Assembly: GCF_949628265.1 (NCBI RefSeq)
Contig: NC_088787.1
Location: forward strand, 3,028,501-3,092,500
Origin: Cloeon dipterum
Lineage: Eukaryota; Arthropoda; Insecta; Ephemeroptera; Baetidae
Length of the DNA: 64,000 nt
Reading direction: 5' to 3'
The notes below the pieces were generated by a model, which searched no databases, was not told where the DNA came from, and saw only the letters and a list, made by a program, of their open reading frames with translations. This document shows positions 1 to 64,000 of the stretch, in pieces. The position numbers and the translations under genes are program-made. Position 1 is the first letter of the stretch; the number at the start of each line of letters is the position of its first letter.

Positions 1-72
1 CCGGGCATCTACACCGAAGTTGCATCCTTCGCCAATTGGATCAACAGCGCGATCGCCACAGACAGAAAATAA
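1..72 (+). CDS. Trypsin-like serine protease, C-terminal fragment (window edge)
   Basis: The window opens inside the last exon of a chymotrypsin-fold (S1) protease. The first frame reads PGIYTEVASFANWINSAI... and stops at TAA 70-72. This is the family's C-terminal strand and helix (PG-YTEV then F-NWI), and it matches the ends of the two complete copies downstream. A polyadenylation signal AATAAA lies at 93-98. The catalytic residues lie outside the window, so activity cannot be judged. It is probably a third member of the same tandem cluster. Confidence 0.85.
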   Translation, partial: PGIYTEVASFANWINSAIATDRK

Positions 73-810
73 TTTATTTATTTGAAAGGTTGAATAAACT
101 AAGAACGCTTTTCCTAACTAGCTTTTTATTTTATTTGCGGATTTTAGCTGAAAGTGTTGAGCTAACTAAGAAAGCACATTTAATTGCTTTGTTGCTAAAA
201 AAATGTTCAAAAGTAAATGAACTTATAAAACGCTTTAGCGAAAATAAATTTTTCTGATTGATTTTTGTGTTCAGCCAACCAAAAGAACCTCAGAATTTAG
301 TCTGAAATCATGAAAAGTGCATTAAATTATAATACAGAATGATGCAATTCATTATTTGAACAATGTTAAAACCGAGGACAAAATCCTTGTGTATACTCTC
401 CATAAAAATGTCAAGTATTAACTGTAGTCGATAGGAGAAATCTGCACGTGTTGGTGCAGACACACAAAATTCTTTAGAGACATTTACCGCCTTATCTGTG
501 CCCTTTAGTAACTAAAATGTATATTGTTAAGAGCGCATGAAAGTGTTGAAGTGCCTGGAAACAGTCTTCAAGTTCTAAGTTACCGCCTGTGGAACAACCT
601 CCCACAGTAATTTTATTTGCTTTTCAAGTATTTATGCAACGCGCAGGATTCATCAGTCTAGCAAAATGCCTAGTTCACATTTTGCAGGCAGCAACGCACA
701 ACTAAACACGAATTAATAAAATCTTGTGTGTCTTTCCTGCTTTCGTCGGTTAAATTAAATGTTTTTTTTTGTTTGCCTGTAACGAGTATTTGAAAATTCA
801 AAGCTCACAA
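73..810. other. Intergenic, no gene seen
   Basis: AT-rich spacer between the first protease fragment and the duplicated unit upstream of the next protease. Only short shadow ORFs and a poly(T) tract near 761-770 are visible. I recognise no gene or repeat here. Confidence 0.6.
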
Positions 811-1692
811 AACTCATCTGCCACCTAAAGAGTAATTTTCAATTATATTCAAGGCATATTTCTCGCCTAGAGAATGGAAAAATATATTACTTGCAATCTC
901 ACGCTCTAACTCCAGTAGTTCTGAGCAGCCTGCTTTATCCTCAAATAAAATATTTCGATGCAAAAATGTGAAATCTTTACGAAAGAGAGATGCTCCGCGT
1001 GGCTCCAGATCCAGATGAGTATGGCCAAACGGAAGCTGTGTGGGGACCAAGGAAAGGAGTTTAGGAGTCGAGCCGAAATTCTTCAGGTGGAGATAGTACT
1101 TGCCGGGACTAAGCCATTCCCGTCCCCGTCGTTACTACTATGTTTCTGTTTCCTTCGTTTTTAACGCAGCCAACAACAGATGGCACGGCTGTATCAGTGA
1201 TGTCACCGGCATTGGTGGGAGAAGAGGAGTGGGTTTAGCCGGTAAAATTAGGAGAATTGGAATATTCGGGCACTTTTGGTCATGAAACAAATTCATATAA
1301 TATACCATCATTCTTTAAAATAAAAAAATCACCATCATTCCACGTTAAAGCACGGAATCAAATGGAGTGACTGCAGAGGAAAATTAGGAATTTATATTAT
1401 AAGGATTTATGAGGTGGATCAAATGTTTTAGTCTCTGTAATAATTACAGCTTAAACATTTTCTTTCCAATTTATTTTCATTGAGTATTCTAGTGACTCTT
1501 AGAAAGTTACTATTTTAATTAACTAATTATGAGATGTTTTCTCAATAGCACAAACATAATTTCCTCGTATTTAAAGTTGCCAAGAGGTTATTAATTAACC
1601 ATTACAGAATATTTTTCACCCATCATTTTAATTTTCTGTTACCTGCCCATTAAATATCAGTCAAGTTTAGCTGCGGCACTTGAAGCTTAAAC
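811..1692. repeat. Duplicated 5' flank of trypsin gene, copy 1 (pairs with 4015-4967)
   Basis: This stretch is a diverged direct repeat of 4015-4967. Shared landmarks in order are the 'ttcaaggca...ttctcgc' block, the 'ccagatccagatga' block, the 'aggaaaggagtttaggagtcgagccgaaatt' region, 'gtgacgtcaccggcattgg' (one base different here), and the last 200 bp before the ATG. Its short ORFs are interrupted differently in the two copies, so I read it as duplicated non-coding DNA. It shows that the protease genes were copied together with a long upstream region. Confidence 0.75.
1657..1661 (+). promoter_or_regulatory. Possible arthropod initiator (TCAGT)
   Basis: TCAGT, the arthropod Inr consensus, lies about 35 nt upstream of the protease ATG. 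It is kept at the same spacing in the paralogue (4922-4926). No convincing TATA box is seen at -30. This is motif plus conservation only. Confidence 0.3.
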
Positions 1693-3527
1693 ATGAATTT
1701 CCGTTGGTCGTTGCTGATCTTTGCCGCATTCTGTGCAGGTATTGAAACCCTATCAAAACAAATCTGGCAGTTATTAATTGTTATAATTATAATTAAACTT
1801 AGAGAGCACATGGGCCAGAGTGGCTGCTAACCCCTTCGTTGACCGGCAGCCGACCTTGAAGGACAGAATCATCGGCGGTACGGATGCACGCGAAGGGGAA
1901 GTTCCGTGGCAGGTGTCTCTCCATCATATTCGATACGGCTTCTATTGCGGTGGGACCATAGTCGGCAGGAAGCACATTGTCACAGCTGCACACTGCTCTA
2001 GAGATGAGTTAGTCTTTACACGCGTATTCTCTTTGGGGGAAAAATACATATGCCATGAACCTCGAATCTGCTTTATTTTAAAATTTTAACCTTTTCTAGG
2101 AACAATTACTGAATAATATCACATGTAAATGAATTTTCAGCCGTAGTGACGTCTTCGTTTTCGCCGGCTCGATTGACAGGAAAACCGGCACTAGATATGA
2201 CGTCAGCTTTATCACAGTTCACCCTGACTATGATCTTTCGTCCGAAAAGGTCCAAGAAAACGACATTGCAGTTTGGGAGGTAAAGATAAAAACTATAATT
2301 TGAAGACCTTCTTTGACGAAGTTTCTGAGCACACGAATTGATTCTTTGATGGTCGAATTCGGTAAAGTGGATATTTTCCAAACAAAAAGATGAGCGCGAC
2401 GTGCGAACCTTTTTCCCGCCAAAACAATATGAATGCGAGAAGTGCGCATGCGTCAGAGCTGGTTTGCAGAGAGACCGCAGCTGTACGAATGACTTCTTTA
2501 TCACATCCTGCCAGCTCTCACGCATGCGCACTTCTCGCATTCATTTTGTTTTGGCGGGAAAAAAGTTCTTACGTCATGCTGCACTTTTTGGTCGGAAAAT
2601 ATATTTAATTTATCTAATTCGACCCTCAGGAATCGATTGCTGTGCTCAGGAACTTCAAAAGAGGTCTATAATTGTACGTCTGACATACTTTTGAATCATC
2701 AGATGGATTCTCCCTTCATTTGGACCGAAAATATTCAACCTGTGCGGATCGCAAACAGCAGGGTAGAGGACAGGTGGCTCATGACTGTCTCAGGATGGGG
2801 AAACACTAAAGTAATTGGAAACAGCGGGGGCCAGATGTGCGATAAAATTGGTTCGCACCGCGCAGATCCAAGATGGCGTCTGAAAAAGCTCTCTTTGGAT
2901 TGCCGTACGATTGTTAAGAGTTTGTTTTTACGATCCAAAAGACACAATTAGTACAGGAAATGCAAATTATGTAACAATATTAACGAAAACTTGCTCCTTT
3001 ACCGTGACCCTTTTTTCGCGCCATACTCCACCGGACGCCATATCTGCGCGTCGCACGAATCTGATCCCCACTGATTGGAAATATTCTATTAAATGTTTTC
3101 ATACCCCCAAAATGATATATTGGCAATGCAGAATGCATGGGACGCGTTTCCATCTAATTACCTGAAGAAGGCAGAGGTGCGAATCGTGAACACGGAGGAA
3201 TGCAGAGCGCGTTACTACGCAGTTTTTGAAGTAGACATCCCTGAGAACGCTATTTGTGCTGGTGGCGAAGGAAAGGACACGTGCAACGTGAGTTACCAAT
3301 GTTTCTGGGCTTTTATTGAAATCAATTTTTCTTGCTATGCTGGGTCTAAGATATAATAAAACTTCTTTCAGGGCGACTCAGGTGGTCCCCTGGTCAAGGA
3401 TGGCGTGCTTCACGGTGTTGTTTCATTTGCAGTTCGTACAGCTTGCGGTTTTTTACCGGGCGGGTACACCGAAGTTGCAGTATTCGCCAATTGGATCAAC
3501 AGCGTGATCTTCGAGGACAATCAATAA
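1693..3527 (+). CDS. Secreted trypsin-like serine protease, six exons, intact
   Basis: S1-family endopeptidase, expected to cut after Lys/Arg and to be secreted. Exons: 1693-1738, 1803-2007, 2141-2279, 2703-2810, 3132-3287, 3372-3527; all joins are GT-AG and in phase. The signal peptide is [15 protein letters not shown]. Activation site RIIGG follows a short propeptide. Catalytic His is in TAAHC, Asp in ENDIAVWE, Ser in GDSGGP. The residue six before the Ser is Asp (KDTCNGDSGGP), the trypsin specificity determinant. The usual Ser-Trp-Gly of the substrate cleft reads SFA, so Gly216 is Ala; this may weaken substrate binding. Intron 3 carries a foldback MITE and intron 4 a hAT-type MITE. AATAAA follows at 3553-3558. 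A digestive or hemolymph role is possible; the sequence does not decide. Confidence 0.9.
2300..2672. mobile_element. Foldback MITE, family A, in trypsin intron 3
   Basis: Long inverted repeat. The left arm reads 'tttctgagcacac-aattgattct...gtgcgaacctttttcccgccaaaacaat'. The right arm carries the reverse complement (ggcgggaaaaaag...cgaccctcaggaatcgatt...gtgctcag). The centre holds 'gcgcatgcgtcagagctgg' and its inverse. There is no coding capacity. Related copies lie at 5548-5893 and 9040-9398, with single arms at 3620-3745 and 6580-6700. Confidence 0.8.
2822..3073. mobile_element. hAT-type MITE, 252 bp, with 8-bp target duplication
   Basis: The element starts CAGCGGGGGCCAGATGTGCG, and its right end in reverse complement starts CAGTGGGGATCAGATTCGTG: terminal inverted repeats of the hAT CAGNGGGG type. 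It is flanked by ATTGGAAA at 2814-2821 and 3074-3081, a perfect 8-bp duplication. The equivalent intron of the paralogue (6035-6098) is 64 bp and lacks the element, so insertion after the gene duplication is the simplest reading. Confidence 0.88.
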
Positions 3528-4014
3528 TATTATATGTTTGCTCGGAAGGTTAAATAAAGTACCAAACGGTTTTTAATCGTTTTCATAATTTTCCTGACTC
3601 TCTTCTCTCCAATACTTTCTTGTTGTTTTGGCGGGAAAAAAGGTCGCATGTCACGCTGGACCTTTTGGTTGGTAAAATTATCAACTTTACCTAATTCGAC
3701 CCTAACAAATCGATCGGTGGGCTCAGAAACTTCGTGTTTAAATTAGCGAACTGCTCTGCGCCTGCAAAAAATTGGTCTTAATTTTTCCGAGATCGAGGCG
3801 CAGTCCATGTCGATGACCAGTGATTTCAGGCAGTTTAAAAATACAGCAGGTTTCAGAAGAAATGGTTTAAAGCCAAATTAATTTTAATTATTTTTTAATT
3901 CCCATTTAATTTTAGCAATTGGGTTCCTCAAGTCAAACACGCAGGACATATGAAAATTAAACCAACCGTATTTTCTATATTTAAAAATTTATAGTAGTAA
4001 CAATTCTTCAAATT
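3528..4014. other. Intergenic, MITE arm and LRR gene scrap
   Basis: After the protease polyadenylation signal there is one arm of foldback family A (about 3620-3745). A short scrap follows at about 3790-3840 that closely matches the last exon of the LRR gene at 7240-7290 ('gcgcagtccatgtcgatgacca' region). The rest is AT-rich without recognisable content. Confidence 0.6.
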
Positions 4015-4967
4015 AATTTTCAATTAAATTCAAGGCATGTTTCTCGCTAAAGGAATGGAAACTTATTTTACTTGTAATCTCACGCTCCAACTCCAGTAGT
4101 TCTAAGCAGCCTATATACTATCCTCAGGAAAAATTTGGAGGAAAAAATGTGAACTATTTACGAAAGAGAGATGCTCCGCGTCGCTCCAGATCCAGATGAT
4201 TATGGCCAAGCGGAAGCTGTGTGGAGAGCAAGGAAAGGAGTTTAGGAGTCGAGCCGAAATTAACCAGGAGGAGGAAGTGCTTACAGGGACTAAGCAACTC
4301 CCGTCGTTACTTCCCTGTTTTGTTTCCTTTGTATTTGAAGATGGCTCGGCTGTATCAGTGACGTCACCGGCATTGGCGGGAGAAGGAGGGAGCGTGGTAA
4401 AAACTTTGAATTGCATAATATGGCTAAATGTTTAGGGAATGAATGAAATTACGGAAATTACGTCCTCGGCGCTTGGGAAAGGAAAATAAGCGCAAATATG
4501 GTGCCGTTTTTGGGGATTTTAAGAGGAATTTTAATTAATTTCCACGCAAAATCCTTTATCACAAACAAACAGATTAGGTTATTTTCTGCACTTTCACGGA
4601 ATCGAATGGAGTGACTGCAGAGGAAAATGAGGAATTTATTTAGTAAGTATTAATGAGGTGGATCAAATGTTTTAGTCTCTGTAATAATTACAGCTTAAAC
4701 ATTTTACACCTAATTTCTTTCCAATTTATTTTCATTGAGTATTCTAAGTGACTCTTAGAAGGTTACTATTTTAATTAACTAATTATATGAGATGTTTTCT
4801 TTTTCTCAATAACAGAAACATAATTTCCTCGTATTTAAAGTTGCCAAGAGGTTATTAACTAACCATTACAGAATATTTTTCCCCATCATATTTTGATTTT
4901 CTGTAACCTGCCCATTAAATATCAGTCAAGTCTAAATCACTTTAGCTGTGGCACTTGAAGCTCAAAC
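4015..4967. repeat. Duplicated 5' flank of trypsin gene, copy 2 (pairs with 811-1692)
   Basis: Second copy of the upstream block described at 811-1692, with an extra insertion near 4440-4560. The last 200 bp before the ATG are strongly conserved, including the TCAGT motif at 4922-4926. No open frame is conserved between the two copies. Confidence 0.75.
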
Positions 4968-6470
4968 ATGAATTTCCTTTGGTCCTTCCTGTTCTTCGCC
5001 GCATTCTGCGCAGGTATATAGAATCCCTTTTAAAACAAATCCGGCAGTTTTTTTTAAATTATGCTTTAACTCAGAGAGCACATGGGTGAAAGTGGCTGCT
5101 AACCCCTTCGTTGACCGGCAGCTGATTTTGAAGGACAGAATCATCGGCGGTACGGATGCACGCGAAGGGGAAGTTCCGTGGCAGGTTTCTCTCCATCATG
5201 TTCGATACGGCTTCTATTGCGGTGGGACGATAGTCGACAGGAATTTCATTATCACAGCTGCACACTGCTCTAAATATGAGTTAGTCGGATCTTTCCGCTC
5301 ATACTTTATTTTATTAAATAATTTTAAAATTTTAGCTTTTTTACAGATCAATTATTGAATAATATAACATGTAAATGAATTTTCAGCCGTAAAGACGTCT
5401 TTGTTTTCGCCGGCTCGATTCACAAGGACACCGGCGATAGATATGACGTCAGCTTGATCGTGGTTCACCCTCGCTATGATCTTTCGTCCCAAAAGGTCCA
5501 AGCCAACGATATTGCAGTTTGGAAGGTAAAAATAAATACAAAAATTTGAAGAACTTCTTTGACGAATAAGTTTCTGATCACACCACTCGATTTCTAATGG
5601 TCGAATTCGGTAAAGTGGATATTTTCCCCAACCAAAAATACCAGCGACGTGCGAATTTTTTTCCCACCATAATAATATGAAATGTGAGAACTGCGCATGC
5701 GTGAGATCTGGTTTGAGCACTTGCATAAAGACCGTTTGTACGAATGACTTCTTTGTCACATCCAGCAAGCTCTGGCGGGAAAATATTTCGCACGTTGCGC
5801 TGGACTTTTTGGTTGAAAATTTATCCACTTTACCTATTTCAACCGTCAAGAATCGATTGGAGTGCTCAGTAACTTCAAAATACGATCTTTAATTGTTTTT
5901 CTGATACACTTTTGAATTATCAGATGAAGTCACCCTTCAGTTGGAGCGAAAATATTAAACCCGCGGGGATTTCATTCAGCAGAAGGGTAGAGGACGGGTG
6001 GCTCATGACTGTCTCAGGATGGGGAAAGACTAAAGTAATTCCAAATATTTGTACTCTATTAAATGTTTTCATACCCTCAAAATAATATGGCTATGCAGAA
6101 CTCATGGGACGCAATGCCATCTAATTACCTGAAGAAAGCAGAAGTGCGAATCGTAAACAGGGAGGAATGCAGAGCGCGTTATCAAAATGTTTTTGGAGTA
6201 GACATCCCTGAGAACACTGTTTGTGCTGGTGGCGAAGGAAAGGATACGTGCAACGTGAGTTACCAATATTTCGGGTGTTTTTATTAAATTAAATTATTAT
6301 TTATTTGCCATGCCGGGTCTAAGATATGATAATACTTCTTTCAGGGCGACTCAGGTGGTCCCCTGGTCAAGGATGGCGTGCTGTACGGCGTTGTTTCATT
6401 TGGAGTTGGTACAGCTTGCGGTTTTTTACCGGGTGGGTACACCGAAGTTGCACTATTATTCCCCAATTAA
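4968..6470 (+). CDS. Secreted trypsin-like serine protease, paralogue with early stop
   Basis: Tandem paralogue of the gene at 1693. Exons: 4968-5013, 5075-5279, 5387-5525, 5924-6034, 6099-6254, 6345-6470, in phase and with the same intron positions. Signal peptide [20 protein letters not shown] activation site; His in TAAHC, Asp in ANDIAVWK, Ser in GDSGGP; Asp six before Ser as in trypsins. Unlike its neighbour the cleft reads SFG, so Gly216 is present. In the last exon a small insertion changes the frame after YTEVA and gives ...LLFPN-stop. The C-terminal helix (FANWINS in the neighbour; still visible in another frame up to 6505) is therefore lost from the protein. That helix packs on the core, so activity is doubtful unless the indel is a sequencing error. 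AATAAA is at 6525-6530. Confidence 0.85.
5548..5893. mobile_element. Foldback MITE, family A, in paralogous trypsin intron 3
   Basis: Same foldback family and same intron position as 2300-2672, so the insertion predates the gene duplication. The arms meet around 'gcgcatgcgtgagatctgg' and flank 'ttcccaccataataat' / 'ggcgggaaaatatttcgcacg'. Non-coding. Confidence 0.75.
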
Positions 6471-6971
6471 TGGATCAACAGCTTGATCACCGAGGACAAT
6501 GAATAATGTATACTTGAAAGTTTTAATAAAGTACAAACCGTTTTCCTAAATTTCTGACTCTCTTTTCACATATAAGTTCATATTATTCTGGCGGGAAAAA
6601 AGTTCGCACGTCGCGCCGCACTTTTTGGCCGGGAAAAATATCCATCAACCCTCAAGAATCTATTGGTGTGCTCAGAAACTTCGTCTTTAAATTAGCTAAC
6701 TGTGTGCCTGCGCAGAATCGGTCTTGATTTATTTCTGGAGATAGAGGGCAGCTCTCTCTGTGAGAGAAAACGACGTCTTCTGCGTTCCTATTCTGAAGCA
6801 GATTGCACGTGGAAAATATGAAAATGCTTCAGCTGAAGGAATAACAAAGAAAACTCTAGGCTTTGCTTCAAATCCGATTAAAATGTATTTATCCATCTGA
6901 TTCATCTGAAAATCCGGAACGAAACTATTCCAAATTTAAGTGTTTGATTACTAATAATTTTTGTAGAATTA
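6471..6971. other. Intergenic between trypsin and LRR genes
   Basis: Contains the polyadenylation signal, a single family A arm (about 6580-6700), and a stretch similar to 3755-3800 ('tcggtcttgatttatttctggagat'). It then runs into the 3' end of the minus-strand LRR gene. No other gene is seen. Confidence 0.55.
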
Positions 6972-9807
6972 TTAATTATTAGAAAACCGGTCGAGAACGG
7001 AGATGAGATCAGTGTCGACGAACCAATCAATCTCTTCTCCATCCGCGCCGGAGAAAAATAAATCAGAGCGAATTTTCGGTCCGTCACAGGTTCCAAGGTG
7101 GCATCTGACCAGGGTGGTGTACTCGTCCAGGTTGTTCATAAAAAACTGGACATTCTCGAGACGATGCTCTTTCAAGCAATCGTCGACGCATTTGATCAGC
7201 TCGAAGTACGCCTCGAGGGTTTCATCGTAGACCTGTTCAATCGTGGCGCAGTCCATGTCGATGACCATTGATTTCAGGTTGCGCAGGATTCCTCTGGTAC
7301 CCTGAATGCTGCAGACCACATTCTCCACGTCCTCCACGTTTTCAGTTTGGCCAATCAGCTTGACCCTTTCCAAACTGGCTGACCGCAGAATGAACGACAG
7401 CAAATCGCTCCTGTCCTTTGAAATGCTGCAAAATTATTTACCTTCAAAATTATTGTATTTATTTCCTAAAATAAACCTACTGGGTCACCAGCAGCTCCAG
7501 TTCTGTCAAGTGATTAATTGGTGGTCGGAGCGCATCAACGTCCATCTGGTGAGAAACAAAATTGAGCCTTTCCAGATTTGGACACTGGTAGAAAATGCAG
7601 CTGATGCTGCAGGTCTTGATACTCGGAGACAGGCTCACGACGCTCAGAGTCTTAATTTTCATTTTGTATGTTTTCAAGAGCTCCTCCAGGATCGGATTGA
7701 ACGTCAGTGGCCTGGACATGCGGATGTCCAGATGCTCAACGTTGGAAAAATAGAGCAGAAAATCTAATTGGTGAGAAACAACGTCCACAGGGAATAATTG
7801 GTCCTGAAACATCTGCGGAAGAACAAATTTCTAAATTAAAATCACCTTAAATTGAGCAAATTGGGGTCCGGATTGCGATCTGTGTTCGGGTTCCCGCTGG
7901 TCAGAAGTCAATATGGTGTCGAAATTTTTAGTTTTTTGAATACTCGCCCAATTTGAAGCTGCGCAGTAAACTTGTGCGCATCTCAAGAATGCGCAGTATG
8001 TTCAGATCGCTTCTTCGTCTCACAGGAAGGCTAAAAATCATCACTGCGCATGCGTGAAGCAAATTAAAACCTTCTGCGCAGTTAAAATTCCCACCAGGGG
8101 CCAGGTTGTGATCTGTGTTGGTTCTTTGCCGGCCAGAAGTCAATATGGCGTCGAAATGATGGAGGTCAATCAGGAGACAGTCCAGCGGCCAATCAGAAGC
8201 ATCGAAAAAGAGGCGTGCCGACCTAATAATTTCATTCCCGCGTATTTTTTTACATTTCCATCAGCCTGATGTGCCATCTAACGGTCGATTCACCGATTAC
8301 CGGGCTAATCAGCTGTTACTAAAGAAATAACAAAAAAAACATTCAACTTTCCCGCCGTTCTCGTACTCTACCAGACGCCATATCTGACCGTCACGTGAAT
8401 CCAGACCCCGTTTGTCCTTATTAAAATAATTTTCAAACCTTCAAATGGGTGACGTGGGGAAACCTGAGATGAATATCATTAGCGTCGCGCAGATCCGTGT
8501 CCATATCAATTGTTAAATGAAGCAGGTTCGAAGCAGGTGGATTTTTATTTCTTGATTCTTTAGGATCAGGAAGGGGCAAACCCTGGCCTGTGCAGAATTC
8601 ACTGGCGAACTCCTGGACGACCTGCAACTTGGGCAGGTTCCTGACGCAGAGCTGGTTCAGCTGCTTGACTGCCGCCTTCGATGGCGAGCGGAAGAGGAAA
8701 ATCCGCAAATTGACCAGTTTTTTCTGCAACTCCGAAGCAGGTGGAAGAGGCACCGAGGCGTCCAGGTCGAGGTTGACGCTGACGAACACGAGAGAAGAGC
8801 GGCAGCTGAAGATCAGGTTCAACAGCTCGTCTAATTTGAACGAGAACAGCTCAATCCGCAACTCTCGCAAACGCTGCATGTTGCAGAGCATGTCTGACGG
8901 GAGTAAATTGGAGAAACTGATCTGCTGGTGGAAGAGCGGGTCGAGGTCCAGGTGCCTAAAGAGCAGCACCTTGCCGAGCGTTTCATGAGCGACTTTGAAG
9001 ATTTTTTTCAAAACCTGTTAAGGATTTAGGTTGATTACCGTCTTTGATGAAGTTTCTGAGCACACCAATCGATTCTCGAGGGTCGAATTAGGTTAAATAT
9101 ACAGTGCAACGTGCGAACCTTTTTTCCCGCCAAAACAATTAGAATGCGAGAATTGCGCATGCGTCAGAGCTGGCTAGGTGTGACAAAGAAGTCATTCCGT
9201 TCTGGCGGACTCTCTGCAAGTGTCCAAACCAACTCTACGCATGCGCAGTTCTCGCATAAACGTTCATATTGTTTTGGCGGGAAAAAAGTTATTCGTTGCG
9301 CTTGACTTTTCGGTTGGATAAAACATCCATTTTACCTAATTCAACCCTCAGGAATCGATTGGTGTGCTCAGAAACTTTGTCAAGGGCGGTCCTTAATGAG
9401 TTTTAAACTATATTTACGTCTTGGAAGGTTTGAAACTTTTTGTCAGGATGGCAAAAGGAGATTAAGCCAGTCAGGTCGACCAAGTGCAAATGAGGACCAA
9501 GCATTTCATCTACCATCGCTTCGCAGGTCGGCAAAACTACCTTTTGCAAGGCTTCCTCGTTTCCGTACGGATTTTGACACTTGGACGTCTTCAGCTCGAG
9601 CGAAAAGTTCGTCGCTACACGAGGTTTAGACATCAAAGAAAGTAGGTTAATGCACACGGAATTAATGGACTCACGGGATTCTCTAACGGTTTTCATTTGA
9701 GTTGACAGTAAGTCCAGGAAGCATAATTCCATTTTCAGCTTTTGGGCCCGATCCAAAATAGCGCATTCGCATTTCTCCAAAATCTCCTCACTGTTATTCG
9801 TAACCAT
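6972..9807 (-). CDS. Leucine-rich-repeat protein, four coding exons
   Basis: Coding exons on the minus strand: 9418-9807, 8439-9014, 7481-7812, 6972-7425; every junction is GT-AG and in phase, giving about 583 aa. The start is ATG 9807 in the context GCCATGG, just after an acceptor; an untranslated exon at about 10063-10145 may precede it. The protein has irregular leucine-rich segments (LRELRIELFSFKLDELLNLI, CPNLERLNF, LTELELLV) and the phrase FPHVTHLKV at an exon end, which recurs as FPDVTHLKV in the plus-strand LRR genes at 12.5-18.6 kb. It belongs to the same expanded family. F-box/LRR adaptor is a possible function, but I cannot see a clear F-box. Two introns hold MITEs. Confidence 0.8.
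7862..8403. mobile_element. hAT-type MITE with internal duplication, in LRR intron
   Basis: The left end 'tggggtccggattgcgatctg' and right end (reverse complement 'cggggtctggattcacgtgacggtcagatatggcgtc') resemble the element at 2822-3073. The left terminal part is repeated inside at about 8100-8160 ('gttgtgatctgtgttgg...agaagtcaatatggcgtcgaa'), so this is either a nested pair or an internally duplicated copy. No coding capacity. Boundaries are approximate and I found no clean target duplication. Confidence 0.55.
9040..9398. mobile_element. Foldback MITE, family A, in LRR gene intron
   Basis: Third full copy of the foldback family also in the two trypsin introns. The left arm has 'gaagtttctgagcacaccaatcgattctcgagggtcgaatta'; the right arm carries the inverse with 'cctaattcaaccctcaggaatcgattggtgtgctcag'. 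The inner arms are 'ttttcccgccaaaacaatt' / 'attgttttggcgggaaaaa'. Clear inverted repeat, non-coding. Confidence 0.85.
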
Positions 9808-10714
9808 GGCCTAATAATTGAAATGTTTATAAATAATGATGGTAGTAAATAAAATCTAGGGAATTCCAATCATTTAAATAATCCTCAAGATATAATTTTA
9901 ATAATTTCCCGAAATACCAATTTCAATATTTCTAGCAAACAAGTGAAATAATAATTTTCATATAATTAAATCTCCCCGAAAATAATTATTTCCTCTTGTA
10001 AAAAACTAATTTGGTGGAAATTCCACAAATATCGTAGAAAACTAAAAGGCTAAAATACCCACCTCGGTGTAAATTCTCGTCCAATTCTGCCTTTCTTGGA
10101 GCGACAGCTGTTTCTGTCGATGTGAAACGGAGTTGCACGTCTGGAAATGAGTCAGCGTTCAGTTTACCCCCAACCCTCGCAGCTCTCGCAAAGGTGGCAC
10201 AGGAAAGCCGCGAGTTTTTAAGATGGAAAATTGTGCCGTTGAGGGTATACCCTGGAAAAAAGTTATTTTTATTTGTTTTTCGTAATTTGACTGCCTCGCC
10301 GAGACCTAAATATTAAATCGAAATAATATTGTCTGCTATTCTATAAAATACCGCCCTTTTCATTCTGATTGTATTATATTGAATTTTTTCCTTTGCCTGT
10401 AACTGTACCTGAGGATGGAGAACATGCCTGGAAAAACCGGAAAATCGTCGTTGACGGCTGCTTGGGACGAGCTGAAATAAACCTCTGGTACTGAGTAATT
10501 TTTAAAAGCTTACCTTTATTTCATTTAAATGAGCGTAAATATATTTAGAAAATTCCAAAACACGAACATTGAACCTCATTAATTTTGAAAAATAATTAAA
10601 ATAATGTCAGGAATAATTACTGGAGTATTCTACATAAACAACATTTCAGCGTTTCTTTGGCCTTCAAAAATAAAATATATAACCTTTAATTGATAATAAT
10701 GTTAAATTAATTCC
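9808..10714. other. Presumed 5' region of the minus-strand LRR gene
   Basis: AT-rich upstream sequence. A possible non-coding first exon at about 10063-10145 ends in a donor 'gtgggt' on the minus strand. No other gene is seen. Confidence 0.4.
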
Positions 10715-11142
10715 CCAGTTGCATAAACCCTAAGTGTTCGAAGCCGCCAACAGATGGCGCCACCGTAGACTTTCGATTTGAAGACACTTCCACTGCGATT
10801 TCAGACTCAATGTAGCTACTGTGCATTCTTCAATTAATTTGCTATTTTTTGACGTGCTGAAAACCAAAATCGGTTCAGCCAATCGCCGTAGAATCGTGAA
10901 AAACTATTTTTTTAAATAAAAAAATATTTTCCAACGTTTCTACGGCGATTGGCTGAACCGATTTTGGTTTTCAGCACGTCAAAAGATAGCAAATTAATTA
11001 AAAAAAGCAATTTAGCTTGATTGAGTCTGAAATCGCAGCGGAAATGCCTTAAAAATAAAAACTCTTAAATCAAAATTGTTAAGAAAGTCTGTGGTTGCGC
11101 CATCTGTTGGCGGCTTTGATAACTAAGGGTTTATGCAACTGG
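10715..11142. mobile_element. Palindromic MITE, about 428 bp
   Basis: The left terminus CCAGTTGCATAAACCCTAAG is repeated inverted at 11123-11142. Inside it, 'gccgccaacagatgg' pairs with 'ccatctgttggcggc', and a long inner palindrome (about 10830-10999) carries 'gacgtgctgaaaaccaaaatcgg' and its inverse around a poly(T)/poly(A) loop. No ORF. The TIR start is not one I can assign to a superfamily with certainty. Confidence 0.85.
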
Positions 11143-12233
11143 TCAATTGCGTTAAGAAACAAAAATTAGAACTGGATTTCGGAGAAAATCACTCCATTAA
11201 AAGGGTTGCACCATTGCTCTCCTCACGAACCGCGATGCCGCCTCAGGAGAGCCCCGCAACCTCTCAGGTTTTGTTGTTGCTGTATTGGACTGGAGGATAT
11301 CTGGTTTTCGGTCAATTCGGTTGTGGCTTGGCATGAGCGCCACAACCTCCATGACCTTTCCTTCTGCAAGAGAGGAAAAAAAGGATCAGTGGCGGAGGAG
11401 AAGTGGGCGGCGCCTGCAACTGTTTCAGTTTTTTACGCGTGGTATAGAGGTGTTTTTCTTTTATTGCAAAAATGAAGGCTGAAAGAGATAATTTTGTTTC
11501 CCTCTTATTTATGCAAATGCCTGACTGCATTAAATTTAAGATTTTAATTTAAACAAACAAATTTTTCAATAAAATTTTTAAATTACTATTGATTTCAACG
11601 GTCATGCAGAAATATTGCAACCTGCTCAGCGCTTATGTCGATCCGGTTGCATAAATTGCCAAAAACTCTGGGGATTTTCAAGGCAGAATTTTTGCTGAGT
11701 GAGAATATATCACGGAAGCACACGCCGATTTGGCAGTGAAAATCATTGGACAGAACAAAGAACTGGACGTAAAGGAGGCTGGAATTGCGACTTTGGGGAA
11801 TATCTCATCTTTTTATAGATAAAATTAAGTACACAAAGCAATCCTCATCGCCGTTCTTTTATACAAAAATTAAACCAGGTCTTCTTATTACTAAGAAAAA
11901 GCTAACCATTTGAACGAAATATCAACCATATAGTTTTTAGTTTTGCGGTGTCTTAATTACGATCTATTTTCACGCGGCGGAGGACAATGGGAGTTCTGAT
12001 ACTCCAACGCTGGCCAGTTCCAAGATCAAATAGACCTTTTTGGAGATATTTTTAATTTTTAAATAACAAGTTAAACAAGAGACATCAAGAGTAGCTGGAT
12101 AATGGGTTTTAATTTCGATAATATCACATTAAAACATTTAACTATATATAACAAATTAGGGAACACAGAGAATGCGACACAAATTTTGTATTTTATCGAG
12201 GACCGTCTTCGAAGAAACACGTACAATTTTAGA
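11143..12233. other. Intergenic, no gene seen
   Basis: Short overlapping ORFs near 11133-11530 show no domain and no conservation with anything else in the window. From about 12060 the sequence becomes a diverged copy of the 5' flank of the LRR genes. Confidence 0.5.
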
Positions 12234-12311
12234 ATGGCCACGAACGACGAGATGCGGCTGAAAATGACAGTGAGCAAGATGAACATCCACCGAAGCACCG
12301 AGTTAAATTAA
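12234..12311 (+). pseudogene. Orphan first-exon copy of the LRR gene family
   Basis: Reads MATNDEMRLKMTVSKMNIHR and then STELN-stop. It is identical to the start of exon 1 of the LRR genes at 12527 and 16181, but truncated after 22 family residues. Its upstream 'tatcgaggaccgtcttcgaagaaacacgtac' block is also shared. It is a partial duplication of the promoter and first exon with no downstream exons. Confidence 0.85.
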
Positions 12312-12526
12312 AAACTTCTATGTTTAATTTTTAATATTTTCAATATTTAAAAAACAAGTTATAAACAATATTATTACAATGCAAGAGCTGGGTAATTGCT
12401 TTTAATTTCGATAATATTCTACATACATGTGACAAAAAATCAAATTCAGGGATAACACTCTGACAGTGAAAATTTTATTTTTATTGTATCGAGGACCGTC
12501 TTCGAAGACACACGTACGTTTTCAGA

Positions 12527-14823
12527 ATGGCCACGAACGACGAGATGCGGCTGAAAATGACAGTGAGCAAGATGAACATCCACCGAAGCACCAAATTGGA
12601 GACGATTGCGGCTAACTGCATCGTGAGGAACCTCGATTCGTTCCTCGATCCGCAATACTCCGAAACACGGAACGTCAAGCTTCTTCGTGAGTTTTTTTTT
12701 TTTTTTAACAAATTCATTACAATTTTGATTAATCTTTTTGATGATCTGCAGCGAGTGCTCTGCGAAATATTGTTTTGCAGCACTGGCTGAAGAAGCATTC
12801 TGCTCAGCTACACAAACCAGAGAACTTTTCATCTGACCACCACATCAAAAATTTCGAAAAAAGAACGGAAGTCATCCAGAGTTTAGTCAGCTGCCATACT
12901 TTAGACGTTGATTTCACCCCTTTCACGAAACAAAAAAAATATAATTATTTGGCCAGAGGACACCTCTTAAAGGTAAGAATTTTACTTTTGTACTGTATTT
13001 GAAACTGATGTAAATCTAAATATTTGTATAGTATTTGAACCTCATTGGAGCAAATGCTACCAATCTCAAGGTTCTGACTGTGTCAGAGTATTGGCCAATG
13101 GGCGAGGAACTGAACAGTACAATGGCCGAAACGATTGGCAGGTTTCGCAATCTGAAATCATTGAATGTTGAGAATATTTTAGTAAATTACACAAATCTAA
13201 AAGCAATGTGTAAAAATCTGGAAAGCTTGACACACCTTTTCACAATGATACATTTCAATCCCAATTTTGACGAATCAAACCAACGTGAGATCGAGGACCT
13301 GCAGATCTTCTCAAACTTGATTGTTTTTTATATTGGCTGCTATTATAAGAACTTCACGATAAATTGCATCCAACGCCTGCCCAAGCTGCGGTGTTTTGGC
13401 ACATTTTTAAAAACGCCCATAATTGAGGAATTGCTGGATCGCTGCCCCAACCAGAAATTTAATTTGACGCATATGACATTAACAGAAACGCCAAAAAAGG
13501 AAATTCACCTGAGCTTTCCTGATGTGACCAACCTTGTGGTAAATAACAATTTTCCTTATTTTAAAACGTATATTCTAACGCCCTCCACCATTATGGCTCT
13601 GTCATCGAGTTTTAGTTGCTATTATATTTAAACCAACTGCGTTTATTTTTCATTTTCTTTTAGATATTTTAATAACATAAATTTTAATAAAAATTCCAAA
13701 TCTTCACAAGGAAATATGAAAATGCGTATAACTGAAAAATTGTCTTTTTTATTTTAGATTCTTCATCGTAATATTGCCGGCTTTCTCAACCTGCCAAAGT
13801 TTTCAAAAATAGAAAATTTGTTAATATCGGATTTCGAATCGGTAGACAGGCTGATCCCAATCCTCGATGAATATGGGCAACGTCTACTTTCGCTCAGACT
13901 AAATCGTTGCATTGGCCAGTTCAAACTAAGTTCCGTTCTCGACCGCTGCCCTAAACTTGAAAGTCTTCATTTGAAGGGTGTGTCCATACTGCCAGAATGC
14001 TCGAGACCGGAAATACACTCGTTTTCCACAGGATTGAAAACATTAAAATGGAAATATCCACGGTAAGCCAGTTTTCTTGAGCTTCTATCCTTAATGTATA
14101 GCACTGCAAATTCATTTCTGAAACTGACCGAGGGCCGACTTAAGTTTGGCAGTTGAAACGCTCGGTCGAAAATCGGCCACTACGTCGAAACCGTAAATTT
14201 GGAAGTTCTGGGCATGCATGAAAAACCAAAAAGTGCTACAATAAATAAAGCCGGTATAGCAAATCTCATTTGATCTTGTGGCACTTTTTGGCTTATATAA
14301 TATTTATAAATAACCGTTTATCGATTTTATTGCTGGTGTTGTTGAATTGTCGACCGAGTGATTCGACTGCTGAGCCTAGATCGGTCCTCAGAAGATTCAA
14401 AAGCTAAAAATAAACATCACGAAAATATATTTTTACCAATGTTTCAGGTTTCGTAACGGCCCGGCTCCATCATTAATGGACATTCTATCAGTGCCCACAA
14501 TAGAATGCGTAACTCTGAAAATGGTCCTCAAAATTTTTCACCTAGAAGACATTGAAAGGTTGACGGCAATGATCGCGTCACGGCAGATACTTGGCAACCT
14601 CAAACGCTTGAAGATATTTGTGATTAACATGGATGAGAGGGACGATGATAATCCTCGTGTTTTTCGCGTGCTCAGCGATTTCATCAAAAGCGCATCCGCC
14701 TTTCTGCCTCATTTGACTGAAATAAAAACTGATATTCTTTCCAACATCCAACTTGGAACGAGCTCCGAAGCTTCTTTGCAGGTTGCAACCCTTAAAACAT
14801 TTATTGATGTTTATGAAAACTAG
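12527..14823 (+). CDS. Leucine-rich-repeat protein, five exons (paralogue A)
   Basis: Exons 12527-12686, 12752-12972, 13032-13538, 13758-14062, 14448-14823, GT-AG and in phase; about 522 aa. The N-terminal basic segment (MATNDEMRLKMTVSKMN) is followed by LLPSALRNIVLQHWLKKH, which resembles the first helix of an F-box or BTB-BACK-like adaptor, then leucine-rich segments (ATNLKVLTV, FRNLKSLNV, LESLTHL, CPKLESLHLKGVSILP, LGNLKRLKIFVI). The family signature FPDVTNLV closes exon 3. It forms a tandem pair with 16181-18602, introns included. Function is unknown. A substrate adaptor of a ubiquitin ligase is a reasonable guess, not shown. Confidence 0.85.
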
Positions 14824-16180
14824 TAATTTATTAAAATGCAAAACATTTCATTCTGTTGATGAATCGTTTTTTCTGTAAATATCGACTTAGTACATTTGGA
14901 TATCTGTCAGTCTAAATAAATTAATTTGGCACTGAAGAGTGTTTTATAATTTCCCCAGGCTAATGGAAAATAAAGAAAAACCATATTGCTGATTGAAGTT
15001 TTGTCCATAGGGTTGCCCAAGAAATTCCTGATTTCAATTTTCTCTCACTCTTTAGGTTCGGATTGAAATTGTATATTTATCGCTGATGGCTGTGATTTAA
15101 CAGAGGAAGCAAGGAGTATTCTTGAATCATGATAGAATGATATCTTCGCCAATCAATTAAAATTAAATAGAAAAATATTAAAACAAACGCTCCACCCCAC
15201 CATTTAATTGAATTATTTGGCAGAGAAGGATTTCCCCGGGTTTTGCTCTATCAATTTTTTTGACAGACGTCAACAGACCGGATGGGGCGAGTTTCTCTTT
15301 CAATTTCCGCTTGTGATTTATTTGGGACAAGGGTTATTTATAAATTTTGTCGGTCTACGCGTGTTTTTCGATCGTGTTGGGGCCTCTATTGGCATAACCG
15401 TAGATTCAATCGACGATTTTGTGGCCGTAAAAAGTTCGAGTTTGGCTTGGAACTGCGGTCGTTGAAATTTGCACCAGGTTTAATTGATATGGCGAGGCTT
15501 TTAGGGCCAGTGTGCTGCTGCAGATTTTGCCAATGGATTGGTAAAAGTTGAAGCTCATCTCTTAAATAGTTGAATCACATAACAGAGCAATCGCTGCTAA
15601 CGCAAAAATAAGAGGATCAGGATGCGGATAATAAGAATGTAGTCTCAGCCGAAAATTTTCCTGCGGAAGAAATTTTTGGGATGATTTTAAAATATAATAA
15701 GTGGTATCAAAAGAGGAAAAGCTTGAAATGGATAAGAAAATTCATAGTGTTTTGCGTTAGGATCATTCGTTCAGATTTTCCAACACCAATTCCACCGCTG
15801 TCCAAGTTCATTAATATAACAATCGGGAGATTAAATTTATTTCCAACATTAACTGCCGTTAATACTTTTTAAATTCAAATAATTGAAAACACTGCTTGTT
15901 CTATAAATATTTTCAATTTTTTAATATACAATACTTTAATAATGCAACAGCTGGATAACTGGTTTGAATTTCGACAATATCTCTCTAAATACTATACACA
16001 GACAGTGACAATTATATAATTATTAACGATATTTTTACTAGAGCTGGATAATTAGTTTTATTTTCGGTAACATCTCATTAAAAAATTTAACAGAATAACA
16101 AATTAGGGAACACAGAGAATGCGACAAAAATTTTGTATTGTATCGAGGACCGTCGTCGAAGAAACACGTACGTTTTCAGA
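14824..16180. other. Intergenic between LRR paralogues
   Basis: Mostly AT-rich. About 15480-15620 resembles 51810-51920 (shared words 'ttggtaaaagt', 'cagctcatctctt', 'gtgaatc', 'gctaacgcaaaa'), a diverged dispersed repeat. From about 15990 the sequence is the duplicated 5' flank of the next LRR gene. No gene is seen; the ORFs at 15208-15551 have no supporting domain. Confidence 0.5.
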
Positions 16181-18602
16181 ATGGCCACGAACGACGAGAT
16201 CCGTCTGAAAATGACAGTGAGCAAGATGAACATCCACCGAAGCACCAAATTGGAGACGATTGCGGCTAAATGCATCGTGAGGAACCTCGATTCGTTCCTC
16301 GATCCGAAGAACTCCGAAACACGGAACGTCAAGCTTCTTCGTGAGTTTTTTTTAACAAATTCATTACAATTGATGAATCTTTTTGATGATCCGCAGCGAG
16401 TGATCTGCGAAATATTGTTTTGCAGCAGTGGCTGATACAGCAATCTGCACGTTCGCATGACAATAACTGCATCAAAATTTTCGAAAAAAGAATGGAAGTC
16501 ATCCAGAGTATGGTCAGCTGCCATACTTTTGAAGTTGATTTAACCCCTTTCATGGATAATAGACCTATTTATTTCGTCCGAGAACACCTCTTAAGGGTAA
16601 GAATTTGATTATTTATTGTTGCATAGATGTAAATATATAATTTTGTTACAGTATTTGGATGTTATTGGGGCCAAAGCTACCAATCTCAAAGTTCTGACTC
16701 TATCAGCTTTCAACCCACATAAAAACAATCTGAACGGAACAGTGTGCGAAGCGATCAGCAAGTTTCGCAAACTGACATCGTTGAACATGCAGAACATTTA
16801 TGTAAACTACACAAATCTAAAAGCATTGTGTAAAAATCTGGAAAGCTTGACGCACCTCTCCACAAGAATCATTTTCAATCCCAATTTTGACGAATCAAAC
16901 CAACGTGAGATCGAGGACTTGCAGATCTTCTCAAACTTGGTTGTTTTCGAAACTGGCGCCATTGATGAGAAGTTCACGTTAAATTGCATCCAACGCCTGC
17001 CCAAACTGCAGTGTTTTGGCTATTTGGGATTTCCCCTCTTGAGTAATTCCACGATGGAAGAGTTGCTTGATCGCTGCCCAAACCAAAAATTTGCTTTGAC
17101 GCGTTTGAAATATTCAACGTGGTCCAACAAGGAAATTCACCAGAGTTTTCCTGATGTGACACACCTTAAGGTAAAAATCAATTCTTTTAACGTTTATTCT
17201 AACACCCTGGCACTTTTATCGTTTTAAAAGATCGAAATCAACTGCGGTTTCTTAAAGATTTGAAGAATATTCAGACAAATTAATCCTGCCAGCTTTGGGC
17301 GATGATTTTTAATGATTTTAAAAAACTATGACGATTGCCTGAAACGAATTTTGGTAATTTTAAGATGAAAATTAAATGCCCAAACTCAAAGTGCCTCAAA
17401 TAAAGTCGTATACGTAGAAAGTAGAAACTTGTAAACCAAGATGTTTGCTTGTAGATAATGGCATATTATAATGTATTAATGATATCTATTTTCTTTTCTA
17501 AAAGATAATTTGTCCTTTTTTATTTTCGAAATTTTATAATAATATAAAACTAAAACAAAATTTCCAAATCTTCACACTGCGTCTTTTTTATTTTAGGTTC
17601 ATCGTCATGATATTGACGGCTTTCTCGACCTAAACGCGCTGCCAAGGTTTTCAAAAATAGAAAATTTGACATTATCGGATTTCCAATTGGTAGACAAGGC
17701 GATGATCCCATTCCTCGATGCATATGGGCAAGGTCTACTTTCGCTCAGAATAAATAATTGCAATGGCCAGTTGAAACTAAGTTCCATCCTCGAGCGCTGC
17801 CCTAAACTTCAAAGTCTTCGTTTGGAGGGTGTGTCCATACTGCCAGAATGCTCATCGAGACCGGAAATACACTCGTTTTCCACAGGATTGAAAGAATTTG
17901 AATGGAAACATTCAGGGTAAGCCAGTTTTCTTGAGCTTCTATATTCTAAAAGTAGCACTGCAAATTCATTTCTTGAAACTGACCGAGGGTCGAATTAAGT
18001 TTGGCAGTTGAAACACTCGGTCGAAAATCAGCAAATATGTCGAAATCGTTAATTTGGCAGTTCCGGGCATGCATAGAAAGCCAAACTGATTCCATCTTGT
18101 AGCAATTTTTGGCTTAAATATGATATGTTCGGGCTTGTTTATCGAGTTTTCGACCGATTGATTCGACTGCTGAGTTTAAATTCGGGCCTCAGGAGATTCA
18201 AAAGCTAAATTTTTCAGATTTGGAAACGATGAAAATGCACCATTATTATCGGACATTCTGTCAGTGCCAACATTAGAACGCGTAACTCTGAGGTTGGGGT
18301 GTAATCGTTTCCACCTAGAAGACATTGAAAAGTTGACGGCCATGATCGCGTCACGGCAGATTCTTGGCAACCTCAAACGCTTGAAGATAATTGTGATGAA
18401 CGTGGAGAGAGACACTTTTCATCGATTGATTCGCGTGCTCAGCAATTTCATCAAAAGTGCTTCCGCCTTCCTGCCGCTTTTGACTGAAATAGAAACTAAT
18501 GTTCCCTCGATTCCCTCCTACGTCCAGGTTGAAATTAACTCTGAAGCCTCCCTGGAAGTTATTGCAACCCTACAAAAATTTATTGATGTTTACGAGAACT
18601 AG
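16181..18602 (+). CDS. Leucine-rich-repeat protein, five exons (paralogue B)
   Basis: Exons 16181-16340, 16397-16596, 16652-17170, 17597-17916, 18218-18602, all in phase, about 527 aa. It is collinear with the gene at 12527 across all exons and most introns, including the intron 4 block 'ctgaccgaggg...ttggcagttgaaac'. It keeps FPDVTHLK at the end of exon 3, CPKLQSLRLEGVSILPECS and LGNLKRLKIIVMN. Exon 1 is nearly identical (one Met-to-Ile and one Asn-to-Lys difference) while exons 2-3 have diverged more, so the tip of the gene is under stronger constraint or was recently homogenised. Confidence 0.85.
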
Positions 18603-19986
18603 TACTTTAAAATGTTAATCATTTGCTCCTGTTGATGAATCGTTTTTTCTGTAAATATCAACTTAATAAATTTGGATAGCTGTCACCTTATTCAGTATTT
18701 AGTAAATTTTATGTAATCTGGCACAATATTCACGATTGAGAGCGCAATTACACGAGTTTTGGATAAATTTTGCACAAAATAAATTGAGAAAAACGCAAAT
18801 GTCTGTATTTCAGAAGAATTAATGGATTTTTGTGGACTGTGTGATAGCAGTAAATTGAATATAAGGTCCTAAGAAACTAAAAAAGCAAGTAAATAGATGA
18901 TTTTATCAATATTTTAACATAAAATCTAAGCGAAAAATGACAAATTTTGATATTTTCCAGCGCTTGGCGAAATTTGACATTCCTCCAATTTTTCAATTTT
19001 CCAGGGAACCACGCCCCTATTTTAAATTCATTGGTGCTCTCAGTGAAAACAATAATTCTAGCGATTTGCCCAAGCTAAGTGCCCTTTGTCAAAATTCCAC
19101 TGAATTCTTATCAAAAACATCGAACTTTACGTTTTTTCTCGCGTATTTCTGCGTAGAACCACTCCCCCATTTCAAAATTCTCTCAAGCTGTCAAGCTACG
19201 CCCTATTTCAGCCATCAAGTGATTTTCTAATCAAAAATTGGCAGCTATTTTACTGATTGCACTTAGGACATTGAATAAAAAAAAGAAACCGCGTTTATTC
19301 TCCTTAACAGAACAATTTTCAATGCAGTAAAATCGATTCATTTAAAAACTTTTGACTTACCGTGCTCGCCCTGCACCGCTTCCTCTGGTTGAAGGTTGCG
19401 TTGGTTGGCCTCAGCATAATTTTAAATTTGTTTTTGTTTTTCCTGTTTATTATTTACATTTAACACGTGCAAATGATGAATTATTATTAAAATTTTTTCA
19501 AAATAAATTCATCTTATCAGTTTTAATTATATTTAGTGTCAATAAGTACTGATTTTTGTCCCTCCCAAAATTCTAATAGAACTTTCATGAATTTTATTGT
19601 CAACAATTGGAATTTGCCTATCAGAATCTTGTGTTCAACTGAGCAAGACTTTTATCGCTCCGCAGTGAACTCGAGGCAAAGAGGTTCAATTTATTTTCAG
19701 CACAGGAATTGATTTCCATAAAGAAACAGTGTAGGACTGAAGCCTGCGGTTGTATATAGTATTTTCTTTTAAAAATTAGCATGGATTCAAGTAAATCAAA
19801 ATACATTTGAATGATTTTATCTTTTGGATCAAATTTCCAGACTGTTTATTGAATTTTCTTTAAAATACGATCATTTTATATCATACTAATTAGGTTAATT
19901 TAAATATAACCAAATTGGATAGTGTTTATTTAGCTAGGAGTTTGAGCAAATAAAAAAGTCACTCATATAGGTAGAAGCACAACAAT
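18603..19986. other. Intergenic, no gene seen
   Basis: AT-rich spacer. About 19690-19740 ('gatttccataaagaaacagtgtaggactga') is shared with about 49870-49905, so part of a dispersed repeat is present. The ORF at 18937-19230 shows no domain and biased composition. Confidence 0.5.
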
Positions 19987-21885
19987 TTATTTAACAACAC
20001 TCGCTGCCTGCACACCCGTGACATTTAATGTATTTATTGCTAGTATCAAAAGTGAACAAAGCATAATAACAATCAGGAAATGCAGGAAAAATCCGTTTGG
20101 CTCTTCATCTTCCCTCGACGTGCCTCGTTCGATCAACATTTTCTCTATTTCGTGACAATTTGACATTTTGGCATAGTGCAAAGCAGACTTTCCCTTATTG
20201 TCCTTTATGTCAATATCGACTTCTCTAGATAGTAGAAATCTGGCGACATTCCATCTTTTCTTTTTGCAAGCCAGCAACAGTGCTGTTTCATTAAATTTGT
20301 TTTTCGCGTCCAAATTATTACACATTCCGCATCTAAAAAGCCGAAGGATAACCTTATCGTTAAGTGCACATTTAATATATAACAATTCTGAATCAGAAGT
20401 AAGGTCAAAATGATTTTGTAGGGTTGGTAGAGAGTCCAAGCTATCCCAGGAATTTAGGTCTTCCGGCTTCTTTTCCCTCAACAGATCCCAGGATTTCCGG
20501 GGTATCTTTATGTTTTTAATACTATTTCCTGCTATTGCATAGTGCAAAGCATTCCTTCCTTTGTAGTCTGTCAAAGAAAAATCTGCACCGTGTGTTCAAA
20601 TAACTCTTGAACTAGTTCTATATCGGTTGATTGGACAGCGTGATGCACAGCAGTTCTGCCTTTTTTGTCTTTCATATTTACCTTTGCTTTCTTGTGTAAT
20701 AGAAATGAGACCGCATGCGAATAGCAGCATTTGCCCGCAATATGAAGTGCGGTTTCCCCTGCTTTATTCACGGCATTGACGTCGACACCAAGCTCTACGA
20801 GCCTCTTTATAAACGCAACACTTTCGTGCACAATGGCCACGTGAAGCGCTGTAGATTCTTTTCCGTCCCTGACGTTCAAATCGCCTCCCAGATTGAGCCA
20901 AACATTCAGAACTCTCAAATCATTCCTCTTCGCAGCCAAATGTAAACGCGACTCTCCTTTTTTATTCTTGAATCCTACGTCAATCCCTTGCATCATTAAA
21001 TAGTCGGTGCAACGCAGCTTTCTTTCCACCGCGATACACAATGCCGTGCGTCCATCCTCGTCCACTGCTTTCACGTCAACTCCCGCTTTCTCAATCAGAA
21101 AACGAACAATTTCCATGATATCTCCTTCATTACCGTCACAGTTTCTGAGGTAAATGTGCAACCCAGTTTGGCAACTTCCCACGGGTTTCTCTTTGGCTTC
21201 ACTGTGCAATAATTTTATCATTTCGTAGCAATTACGACCGGAGTTTTCGCAGGCATAGTGGAAGGCATTCCAGCCGTTTATGTCCTTTTCCTGGACATTT
21301 GCTCCAGAATTTATCAACTTGCGTAGCAGCTCCAGAAACCCGTACTCGGCCGCGCAGTTTAGGGCAGTCTTCCCTCTTCCGTCTTTTTTGTTAACGTCAC
21401 TTTGGAGCATCAGAAAAAAGTCACAGTAGATATCATCTGCATCTTCTGGTTTTCCAATCGGCATCAAACTATTTAAATCGGCACCTGCTTCATCCACAAT
21501 CCACCGGCACAGGTCCAAAGATTCACTCTCCACTGCCAAATGCAGTGGACTTTCTGCTGATTCAACTTTCATGTTTTTCATTTCTGGATACTTCTCTAGC
21601 AAGTATTTCGCGACGTCTGTGTGTTCTTCGAAAACTGCACACTTGAAAGCAAACCACTTCTCTTCCAACTCGGCTTGCAGGCTGTCGATTTGCCCCTCCA
21701 AGAGGAACTTGACCAGGTCCAGATGACCAAAGCGAGCAGACACAGTTAGAGGAGTGCAATATAACATTGAATCATCTCCACTTTGAGCCACTTTTGCACC
21801 ATGATTGAGAAGAACCTTGACGCATTCAATGTTGCCGTTTTCGCATGAGATGTACAGAGGGTTTTCTCCGGAAAAATCTTGGAAA

Positions 21886-21893
21886 TCGGTTTC
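21886..21893. repeat. Target-site duplication of the hAT element, left
   Basis: TCGGTTTC, identical to 29127-29134. Eight bases is the hAT hallmark. It lies within an ankyrin codon run of copy 1. Confidence 0.9.
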
Positions 21894-21904
21894 TAGGGAT
21901 TGGT

Positions 21905-22030
21905 ATATCAACTTTGATATATCAACTTTGATATGATATTTCAAATATCATATCAATATCAACCCTGATATCAGAAATATCATATCATGGTGATATTGAT
22001 ATCAAAGTTGGATATCAAAGCTGATATTTT
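21905..22030. repeat. Subterminal GATATC palindrome array, left end of hAT
   Basis: Dense run of 'tatcaactttgatat', 'gatatcaa' and 'catatcatggtgatattgatatc' units, mirrored at the other end (28995-29100). Such subterminal motif clusters in hAT elements usually serve as binding sites for the transposase. Confidence 0.7.
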
Positions 22031-22423
22031 AGCCGAAAAAATACTTTTTGAGCTCACTTTTTCGTCTTTTTCTTGAAGTTTTCCAATTTCCAACCAACCT
22101 TTTTTGTGCCGGTGTGGCTGTGTCGTTGTCAATGTCAATATCGTTGTGTAACGTGTCACAGTCACAAAATATGAAAATATGGGCGGGCATGACTTGCATG
22201 GGTGTGGGCGTTACCGTAAACAAAGGCCCGGCCGTGATCAGCCGGGATCGGGATACACAAACACAAGTACTACGACAACTTCACTTCACCTTGTTGTTGT
22301 TGGCCTGCTAATGGCCTTACCTTAATGTAAGTCAAATATCATTCGTTAAATACTACATATTGCTTCAAGTGAAAGGCATTTCAATATTTGTATTGAATTT
22401 ATATTTATTCCATTCCAGCAGTT

Positions 22424-24667
22424 ATGAAAGCCATGAAAATTAGGAAAAATTGCTGGTGTGAATGTCATCTTGCTTCTGCTAAACGCTGGCGAGCCGAACG
22501 GAAAAAGCGCAATGCCCAAGCTAATCGACTGCTTATTGCACTGATTATCCTTGCTAATATTCCAATTAGTCTGGTTGAATCTGAAATATTCAGACGTTTT
22601 GTGAATTATTTGGCTCCTTGGTACCAAGTTCCTTGGAGGAAAACGGTAAGTTCCTTATTTGAAGTTTCATACAAGATAGTTGCCATATGACCAATGACCA
22701 ATTTCGTAGTTCAACAAAATCTTGGACCACACTTACATCTCAGGGCAAAAATTTATGAAAAAAGAGTTAGAAGGGAAGACAGTCTCTTTAACTCTTGACC
22801 TGGCAACTGTTTTGAACTCAACAAGACATTTCATTGTTTGCTCTGTGCACTACCTGGCAGGTTGGTAAAATTTGTGGGAACTATTGAACATTTATTTATT
22901 TCAATTGTAATTAATGTTTCAGACCGCAGCTCAAACATCATGAAATGTTGCACACTGTATGTAAGCCAAATGACGCAAAGGAGCACATCAGCCGACATCT
23001 GCAGGTCTTTGAACACAGCGTTAGTAGAGTTTGGAGTTGACGTGGACCAGGTCATTTCGACTTGTACGGATAGAGGTGCTAACGTCTTGAAAGCGTGCAA
23101 AGACCTATTTGGAGAAAACAAGGTCACATCTTGCGTTTGTCATTTGGCTGATAACGTCGTGCAAGATTCTCTCTACTCACTACCTATTGTTTACGCATTA
23201 TTGAAAGACGTGAAACAAGTAAGTTATTCTCTGAAAATAAAATTGATTAGTGTTGCAATTATATTAGGCCTTGATGTTTCTTCAAGTTTGCTTTTGGTAA
23301 AAAATAGTTAAATTCGTTAAATTAATTCACCTACAAAAAATAATATACACATGATATCATTGTATATTAAACACTAATTTTATTGCTATTTACCAAGTCT
23401 GAAATTCGCTCTAATATTTTTTTTTTATTTAGATTGCTGGGTTTATTAAGAGGAGTCCAACTGCAGCAAATTTGCTGAGGACATTCCAAATGCAAACAGG
23501 GAAAACGTATAGTGCTTGTCTTATGCCTATCCAAAGCGTAAGAACAAGATGGAATAGCACACTCGCATGCATCCGACGATACATCGAGCTTCATCATCAT
23601 ATAAAGAAAGTGCTATCGCATCCTTCCCTGAATTCCTCTAAAACCAAACCACCTGGTGTGCCTGATGTAGCGGTGGCGAGTCTGTCTGAAATGGCCTCTG
23701 TACTCATCCCATTTGAAGAGCTCACGAAGACATTTTCATCGTCAACACGTATGCGTAGCAGTGCTGTTGTCGCGTCAATCAAAGGACTCATTTTGAAAAT
23801 CGAATCAACTAGTTTGACTGAACCAGTAGCAAAAAGCCTCAAAGAAAAGCTGCTTTTGAAACTCAACGAAAAAAAAGCAGCTATTGAAGGAAACAAAGTT
23901 TTCTGCGCTGCAAACCTTGTTGACCCAAGGTATTCCTCAAAACAATTTTTTAAAATATTAAATGCTTCACAAACTGAGAGTAAATAGCTGCAATTGAGCA
24001 AATTAAATTAACTGTTTCCTCACACAAAAGTGCAACAAAATGTTTTTTATTGTAGTTAATCTACAGGTGGTACCTGTATAATTATCTTGTTATATCTGCA
24101 TAAAATTTGAGCTCAATGTTACTTTTTTGTTTCAGATTCAAAGGTTTGTCGTTAAGTAAAGAGCAGTTCTCAGCAGCTGCCAAACTGATCAAATCAAGGA
24201 TGATAATGGAGGAAGGGGGAGATTCAGGTCCAGCTGCACTGTCCCTTGGCTCTAATAAAGATCAGGAGTAAGTAAAAAGTTGTTTTTATAACATAAATTA
24301 AATATGAGCTTTTGTTAGTGACATCTTGCTGGAGATGTTCTACAAAATGGAGCCGCAACCCAAGAGACCGCGGACTGTTCACCAAGAATTGAACGATTAT
24401 TTTGACTCCCCAGTTGAGCCCTACCACTGCGATCCTTGGAAATGGTGGCAAGAAAACGCAGTACAATACCCAGCTTTAGCATCTGTCGCTCGAGACTTAT
24501 TTGTGGTTCAACCATCTTCGGTGCAGTCCGAAAGAATCGTGTCCTCCGTCAATGCAGTGTTAACAGATGAGCGGAGTAGGTTACTTTCAATGCGGTTAGG
24601 AAAAATAGTATTCTTGAAAAGCCTTACTACAGACGCTTGGGATGCCATAATCTACAATCAAATTTAA
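22424..24667 (+). CDS. hAT transposase, six exons, open, no BED finger
   Basis: Exons 22424-22645, 22710-22860, 22923-23218, 23433-23929, 24136-24267, 24319-24667: 1647 nt, all GT-AG and in phase, 548 aa. Order: N-terminal block SLVESEIFRRFVNYLAPWYQVP (hAT entry motif); first catalytic Asp in VSLTLDLAT; second Asp in STCTDRGANV followed by CVCHLADNVV; Glu candidate in SLSEMASVLIPFEELT; C-terminal dimerisation region with WKWWQENAVQYPALASVARD and SSVQSERIVSSVNAVLTDERSRL. The domain set matches hAT transposases, but no BED zinc finger precedes it and only about 530 bp separate its ATG from the element end. ATG 22424 is chosen because it lies 6 nt after an acceptor-like AG; a non-coding first exon is likely. 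Looks functional. Confidence 0.88.
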
Positions 24668-25649
24668 ATTTCAGCTGAGAAAATGAGTGTTTTATTTTAT
24701 TATGTCCCGGAGTTGAGAAAAAATTGGTAACATTATGGGAGCAAACCATATAATATAAATATTTTGTGGTGCGCTTTAACAAAAATTATCATTACTATCG
24801 GCGATTCATATTATGGAGTTGAGACTTTTGATAGTTTGATTAGATAATCTAGAACTTGAGAAATAATAGTTTATAGGAAGTTTTATACTACATATTTTCT
24901 ATAACATGATGAGTTGCAAAGTTTCTAACCATTTCATATATACATAATAATTTTGACACTTCGTGTGAGTTTTTGAAAAAAAATGGGATTAGAGAAGCCG
25001 AAGAGCAAAGCAACACCACATTTTAGGGTTACACTCGAAAATTGATAAAAAAAGAATCAGAAAATACGTATTACACACAGAGGCAATTCAAAATACTTGC
25101 AATATCAAATTTTACAGCGAACAATGCTAAAATGGAAACGATATTCTAGTGAGTGGAGGGTAATGTGCTAATAGAAAAAATTAGTTATTTTCACTTTTAT
25201 TTAATGTTATAACAGTAAGGAACATATACTGTCAGTTGAGCATGGAAGGGTAAGATGCGACAAACGACATAACAGTCGCTTCGTCGTCAGACACGTCTCT
25301 TGTGAGCAATTTTAGCTTGTTTCGGCTCGCACACATCACAGCAAAGTATTTAGAAGCTACTGAATACAATTCATGACCTGACTTCAGCAACCAAGGCTCA
25401 TGAAAGGTAGGAGTTGTGATGCTTTCCTGGGTCTCGTCTAAGTAAGCCTTGAGGTTGCTACTCATTCCATAATGTGCAGTGCTTGCATTTCCCCTTGAAA
25501 TACATCTATCGCTCAGATATGTTTCCCAAAATGTTTTTAACAAGCCTAGATAAAGAAATAATTGTATTATTGAAGCCAAATAATTCCCATTATTTTCTGC
25601 TTGAAATTTTGGAATAAATCAAATTAATATGCTGTGCCAAAACCACACT

Positions 25650-28649
25650 TACAATGAAGAAGGCCCTGCGTGCTGCATAAAGGAAAAATTCTTCACATGC
25701 CGCTCCTCTCCAGTGACCAGTTCCGAGCAAGCAGAATCAGATTTTCTAATACTCCTTCTTCTAGAGTACTCGGTAAAGTGAGAAAGGCCAAATAGATCAA
25801 ATGGGATCATAGACTCAAAATTACGGGGAAGCAGGCGATCCCTTTCAGTGAGCAGATAGTTAACTTTGTTTAGTTGTACTTTTCCTCTACTTATATCTAT
25901 GGCCCCATTTGATCTATTTGGCCTTTCTCACTTTACCGAGTACTAGAAGAAGGAGTATTAGAAAATCTGATTCTTCTTGCTCGGAACTGTTCACTGCCTG
26001 GAGAGGAGCAGCATGTGAAGAATTTTTCCTGTTTGCGGCGCGCAGGCCTTGCTCATTCCTCATCCAGAGGAAGTGTTATAGTAAAGTCAGGAGCAGAGTG
26101 TGAGCAGAGTACATACAAGTATTTTAAGTAATTGCTATCGATTTAATTACAAACAATTGAACTATGTCCGTGATGTTATCAGTATTCTTAGCTTAAATAA
26201 TTATATCAAAGTTCTGGGCAAGGTTTACATAAATGTTTACGTAAAATCTGAAGGCTTATATTAAATTATATCTATAGGAATTTTTTCAGTTTACCAAGAT
26301 GCATCAATTATGCACGCAATCTGTTTCAAGCTCCTATTAAAATAATATTAATATTACCATCTTCACAGCTACTTTCCTTGCGCCTTTCCTCTTCTGCCAA
26401 ATCATTGTGGTTTTTGCGCGTCCTTTTCAGCTCGGCTTCAAGTCTAGAAATGCAATTGGAATACACGATGGCGTCTTGGATGGGCGCATTTTTGGTTCTC
26501 AAGTCAAGAAGCTTCAGATATGTGGTTGTGTCTTGGTCAGGTCCCGAAAAGCAGTCTTTCAAGGCTTGTTTGGCAAGCTGTGCAATCGTCACAGCATCAG
26601 GCATTTTTAAATGCTTGATTTGTCCTTCAAATGAGGCTGAAAGAATCGATTATATTAATAAAGCGAGTATAAGAAACTCGACAAACAAATTACATCACAG
26701 ATTGTTAAAATATTAAATAATAATGTTACAATATTAAAATTATGAGATCTATTCTCAAGCAGAAATGTAAGCAAAATTTAATTCATTCAATATTACCTAA
26801 GAATAAGCTCTCAAAGGTAGTCCAAAGTGAAAGATGAAGATAGTCTGGTTTTAAGAGTGAAGAAGTGAGGATCTTGTTCAGAGCTGAAAGGATATCAGTG
26901 ATTTCCCTTGCAATGGTTCGCTCCCGGTGCGAGAGACCATCTAGGTCAGCCTCCTCGTCGCTGACGGTGGCCAGCAATGAGTTGTAAAGGAGGAGCAATT
27001 TTAGGGTTTCAGCAATGGACCCTCTTGCATTGGTAACTTGGTCTCGCTCCTCCTTGCTGGCTAGCAACGCCAAAAAACTAGGGCTGTGAAAGTGTTGAAA
27101 GGCTTTATTAGTAATCAAAAGACTGCAGTAGCGAAATAATTTACCTGAACATCTTTTTGGATAGTGGAACCACACGAGACTTGTAGAAATCGATGTCTTC
27201 GATTTCTTTTTGCACTTTTTCCCATGCAACTTCCAAGGCTGAAAACACGCAAACGACGACTGGGACGTGTTTTGTTGTGGCACACATGGCAGGAATCAGG
27301 AGTTCAGGCTGCGGGCCAATGATTATGCAGCCAACCTTGTCTTGGAGGTATTTGGCTGACATAACATTTTGGACCATTTGTTCGAGTTGGTCCCAGTGGA
27401 TGAATTTTCTCACATCTAGAGTAACTGAAGCCATTTTGTTTTCCACTACAATAATAAAAGCAGTATTAGGATGCGAAAATTATTGTACATTTTAGGAATA
27501 TAGACTTACCCGTCATGTAGATCAAGGTTGCAGTGAAATAATCTTGTCCACAGACGTTCCGAATCTTAAACTCAAGTGTTGCATCAGAAATTGATTTGTT
27601 CACTTCTTCAATCAGCATGCTCTTCTTCATTTCATACTGGGCTCGCATGTGGCATTTAACCTAAAACGTAGAGATCAGAATTTTAAGATAGAGGAATTCA
27701 GATTTATTAGAAATATTTGTTGCTTACATCCTCCGAGCTGGTGAAAGAACTGAATGCTGGACAAGCGCACTCAAGAATGGCCTTGAAATGTGGGCTATCA
27801 AACAGCCGAACGCTAGCGAATTCGCAATTTTCCAGAACAGCCATGGCTAACTCAGATAGTTTAGATTCAGTGGCTTTCTTGCTGAGAGCTGGAATAGAAA
27901 TTAAATTAGTTTTTATTATACAAAATAAGTGGATTTAGATAAGAGGCTTCAACTGCACATCCCATTTACATAAATAACTTTAGGAGATTATTCAGGTGTT
28001 TTGCTTAATCTAGACTCACTCCCCACTAGTTGAAAAACTTACCGAAAGACTGCAAAATTGTAGCTTGTTTCATTTTCTTAGGCCCATTTTCGCTTGCATG
28101 TTCTACTTCATTATAGCTGCTGGTGCTGCTGCTGGTGCTTGCAGTGTTTGTTCTTTTCTGGTTCTAAAAGTTATACATATAGTTAGTGTCATCTAGAATT
28201 CCATACATTTTTATTAATACTTTTTTTTTACCCTCCTTTAGTTTCTGTCTTGAATGATGTTTAATGTAGATTGGAAAGTGGTGTTTTTCCAGGTGGTGCC
28301 ATAAATTGCTTGTATTGCTTCCTCTTACTTTCTTAGCGCCGGGGCATTTCAGACAATAGTATAGCCCTTTATCATTTGCATCACGTCTGAAGTATTTCTT
28401 TACTATGCAGCCATGGCTTTGCGCACCAGCCTCAGCCTCCTCAGTCACATTCGATTCTGCTTCTTCCCGCTCTTCCTCCTCATCCTGATGAAATTAAAAT
28501 TGATTATTTTAACCTTAATGAATGCTATTTCGTTATCGTAATAAAATTAAAATATGTAATGTATGTACCTCTATGTGGATATCTATTGGTTCCGAATTTG
28601 GTGGTGATGGCGGCGGCGGATCGTCTTCTATTTCATCGTTCTGTTGCAT
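25650..28649 (-). CDS. BED zinc-finger, hAT-associated second protein
   Basis: Multi-exon minus-strand gene inside the hAT. Exon 1 is 28569-28649 (ATG 28649; acidic/proline start MQQNDEIEDDPPPPSPP). Exon 2, from 28484 to about 28232 or just beyond, encodes a BED finger YYCLKCPGAKK...SNLWHHLEKHH (Cys-X2-Cys, His-X4-His). Later exons at about 28022-28163, 27727-27891, 27510-27660, 27145-27447, 26796-27083, 26360-26638 and 25650-25865 stay open and mostly phase-compatible. The exon 2/3 junction needs a donor after GKKK to keep phase. Segments such as RLFDSPHFKAILECACPAF resemble hAT bodies, but the TDNAxN-type motif reads CIIIGPQPELL, so no catalytic Asp. It is probably a DNA-binding partner. 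The 3' end is uncertain: a stop at about 25652, or an extra exon to 25232. Confidence 0.6.
25672..26045. repeat. Inverted duplication inside the hAT second gene
   Basis: About 135 bp (25672-25806) recurs inverted at about 25904-26045 with a spacer of about 97 bp. Shared: 'cccatttgatctatttggcc' and 'gaagaaggagtattagaaaatctgattc'. The arms differ by a few bases and one short indel. The left arm is part of an apparent coding exon of the minus gene; the right arm copies it in the opposite sense. Confidence 0.8.
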
Positions 28650-28994
28650 ATTGCTTGAGGATAGCTGGTGAATTCTTTTTAAATTCAGCATTTTATTATC
28701 AATTCAGTCTCCCAGTTTCTGGACTTGCTTCTTCTCTTACGCAACGCAAAACGAAAACAACAACAGAAGCACACTCCCACGCTAGACCTGCGCAAGAGCC
28801 AGACCCTCCCCTGCGCCCGCCGATTGTCAACTGTCAATGTCAACAAAACCTAATCGAAAGGCGCCAAATTGAACTTATAAAGCAGTAATATATTGCTAAA
28901 CACCTATAACCGGCTAAAATAACAAAAATTACATGTTTTTAAGGTTTAAACTGACTGTTGCCATTCAAGACCCATTAAATGGTCAACGTTTCGT

Positions 28995-29100
28995 ACATCA
29001 GGTAATATCAACTATGATATATCAACTTTTGATATTTTTGTGTTGATATATCAAAAATTTGATATCTGAAATATCATATCAATATCAGATATTTGATATC
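28995..29100. repeat. Subterminal GATATC palindrome array, right end of hAT
   Basis: Mirror of 21905-22030: repeated 'gatatatcaac', 'tttgatatc' and 'atcatatcaatatcagatatt' units just inside the right terminus. Confidence 0.7.
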
Positions 29101-29126
29101 GTTTTTGGCGCGAGTACCGATCCCTA

Positions 29127-29134
29127 TCGGTTTC
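29127..29134. repeat. Target-site duplication of the hAT element, right
   Basis: TCGGTTTC, identical to 21886-21893. Confidence 0.9.
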
Positions 29135-32100
29135 AACGCCACTTTGCAGAAGCATGTCAAGGATTTGTTCGTTTCCCAGCCTAGCTGCTTCCATTGCCGC
29201 GCGTCTTCTATGTCTTCTAGACAATTTAGATCCGATCAGCTGGGGTAAAATGGGGAACTTATCTTTGAGCTTCTTAAAGAAGAGAGTTGCGTTGCATTCA
29301 GCAACTCTCTTCAACAAGTTAGGCAGAATTTTAAGCAAAGGATCTTCGCCTTCGATCATGTCTGTTTCCACAAAATGAACAGCGATGTCCTCAGCGTTCT
29401 TTATCACGTAATTCAACAAAAGCGAATCCTTTCTGCAGTAAATCGAATCACCATTTTTGGTTTTTTTAAAGGTCATCAAAGATTTTATCATAGAGTACAT
29501 GGATCTCAGATTCTCAAACACGACAAACTCCAAGAACGCATCTGGATTGGATTTCACTGCATGTAAAAGTGCATTTTTGTGCAGGTTTACTTTTTGTGCA
29601 TCACGCTGTATCGTGGAGTAGTACATATCAACAAACTTCCAACACTCCCTGAAATCGCATTCGTCTTCGAATATGGTTTTCTCCTCATCGAAGAAGTTGC
29701 TTGGCTTGAAGAGCCCGTTAGCCTCCTCAACGTCATGCACGAATTTTCGGGCAGCTAAGAACTCCGCGAATGTTTCGTGCAAGAAAATGATCCTGTCATT
29801 TTGAAACATGGCGACACCGTAGCCATTTAATTTTTCCATGTCCTCTATTCTTCCTTCTCGGCCGAAACGTTTAGCTTGGCCTAGATAGCAAAACGCTATC
29901 CTTTGGAGAAAGCTCATTGCTGAATCGGTTTCAATTTCAAACTGGTTGTGGGTTGCGTCAAGCCCTACTCGATTTTTCAAACACATTTCCACCTTGAGCC
30001 GCACAACCTGCTCGTAAATTTGGTACAAATTTCCTCTGCCTCCGCTTTGCGCGACTAAAGAGAGGTGCAGAGGGTTTTGTAAAATGTCCTTTTTTGGAAA
30101 TTTTTCTATGAATGATTTGCAATCATCTTCACTCTTTCCAGTCTCCAGTTTTAAAAACTCTATTTGCTGATTTTTCTTCAATGGCTCAATTTTTAATATC
30201 ACTGCATTTTTCACGGCTTTTTTAATCAATGCAGCTTTGTGAGGTCTCGTTCCAATCATAACTGGCACCATATTTTTGCTCAATGATTCGATTAATCTCA
30301 GCATTTTGTTTTGGTACTTAAAGTAGATTTCGTCAAAACCATCGATCAAAACGACGAATTTCTTGCTTGAAATCCAGTTATTTACGTCTTCTAGTGAACG
30401 GTTTGTTGATTCGGCGAGAAATTCGAATTCATTCGAATGGCTTTTTTTCATCAATTCGTTTGAGATGCTTGCAAGGGAAATATGTACTATTTTCAGTTCA
30501 GTGTTTTCTTTCCTGAGCTGGAAAGCAATTTCTCTAAGGACAGTCGTTTTTCCTGAACCAGCAACTGAACTTAAAAGACAGACAAGATTTTTGGACACTA
30601 CAATTTCAACTATTCTGTCCAAGCAGATTGTTTCATCCAGTTTGTACATTCTGAGAGATGGGAAGTTTCCAGATTCTATTGAGAAATGAAGTTTTACAAA
30701 CGACCTTGGAAAATCGGGAAAGTCAAGAAGAAACTGAAGTGTCGAGTTGAACAACAATTGTTCGTCATTTGATTCTGAATAAAGCAGACGAGTTGCGAGC
30801 AGTTCTTGCAAACTTTTACCTTCCTTCAGCTCTTTACCTTTGAAGATTTCAATCAGCATTTCCAGTTTTTCTGTAGAACACGAAATCATTAGTTGAATTT
30901 ATTATATTGGAAGAAATGCGTTACCTTTGCTGTTCAAAACTAGGACAAGCCAGCCACTATGGTTCGTTGCAGACATTTCAAAATTCTTTGGCCAGGAAAT
31001 ATAATCAACAATTTTTTTTTCAGGTATTAGCACAAAGAAATATAATTTCATTCAAAATTCAAACTCCGTGTGATTTTTTTTAAACGAATATATAAGTTTT
31101 TCGCTAAACAAGATTGAATTTCAAGTCTTACTTTGAATGAGCCAAGAGAGTCGTGGCAAGTTTCTTCCTGGTCAATTAGGAAAAATATTTTGGGCTTTCC
31201 GATCCACTTGTCATTGTTCGGGCCGATAAAATTACGAAGTATACTAGTCATCGTAATTTCTTCATCTCCCACTCGTAAGCAAACTTCTTTTGTATCTTTG
31301 TGTTCGCTTACTGACCCAAACATAAACGTAAAAATGCAGCCTACGTCAGGTTCAAGCTCAGATACTGCAGGTAAAACACTGTTTAGATTTAAAAACTTAC
31401 GAATTCATTGATCTCTACCTTCTTTGAAGTACAACTCCAGGGACTCCTTTTCATTCAGCATCCTCTCACTGGTTTCAAAATCTAGATTTTTTGAGAGCGC
31501 GTTTTTAATTTTATCTACGGCTGTGTGTGGTTCTGCTAGGAGAAGGAACGCTCGACGGTGTCGGATGTTCGCTTTCGAGCTTGATTTCCAAGTGAAAAAT
31601 TCTGGTTCGGCCGCCAAATTCTTCGGTGCAGTTTCGGAAGTAGGATAAGAATGGGAGCTTCGAGCATCATCCTGGCTTCTGTAAAATTACTGCATGGTGT
31701 TAAAATATCAATGAATTACCTCGTTCCCATCTGTTTAGTAAAAGATCTTTCCCGTTCTCACGTAGAAACTCTCAGCTTATTATTATTAAACTCACTTTGA
31801 GAAGGAAAAGTTGCTTTTCATTGCAAATATTTTGATCTCCGGTGTTTGGCTGATGTATTTGCATTCATCTAAGTCGTAGTTGCCCTTTGAATTTTGGTAA
31901 ATTTGAAATTGAATCGAGGTGAAAACATTTACGAGGGGCTCATCCTTCGGCATCGAGTTTATGACATTGCAAGATTCTTGAGCAAATATCGTTCCAGATT
32001 CTCCTCGTACGGCTCTAGTGGCTGTCAAAATGTATTTCATGTGTAAAAATCGTACGTAATATTCTTAACACTCTTACTTTCCACAGTGGAGTAAAAGACA

Positions 32101-32969
32101 ACCAAGTTGCGCATCTTTGGTTCGTATGTGATGCGACAGGAATTTTCGTTATCAAACTTCCCTTGGTTGGCGCTGTAAATCGTGTCGAAATATTCTCCTC
32201 GACATGGCTGTAGAAAGATTCTATTTTAAAATATTAAAGTCAAAGAACAAAATTACCCCAAAGTTGACGATTTTGAGGCAGGTGTCAAAAAGCGTCAGAT
32301 TTTTTAAAGAGTCGAAAATATCGGTCGTGGAGAAGGAAATGAATTTGTCAGAATCCTCACTCTCGTAATGGTCGGTGCAAATTTTTCCATCTATGTTGCC
32401 GAAGGATAGAATGTAAAGCACGAAAACGGAAGGAACGTCGTCTGAGCGAATTAAAATAGTTATTAAGATCTGAATCATGAACTCATGAAATTTCCACCTT
32501 CAGAGCTAAATAAACGCAAAAGCTGTTCCTGGTCAGAGAGGAGTCCAAGCAACGCTTCTCTTTTTGGTGATAAAATACTGCGAAAATTGCACTTGCGATT
32601 CCCTTTAAAGGTCATTTCCTGGTCCAATACGTCCTTGGCATCTCCATGCCGAATTAAATTTTTGTTTCTCGCGTTTTTGAAGTCATAGTGGATGACAAGG
32701 ACGCAAACGCTTTGAACAAATTAAAATTGTTAATTTTTCAAACAAAAATTCAATTGGATCCTTACTTTTCGGCATTTTGTTTCACGTTTTGAACAATCCC
32801 AGGCGGAAGGAAATAGCCAAGGTCAGCTTCTCCTTCAGGTCGGCCTAATGCCTCACCTATAAAAAATATGAATCGTTCAAGGACCCGATTTTGAACTGAT
32901 TCGTAATAATATTAACAACAATAAATCTGACCTACCTCTCGCCACTATATCTTCTAAGGTCTCTTCCAT

Positions 32970-33719
32970 TGCAGGTCTGGAAAAATCCCATAATTCTTTT
33001 AATGTAATTTTAAATGGACTATTGCTGCCTCTAAGGCTTAAAATTAGAGTTGTTGATTTAAGACGATCGACTGTAGTTTTGCTGAGCCTCAAATCTACAT
33101 GACATTTTGAAATATGCATGCATTATGTATATAATTTGATAGCTATTAAACCATATTGGGAATCGTTTTCGTGCTCGATTTTCTCTTCGAAAATAAATAA
33201 AAAGTTCGTGTGTGAGCCGTGGAAGTGGCAATCAAATCCGAGCTCCAATGCTCTCGAAAAATTTGGCTGTTTTAAATTGATGTTTTGACGTATTCCAAAA
33301 TCGCACCTGCACATATTTCGGATTAATAGAATAAAAATTATTTTGAATTTGAATTTGAACTCTGAAAAAACACTAAAATTCGGCCTGAGCAAGGATCGCA
33401 GGTCGTGGTACCCTGAGAAAAGTCGTTTGGGCCCTTTGGGCCCGCGCACAGGCCTCCCGGAAAAATTAATATTTGCCCAAACCACGTTTTTCGACCTTAA
33501 TACTTCGAGATCTCGGCTCCTATGAGACGCACATTCAAAAACTTGTGTTGCCCGAACTCGTGGTAAAATTCTGCGTGCTGTAGGCGTATTTTCAATCCCC
33601 GCCCGCCCGCCCTCGCCCACCCCAACCCCGTTAAAATGCATGCAAAAAGCCCACTTTTGTTTTATTTTCATTTTTAATTTCTCATATGGGCCGGATCTGG
33701 TTTTGCACACTTTTTGGCA
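32970..33719. other. 5' flank of copy 1; part of a dispersed repeat
   Basis: Upstream of the copy 1 ATG. About 33380-33530 resembles the dispersed repeat found at 42660, 44215, 45160 and 49340 ('gcaaggatcgcaggtcgtggtaccctgagaaa'). The minus ORF at 33123-33710 crosses this repeat and has no domain, so I do not call it a gene. Confidence 0.5.
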
Positions 33720-34310
33720 CCGTTCTGCGTCACCAATCTTTATGAGATCATCAAAATAGCTTAAACCAGAGTGGTAAGGGAGGAAATTGCGACCCGGCCG
33801 CGCGCACAGGAATGCAAAAAAAGTCTAACTAATCGGTTACAAGGTCAGCTCTAGCTTGCACACACTAAATTATTAAAAACAAATAAATCAGGTCTATAAA
33901 AACACTTAAATCCATCTTTTTGGAATTCCCCCGGCCTCGTTATCAGAGAGTGATTAAATAAATTAATTTAATTAAAAATAATTATTTCCTACATTTCCAA
34001 CTTGATTGTAATTTAAAATACTGAAAAAATTTAAAAATGCGTCGAAATCGCTAAATAATGATCAGTATTATTTAGAAAATCGCGTGAATTAGAATAAAAG
34101 AGAGCAAACTCACCGCGCGGACGTGCGCATCCGCCGACTCCGCTTATCACTCCCTGTGTGTGTGCTGCTGTGCTGCGCTTCGCCGAGTGTGTGACTCGCC
34201 GTTCGCCTCACGCGTGTTGTTAGACTTTTTCAAGACGACATCAACGCCCCACCCAGTGCTCACCTTCAGCAACTCTAGTCTGAAAGGATTTATTTATTTT
34301 CATGTAAAGT
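33720..34310. repeat. Block P repeat, copy 1
   Basis: First of four related blocks of about 600 bp (others 34540-35170, 45620-46140, 46430-47020). Shared order: 'gtctaa..atcggttacaaggtcagct', 'caggtctataaa', 'gttatcagagagtg', AT-rich 'aatttaattaaaaataatta', 'gcgtcgaaatcgctaaataatgatcagta', 'actcaccgcgcgg', a GC-rich stretch, and 'gttagactttttcaag'. No conserved ORF. It lies between copies 1 and 2 of the caspase-NACHT-ankyrin genes. Confidence 0.8.
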
Positions 34311-34539
34311 CTAGGTTTTTTAAATGTAAATTGGACCTGAGTTGTTAGTTGTAATATAATTTAAAAACTAATGTGCTCGAAAATTAAAGAAAATGGCATT
34401 CTAGAAAATAATACTATAATATTTTTTGGTCAAAAATCAACGGTTTGCCTTGTAAAAAATGCATTTAGGTTTTTATTAGCTCCAACTAACGATACAATAA
34501 TTAAGTAGCTTTTTAATTATCCGCTATCCGCTTGAACAA

Positions 34540-35170
34540 GCACCCGCTAGTCGCTTACGGACCTTAGAGAAAAAATGGACAAGATTTTGCGTTTTAACAC
34601 GTAATAAGATTTTATGCAGAGCAGGTTTCACGCCAAACGTCGGATGCATCGCCGCAACAGTGTGGCGAGAGGACAAAAATAGAAGCCCGGTCACGCCCAC
34701 AGCCATTTAGGCAGGCAAAAGTCAAACTATCGGTTACAAGGTCAGCTCTCTCTTTCACTTATTCGATTAATAAAACAAAAATTAAAAATCGGGCACACGG
34801 AAACCATCGTTTTGAAATTTTCTCCGTTATCAGAGAGTGGCTGAATGATTTAATTTAATTCAAAATAATTACTTCCAACCTTTCCTACTTCATTTTAAAA
34901 TACTGAACAAATCTAAAAATGGATCAAAATCGCTAAATAATGATCGGTAATATTTAGAAAAGCTCGTGAATTAAAAGAAAAAAAGAGAAACTCACCGCGC
35001 ATAAGGGGGCCTCCGCCGACTCCGCTTGTCGCTCGCTGTACAGTGTGTGCTGCTGTGCTGCGCCGCGCCGAGTGTGTGGATTCGCCTCACGCGAGTTAGA
35101 CTTTTTCAATATGACGTCATCTCTCCATCAGCTGTGCTCGGCTATTTTACGCATCATTTCCTCCAAACCA
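34540..35170. repeat. Block P repeat, copy 2 (tandem with copy 1)
   Basis: Same content order as 33720-34310, offset by about 0.9 kb. The left part adds 'gcagagcaggtttcacgccaaacgtcgga', also seen in the 45.6 and 46.4 kb copies, so the full unit is longer than the shared core. Confidence 0.8.
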
Positions 35171-35569
35171 ACTTGGGTTAGTCGCAAGTTTATTGCAAGA
35201 AGATGCATGCTGCCTTATAATTGTTTTCCTCAACACATTTTTACATGGCTTTATTGGTATTGAATAGTCAAATTAAATCGTTTGATATTTTGAAAATTCT
35301 AAAATTTAATTGTTTCCTTGTGAAAAGAAAAAGCATTTCCTTCGCAGTGTTACAATTTTATTTATTTTTATCTAGCACGTAAAAGATACAAAAGTTTGCA
35401 TATTACAGGATGACTGCAATAATATTACATACCAATTTAAATCTATTCTATAAAAAAGGAATGCGACATAATATAACCAATTCGAACAAAGTAAAGTAAT
35501 AAGTGCTATCATCCAAACTTGGAACTATTTCTCGTTCTAGAGTTTTAAACATGAATCGTGTTTCTTTAT
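35171..35569. repeat. 3' flank of copy 2, duplicated at 52385-52785
   Basis: The stretch from 'ttgggttagtcgcaagtttattgcaagaagatgcatgctg' to the stop codon is nearly identical to the 3' flank of copy 3. It probably includes the 3' UTR. This ties copies 2 and 3 together as a segmental duplication. Confidence 0.75.
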
Positions 35570-38500
35570 TTAAGCCCCATGATCGAGCAGTTCTTTCACT
35601 AAACTATTGCCAAACCAAGAATTTAATTTTTTGGCGTAGTACAATGCCGTTTTTTTACTATTGTCTTGTGTGTGTATGTCCACATTTTTTGACAGCAGCA
35701 ATTCCGCCGCTCTGCAATTACCATTTTTGCAAGCAAGCAGCAGCGCTGTTTCTCCTTCATCGTTTGTGCAATTTAGATCGACTAGCCGTTCCGTCACGAG
35801 CCAAAAAATGACGTAATCATTCGAAGATTTAATAGCCAAATGCAAGGTTGTATCTCCGTTATTCAAGCGCAGTTTCATCAAATCACCGTTTATTTCATGG
35901 ATGAACATAAACATGTATAAATCCCAAATCGCGTAGTGCAAAACATTTTTCCCTTCCTTGTCGGTCACACTAGGGTCTGCGCCTTTTTCAATTAACTTGC
36001 GCATTAAGTCCAAATCCCTACATTGAGCGGCGTAGTGCAGAGCGGTCCTTCCCTCTAGGTCTACCGTGTTGATTTCAACATCTTCAGCTGATAGAAGCTG
36101 CTTAGCGAATTTCCAACTCGTTTTTTTGCACGCCAAAAGCAGTGCAGTTTCGTTCAAATTGTTTTTCGCGTTCGAATCGACTTCATTCTGCTCCTCGAGC
36201 CAGGAAAAGAGGGAATCACTAACGATATAATGTTTTGCGGCCGAATGCAAAATTGTGTTTCCGTTTATCAACTTTGCTCTCGCCAAGTCCCTGTTTTCCT
36301 CAAAGATGAATTCAAAAATATGTGTGTGAAGTGCATGGTGCAAAGTATTTTTTCCTTTTTTGTCCGTCAACTTAATGTCTGCTCCTTTCTCTATCAACTC
36401 TCGCACGATATCCAAATCCCTACATTGAGCGGCGTAGTGCAGAGCGGTCCTTCCCTCTAGATCTACCGTGTTGATTTCAACATCTTCAGCTAGTAGCAGC
36501 TGCTTAGCAAATTTCCAACTTCTTTTTTTGCAAGCCAACAGCAGTGCAGTTTCGTTCAAATTATTTTTCGCATTTAAATCGACTTCATTCAGCTCCTTGA
36601 GCCAGGAAAAGAGGGAATCACTAACGATATCATGTTTTGCGGCAGAATGCAAAATTGTGTTTCCGTTTATCAACTTTGCTCTCGCCAAGTCCCTGTTTTT
36701 CTCAAAAATGAAGTCAAAAATATTTTTGCGACGTGAATGGTGCAAAGCATGTTTTCCTTTGTTGTCTGTCAACTTTGTGTCTGCTCCATTCTCTATCAAC
36801 TCTCGCACGATATCCAAATTTGATGATTTTGCGGCGTAGTGCAGAGCCGTTTTTCCCTTTTCGTCTTGTATGTTGACATCGACGTTTTTGCACAGCAGAA
36901 AGCTGACGATTTCCCATCTAAATTTCTTGGAAGCCAGTATGAGCAATGTTTCGCCCAAGTTATTTCTCGCATTCAAATCAACGCAATTCTGATCCACAAG
37001 CCAATGGATTACGTCGTCGTTTGAAATTTCCTCCAGTCTAACCGTGATTTCATTTTTACACTCGATTGCATGGTGCAACACATTCTCTCCATCGTTGTCT
37101 GATATAGTCAAACTTGCCCCGTGTTCTACAAGATTTTGCACCAGATGCAATCGTTTAATTGAGTTGGCAGCTGCGTGATGTAGAGCGGTTTTGCCTTTAT
37201 CTCCTCTCTGATTGACGTCAGCTACCTTTTTTAACAAGCAGTCAACAGTTTGCAGACATCCTTTTGCACTTGCAATGTGAAGAGCAGTTTCTCCCTTGTC
37301 ATTCGTAGCGTTGACGTCAGCTCCAAGTTCTACGAGTTTCTCCACAAACTTGAAATTTCCCTTCTCTGCGGCAACCTGCATCGGCGTCGAGCCTGTTTTG
37401 TCTCTGATGTTCAGATCGCCACCCAGATTTTTCCAAATTTGTAGAGCTTCGTTGTCATTCCATTCCGCAGCCAAATGCAAATGTGACCGTCCCTCTAAAT
37501 TCTTGAAACCAAGGTCGATTACCTTCTTCAGTAAATATGTGACGCATCGCAAGTTTCTGTCAACAGCGATGGAGAAAGCTGTTCTTCCTTCCTTGTCCAC
37601 TGCTTTCGCGTCAACTTCTGCTTGCTCAATCAGGACACATAAAAATTTGTTGATTTGAAATCTATCACGCCGGAAAACTCTTTCGAGAATAATATCCAGT
37701 TTGGTTTGGTCACTTCCGGTTTTCTTTTCACGGTGACAACTTTGGAGAAATATATGCAGGCCGGTTTGGTCATTTCTGGTTTTCTCTTTGACAAGTTGTT
37801 TATCCGTGCTGAGCAACAGTTGGATTATTTCAATACTTTTGTCTCTCTGGTTCTTGCAGGCAAAGTGAAAGGAGTTCCATCCGCTATTGTCCTTTTCTCT
37901 AACGTTTGCTCCAGAATTAATCAACTTGCGAACGAGTTCCAAAATACCATATTCCGATGCGCAGTGAATGGCAGTCTTTCCCCTGTCGTCTTTTTTGTTG
38001 ACCTCATTTTGAAGCATCAGAAAGAAGTCGGCGTACTTATTTTCCACCTTTGACCAATCTTTCGAATCTCCACTCGGAATCAAAGTGGTCACATCGGCAC
38101 CTGCTTCGTTCACAATCCACTGACACAATTTCCAATTTTCTCTCTTTGCTGCCAAGTGAAGAGGACTTTCAGCTGATTGAATTTTGAGGCTTATCAAATT
38201 GGGACACTTTTCTAACAAATATTTCGCGACGTCTGTGTGACCACTTTCTACAGCACATTTGTAAGCTCTCCAATCTTCGAACTCTGTCCTTGCCCTGATC
38301 TTATCCTCCAACAAAAACTTGACCAATTCAAGGTGACCGAATATGGCAGATACTTCTAATAGGGATTCATCTCTGATTTCTCTGGCTCCATGTTTGAAGA
38401 GAACTTTCACACATTTGATGGATCCACACCTGCAAGAAGAGCGAAGAAGGTCTTCATTCAAAGTATAACGTCCATTGGTTGCTTCTGTTTGAACTGTATT

Positions 38501-41500
38501 TTGAAGAAGAAAATCAAGAATTTCATCGTGTCCTCTAACAGCTGCTGAGATCATAGGATCAATGGACTCAATCATCATTAGCAATTTTTTAAACTTCTCA
38601 TCCTTAAACTTATTTAAGAAGAGAATTGCGTTGTATTTTGCCGCTTTTCGCACTAAGACAGGTAAACTTTCAAGCACCTGATCTTCGCCTTCGAAAAAAT
38701 CCATTTCAATCAAATGAGCTGCGATTTCGTCGGCGCTCTTAACTGCACGCTCCAAAGTGTTCAAATTCCTCGAATAGCAAATGTGACCAACTTTTGTTTC
38801 ATCAAAAGTCATGAAAGGTTTCAGCATGGAGAAAATGTTTCTCAAGCCCTCTTCAGCAACTTTTTCCAGGAACCCATCTGGATTTAATCTTGCTACGTCT
38901 AGAAATGCTTGTCTATGCACTTTTATCTTCTCTTCATTGCGCAATATTGTGCAATAGTACAAATCAACAAACTTCCAACACTGGCTAAGATTGTACTTGT
39001 CGAACAAGCCAGACTCCAACTTGCAATTTTCCTCAATATCGTGTACAATTTTTTGGGCTGCAAGAAACTCGGCGAAGGTTTGATGAATGAAAGTGAGCTT
39101 GTCATTTTCAAAGGTGGCAACTCCATAGCCGTTAACTCTTTCCAGTCTTTCTTTTGTCTCACACGTAGGTCGAAAACTTATCGAATCAAACGCTGTTGTT
39201 TCAAGAAGCTCCATTGCAGAATCCAACTCATTTCCGAATTTTTTGTGGTTTGGGTCAAGTCCATTTCTTTCTATCAAACACATTTCCACCTTAAGCTCCA
39301 CAATCTGCTTGTAAACATCATGCAAGTTGCTCTTGCCTTCGCTCCGAGCAACCAATGAGAGGTGCAAGGGGTTTTGCAGAATATCCTTCGACGGAAAATT
39401 GGCAAGGAATGTTTGGCACTGCTTTCTACTTTTCTTGGTTTCCAATTGCAATAATACGATTTGTTGTTCTTTGTTCAATGGCCTGATTTCTGCTGAGACC
39501 ACATTTTCCACAGCTTCTTCAATCATTTTTGCTTCATGGGGTCTCGTTCCAATCCAAACGGGAATCGATCTTTGTTTCAAAGCTTTGATCAATGTCATTA
39601 TATTTCCTTGATATTTTGAGTCGATCTCGTCGAAACCGTCAAGAAAAACGACGCAATTTCTGCTTTCAATCCATTTCTTAACTTCTTCTTTGACTGGATT
39701 GTGCGTAGCTCCTGCGAGGAACTCAATTTCGTCTATTCCTCTCTTCGATATCAATTTGTTAGAGATGCTCGCGAGGGATATGCGCAGTATTTTCTGTTGA
39801 ATATTTAGTAACCCGAGTTGGAAAGCAATTTCTCTAAGAACAGTCGTTTTTCCTGCACCAGCAACAGAACGCAAGACCCAGATACGGTTACCTTTCAAAG
39901 CTTTTTCCAAAATCGTGTCAAAGGACAACACTTTTTCACTATCAAACTCTGGCAAACCCTTGACTAAGAAGTGAGGCTTGAGGAAAGATCTTGGAAAATC
40001 CGGAAAGTCGAGTTTGAAGTGCAAAGTCGAGTTGAGCAGAGCCCGTTCTTTCGATTCTGAAATTAAAAGTTTTTCGACCAATTCTTGCAGGCTTTTTCCT
40101 TCCTTTAGCTCTCGGCCTTTGAAGATTTCGATCAGCAATTGAAGTTTGTCTGAGGAATGGAATCTTTGTCAATAACTGATTTTAAAAATTAAATAAACTC
40201 TTACTACCTTTGTTTTGCAAAACTAGGACAAGCCAACCACTGTGGTTCGTTGAAGTTACTTCGAAATTCTTCGGCCATGAAATCTAATTAACAAAATGGA
40301 CTTTAGAAGAAAAATAACTATTTTTATTTTAAATTGCATTGACTAGACTGATAGATCAATTAAATCCTAGTTCCCGATTTTCAAGCTATTGAATATCTTC
40401 TTAATAATCTTACTTTCATAGAGCCGCCTGCGTCGGTTTTTGTTGCCTCCTGGTCAACTAGGATAAATATTTTGGGCTTTCCGATCCACTTGTCATTGTT
40501 TGGCCCGATAAAATTACGCAGGATCTCAGTTATTGCAATGTCCTCATCACCAAATCGGCAGCAAACTTCTCTCGTATCTTCTTTTTCACTTAATTTTGCA
40601 ATAATAAATGTAAAAACGCAGCCGACGTCAGGTTCCAGCTCAGATACTGTGAACAATTGATTTCAATCAAAGCAATCATCGATATCGTCTTTTTTAACAC
40701 TGACCTTCCTTGTAGTACAGCTCCAGAGATGATTCGCTCAGCATCCTCTCGCTAATTTCGAATTGGAGGTTTCCTGAGAGGGCTTTTCTAATTTCATTCA
40801 CGGTGTCATTTGGCTCCGAGAATAAAAGGAACGCTCGGCGGTGTCTCACGTTTGCTCCTGAGTCTGATTTCCAAGGGAAAAACTCAGAATCTACTTTCAC
40901 TCTTGAAACATCACCAGAGGAGCAGGAGTTAGAAGAAACCAAGCTGCTTCTGCAAAATAAAAAATTCAATATTTTCATCCAGTAATATATTTTATTTGCT
41001 TACTTTGCAAAGAAAAATCTTCGATTTAATGCAAACATTTTAACCTCTGGGGTTTGACTGATGTAGACTCCTTCCTTTACGTTGTAGTTGTCCTTCAAAT
41101 TGTTGTGGATTTGGTTCTGGATTGAGGTAAGGACGTTTAAAAGGGACTCGTCTTTCTCCAGGGTGTCCAGGACCTTGCAAGCTTCTCGGATAAATGCCGT
41201 TCCGGACACTCCACGGATTGCTCTAGTAGCTACGAATTTTTAAGTATGATTGAATTTACTAGGTTTTTGTTTTTCATGATCACTCACTTTCCACAGTTGA
41301 GTAAAAGACAACTAAGTTGCGCATCTCTGGTTGATAGGTAATGCGACAAGAATTTTTGTTGTCAAACTTTTCTTGGTTGGCACTGTAAATTGTGTCAAAA
41401 AATTCCCCTCGGCATGGCTGTAGGAAGTTTTAATTATTATTTATTAAAGTTGAAGAATAAAATTACCCCAAAGTTGATGATTTTCAAGCAGTCTTCAAAG

Positions 41501-42176
41501 AGCGTCAGATTTTTCAAAGAGTCGAAAATGTCGGTCGTGGAGAAGGAAATGAATTTGTCCGAATCCTCACTCTCGTAATGGTCGGTGAATATTTCTCCAT
41601 CTATATTGCCGTGGGATAGAATGTAAAGCACGAAAACTGAAGGAACGTCGTCTGAGAAAATTAATATAGTTATTAAGATCTAGATCATGAACTTGTGAAA
41701 GTGTCACCTTCGGAGCTAAAAAAACGTAAAAGCTTTTTCTGGTCTGCGAGGAGTCCAAGCAACACCTCTCTTTTTGGTGATGAAATACTGCGAAAATTGC
41801 ACTTGCGGTTCTCTTTAAAGGTCTTTTGTAGTTTTTTCACGTCCTCAGCGTCTCCGTCCCGAATTAAATTTTTGTTTCTCGCGTTTTCGAAGTCATAGTG
41901 GATGACAAGGACGCAAACGCTTTGAACAAACAAAAATGTAAATTTTCCTACATAAATTCAGTCGGATCGTTACTTTTTGGCATTTTCCTTCACGTTTTGA
42001 TCATTCCCAGGTGAAAGGAAATGGCCAAGATCAGCTTCACCCTCAGTTCGGCCTAATGCCTCACCTATAAAAAGTAGACCATCGTTCAAGGACCCAATTT
42101 CGAACTGATCCGTAATAGTTAACAAAAATAAATGTAACCTACCTTTCTCCACTATGTCTTCTAAGGTCTCTTCCAT
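35570..42176 (-). CDS. Caspase-pseudocaspase-NACHT-ankyrin protein, copy 2, intact
   Basis: Exons (minus): 42143-42176, 41974-42064, 41708-41919, 41467-41651, 41288-41417, 41004-41229, 40705-40949, 40414-40646, 40208-40283, 35570-40149; all in phase, 2003 aa. Residues about 42-293: caspase p20/p10 with VCVLVIHYDFENARN, LIRDGDAEDVKKL, catalytic His in YILSHGN (about 126), Cys in FGPCRGE (about 176; the family consensus is QACRG), then VVFYSTVE and p10 RGVSGTAFIREACKVL. About 310-520: a second caspase fold, RRAFLLFSEP, then VFTFIIAKL without His-Gly and IGKPKIFILVDQEA without Cys. About 560-700: NACHT with Walker A SVAGAGKTT, Walker B VVFLDGFDEID and IGTRPH. The rest is about 26 ankyrin repeats. 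No CARD or death domain, no signal peptide. Likely a cytosolic NLR-like receptor with its own protease; function inferred. Confidence 0.88.
36060..36865 (-). repeat. 402-bp ankyrin module duplicated in tandem (copy 2)
   Basis: Four consecutive ankyrin repeats (134 aa, from G-TALHYAA to EINTVDLE) occur twice in a row, with very similar DNA: 'ctacattgagcggcgtagtgcagagcggtcc' recurs at a spacing of 402 bp (about 36019 and 36421). Copy 3 has this module once. It is a recent in-frame expansion of the ankyrin array. Confidence 0.85.
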
Positions 42177-42650
42177 TGCAGTCTGGAAAAAACAGCCCGA
42201 GTTGATTAGCTGTTTTCCTGAACGATTTCCCATACTTCCTTTAAAATAATTTTAAATATAGACTATTGGAATATATTGCAATGTAAAATATTCGCTACGC
42301 TATAACAATTATTTCAACTTTTTTTGCATTCATCTGTACTTCAACAATCGGTTAATTACTGCGCCGCGCGACAAGGGGCTGCCCGGCTGACCACGACCTC
42401 AGACCTTTGATCCTTCAGGCGCCTGTCACCCTGCGGGCGTATGTCCGTCGAGACGATCGTGCCGCACACGCGTTTGTACTCGTGTCCTTGCCATTTGGCA
42501 TGAATCATGTTGAAAATCCCCCAAAAAATCCCGAGCGGGTGCGTTTTGAATGCGTCAAAATGGTTCTGAATAAACTATTAAATTTGAAAAAAGTCATTGT
42601 GGCACCTCACTGCGTGTGCACGTTGCAGCTCTCCGCGAGTGCGAAATCCG
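42177..42650. repeat. 5' flank of copy 2, shared with 59180-59560
   Basis: Contains 'aaatattcgctacgctat', 'gcgccgcgcg', 'cggacgatt/cgggcgtat', 'acgcgtttg', and 'aaaatcccccaaaaaatcccgagcgggt'. The same order is seen upstream of copy 3. It probably holds the promoter, but I cannot point to a core element. Confidence 0.6.
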
Positions 42651-42659
42651 CACACTGAG

Positions 42660-42960
42660 GAACACACCTGAGGAAGAACCAAAAATAAGCGACTGCGCTT
42701 GCAAAACCGCGTAAAAGCAGTCCTCGGCTGACGCGCGACCACAGGAAGGTCAGTAACAAGCGAGATTTCAAAACACCATCTCCGTGAATCGTCAAATGTG
42801 CTCGAAACTACAGAAAAAGAAATAAATACGATCCGCGGACAGGATATCAAGTCTGGGGAACCTTGGATAATGATAATGGTCGTCGATCGTCAGGGCATCA
42901 GAGATTAAAGTGGACAAAAGACCTATCCGATGAGGGGACTATTCGACTAACTTTGAGCTA
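42660..42960 (+). repeat. Dispersed repeat R, diverged copy
   Basis: Matches the pattern of repeat R (best copies 44215-44440 and 49340-49560): a 'gacc-aggaag-tc-gt-acaagcga' head, a 'cgtcaaa...gaaact-cagaaaaa' middle and an 'aggatatcaagtctggggaacc' tail. About 230-300 bp, non-coding, SINE-sized; I see no A/B-box promoter, so its class is open. Confidence 0.45.
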
Positions 42961-42999
42961 TCATCCCTTCACCCTTTTAGTTAAAAGAAAAAAACAAGG

Positions 43000-44200
43000 T
43001 GACCTCTGTCCCTGTAGGAAGATCTAAAATTTCTTAAAAATAAAAAATTAACATGGCGTATAGGCTCACTTTCAACAACTCTCGGTTCTGAAAAACCACG
43101 TAATTTGTAAAAAAGAGTCGTTCGGGCTTCGGGCGCCACACGGCGCTGAACCTCGCAGCACCGCAGAGTGCGCAGCACTACAAAGTGCTTCGCCGCGCTG
43201 CTGAAAATCGCTTCGCTGCAGAGCGCTCCTCCGCACACGCACAGCGAAAATTAGAGAAAGTGTTAGCAGCGCCGCGTGACGACGCAGAGTGCTTCGACTG
43301 TGAAAAGTCGGGAAAATGAGCTCGACGGCGGAAAAGACGAAGAGGCAGCTTGAGGGGAGAACCCCCCATGTAAAGTGGACCCCCCGCCACCCCTTGCCAT
43401 GCCCTCAAAACCCCCCAAAAAGTACCTAAAGTGCCAAGGGCAACGCGGGCATGTATACACTATGCCGTCGATTTTAATTTTATTTCATTGTGAGTTGATG
43501 CGCTATTGATTTTACAACTTGTTTGCTATGTGTAGTTCAATTGATTTCGTATGTATAACAAGTTTGGGCCCCCAATAGGCACCAAGCGCCGAATAATTAG
43601 GTCACGAGCGCGAAATATGGGACCAAATGCAAGCCGGCGACACCAAAGCTTTTGGGACAGCCTCGTTTGCCACTGTGCACCGGCACTGCGTCGCTCGGTA
43701 ACCCTAAGACCCCGCGGCCCGCTCGCCCAGGCAAGGCCCCCACGTTGGGTCTGACCCATTCTTGGTAATCTTTATCATTATTTTTCGGCATTATTTATTG
43801 TATTTCTCTCAAACGTATAATTGCTTAGAGTTTAAATTTTGATTTTTCTACGCTCCAAATTTCCACTGGTTCCGCCTTTTCCGGTGTCCTCAACCACCAA
43901 TGAGAGAGTGGCGGGTTGTTTGAAACGACCGTTACGGTTTGGCGTCACTACGCTGCCGCTTGTTCTCTCTTCTCTCTTGGCGTCTGAACGTTGCAGAGAT
44001 CGAACGTGTTCTACAGTAATTGTAAAAGTCAAATTCTCTTTAATTGTTTAGTGCCGCGATTAGTTGTTTCCACCCAAGCGAATCTTTACTCTTCCTAGAC
44101 TACCGATTTCCCCAGTAAAGTAAATAAGCCCTAATTGTAAGTGACAGGTCAGCACACCCGTGCGCCATTGCGTTATACGTTTGGATGAAAAATTCTTCGC
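43000..44200. other. GC-rich intergenic stretch, no gene seen
   Basis: Many overlapping short ORFs on both strands arise from high GC, not from coding. I see no splice-supported frame or domain. A 'gcttcgccgc / cgcttcgctgcagagcgct' motif near 43190-43230 recurs near 44200 and 45390. Confidence 0.4.
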
Positions 44201-44214
44201 TGCACAGCGCTTCG

Positions 44215-44440
44215 CCGCAAAAATGAGCGTCGGCACCGCCAATACCGCGTAGAAGCAACCCTAAGGTTTCGCGACCTGAGGAAGTTCGTTGACAGGCGAA
44301 AGTTGAAAAATGTCGCCAAGTATGTCCAAATAAATTGGAAACGTCGAAACTGCAGAAAAACCATTAAAATTCAGCCTGGCAAAGGATTTCAGGTTGCGGC
44401 ACCCTGAGAAAGGTCGTATGGGCAAGCCTGGTCGAAGCCC
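44215..44440 (+). repeat. Dispersed repeat R, copy
   Basis: Reads 'cgacctgaggaagttcgttgacaggcgaaag', 'gtcgccaagtatgtcc', 'aaacgtcgaaactgcagaaaaa', 'ggatttcaggttgcggcaccctgagaaaggtcg'. An inverted copy lies at about 45160-45345, and a further direct copy at 49340-49560. Confidence 0.65.
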
Positions 44441-44549
44441 TTCGTGACCCCTGTTTAATGAGTGGTCGTGATTGACTCTCTGACGAACAGTCGAATTTTC
44501 ACAAAATTAAATCCATTTTCGGCGGCACACAGAACGCCTTTTGCTGCAC

Positions 44550-44573
44550 ACACACACACACACACACACACTC
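44550..44573. repeat. (CA)n microsatellite
   Basis: Uninterrupted CA dinucleotide run of about 11-12 units. Confidence 0.9.
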
Positions 44574-45159
44574 GTGTCCAAAACCCAAAAAACTGCATAA
44601 AATCAATATAAATTGAGATCTAAGCGTCATTCGACTTCCTCATGGCCCGAGACAGATTGAGCTAAAAATATTTGAAGCCTTTAAAAAACATGTCAGCTTT
44701 CCCAGAGAGTTGGGACCACCTCAGGGTGCAGGGCAATTTTTCAACGGTAAAAATCGCCAAGTTTCGGTACTCGCAGCCCCCACGCGGGGGCCCAATGGGC
44801 CCCAGGGCCTCGAAACCCGAGATTCGGTTAGTACTCGCTGAGACAAAGCTAAGGGTGTGCGGAAATCTAAAATCGAGCCCATAGGGCCCGAGTTATTAAA
44901 GTGCCAATTTTCACCCTGAGCACCTTTCGTCAGGATTGGCGTCGACCCTGGGTAAAAATTCAAACAAGGACCACGATCATCGATGCACAATTTATCTGGA
45001 AGTATATTAAGACGAAATTCGACCCGATCGGACCAAAATCATGGCATGCATTCTTTTTGGCGCACGGGGTGGAATTATGTTCGCGCCTCTCATAAGGGTA
45101 ACATTGGAAATTAAAATTATCGACCAGTCTCTTGGTAGAGCTTCGATTGGGATTATCCA
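44574..45159. other. Spacer between inverted R repeats, no gene seen
   Basis: Sequence between the inverted R copies. No supported gene; short ORFs only. The inverted pair could mark the ends of a larger element of about 1.2 kb, but I see no transposase frame. Confidence 0.35.
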
Positions 45160-45345
45160 AACCTCCTTTCTAAGGGTACCGCGACCTGAGATCATTTCCC
45201 AGGCTGGATTTAAATGCTTTTTCTGCAGTGTCGAGTTTATTTGGACATACTTGCCGATGATTTTTCACCCTCGCCGTCAGGTCACGTGACCTGCCGACTG
45301 CTTTTACGAGGTTTTGACAGAACCGACGCTCATTTTTTACGGTGA
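45160..45345 (-). repeat. Dispersed repeat R, inverted copy
   Basis: Reverse complement of the 44215-44440 pattern: 'agggtaccgcgacctgagatc', 'tctgcagtgtcgagtttatttggacatacttg', 'accctcgccgtcagg'. Confidence 0.65.
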
Positions 45346-45619
45346 AGCATTTTGCAGCGGCACATGGGGTTGCAAAGCGCAGTAGCGAACGGGAAGGCGA
45401 AGCGCTGCGCTCTGCGGAGCTGCGAGGTACGGCGCCGCGTTTTTTAAGTTACTCACAGGCTCTTTCTTCAAATTACGCCGATTATTCAGAACCGCATTAT
45501 GGAAAGTCAGCGCACGCAACGATAAATTTTGGTTTTTAAGCAATTTACCAATTGCTTACTTAGGGGGGGGGGGCACCTCGGTCTAATAATTCGACGGGAC
45601 GAGGGATAATCGGTCACGA

Positions 45620-46140
45620 CGTAAATGGCAGAGAGTTCATGCCAAACGTTTGGGTATCGCGGCAACAGTGAGGTAAGAGGAGGGAATATTGGCCGGCCAC
45701 GCGTGCAGGGAGGCAGGAAAAAGTCTAAATATCGGTTTCAAGGTCGGAACAAACATAATTAATAATAAAAAGATATGTAACATAAAAATCGGGCGTTTAA
45801 ACACGAAAATCCCATCGTTTTTGAATTGTCCTCGTTATCAGAGAGTCATTAATTTAATTAAAAATAATCATATTTACACTTCTTCCTGCTTAATTTTATT
45901 TGATGTTGTTCCTTATAAAAAAATGCGTGAACATTGCAAGAAAAGAAAGCAACTCACCGCGCGGGGGTGCGCATCTGCCGACTCCGCTTATCACTCGCTG
46001 TGTGAACAGCTGTGCTGTGCCGCGCCGAGTGTGTGCACCCGGTGCCTCCGCTTATCGCTGTGCCGCACCTAGGGTAAGTGATCCGCCTCGCGCGAGTTAG
46101 ACTTTTTCAAGGTGACATCATCACCCCGCCGACAATGAGT
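45620..46140. repeat. Block P repeat, copy 3
   Basis: Same order of landmarks as 33720-34310, including 'agttcatgccaaacg', 'gtctaaatatcgg', 'cgttatcagagagt', 'aactcaccgcgcgg', 'cgagttagactttttcaaggtgaca'. It lies on the far side of copy 2, between copies 2 and 3 of the caspase family. Confidence 0.8.
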
Positions 46141-46429
46141 GCTCTCCTTCAACTGTGCAGACACAAAGAATCATTATCAATGCTCAAACATGGGTTTTGG
46201 TGTTAGAAATGATGGCAAAAATAGAAAATTTTATTGCTGAAATTAATAAAAAATGTTTCCCTTATAAAGAGTGAAAAGGCTGAAAATAAAAATATATTTC
46301 GCCGCAATTTAACTAATCACTAATCAATATTTACTAAAGTGGTAAAAAAAAGGCAAATTGGGGTTGGTGGGGTAGGAAATCACCCCGAAAACTCATTGGC
46401 TCTCTAGAGCAGGTAGATACGAAGTTTTT

Positions 46430-47020
46430 CGAAAAATGGACAAGATGCTACGTTACAACTCGGAATATGTTTTTATACAGAGCAGAGTTCATGCCAAACG
46501 TCGGATGTACAGAAAATAGCAGCCTGGCCAAGCGTACAGCCAGTTAGAGAGCCAAAAGAATAACTATCGCGGTTACAAGCTTAAAGTCAGCTAGGTCTCT
46601 CTTTCTCTTAGATTTGAAAAAGAAAAAAATCAGGTCTATAAACACGAAAACCCATCGTTATAGAGTTTTCCTTGTTATCGGAGAGTGGTTCAATGACATA
46701 ATTTAATCAAAATATAATTATTTCCTACACTTCCGGCTTATTTTTCATTTTAAATGACTAAAAAATATAAAAAAGCGTCGAAATTGCTAAATAATTGACA
46801 GTAATCATTTGAAAACGGCGTGAATTAGAAGAAAAGAGAGCAACTCACCGCGCAGACGATGTGCATCCGCCGCCTCCGCTTAACACTTTGCCGCGCTGAA
46901 TTTGTAGATTCGCCTCACTCACGCGAGGTGTTAGACTTTTTCAAGGTGACACTTCTTATCTCCCCGCCGAGTGATCTCCCTTTGATCGACTTTTATCTCC
47001 ATCATTTGCTCCAAAAAGCA
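46430..47020. repeat. Block P repeat, copy 4 (tandem with copy 3)
   Basis: Offset about 0.83 kb from copy 3. 'cagagttcatgccaaacgtcggatg', 'aggtctataaacacgaaaacccatcg', 'gcgtcgaaattgctaaataatt', 'caactcaccgcgcagacg', 'gttagactttttcaaggtgaca'. So both spacers between family members carry a tandem pair of block P. Confidence 0.8.
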
Positions 47021-49160
47021 ACTCTAGACTAAAAAACGTTTTATTTATTTTAAGCTAAAGTGTTGGTTTTTTAATAAGGAATTGCGGTCCTGAGCCGTTA
47101 TTTTTAATGCAATTACAATGAAAATACGCTTTAAAATTGTTTTTGGACAGGATTAGAAACATCATTAGCTGCTCATTACGGTTGCTTTAGTGTAGCTTTC
47201 ACAGAAGCTAGGTGAAGTATACTCTTGGGGTGACTTTAATGGTGGGAATTGGGGTCTTTAAAATAATTAAGTTCTAAAATATTAAATCATCGCCATCACA
47301 CGTTAAATTTGAGTGACTCTAACAATTAATGTAGCCCTTATCTAATCATCGCTTCTGTGCTGGCTTTGGGCGATGACATCACCATGAGAATTGACTCACA
47401 TCTCTCCGTCCGTCTTATCGGGTGCTTTCGTGTTTGTGCAATGGCGGTGCTCCTCGCTCTCATGCCGATCGCGCCGCTCGCTGGAAAAACGGACGCGGAG
47501 GGAGGCAACTCTGAAGAATCCTGCTCAATATATATAAAACTATTCTGGCAGTGGTGGTCATCAATTCGTTGGCCTCAGATGGGCAAACTCGTCGGTTTGG
47601 AGAGATAGGGAATCGGCCAAAGAGCCGTACTAAAAAGCCAAAAATCCGCTATGAGCCGTCTGGCACCTTTATTAATTCTGACAAGGATAGTGAGTTGCGT
47701 CGGAGTTCGGGTTCATGCGTCAGCAACGGTGTCCTCTGATCTGCTCCTGTCGTGGTCCTCAGGTGGAAAAGGCGGTCGTGCCTCTGTCTGACTGCTGCAA
47801 GGCCGCGTGCGTGCTTTCTGCAACAGTGAATTAACGGAGGTGAGCGGAGTTAAGACTTCTTCAGGTCGAGCGTCTATTTAAGACCAGCCGGGTACCGGGC
47901 TGGTCCTGAATAAAGATTCCTACCTGAGTGTAGTGCTCAGGTTTGTTCCTTCTGCTCTAGGTCGTCGGCTGCACCACATGTCAGGTCCCGAGCACTTCTG
48001 CGAACAGAAAAGCACAGTTGATCAGGCTGTCTTTAAAGCCGGGAAGGTTAACACTCACAGGGAGTGACTGATGCAGGTGTATTCCCTCCTCACTCGAAGC
48101 TAGGTTCTTTCCAAGATCCGCTTGCCGCAGGAGTCGCCTTAACGGTCGCACTGGTCTGCAGGGGGCTCGTCTCAGAAAGTCTGTTCTCCGAGATCTCCTG
48201 TGTGGAAGAGCAAGAAGGTTGAATACGAGTGAGCTCGACTCCTTTTGCCAGCCGTACCTAGGTGTATATGAGATCGTCGCTCGGTCGAGCTCTCAGGGAA
48301 GAAACGTCCTGGGCCAAGTCGAAAGCACAGCAGTCGAGAGGTCTGGAAGTCTCTCCTCTCTAAGGAGAGTCTCCTCCCTAGGTAGGCGGCGAGCTCTTCT
48401 CCAGGGAAGTGGCAGCTCGCATCTGCCTGGAGTAGTAGCTTGCAGGCTCTTTTATACCCTCGCTGGCCTCCGCCCCTCGTGCATCGTGCAGTCGCCTGGC
48501 AGGGAGAAAGTGGAGGGTGGATCCTGCCTCGGGCGTGACCTTCCCCTAACATGTGGTTAGCGCTAGAACTAATTGTAAGGGGGTTGCCTCCTCTTTCACT
48601 TCGGGCGGCAGCACTTAAATGTTTTACTTGTGTCACACGTCAAAATAATAACTACTTTATTATTCAAGCGGTTATCTACTATTCATTCTCTTTTCTTTAG
48701 TGCCAGACTACGTTAAAACTGCTTCTGGATGGGCTGGGACATATCAATTAATATTCTAAAATATTATAACATGTACACTATTAATGTAAATGACTAGGGG
48801 GATCAATGATTAAAATTCTAAAAGGCACGGATTTGATTCTACACTTTAATATTAATATCCATCCAGATCAATAAAATTCAAAATTGGTTGTTCTTCTAAT
48901 TGCCGAATCTAGACGTTCTGGAAGACGAAATAAATGCGGGAGGATGCCATGTTTCGTGGAACTTTTTTTTATCGGGAGAAATCGTAATTAGTATACTCGA
49001 CCCGGACCAGCGGTTCTTTTGATGATTTTATTGATGCGCCTCTCTCCTCTCCATCCAAAATGGAATGTCGCACACAAGGAGACGCTTTTTGGAACTGCGC
49101 CGCAGTTTTTGAGCAAATCGATCAACTCTTAATCATGTAGAGATTATATATGTATAGATT
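47021..49160. other. Intergenic; GC-rich islet at 47.7-48.6 kb, unclassified
   Basis: 47700-48640 is GC-richer than its surroundings, with 'tatttaagaccagccgggtaccgggctggtcctgaataaag' (a perfect GC hairpin followed by AATAAA) near 47873-47915. This looks like a mobile-element remnant or a small transcription unit. I cannot name a family and see no supported coding frame. Confidence 0.35.
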
Positions 49161-49162
49161 AA

Positions 49163-49560
49163 GAGCGGCTCAAGCGGCTGAAATTGCTCTTTATCGCTTG
49201 CGCGTTAATTTCCTCTATTAGGAAATGAACATTTACTAAATATTAATTAATAATAAAAAATGAGCTGTTTTCCCTTAATTTCCTCTTTAAAGCGGTTTAT
49301 TCCTTTTAATTAGATTAGTGAGCGGAAAGAACGAAAAAATAGCGACGATGCCGGTTTTCAGGTTGCACGGCCTGAGCAAGTTCGGTAACAGGCGAGGGTT
49401 TAAAATCGTCGCCATGTATCGTCAAAATAAAAGTTCCAGAAGTCGCAAAAATTGCATTCAAAACGAGCCGCGAAAAGGATCTCAGGTCGCGGTACCCTGA
49501 TAAAGGTCGTTAGGGTATGTCACCTATAGGTCGAATAAAAGACCTGTCCGACGAGGATTA
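49163..49560 (+). repeat. Dispersed repeats: block Q plus repeat R
   Basis: 49163-49325 ('agagcggctcaagcgg...ttagattagtgagc') recurs at about 63673-63835, near the end of the window. It is followed directly by a copy of repeat R (49340-49560) with 'cgcgaaaaggatctcaggtcgcggtaccctga'. Confidence 0.65.
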
Positions 49561-51600
49561 GAAAAACAGTCGAATTTTGACAAAAATCTACAAAGTGGCG
49601 CCCCTGCCGCATTTCGCACCTCAGCGAGGACAATTATTAAAAAATCAAAATCAAAATTTCTAGCAGAGCCACAATGGTTAAACTCGAGATTTCAGATTGT
49701 GTCGACGCCCCCGGTGTTTTGCACTCGCTAAAATTGATTAATATTGCCCAGGGGGCTGGCGGCGCCATGTGCACATTTCCGCCGGTCGTTCGTAAGGTTT
49801 ATACAGGGGAGAAATCGTTGGAATCCAAATTTCGCGATATTTAGGAAGCCGACAGTTATTTTCACCACAGGAGTTGATTTCCATAAAGAAACAGTGTAGG
49901 ACTGAATATATGGCAAAAAGATGCATTTCTCTCGTTTTCGCGGCTTTGCGGACACATTCTGCATCGCTTTAATCTAAAGTTCTTATCTGCTTGCGTTGAT
50001 CGACAGGTGAGATGCTTTGAAGGGAGATGGAGCGCGTGTGTGTGTGCAGCTGCGTCCGTTCGTCTTATCGCGACCCAATTTCTTATCTTTCTTCTACTTC
50101 ATCCTAGAGAGGGGACCAGGGACAGGGATTACGGGATTCCCGTCCCTTCCCTGAGGGACGCGACGAATTTAGAATTTCGGGACAGGGACGGGACGGGACA
50201 GGGACAAACTGCAGATGGACGAGGGACAGTTTTATCGGCAGCAATGGCAGCATTAAAATTAAAAGGCCAGAGATTCTCAGTTTGTCAGTCTGAGGAGGAA
50301 AGAAAGCAATCATAGAGTTCGCCAAATTTGCAATACGGAAAATGCACCACTGGTTTTCTTGCGCTAAAAAAGCAGCTGGAAAACACTAGTTTTGGTTTTA
50401 TACGAATTTTTCCGAATTTAGCCTCAAAAAAGTTAAATATTCCGTGTCAATGAAGTCAATATTTTGGAAAATGTTGAATGAAGAGTTCAAATTTTTGGTA
50501 TCTTGGTGACCAGTACAGCGTTCGCAAAAACCAGCATTTTTCCACTGCATTGCACAAACTTTTTCGGTTTTTTATGCATTTTTTTCAAAAAACACGCATT
50601 TTTATTGAAAATAAAAAATTCACATGATGGATGACCAAAAAATGGGATTTTTAAAATTCAGTAAAATGCCACTGGTGTCCACAAAAGACAGACAATTGTA
50701 ACATAAACCGCAATTTTCCAAAATTCCAACATTTTTTAGCGCAAAATGTGGCCTTTTCGGGTTAAAGTAAAAATATGTAGAAAACCCAGAATTGATGGGT
50801 TTTTTTAACTTTTATGTGCGCAGAAAATCCACTGATTGCAAGAATATCTGACGCTAAAAAGGCGAGAATTATTTTAAATAACTTTATTTGGTCTCTGAGC
50901 AAGATACATTTTTCAATGCTTGAATATTTAATTTTTTTATTACGTGATCTGCACCTCCAAAGTAAAAAATGGGTAAAATTAAATAAAATTCATGATAGTT
51001 AACAGCAATAAATTTCTTTATTGTAATTTAAAACAGAAGCAGCCTCTCTCGCAGACGCCGTTTATTAATAATTTGAATGTGCATGCTCGGCAGAATAATT
51101 AAAAGCACGCGTTTTCGTAGGAGAGGCACGAATCAACAAGAGCCTGATAAAAACACATAAATTTACATTTAAAGGAATTGAGCAAAAGGAAGCGCGCTGA
51201 TGCGAGGAGCCCGACGCCTGCTCCCTGCGGCGGCACAATTACTAATTTGCCCTTCGGTGCTCTTTCCTAACCCGCAGCAGCGCAATCACCGTCAAAAACA
51301 GAAAGAATGCACTTCTTTTTTCTCCGATAATTTTTGAACTAAAAAAATTTGCAATTTAATTATTATGATGCATATAGAGCTTTCAAGTTAATTAAAGAAA
51401 ATTTGCAAGTGCTCCGAAAACTGGAAGGCAAACAACAATTTGCAGAGAGAAAAAGGAGAAATATCAAGCTGAGCACTTCAAGACTTTAACGCCACATTAA
51501 AAAAGTGAATGCTTTGGAAAATAGAAATAAACCAAATCGCCTAAATTAAAAAAAAATCGAAAGTAAATATATAAAAAAAACCGTCCAAATATATTCGACT
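49561..51600. other. Intergenic, no gene seen
   Basis: About 49860-49905 shares 'gatttccataaagaaacagtgtaggactga' with 19700-19740. At 50110-50230 there is a run of short 'gggacaggga' / 'cgggac' units, the kind of low-complexity seen at some hAT termini, but I cannot find a partner end. 50300-50960 is A/T-rich without structure. Confidence 0.4.
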
Positions 51601-51618
51601 ATTTTCCCCCACCAAAAA

Positions 51619-51646
51619 TAGGGCTGTCAACTAAAATTGACAGCCC
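51619..51646. repeat. Short perfect hairpin
   Basis: GGGCTGTCAA, a short loop, then TTGACAGCCC. It could be a residual pair of inverted termini. No gene adjoins it. Confidence 0.6.
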
Positions 51647-52149
51647 TAGTTATTTGTTTGCGCCGGGCGTAATTTATAATGCGAGGCGACGCTTTTCTGT
51701 CCGGTGTGCCGCTGCTTTGCTGCTGCCGCTTCTTCACGGCCGTGCTGCGAAGTGTTTCGTCGCCGCATCGCCCGCCGCGCGTTGACATTTAAATAAAAGG
51801 AGCAGAGAGGCAGGCGTGCAGATTGTGCCATAAATTTGCTGGTAAAAGTCGCAGCTCATCTCTTGACTAGGTGAATCGCTTCTAACGCAAAATATCGATC
51901 AGGACGCGGAAAATCAAACAAATCGGACCTTCACGGAGAAATTCAGCAAAATGAAAACCTCTACGAGCCTTTTACTTTCTATCACGGAAGATTTTGGTTA
52001 AAATTACATTGACTAAAAATTTGCCCTCGAGAAAGAAATAATAATTGGAATTTTTAGTATTAATTAAACATTTGTCAAAATTAATTAATAAAATTAGCGC
52101 AAGGACAATTAAGAGACGAAAAACTCGAGAGAATATTTTCAGCGACAGT

Positions 52150-52400
52150 TGGTGCATAACTGGAAAATTTTCGTTGTTTTTTTTCTATGAAATAAAAAGC
52201 CATAAAATCCCTAAAAAAACAACCGCCGGCTCCGCTTCAATCGTTGTTTGTGCTGTTTGTTGTCTGATTCGCCTCGTCACGCGTCGGGCTAGACATTGTT
52301 GACATCTTCGCACCTCACTCTCACGCAGTGATAACAAGCCAGCTGGTTTTTCCCTCTCTCTTCTCACTCAAGAACCTCCAGAAATTGGGTTAGTCGCAAG
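52150..52400. repeat. Partial block P repeat
   Basis: Retains only the right-hand part of block P in degraded form ('ccgccggctccgctt', 'gattcgcctc-tcacgcg', 'gctagacattgttgacatc'). It continues into the 3' flank shared by copies 2 and 3. Confidence 0.5.
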
Positions 52401-52785
52401 TTTATTGTAAGAAGATGCATGCTGCTTTATAATTGTTTTCCTCAACACATTTTTACATGGCTTTATTGGCATTGAACAGTCAAATTAAATCGTTTGATAT
52501 TTTGTAAATTCTAAAATTTAATTGTTTCCTTGTGAAAAGAAAAAGCACTTCCTTCAGTGTTACAATTTTATTTATTTTTCTAGCACGTAAAAGATACAAG
52601 GGTTTGCATATTACAGGATATGAATGAAATAATATTACATACAAACTTAAATCTATTTTATAAAAAAATGAATGTGACATAATACATATAACCAATTCGA
52701 ACAAAGTATAGTAATTAAGTGCTATCATCCAAACTAGGATCTATTTCTCGTTCTAGAGTTTTAAACATGAATCGTGTTTCTTTAT

Positions 52786-55700
52786 TTAAGCTCCTTGATC
52801 GAGCAGTTTTTTCACTATAATATTGCCAGTAAAAGAATTTAATTTTTTGGCGTAGTACAATGCCGTTTTTTTCCTATTGTCTTTTGTGCGTATGACCACA
52901 TTTTTTGACAGCAGCAATTCCACCGCTTCCAAATTACCATTTTTGCATGCGAGCAGCAGCGCTGTTTCTCCTGAATTGTTTCTGCAATTTAGATCGACTT
53001 GCTGTTGCTCCACGAGCCATTCAATGACGTAATTCTTCCTCGAAGATTTCATTGCCAAATGCAAGGTTGTGTCTCCGTTATTCAAGCGCTGTTTCACCAA
53101 ATCACCGTTTTTTCCATGGATGAACATCAACGTGTAATAATCCTCAATCGCGTGATGCAAAGCATTTTTCCCTTCCTTGTCGGTCACACAAGGGTCTGCG
53201 CCTCTTTCAAACAAGTTGCGCACTAAGTTCAAATCCCCAGAGTGAGCGGCGTAGTGCACAGCGGTCCTTCCCTCTAGGTATATCGGGTCGATTTCTACTT
53301 CTTCCGCTGATAGAAGCTGCTTAGCGAATTCCCTGCTCGTTGTTTTGCACGCCGACAGCAGTGCAGTTTCGTTCAAATAATTCCTCGCGTTCAAATCGAC
53401 TTCATTCTGCTCCTTGAGCCAGGAAAAGAGGGAATCACTAACGAAATCATATTTTGCGGCCCAATGCAAAATTGTGTTTCCGTTTATCAACTTTCCTCTC
53501 GCCAAGTCCCTGTTTTTCTCAAAAATGAAGTCAAAAATATGTTTGTGAAGTGCATGGTGCAAAGCATTTTTCCCTTTTTTGTCCGTCACACAAAGGTCTG
53601 CACCTTTTTCAATCATCTTGAGCACTGAGGCCAAAACTCCAGATCGAGTGGCGTAGTGCACAGCCGTATTCCCATTTTCGTCTTGTTTGTTGACATCGAC
53701 GTCTTTGTTCAGCAGAAAGCTGACGATTTTCCATCTGAAATTCTTTGAGGCCAGTATGAGCAATGTTTCGCCCGTGTTGTTTCTCGTGTTCAAATCAACG
53801 CAATTCTGATACACAAGCCAATAGATTACGTCGTCGTTTGAAATGACTTCAGTTTCATCAATGCTTTCATGGATACACTCGATTGCATGGTGCAACACAT
53901 TCTCTCCATCGTTGTCTGTCATGGTCAAACTTGCCCCGTGCTTTACAAGATTTTGCACCAGATCCAATCGTTTAATTGAGTTGGCAGCTGCGTGATGAAG
54001 AGCGGTTTTGCCTTTATCGTCTCTCTGATTGACGTCAGCAATCTTTTTTAACAAGCAGTCAACAGTTTTCCAGCATCCTTTTGCACTTGCAATGTGAAGA
54101 GCAGTTTCTCCCTTGTCATTCGTAGCGTTGACGTCAGCTCCAAGTTCTACGATTTTCTCCACAAACTTGAAATTTCCCTTCTCTGCGGCAACCTGCATCG
54201 GCGTCGAGCCTGTTTGGTCTCTGATGTTCAGATCGCCACCCAGATTTTTCCAAATTTGTAGAGCTTCGTTGTCATTCCATTCCGCAGCCAAATGCAAATG
54301 TGACCGTCCCTTTAAATTCTTGAAACCAAGGTCGATTACCTCCTTCAGTAAATGTCTGACGCAATCCAAGTTTTTGTCAACAGCGATGGACCAAGCTGTT
54401 CTTCCTTCCTTGTCCACTGCTTTCGCGTCAACTTCGGCTTGCTCAATCAGGACATATAAAAATTGGTTGATTTGATATCTATCACGCCGGTGACAACTTT
54501 GGTGAAAAATATCCAGTCCGGTTAGGTCACTTCCGGTTTTCTCCTCACGGTGACAACTTTGGAGAAATATATGTAGGCCGGTTTGGTCATTTCTGGTTTT
54601 CTCTTTAACAAGTTGGTTATCCGTGCTGAGCAACAGTTGGATCATTTCAATACTGTTGTCTCTCAGGTTTTTGCAGGCAAAGTGAAAGGAGTTCCATCCG
54701 CTATTATCCTTTTCTCGAACGTTTGCTCCAGAATTGATCAACTTGTGAACGAGTTCCAAAATACCATATTCCGCTGCGCAGTGAATGGCAGTCTTTCCCC
54801 TGTCATCTTTTTTGTTGACCTCATTTTGAAGCATAAGAAAGAAGTTGGCGTACTTATTTTCAACCTCTGACCAATCTTTCGAATCTCCACTCGGAATCAA
54901 AGTGGTCACGTCAGCCCCTGCTTCGTTCACAATCCACTGACACAATTCCCAATATTCTCTCTTTACTGCCAAGTGAAGAGGACTTTGTGCTGATTGAATT
55001 TTGAGGCTTATCAAATTGGGACACATTTCTAACAAATATTTTGCGACGTCTGTGTGACCACGGTCTACGGCACGTTTGTAAGCTCTCCATTCTTCTTCCA
55101 AGTCTGCTCTCTCCCTTATCTTATCTTCCAACAAGAACTTAACCAATTCAAGGTGACCGGATTCAGCAGATACTTCTAATAGGGATCTATCTCTGATTTC
55201 TCTGGCTCCATGTTTGAAGAGAACTTTAACACATTTGATGGATCCATAACTGCAAGAACAGTGAAGAAGGAATTCATTGGTTGGTTCTGTTTGAGCTGTA
55301 TTTTGAAGAAGAAAATCAAGAATTTCATCGTGTCCTTCAACAACTGCTGAGATCATAGGTTTTCTAGACTCAATCATCATTAGCAATTTTGGAAACATCT
55401 CTTTCAACTTATTTAAGAAGAGAATTGCGTTGTATTTTGCCGCTTTTTCCACTAAGACAGGTAAACTTTCAAGCACCTGATCTTCGCATTCGAAAAAATC
55501 CATTTCAATCAAATGAGCTGCGATTTCGTCGGCGCTCTTAACTGCACTCTCCAAAGTTTTCATGTTCCTCGAGTAGAAAATATTGTGACCAACTTTTGTT
55601 TCATCAAAAGTCATGAAAGGTTTCAGCATGGAGAAAATGTTCGTCCAATTCTCTTGAACAACTTTTTTCAGGAACCCATCTGGATTTAATCTTGCTACGT

Positions 55701-58700
55701 CTAGAAATACTTCTCTATGCACTTTAATCTTCTCTTCATTGCGCAATATTGTGCAATAGTACAAATCGACAAACTTCCAACACTGCCTAAGATTGTACTC
55801 GTGGAACAGGCTTTGTTCTTCTTCAGACTCCAACTCGCCATTTTCCTCAATGTCGTGTATGATTATTTGGGCTGCAAGAAACTCGGCAAACGTCTGATGA
55901 ATGAAAGTGAGCTTGTCATTTTCAAAGGTGGCAACACCATAGCCGTTAACCTTTTCTAGTCTTTCTTTTGTCTCACACGTAGGTAGAAAACATATCGAAT
56001 CAAACGCTATTGTTTCAAGAAGTTCCATTGCAGAATCAAACTCTTTTTCGAACTTGTTGTGGGTTACATCAAGTCCGTCTCTATTTTTCAAGCACATTTT
56101 CACCTTAAGCTCCACAATCTGCTTGTAAACATCGTGCAAGTTGCTCTTGCCTCCGCTCTGAGCGACCAATGAGAGGTGCAAGGGGTTTCGCAGAATATCC
56201 TTGGACGGAAAGTTGTCAAGGAATGATTGGCATTGCTGTCTACTTTTGTTGGTTTCCAGTTGCAAAAATTCGATTTGTTGTTCTTCGGTCAATGGCTCTA
56301 TTTCTGCTGAGACTGCATTTCCCACAGCTTCTTCAATCATTTTGGCTTCATGAGTTCTGGTTCCAATCCAAACGGGTATCGATCTGTGTTTCAAAGCTTT
56401 GATCAATTTCAATATATTTCCTTGATATTTTGAGTCGATCTCGTCAAAACCGTCAAGAAAAACAACGCAATTTCCGCTTTCGATCCATTTCTCGACTACT
56501 TCTTTGACTGGATTGTGCGTAGCTCCTGCGAGGAACTCAATTTCGTCTATTCCTCTCTTCGATATCAATTTGTTAGAGATGCTCGCGAGGGAAATGCGTA
56601 AAATTTTCAGTTGAATATTTAGTACCCCTAGTTGGAAAGCAATTTCTCGAAGAACAGTCGTTTTTCCTGCACCAGCAACAGAACGCAAGACCCATATACG
56701 GTTACCTTTCAAAGCTTTTTCCATAATCGTGTCAAAGGACAACACTATTTCACTATCAATCTCTGACAAACTCTGGACCAAGAACTGAGGCTTGAGGAAA
56801 GATCTTGGAAAATCCGGAAAGTCGAGTTTGAAGTGCAAAGTCGAGTTGAGCAGTGACCGATCTTTCAATTCTGAAATTAAAAGTTTTTCGACCATTTCTT
56901 GCAGACTTTTTCCTTCTTTCAGCTCTCGGCCTTTGAAGATTTCGATCAGCAATTGAAGTTTGTCTGAGGAATGGAATCTTTGTCAATAACTGATTTTAAA
57001 AATTAAATAAACTCTTACTACCTTTGTTTTGCAAAACTAGGACAAGCCAACCACTGTGGTTCGTTGACGTTACTCCGAAATTCTTCGGCCATGAAATCTA
57101 ATTAACAAAATGGACTTTAGAAGAAAATAAATTAATTTTATTTTAATGAACGTTGACTAGACCGATAGATCAATTAAATCCCAATTTTCCCAATTTTCAA
57201 GCTATTGAATATTTTCAGTATTTTCTTAATAATCTTACTTTCATACAGCCGCCTGCGTCGGTTTTGGTTGCTTCCTGATCAATTAGGAAAAATATTTTGG
57301 GCTTTCCGATCCACTTGTCATTGTTTGGGCCGATAAAATTACGCAGGATATCAGTTATTGCAATGTCCTCATCACCAAATCGGCAGCAAACTTCTCTCGT
57401 ATCTTCTTTTTCACTTAATTTTCCAATAATAAATGTGAAAACGCAGCCTACGTCAGGTTCCAGCTCAGATACTGTGAACAATCGATTTTAATCGAAGCAA
57501 TCATCCATATCGTCTTTTTTAACACTGACCTTCCTTGCAGTAAAGATCCAGAGATGATTCGCTCAGCATCCTCTCGCTAATTTCAAATTGGAGGTTTCCT
57601 GAGAGGGATTTTCTAATTTCATTCACTGCGTCATTTGGCTCCGAGAATAAAAGGAACGCTCGGCGGTGTCTCACGTTTGCTCCCGAGTCTGATTTCCAAG
57701 GGAAAAACTCAGACTCTACTTTCACTCTTGAAGCATCAGCAGAGGAGCAGGAGTTAGAAGAAACCAAGCTGCTTCTGAAAAATAAAAAATTCAATAATTT
57801 TAATCCCATAATATATTTTATTTGCTTACTTTGCAAAGAAAAATCTTCGATTTAATGCAAACATTTTAACCTCTGGGGTTTGACTGATGTAGACTCCTTC
57901 CTTTACGTTGTAGTTGTCCTTGAAATTGTTGTGGATTTGATTCTGAATTGAGGTAAAGACATTTAAAAGGGGCTCGTCGTTCTTCATGGAGTCCAGGACT
58001 TTGCAAGCTTCTCGGATAAATGCCGTTCCGGACACTCCACGGATTGCTCTAGTAGCTATACGAATTTTTAAGTATAATTGAATTTACTAGGTTTTTATTT
58101 TTCATGATCACTCACTTTCCACAGTTGAGTAAAAGACAACTAAGTTGCGCATCTCTGGTTGATAGGTAATGCGACAAGAATTTTGGTTGTCAAACTTTTC
58201 TTGGTTGGCACTGTAAATCGTGTCAAAAAATTCCCCACGGCATGGCTGTAGGAAGTTTTAATTATTAATTATTAAAGTTGAAGAATAAAATTACCCCAAA
58301 GTTGATTATTTTCAAGCAGTCTTCAAAGAGCGTCAGATTTTTCAAAGAGTCGAAAATATCGGTCGTGGAGAAGGAAATGAATTTGTTCGAATTCTCGTAA
58401 TGGTCGGTGAATATTTCTCCATCTATGTGTCCGTGGGATAGAATGTAAAGCACGAAAACTGAAGGAACGTCGTCTGAGCAAAATAATATAGTTATTAAGA
58501 TCTAGATCATGTACTTGTGAAAGTGTCACCTTCGGAGCTAAAAAAACGTAAAAGTTTTTTCTGGTCAGCGAGGAGTTCAAGCAACACCTCTCTTTTTGGT
58601 GATGAAATACTGCGAAAATTGCACTTGCGGTTCTCTTGAAAGGTCTTTTGTAGATTTTTCACGTCCTGAGCGTCTCCTTCGCGAAATAAATTTTTGTTTC

Positions 58701-59838
58701 TCGCGTTTTTGAAGTCAAAGTGGATGACAAGGACACAAATGCTTTGAACAAACGAAAAATGTTAATTTTTCCAACATGAATTCAGTTTGATCATTACTTT
58801 TTGGCATATTCCTTATCATTTTCACCTTTCCCTGGTGGAAGGAAATAGCCAAGGTTTGCTTCTCCCTCAGGTCGGCCTAAAGCCTCACCTATAAAGAGTA
58901 GGTATCGTTCAAGAACCCGATTTCAAACTGATAGTTAACAAATATAAATCTGACCTACCTTCCTTAACGATATCTTCTAATTCCTCATCTATTGTCTGGA
59001 AAAAATTAGCCACAGTTGATTAGCTGTTTACCTGAATGATTTTCCATCATTCTTTTATTATAATTTAAATGGACTGTTGTTTTTATAGGCTTGTAATTAG
59101 GGCTTTTAATTAGAGACGATCTACAATATTTTTTCTGAGCGTCAAATCTATAAGAGGCTTAAATAAGCATGTATATGAATGAACACAATTCAAACGTCCA
59201 CTTATTCACCCCTTCAACAGTATTACCAACCCCAACTGTAAACTGAAGAATATTGCAATTTGAAATATTCGCTACGCTATCACAAATCAACTTAAGACGC
59301 ATTCTTCTGTAATTTAACAATTAGTTATTGCGCCGCGCGTCAATGGGGCGCCAGTTGTCCACCGGAGGTCCCTCTGGGCTCCACGACTTTATTTCGCGCT
59401 TGGACCTTCCGCCCTGCGGACGATTTTCCGACGAGACGCGTTTGTGCTCGGCGTCCATTTGTCATGAATAATGTTGAAAAACCCCCCAAATAATCCCGAG
59501 CGGGTATACGATGACATCGAGTCCAAATGGTCAACAACATTTGAAAAATCACGGAAAGTTCTCAGGGACTAATCTAAGGGTGGATTACCCTGAAAAAAAA
59601 ACAAAAAAAAGTTAATTATTCCGTCATGAATTCAGTTGGATCGTTACTTTTCAGCATTTTGTGTCTCTTCTTGATCATTTCCAGGTGGAAGGGAATTGCC
59701 AAGGTCTGCTTCTCCCCCATTGTCAGGTAAAGCATCACCTATAAAAAGTAGGAATCGTTCAAGGAACTGATCCGTAAGAGTTAACAAATATATATAAGAC
59801 CTACCTTGCTCCACTACATCTTCTAAGGTCTCTTCCAT
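52786..59838 (-). CDS. Caspase-pseudocaspase-NACHT-ankyrin protein, copy 3
   Basis: Proposed exons (minus): 59805-59838 and 59648-59738 (spare exons 1-2), then 58530-58741, 58295-58473, 58116-58245, 57830-58055, 57530-57774, 57239-57471, 57022-57097, 52786-56963; in phase, 1867 aa. The local exons 1-2 (58959-58992, 58798-58888) have ATA where the ATG should be, so I use the upstream pair, whose splice sites and phases fit. Caspase: VCVLVIHFDF-like start (ICVLVIHFDF), catalytic His in YILSHGH, Cys in FGPCRGE, p10 VSGTAFIREACKVL. Second caspase-like domain: VFTFIIGKL without His-Gly, IGKPKIFFLIDQEA without Cys. NACHT: SVAGAGKTT, VVFLDGFDEID, IGTRTH. About 22 ankyrin repeats, one 134-aa module fewer than copy 2. 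No membrane segment. The nearest relative is copy 2, with which it shares 5' and 3' flanks. Confidence 0.82.
58798..58992 (-). pseudogene. Copy 3 local exons 1-2, start codon lost
   Basis: Exon 1 (58959-58992) aligns with MEETLEDIVEKG of copy 2 base for base in length (34 nt), but begins ATA GAT GAG, so there is no in-frame start. Exon 2 (58798-58888) remains open (GEALGRPEGEANLGYFLPPG). Both keep canonical splice sites. They may be skipped, or this copy may start elsewhere. Confidence 0.75.
58993..59647. repeat. 5' flank of copy 3 (shared with 42177-42560)
   Basis: Between the two exon 1-2 pairs. 59225-59560 repeats the upstream flank of copy 2 ('aaatattcgctacgctat', 'attgcgccgcgcg', 'ccccccaaataatcccgagcgggta'). 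If the spare exons are used, this former promoter region now lies in an intron. Confidence 0.6.
59648..59838 (-). other. Spare exon 1-2 pair of the caspase family
   Basis: ATG 59838 opens MEETLEDVVEQG (34 nt), donor 'gtaggt'. Exon 2, 59648-59738 (91 nt), reads DALPDNGGEADLGNSLPPGND and has donor 'gtaacg'. Lengths and phases equal those of copies 1-3. No further exons of this unit exist between it and copy 3, so it is either the true 5' end of copy 3 or the relic of a fourth gene. Confidence 0.8.
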
Positions 59839-61150
59839 TGCTATCTGGAAAAAATCAGCCAAAATTAATTAGCTGTTTTCCTGCAAAATGTCCCATAATT
59901 CTTTTAAATAATTTTAGATCGAGTTATTGTTTCTAGGCTTATAATTAGGGCTGTTAATTCGAGACGATCGACGATCGAAGGTAACGAGGAATGAAAATAC
60001 ACTTGACTAGTTTATTTTTTCTTTTGATCTGCATTGGCCCATTAGACATCTCAGGCTCTCTGTAGCCTGGCACATCGAACGATCCACGACCCATGGGGAA
60101 ACCAGCGTCCCAGGTCGATAGGCCAAAGACGCGGATGCGCCCTCTGACTTACTCACAATGACACGCGGATGCATGCCAGCTGGTCTCGTTGTCGTTTCTG
60201 TATTTGCTCCTCTTGCAATTGTAGGAATGTGGCTGGTCAATTTGCACCTTTGCAACCTCTGTTCCCTGTTCCTACGCCAACTCGTCACCGGCCAGGAGAG
60301 TTGGCCTTGCAGTAGCATCACTCTGAACTTTGGTTGAGAATGTTTTTTTCTCAACTGCTCTTCCAAAGCCGAACCTTCCTCGTTCAAACTTGTTGTATCT
60401 TGAATTTTTGTTTCTCTTTGGTCGGAAATTTACTATCTTTTTGAAGTAACTGTTGCCATTGAAACTGGATGTACCTCAATTTCACGTCACGGTTTCTTTT
60501 TACAATGCGCTTGGTTCTTCTTGGTGCCCGGACTAGTGATAATGACAAACTCTACGTCTACAGCGCAGCAGCAGCACGCAAGTGAAGTGACCGGACCGCG
60601 CTCATTGGCTCGCTGCAGCCAGTGCGATAGTGCGCGTGTTTTTCAAAAGTTTGAATCACGGCTTCGACTATTCTGGCGAGGTGGCGGGATTTCCGAAAAT
60701 GAGGAAATAATGCAGCTGCATGCAGCTATCCTATTTCCGTTCTCATGAAATCTATTATAAAATGGCTGAAATTTACCCTCTACTTAAAATTTATAATTCG
60801 GCACGCGTGGCGCGTGCCTGCTTTTTTCCAACCGCGGATGAATCCCGGCGCAGGTTGTGCACCTTCGAAAATTATCTTGGGTGACGAGAGTTTTGGGCCC
60901 GACGGACCCATAAGGGCTTCGCAGGAGCTCCTCGAGTAAATCGCGTTTGACGATTTTTCCCCGCAAATTTTTGCACGGCGCCGCCGCCCGGCGGTCGCCG
61001 CCCGCGACCCGGTTCGGGGGGCGACTCCGAGTTGGCCCCCGTCCCCGGTGTTAGCCCCCACATCGGAGCTCAAATGCGAAGCGCTTGTCAATGTTAACTA
61101 TAATACGCCATTATTAGGATTCAATTTCTAACATGTGTAGCAAAGAATAG
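59839..61150. other. Intergenic; one unassigned ORF at 60007-60387 (-)
   Basis: The minus ORF 60007-60387 (126 aa) starts MNEEGSALEEQLRKK and is rich in Arg/Ser without a domain I know; conservation is unknown, so I leave it unassigned. 60960-61080 is a strongly GC-rich patch (CGCCGCCGCCCGGCGG). The final exon of the SLC6 gene should lie on this side, but I cannot identify it. Confidence 0.4.
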
Positions 61151-61225
61151 CTACAAAAATATGAAAACCCAATACTTTTCGGGAATGTTAATAACCAAAA
61201 GCGAAATGTAAATTTTCTGACTCAC

Positions 61226-61583
61226 CTTCTCGATGAGCATGCATAGGACGTAGTAGATGGCGTAGGCAGGTATCCAGACCATGGAGGAGAACGATATGCA
61301 TAGACCGAGCATTTCAGCCCAGTCAGGATACTCGTAGGTGCTGTAGGTCACAGGAGCGTTTTGCAAGTAGTAGAAAATGAAGACGCTCTGTACATAGGCC
61401 AAATGGTTTTATCAATAAAGTGGATTCTTTGCTTGGAAAATATAATCTCACCAGCATCGCAACCCAGCAGACGGTCCAGATCCTGCCAGGTCGGAAGCCG
61501 ATCATCTCCCCTATGAAGTCACGGAAGTCACAGAAGCGCTCAGCACCGAAGAACCAGGAGATGGCGATGGTTTGGAAGAAGCC
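61226..61583 (-). CDS. SLC6 Na+/Cl- dependent transporter, two internal exons
   Basis: Minus-strand exons 61452-61583 (44 codons) and 61226-61387 (54 codons), both GT-AG and phase 0. The first reads [20 protein letters not shown] then [20 protein letters not shown], the family's helix 10-11 region (consensus W-YG-RF-D-I-M-G-RP). The second holds [20 protein letters not shown] then [16 protein letters not shown], the last two helices (consensus YP-WA--LGW, SSM--IP). SLC6 members are 12-helix plasma-membrane symporters for amino acids or transmitters; substrate cannot be told from this part. Upstream exons lie beyond the foldback or outside the window. The last exon (C-terminal tail) was not found. 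Confidence 0.88.
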
Positions 61584-62812
61584 CTGCAAGAAAAATGATG
61601 TCAGTGACGTGAAAATGACGAAAAATCTTTGTATTTTCAAAAGGCTTTAAATTTTTATTTTGAACAACTAAAAACAAGTTTTGTTGGTTTTCCATTGAAT
61701 TTTGAGCAAATTTGGAAAATTTCCTCATCCCTCCAATGACGTCACTGAGACATCACTGTGATATCACTCACGTCACGATTGCACTCCCGAAGACACGAGG
61801 AATGAAAATGATGTCAAAATGATATCATATTGACATACCCACGGTGACCAAACGTTTTAATATTTTTCCGTTGATATTCTAAAGAAATCAATATAATATC
61901 TCTTAGTTTTTCTAATTTTGGAAAAATTCAAAAAATTTAAAAATTAAAAAAAAATTGTCATTTTTTCATACTTTTTTAATTATATTATTGCAAATGGGGC
62001 CTACAATTCAGGTGTGCAGGGTCACGATTCGATGTGATGTCAAAGTGACGTCAAAGTGATATCAATATGACATGCTCAGCGTGATGATTTTTTGAAATTC
62101 TGGGGATGCAAGTGATATCAATGTGACATCAATGTGATGTCCCAAAAGAATTTTAAACAAAAAAATATGAAATCTTTGCTGATCATTAACATTTAAATTA
62201 ATTAATTAATTTCATAATTTCATAATTTTTTGTTTAAAATTCTTTTGGGACATCACATTGATGTCACATTGATATCACGCGCATCCTCAGAATTTCAAAA
62301 AATCATCACGCTGAGCATGTCATATTGATATCACTTTGACGTCACTTTGACATCACATCGAATCGTGACCCTGCACACCTGAATTGTAGGCCCCATTTGC
62401 AATAATATAATTTAAAAAAGTATGAAAAAATGACAAAAAAAATATTTTTTAATTTTTTATTTTTTTAAATTTTTCCAAAATTGGAAAATTTTAGAGATAT
62501 TATATTGATTTCTTTAGAATATCAACGGAAAAATATTAAAACGTTTGGTCACCGTGGGTATGTCAATATGATATCATTTTGACATCATTTTCATTCCTCG
62601 TCTCTTTCGGAAGTGCAATCGTGACGTGAGTGATATCACAGTGATGTCTCAGTGACGTCATTGGAGGGATGAGGAAATTTTCCAAATTTGCTCAAAATTC
62701 AATGGAAAACCAACAAAACTTGTTTTTAGTTGTTCAAAATAAAAATTTAAAGCCTTTTGAAAATACAAAATTTTTCGTCATTTTCACGTCACTCGACATC
62801 ATTTTTCTTGCA
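61584..62812. repeat. Large foldback (inverted repeat) with TGAYRTCA motifs
   Basis: Two arms of about 600 bp meet near 62200. Landmarks mirrored end to end: 'tgcaagaaaaatgatgtc', 'ttgttggttttccattgaattttgagc', 'ggtgaccaaacgttttaatatttttccg', 'gcctacaattcaggtgtgcagggtcacgattcg'. The left arm abuts the SLC6 exon and contains its polypyrimidine tract and acceptor. Both arms are studded with 8-bp palindromes TGATATCA, TGACGTCA and TGACATCA. No ORF. Confidence 0.9.
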
Positions 62813-63650
62813 CTTAAGTGCAATTGTGACGCGAGTGATATCAAAGTGATGTCACAGTGACGTCATTGCAGGGATGGAAAATTTAATGCTTGAACAAGGA
62901 AATCAGTAAATATTTTTATTTTATAAAATAGAAAAAACTCCATGTTTTCGATTGGGTTGAAACGCAAATAATTTGCGATGGCTGGGAGATAAAGATTTTT
63001 AAAATAAAAGTGACAAGCGTGACGGGGCTACTTTTTCCGCTGATGCTCTTAACGGTGGAGATTCCTTACACTCAGAATTATATTGTATGCGATGTATGTG
63101 ACAATAAAATATAATTCATATGTGTGTTCTTGGTTCCTAATCAAAAAATTAATTGAATTTTCCAGGAAAAAATATTACTGTGATGTCATATTGATATCAC
63201 CAGGGTGACGTCAAATTGACGTCACTAAATGTCCGTCACAATGGGATCATATTGATATCATTATGATATCACGACCAAATTATTTTTCCCAGAAAATTAT
63301 TTTTATTGCATTTTTAAAACTTGAGGTTGAAAATGCTATTAAAATAATTCAAAGAGAATTTTCTGGGGAAAATTTTTTGGTCAAGATATCACCTCAAGTG
63401 ACGTCAATATGACGTCATATTGACGTCACTCCAGGTTGGAGCTCGGAATACGGATCCAAAAACTGTCAGTTTTGAAAATGCTATTAAAATAATAGCATTT
63501 GGGGAAAATTTTTTGGTCGTGATATCATAATGATATCAATATGATCCAATTGTGACGGACATTAAGTGACGTCAATATGACGTCACCCGGGTGATATCAT
63601 GTGATGTCAATATGACGTCACAGTGATATTTTTTTCTTGCAGGGAGCAGA
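62813..63650. repeat. Array of TGATATCA / TGACGTCA units beyond the foldback
   Basis: Continues the motif array in shorter inverted pairs: 'gtccgtcacaatgggatcatattgatatcattatgatatcacgacc' near 63230 and its inverse near 63515-63560. It ends in 'tttttttcttgcaggg', a third copy of the splice-acceptor-like border seen at both foldback ends. An interspersed unique patch lies at 62880-63160. Confidence 0.75.
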
Positions 63651-63672
63651 CCCAGAGAAACGAGATGCCATA

Positions 63673-64000
63673 AGAGCGGCTCAAGCGGATGAACTTGTTC
63701 TTTGTACCTAGCGTTAGTTTTTCCTCTATTATTGATTTCCTCTATAAGAGAAAGAACATTTACTAAATTAAAAAATGAGCTGTTGATTTCCTCTCTAGAG
63801 CGCGGTGTCTTCTTTTTAATAAGATTAGTGAGCTCTTCATTTTTTTATATTTTTTTTATTGGTTCTGAACCATCGGCGTATTACATGGAAGCTCTTCATT
63901 CTTTACACGGGCGTCACTCTGTAAAGTTTATCGCAGCTTAAAGATGGTTTTGCGTTCTTATCTGCTGCTGTCTCCCCCTTCAAAGCAGTGCAGCAAGAGA
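63673..64000. repeat. Block Q dispersed repeat, second copy
   Basis: 'agagcggctcaagcggatgaa' to 'ataagattagtgagc' matches 49163-49325 with small indels. No gene is seen to the window end. Confidence 0.6.

What the first reader, a model, noticed from the sequence alone, without database searches (positions are those of the whole stretch)
35570..42176. One-chain caspase + pseudocaspase + NACHT + ankyrin receptor family
Sequence: conceptual joining of ten GT-AG exons gives one open frame with caspase p20/p10 (SHG His, CRG Cys), a second caspase fold, a NACHT NTPase and about 26 ankyrin repeats. Known: in vertebrate inflammasomes the NLR recruits caspase-1 through CARD/PYD adaptors; well-studied insects such as Drosophila have no NACHT NLRs. 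Inference: this design places sensor, switch and protease on one chain, with no adaptor. Three copies in 40 kb suggest a locally expanding immune or cell-death locus. I do not know of this exact order being described in an insect.
Basis: partly seen in the sequence, partly recalled or inferred. Interest (0 to 1): 0.95.

Follow-up and report, generated by a model that had tools for sequence, protein, structure and literature searches.

The report
One-chain caspase–NACHT–ankyrin receptor genes
This animal genome carries a cluster of genes that each encode, in one protein, a stack of ankyrin repeats (a likely sensor), a NACHT molecular switch and a caspase (a cell-death protease) with a second, inactive caspase-like domain beside it, which looks like a self-contained version of the multi-protein immune machines of vertebrates.

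Summary
On the minus strand, 42176-35570, ten GT-AG exons whose phases chain give one 2003-residue open frame. It holds a caspase (Peptidase_C14, 52.9 bits, cut-off 21.4), a NACHT NTPase (29.7, cut-off 26.7) and about 1,000 residues of ankyrin repeats. The domain between caspase and NACHT has no Pfam match, but about 100 of its residues align in register with caspase p20, above 5,000 shuffles; its exon 8 copies rank 4, 5 and 7 of 520 window ORFs, and both catalytic residues are missing. A second copy (58995-52786) has the same exons. A third is split by a 7.2-kb hAT element and has lost the catalytic His. dN/dS is 0.26-0.39 across caspase, pseudocaspase and NACHT. Caspase and NACHT exons lie 58 nt apart, so two separate genes are very unlikely. 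Best reading: a self-contained caspase NLR, with ankyrin sensing, NACHT oligomerisation and proximity activation of the caspase with the pseudocaspase as built-in partner. Function is inferred; transcripts and organism are unknown. Protease-NLR fusions exist in fungi; nothing seen in ten text searches describes this order in an animal. New variant of a known kind.

The parts
35570..42176 (-). Copy B: complete ten-exon gene, 2003 aa, caspase - pseudocaspase - NACHT - ankyrin repeats
41974..42176 (-). Copy B exons 1-2 (42143-42176, 41974-42064): short 41-aa leader with no Pfam match (no CARD, DED or PYD called); ATG at 42176. A 53-nt GT-AG intron (42183-42235) just upstream is likely, so the ATG at 42233 would be intronic
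41288..41919 (-). Copy B exons 3-5: caspase p20 with R62, catalytic H126 (SHG) and C176 (PCRG)
41004..41229 (-). Copy B exon 6: caspase p10 with the substrate-pocket Arg R220
40208..40949 (-). Copy B exons 7-9 (40705-40949, 40414-40646, 40208-40283): pseudocaspase, p20-like, no catalytic His or Cys
38576..40149 (-). Copy B exon 10, 5' third: possible tail of the pseudocaspase, NACHT NTPase (Walker A GAGKT, Walker B DGFDE, sensor GTR), winged-helix-like FIHQTFAEFLAA and helical region
   Evidence: motif names recalled
35570..38575 (-). Copy B exon 10, 3' part: about 1,000 residues of ankyrin repeats, with a 402-nt internal tandem duplication (35931-36230 and 36333-36632 are 87% alike)
52786..58995 (-). 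Copy C: same ten exons, 1868 residues open; the ATG of B reads ATA here. A start at 59050 with a 43-nt intron (59031-58989) gives an in-frame alternative
29127..32969 (-). Copy A: caspase (catalytic His to Phe) - pseudocaspase - NACHT, cut off after about 1,060 codons by the hAT element (the model ran on to a stop at 29051 inside the element)
21894..29126 (.). hAT transposon inserted in the ankyrin exon of copy A: 8-bp target-site duplication, 11 of 12 bp terminal inverted repeats, 7,233 bp, hAT dimerisation domain and BED finger inside
19990..21893 (-). Copy D: ankyrin remainder of copy A beyond the hAT element (the empty site is in frame), with a later frameshift near 20595
59650..59896 (-). 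Copy E: 5' relic, exons 1-2 and the stretch just before them

Best explanation
It is a small family of one-chain NLR-type receptors whose N-terminal effector is itself a caspase. Proposed working: the C-terminal ankyrin stack binds a ligand (or a guarded host protein). The NACHT then exchanges nucleotide and oligomerises, which brings the N-terminal caspase domains together. The catalytic caspase is switched on by dimerisation, with the neighbouring pseudocaspase acting as a built-in dimer partner or allosteric regulator, as the c-FLIP(L) pseudocaspase can do for caspase-8. The active protease then cleaves after aspartate to start cell death or another defence response, with no CARD/PYD/DED adaptor. 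Shown here: one continuous reading frame over conserved exons, domain identities, intact dyad in B and C, loss of the dyad in domain 2, purifying selection on the three N-terminal domains. Inferred: every step of the activation sequence and the immune role.
For: Ten exons chain in phase into one frame. The last pseudocaspase exon and the NACHT-ankyrin exon are separated by a short intron at the same place in B, C and A (58, 58 and 54 nt). Pfam caspase 52.9 bits, NACHT 29.7 and 37.1 bits in copies B and A; phmmer of domain 1 in the PDB gives caspase-7 first, E 0.0035. R62, H126, C176 and R220 align with caspase-3 R64, H121, C163 and R207 (against six recalled human caspases). Domain 2 of B, C and A ranks 1, 2 and 3 of 5,003 sequences (3 plus 5,000 shuffles of B) with a caspase profile, in register at KPK[IL]F; hhalign P 1.5e-4, probability 52%. 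Its exon 8 copies rank 4, 5 and 7 of 520 window ORFs, and the first ORF outside the caspase/pseudocaspase exons is rank 12. The predicted order of exon 8, strand-strand-strand-helix-strand (low pLDDT 56.9), is what this part of p20 has (recalled). dN/dS 0.37/0.31/0.39 for caspase/pseudocaspase/NACHT between B and C, 0.26/0.31/0.29 between A and B, 0.29/0.30/0.28 between A and C. Nonsynonymous change in 12 strong ankyrin repeats is concentrated at DARPin-type contact positions (28 N: 2 S versus 51: 32 rounded, Fisher P 0.0009).
Against: No transcript evidence. The active-site pentapeptide is GPCRG, not QACRG: the Gln of the substrate pocket is lost in all three copies, and Ser and Trp of SWR are not kept, so activity or specificity may be altered. 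Pfam does not see domain 2, and in the shuffle test copy A clears the best shuffle by only 0.1 bit (8.4 versus 8.3). A profile of domain 2 against the PDB puts a plant polymerase subunit (E 0.33) above the only caspase hit (E 0.95). A structure search with the exon 8 model gave no significant hit (best E 1.9; two caspase-9 chains at ranks 10 and 14). Profile comparison of domain 2 with domain 1 alone gave nothing. Contact-position change in the ankyrins does not exceed the whole-gene synonymous rate (28 observed, 23 expected, P 0.17), so relaxed constraint explains it as well as positive selection. Copy A has lost its catalytic His, so catalysis is not needed in every member.
Confidence: 0.6

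Rival explanations
1. Two neighbouring genes, a caspase gene and a NACHT-ankyrin gene, wrongly joined on paper.
For: No transcript was seen. AATAAA motifs occur in some introns, for example 40996 in intron 6 and 40328 in intron 8 of B.
Against: Only 58 nt separate exon 9 from exon 10 and 54 nt exon 6 from exon 7 in B. Phases chain, splice sites are kept in three copies (one altered acceptor in A), and exon 9 to exon 10 stays in frame in all three. There is hardly room for a terminator, promoter and 5' UTR.
Confidence: 0.05
2. One gene with alternative products: full-length receptor plus a short free caspase made by retaining intron 6, which ends the frame at once.
For: Reading on past exon 6 completes the split Lys codon and meets a stop directly in B, C and A (ORF ends at 41003, 57829 and 31795). 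AATAAA lies in intron 6 of B (40996) and C (57822).
Against: Any GTAA or GTGA donor in this phase gives such a stop, and AT-rich introns hold AATAAA by chance. Copy A was not scanned for AATAAA. No transcript data.
Confidence: 0.2
3. The caspase is catalytically dead or nearly so in all members, and the protein works as a scaffold, decoy or dominant regulator of other caspases.
For: GPCRG instead of QACRG in all three copies; His lost in A; domain 2 is already a pseudocaspase.
Against: Both dyad residues and both S1 arginines are kept in B and C, and the domain is under purifying selection.
Confidence: 0.25
4. A cell-death or developmental gene rather than an immune receptor; local duplication is neutral.
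For: No expression or infection data. Ankyrin dN/dS of 0.74 fits relaxed constraint.
Against: The tripartite effector-NACHT-repeat layout, the cluster with unequal copies, and variation centred on repeat contact positions are typical of recognition genes (knowledge of STAND receptors, recalled).
Confidence: 0.2

Closest known systems
Animal NLRs and the NLR-caspase-1 inflammasome
   Same: NACHT switch with C-terminal repeats; output through a caspase.
   Different: Here the caspase is on the same chain; no CARD, PYD or death domain; ankyrin instead of LRR. A survey says arthropod NLRs lack the N-terminal effector domain and that an inflammasome is therefore possible in the other phyla with NLR and caspase-1 but not Arthropoda (PMC11508797, passages).
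Fungal NLRs with CHAT or S8 protease domains, often beside gasdermin genes
   Same: A protease as the N-terminal domain of an NLR; protease domains are also fused directly to WD40, TPR or ANK repeats (PMC12881547 and PMC9815663, passages).
   Different: CHAT belongs to the caspase clade but is described as separase-like in fold; no pseudocaspase partner is mentioned in the passages read; different kingdom.
Bacterial STAND/NACHT and caspase conflict systems
   Same: Caspase-type peptidases among the effectors of systems with NACHT-type NTPases (PMC8195603 and PMC10907252, passages).
   Different: Prokaryotic. No relative of this NACHT region found in GTDB genomes, IMG/VR or plasmids at the sensitivity used.
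Amphioxus 'shortcut' proteins (LRR-caspase, TNFR-caspase)
   Same: Receptor and caspase fused, adaptor skipped; cDNA supports TNFR-caspase (PMC2575513, passages).
   Different: The caspase fusions named in the passages read have no NACHT, pseudocaspase or ankyrins.
Caspase-8 : c-FLIP(L) heterodimer
   Same: Active caspase stabilised or inhibited by pairing with a pseudocaspase domain (PMC7864959, passages).
   Different: Two separate proteins recruited by death-effector domains; here both are on one chain.

Membership tests
NACHT-clade STAND NTPase (NLR-type) | NACHT domain above curated cut-off | tested here: met
   PF05729 29.7 (B), 28.8 (C), 37.1 (A) bits, cut-off 26.7
NACHT-clade STAND NTPase (NLR-type) | Walker A, Walker B and sensor-1 Arg intact | tested here: met
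   GAGKT in B and C, GSGKT in A; DGFDE in all three; GTR in all three (GTRP in B and A, GTRT in C) (motif names recalled)
Bona fide NLR (NACHT plus LRR) | C-terminal leucine-rich repeats | tested here: not met
   Ankyrin repeats instead; no LRR family among those listed. LRR as defining feature: PMC7308585 passage
Bona fide NLR | N-terminal death-fold (CARD, PYD, DED, DD) adaptor domain | tested here: not met
   Residues 1-293 of B match only Peptidase_C14 at E up to 1
Caspase (C14) | Caspase domain above curated cut-off | tested here: met
   52.9 bits (B, residues 1-293), 60.6 (C, domains 1+2 given together), 32.7 (A), cut-off 21.4
Caspase (C14) | His-Cys dyad | tested here: met
   H126/C176 in B and equivalents in C; not met in A, where His is Phe
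Caspase (C14) | Two arginines of the Asp-binding S1 pocket | tested here: met
   R62 and R220 in all three copies (against recalled human caspases)
Caspase (C14) | QACxG pentapeptide | tested here: not met
   GPCRG in B, C and A
Caspase (C14) | Cleavage after aspartate | not testable with these tools
   needs recombinant protein
Pseudocaspase | Caspase homology of the second domain | tested here: inconclusive
   p20-like part supported; no Pfam hit; p10 part only by hhalign extension; PDB profile search and exon 8 fold search not significant
Pseudocaspase | No catalytic His and Cys | tested here: met
   S-E-K at the S-H-G position and V-D-Q-E-A at the Q-A-C-R-G position of B (alignment)
Inflammasome | Ligand-induced oligomer that activates a caspase | not testable with these tools
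   needs biochemistry

The most novel reading that the evidence does not exclude
A one-chain inflammasome in what is probably an arthropod lineage: an NLR that carries its own catalytic caspase next to its own inactive caspase partner, forms the caspase/pseudocaspase unit within one chain, is switched by its NACHT and aimed by a fast-changing ankyrin stack, and is duplicated and broken by transposons in a birth-and-death cluster.
Probability: 0.45. Interest if true: 0.88.

Novelty: new variant of a known kind. Interest (0 to 1): 0.76.

Why it matters
It would be a receptor, switch and death protease in a single animal polypeptide, which makes NLR-to-caspase activation testable with one gene and no adaptors. 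It would also put a caspase/pseudocaspase pair, elsewhere assembled from two proteins, under the direct control of a NACHT. It runs against the published survey statement that arthropod NLRs lack an N-terminal effector (PMC11508797 passage), if the host is an arthropod.

Tried and rejected
Whole-genome search for more copies: no genome is held. Relatives of the NACHT-helical region: 0 of 100 pattern matches confirmed in GTDB genomes, 0 of 127 in IMG/VR, no plasmid match, so transfer from sampled prokaryotes or viruses is not supported at that sensitivity. Profile search of the NACHT region against PDB sequences: 0 hits. Rfam and tRNA: 0. Profile comparison domain 1 versus domain 2: no signal. 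hmmsearch of the domain-2 profile in the PDB: best caspase hit E 0.95, below a plant polymerase subunit at 0.33; phmmer with B domain 2: ancestral caspase-6 first of 5 at E 0.33. AlphaFold of NACHT plus part of the ankyrins: mean pLDDT 58.9; the 50 PDB matches shown of 1,593 are ankyrin-repeat or DARPin chains as far as their titles tell, so this does not test the NACHT fold. My first exon-1 model (ATG at 42233) was dropped: copies C and E carry stops there and a 53-nt intron fits. One search joined exon 10 of copy C to exons 1-9 of copy B by mistake; its tblastn table was used only to locate copies, and searches replaced the model. A first reading of intron 6 as adding three residues before a stop was wrong and is mended: the stop follows at once. 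The organism could not be named; a trypsin exon of the window matched vertebrate proteases in most of the 60 PDB rows shown of 401 and decides nothing. Literature: ten searches; no title listed and no passage read describes caspase-NACHT-ankyrin in an animal, but only open-licence PMC papers were searched, lists were capped, passages rather than whole papers were read, and supplements were not read.
Full report
THE GENE. The minus strand from 42176 to 35570 reads as ten exons. I located the boundaries by eye from three-frame translations and splice consensus, joined them, and corrected the start and the last exon. The result is 2003 residues with no internal stop, ending at the TAA at 35572-35570. 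By the coordinates the nine introns are 49-130 nt long, and all are GT-AG. The ATG at 42233 used most likely lies in a 53-nt upstream intron (GTATGG...TTTTTTCCAG), because copies C and E have a stop there.

THE COPIES. Copies A, B and C are homologous along the gene as far as each goes. In a three-way DNA alignment the borders of exons 2-10 coincide. All nine donors are GT in all three copies. The acceptors of exons 2-10 are AG except A exon 9 (AG to AT, with an in-frame AG 15 nt on); the acceptor of exon 1 is not settled. Lengths of exons 2-9 differ by 0 or a multiple of three. Exon identity exceeds intron identity: 0.941 versus 0.909 for B-C and 0.791 versus 0.631 for B-A (which covers exons 1-9 and the first 100 nt of exon 10). 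Copy C is open over 1868 residues; the ATG of B is ATA there, and a 43-nt intron with an upstream ATG gives an in-frame alternative start. Copy A ends after about 1,060 codons, where a hAT element of 7,233 bp is inserted. The element has an 8-bp target duplication and 11 of 12 bp terminal repeats, and the reading frame is restored when the flanks are joined; a hAT dimerisation domain and a BED finger lie inside. The rest of copy A's ankyrins is copy D, which has a frameshift. Copy E is a 5' relic. So there are two open reading frames, one broken copy and one relic.

SELECTION. Nei-Gojobori dN/dS between B and C is 0.37 (caspase, 291 codons), 0.31 (pseudocaspase, 184), 0.39 (NACHT and helical part, 522) and 0.74 (ankyrins, 863). 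Between A and B it is 0.26, 0.31 and 0.29 for the first three, and between A and C 0.29, 0.30 and 0.28. The three N-terminal domains have thus been kept as protein for a long time (A-B dS 0.49, 0.82 and 1.19). The rise of A-B dS from 5' to 3' suggests gene conversion of the caspase exons (inference).

THE CASPASE. Peptidase_C14 matches residues 43-282 of B at 52.9 bits against a cut-off of 21.4; copy C scores 60.6 (with domain 2 attached) and copy A 32.7. phmmer in the PDB gives caspase-7 first, E 0.0035. Against six recalled human caspases, R62, H126, C176 and R220 fall on caspase-3 R64, H121, C163 and R207. The pentapeptide is GPCRG, so the pocket Gln is lost. In copy A the His is Phe. The 41-residue leader has no Pfam match.

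THE SECOND DOMAIN. Exons 7-9 (residues 294-477) have no Pfam match. Sequence searches of the PDB give ancestral caspase-6 first but not significantly (E 0.33), and with a three-copy profile it comes second at E 0.95. A profile from the six recalled caspases places domain 2 of B, C and A first, second and third among 5,003 sequences (E 0.014, 0.047, 0.27, against 0.28 for the best of 5,000 shuffles of B, so the margin of copy A is almost nil). With the window's own domain 1 added to the profile the order is the same (E 0.0023, 0.0076, 0.066; best shuffle 0.076). hhalign gives P 1.5e-4 and 9.7e-5 but probabilities of only 52% and 58%, in register at KPK[IL]F (all). As a natural background, among 520 stop-to-stop ORFs of the window the first 11 ranks with the recalled-caspase profile are all exons of the caspase or pseudocaspase, with the three exon-8 copies at ranks 4, 5 and 7; with domain 1 added they are ranks 11, 12 and 13, directly after ten domain-1 ORFs. 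In the alignment S-E-K stands at S-H-G and V-D-Q-E-A at Q-A-C-R-G. Against this: profile comparison with domain 1 alone gives nothing, and the low-confidence exon 8 model (pLDDT 56.9) has no significant PDB match, two caspase-9 chains being ranks 10 and 14 of 86. I regard the p20-like part as a pseudocaspase with about 85% confidence, and a p10-like continuation into exon 10 as possible but unproved.

NACHT AND ANKYRINS. NACHT scores 29.7, 28.8 and 37.1 bits in B, C and A (cut-off 26.7); Ank_2 E is 4.9e-119 in B. Walker A, Walker B and the sensor Arg are kept in all three. The ankyrin region is about 1,000 residues long in B; a repeat profile lists 21 matches, 20 at i-E<1 and 15 at <0.01. B has a 402-nt tandem duplication within it. 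In 12 strong repeats compared between B and C, amino-acid differences are more frequent at DARPin contact positions (recalled definition) than elsewhere (22 of 72 versus 44 of 317, P 0.0015). Nonsynonymous to synonymous changes are 28:2 versus 51:32 (rounded, P 0.0009), but the contact rate does not exceed the whole-gene synonymous rate (P 0.17). This fits a binding surface under weak constraint or diversification; it does not prove positive selection.

HOW IT MAY WORK. From the anatomy: ankyrins sense, NACHT oligomerises, the caspase is activated by proximity, and the pseudocaspase pairs with it, as is proposed for c-FLIP(L) and caspase-8 (PMC7864959 passages). Only the anatomy is shown. A two-gene reading is very unlikely because 58 nt separate exon 9 from exon 10. 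An extra short isoform by retention of intron 6 is possible: the frame stops right after the split Lys codon in B, C and A, though this donor type in this phase gives that anyway.

COMPARISON. Passages read show protease-NLR fusions in fungi and caspase-type effectors in NACHT-type systems of bacteria, receptor-caspase fusions without NACHT in amphioxus, and a survey stating that arthropod NLRs lack an N-terminal effector. None of the passages read, and none of the titles listed by ten searches, describes caspase-pseudocaspase-NACHT-ankyrin in an animal. That is absence from what was seen of an open-licence library, not proof of novelty; the order may exist unremarked in gene annotations.

VERDICT. 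Observation confirmed. Interpretation plausible and partly supported. New variant of a known kind.

Noticed in passing
21894-29126: A 7.2-kb hAT transposon (8-bp target duplication, inverted ends) splits copy A; it carries a hAT dimerisation domain on + and a BED finger on -, so it may be nested.
   Followed up: partly
19990-20595: The last ankyrin frame of copy D ends in a hydrophobic stretch (FFLHFLIVIMLCSLLILAINTL) absent from B and C; it may be a membrane tail in this lineage or read-through.
   Followed up: no
32257-32441 (A) versus 41467-41651 (B): Copy A has Phe in place of the catalytic His although its exons evolved with dN/dS near 0.3, so a catalytically dead member may have been kept before the hAT insertion.
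   Followed up: partly
30870-32969 versus 40149-42176: Synonymous divergence A-B rises from 0.49 (caspase) to 1.19 (NACHT), which suggests gene conversion of the 5' exons.
   Followed up: partly
1793-2086 and 4972-5355, +: Exons of trypsin-like proteases, alike by eye; the second was tested and matches Pfam Trypsin.
   Followed up: partly
13032-14820 and 16601-18599, +: Two similar copies (by eye) of a leucine-rich, F-box/LRR-like protein in tandem; no Pfam match above cut-off in the two pieces tested.
   Followed up: partly
34012-34157, 34894-35039, 46748-46893: A 146-nt dispersed repeat family (83% and 72% identity to the reference copy).
   Followed up: no
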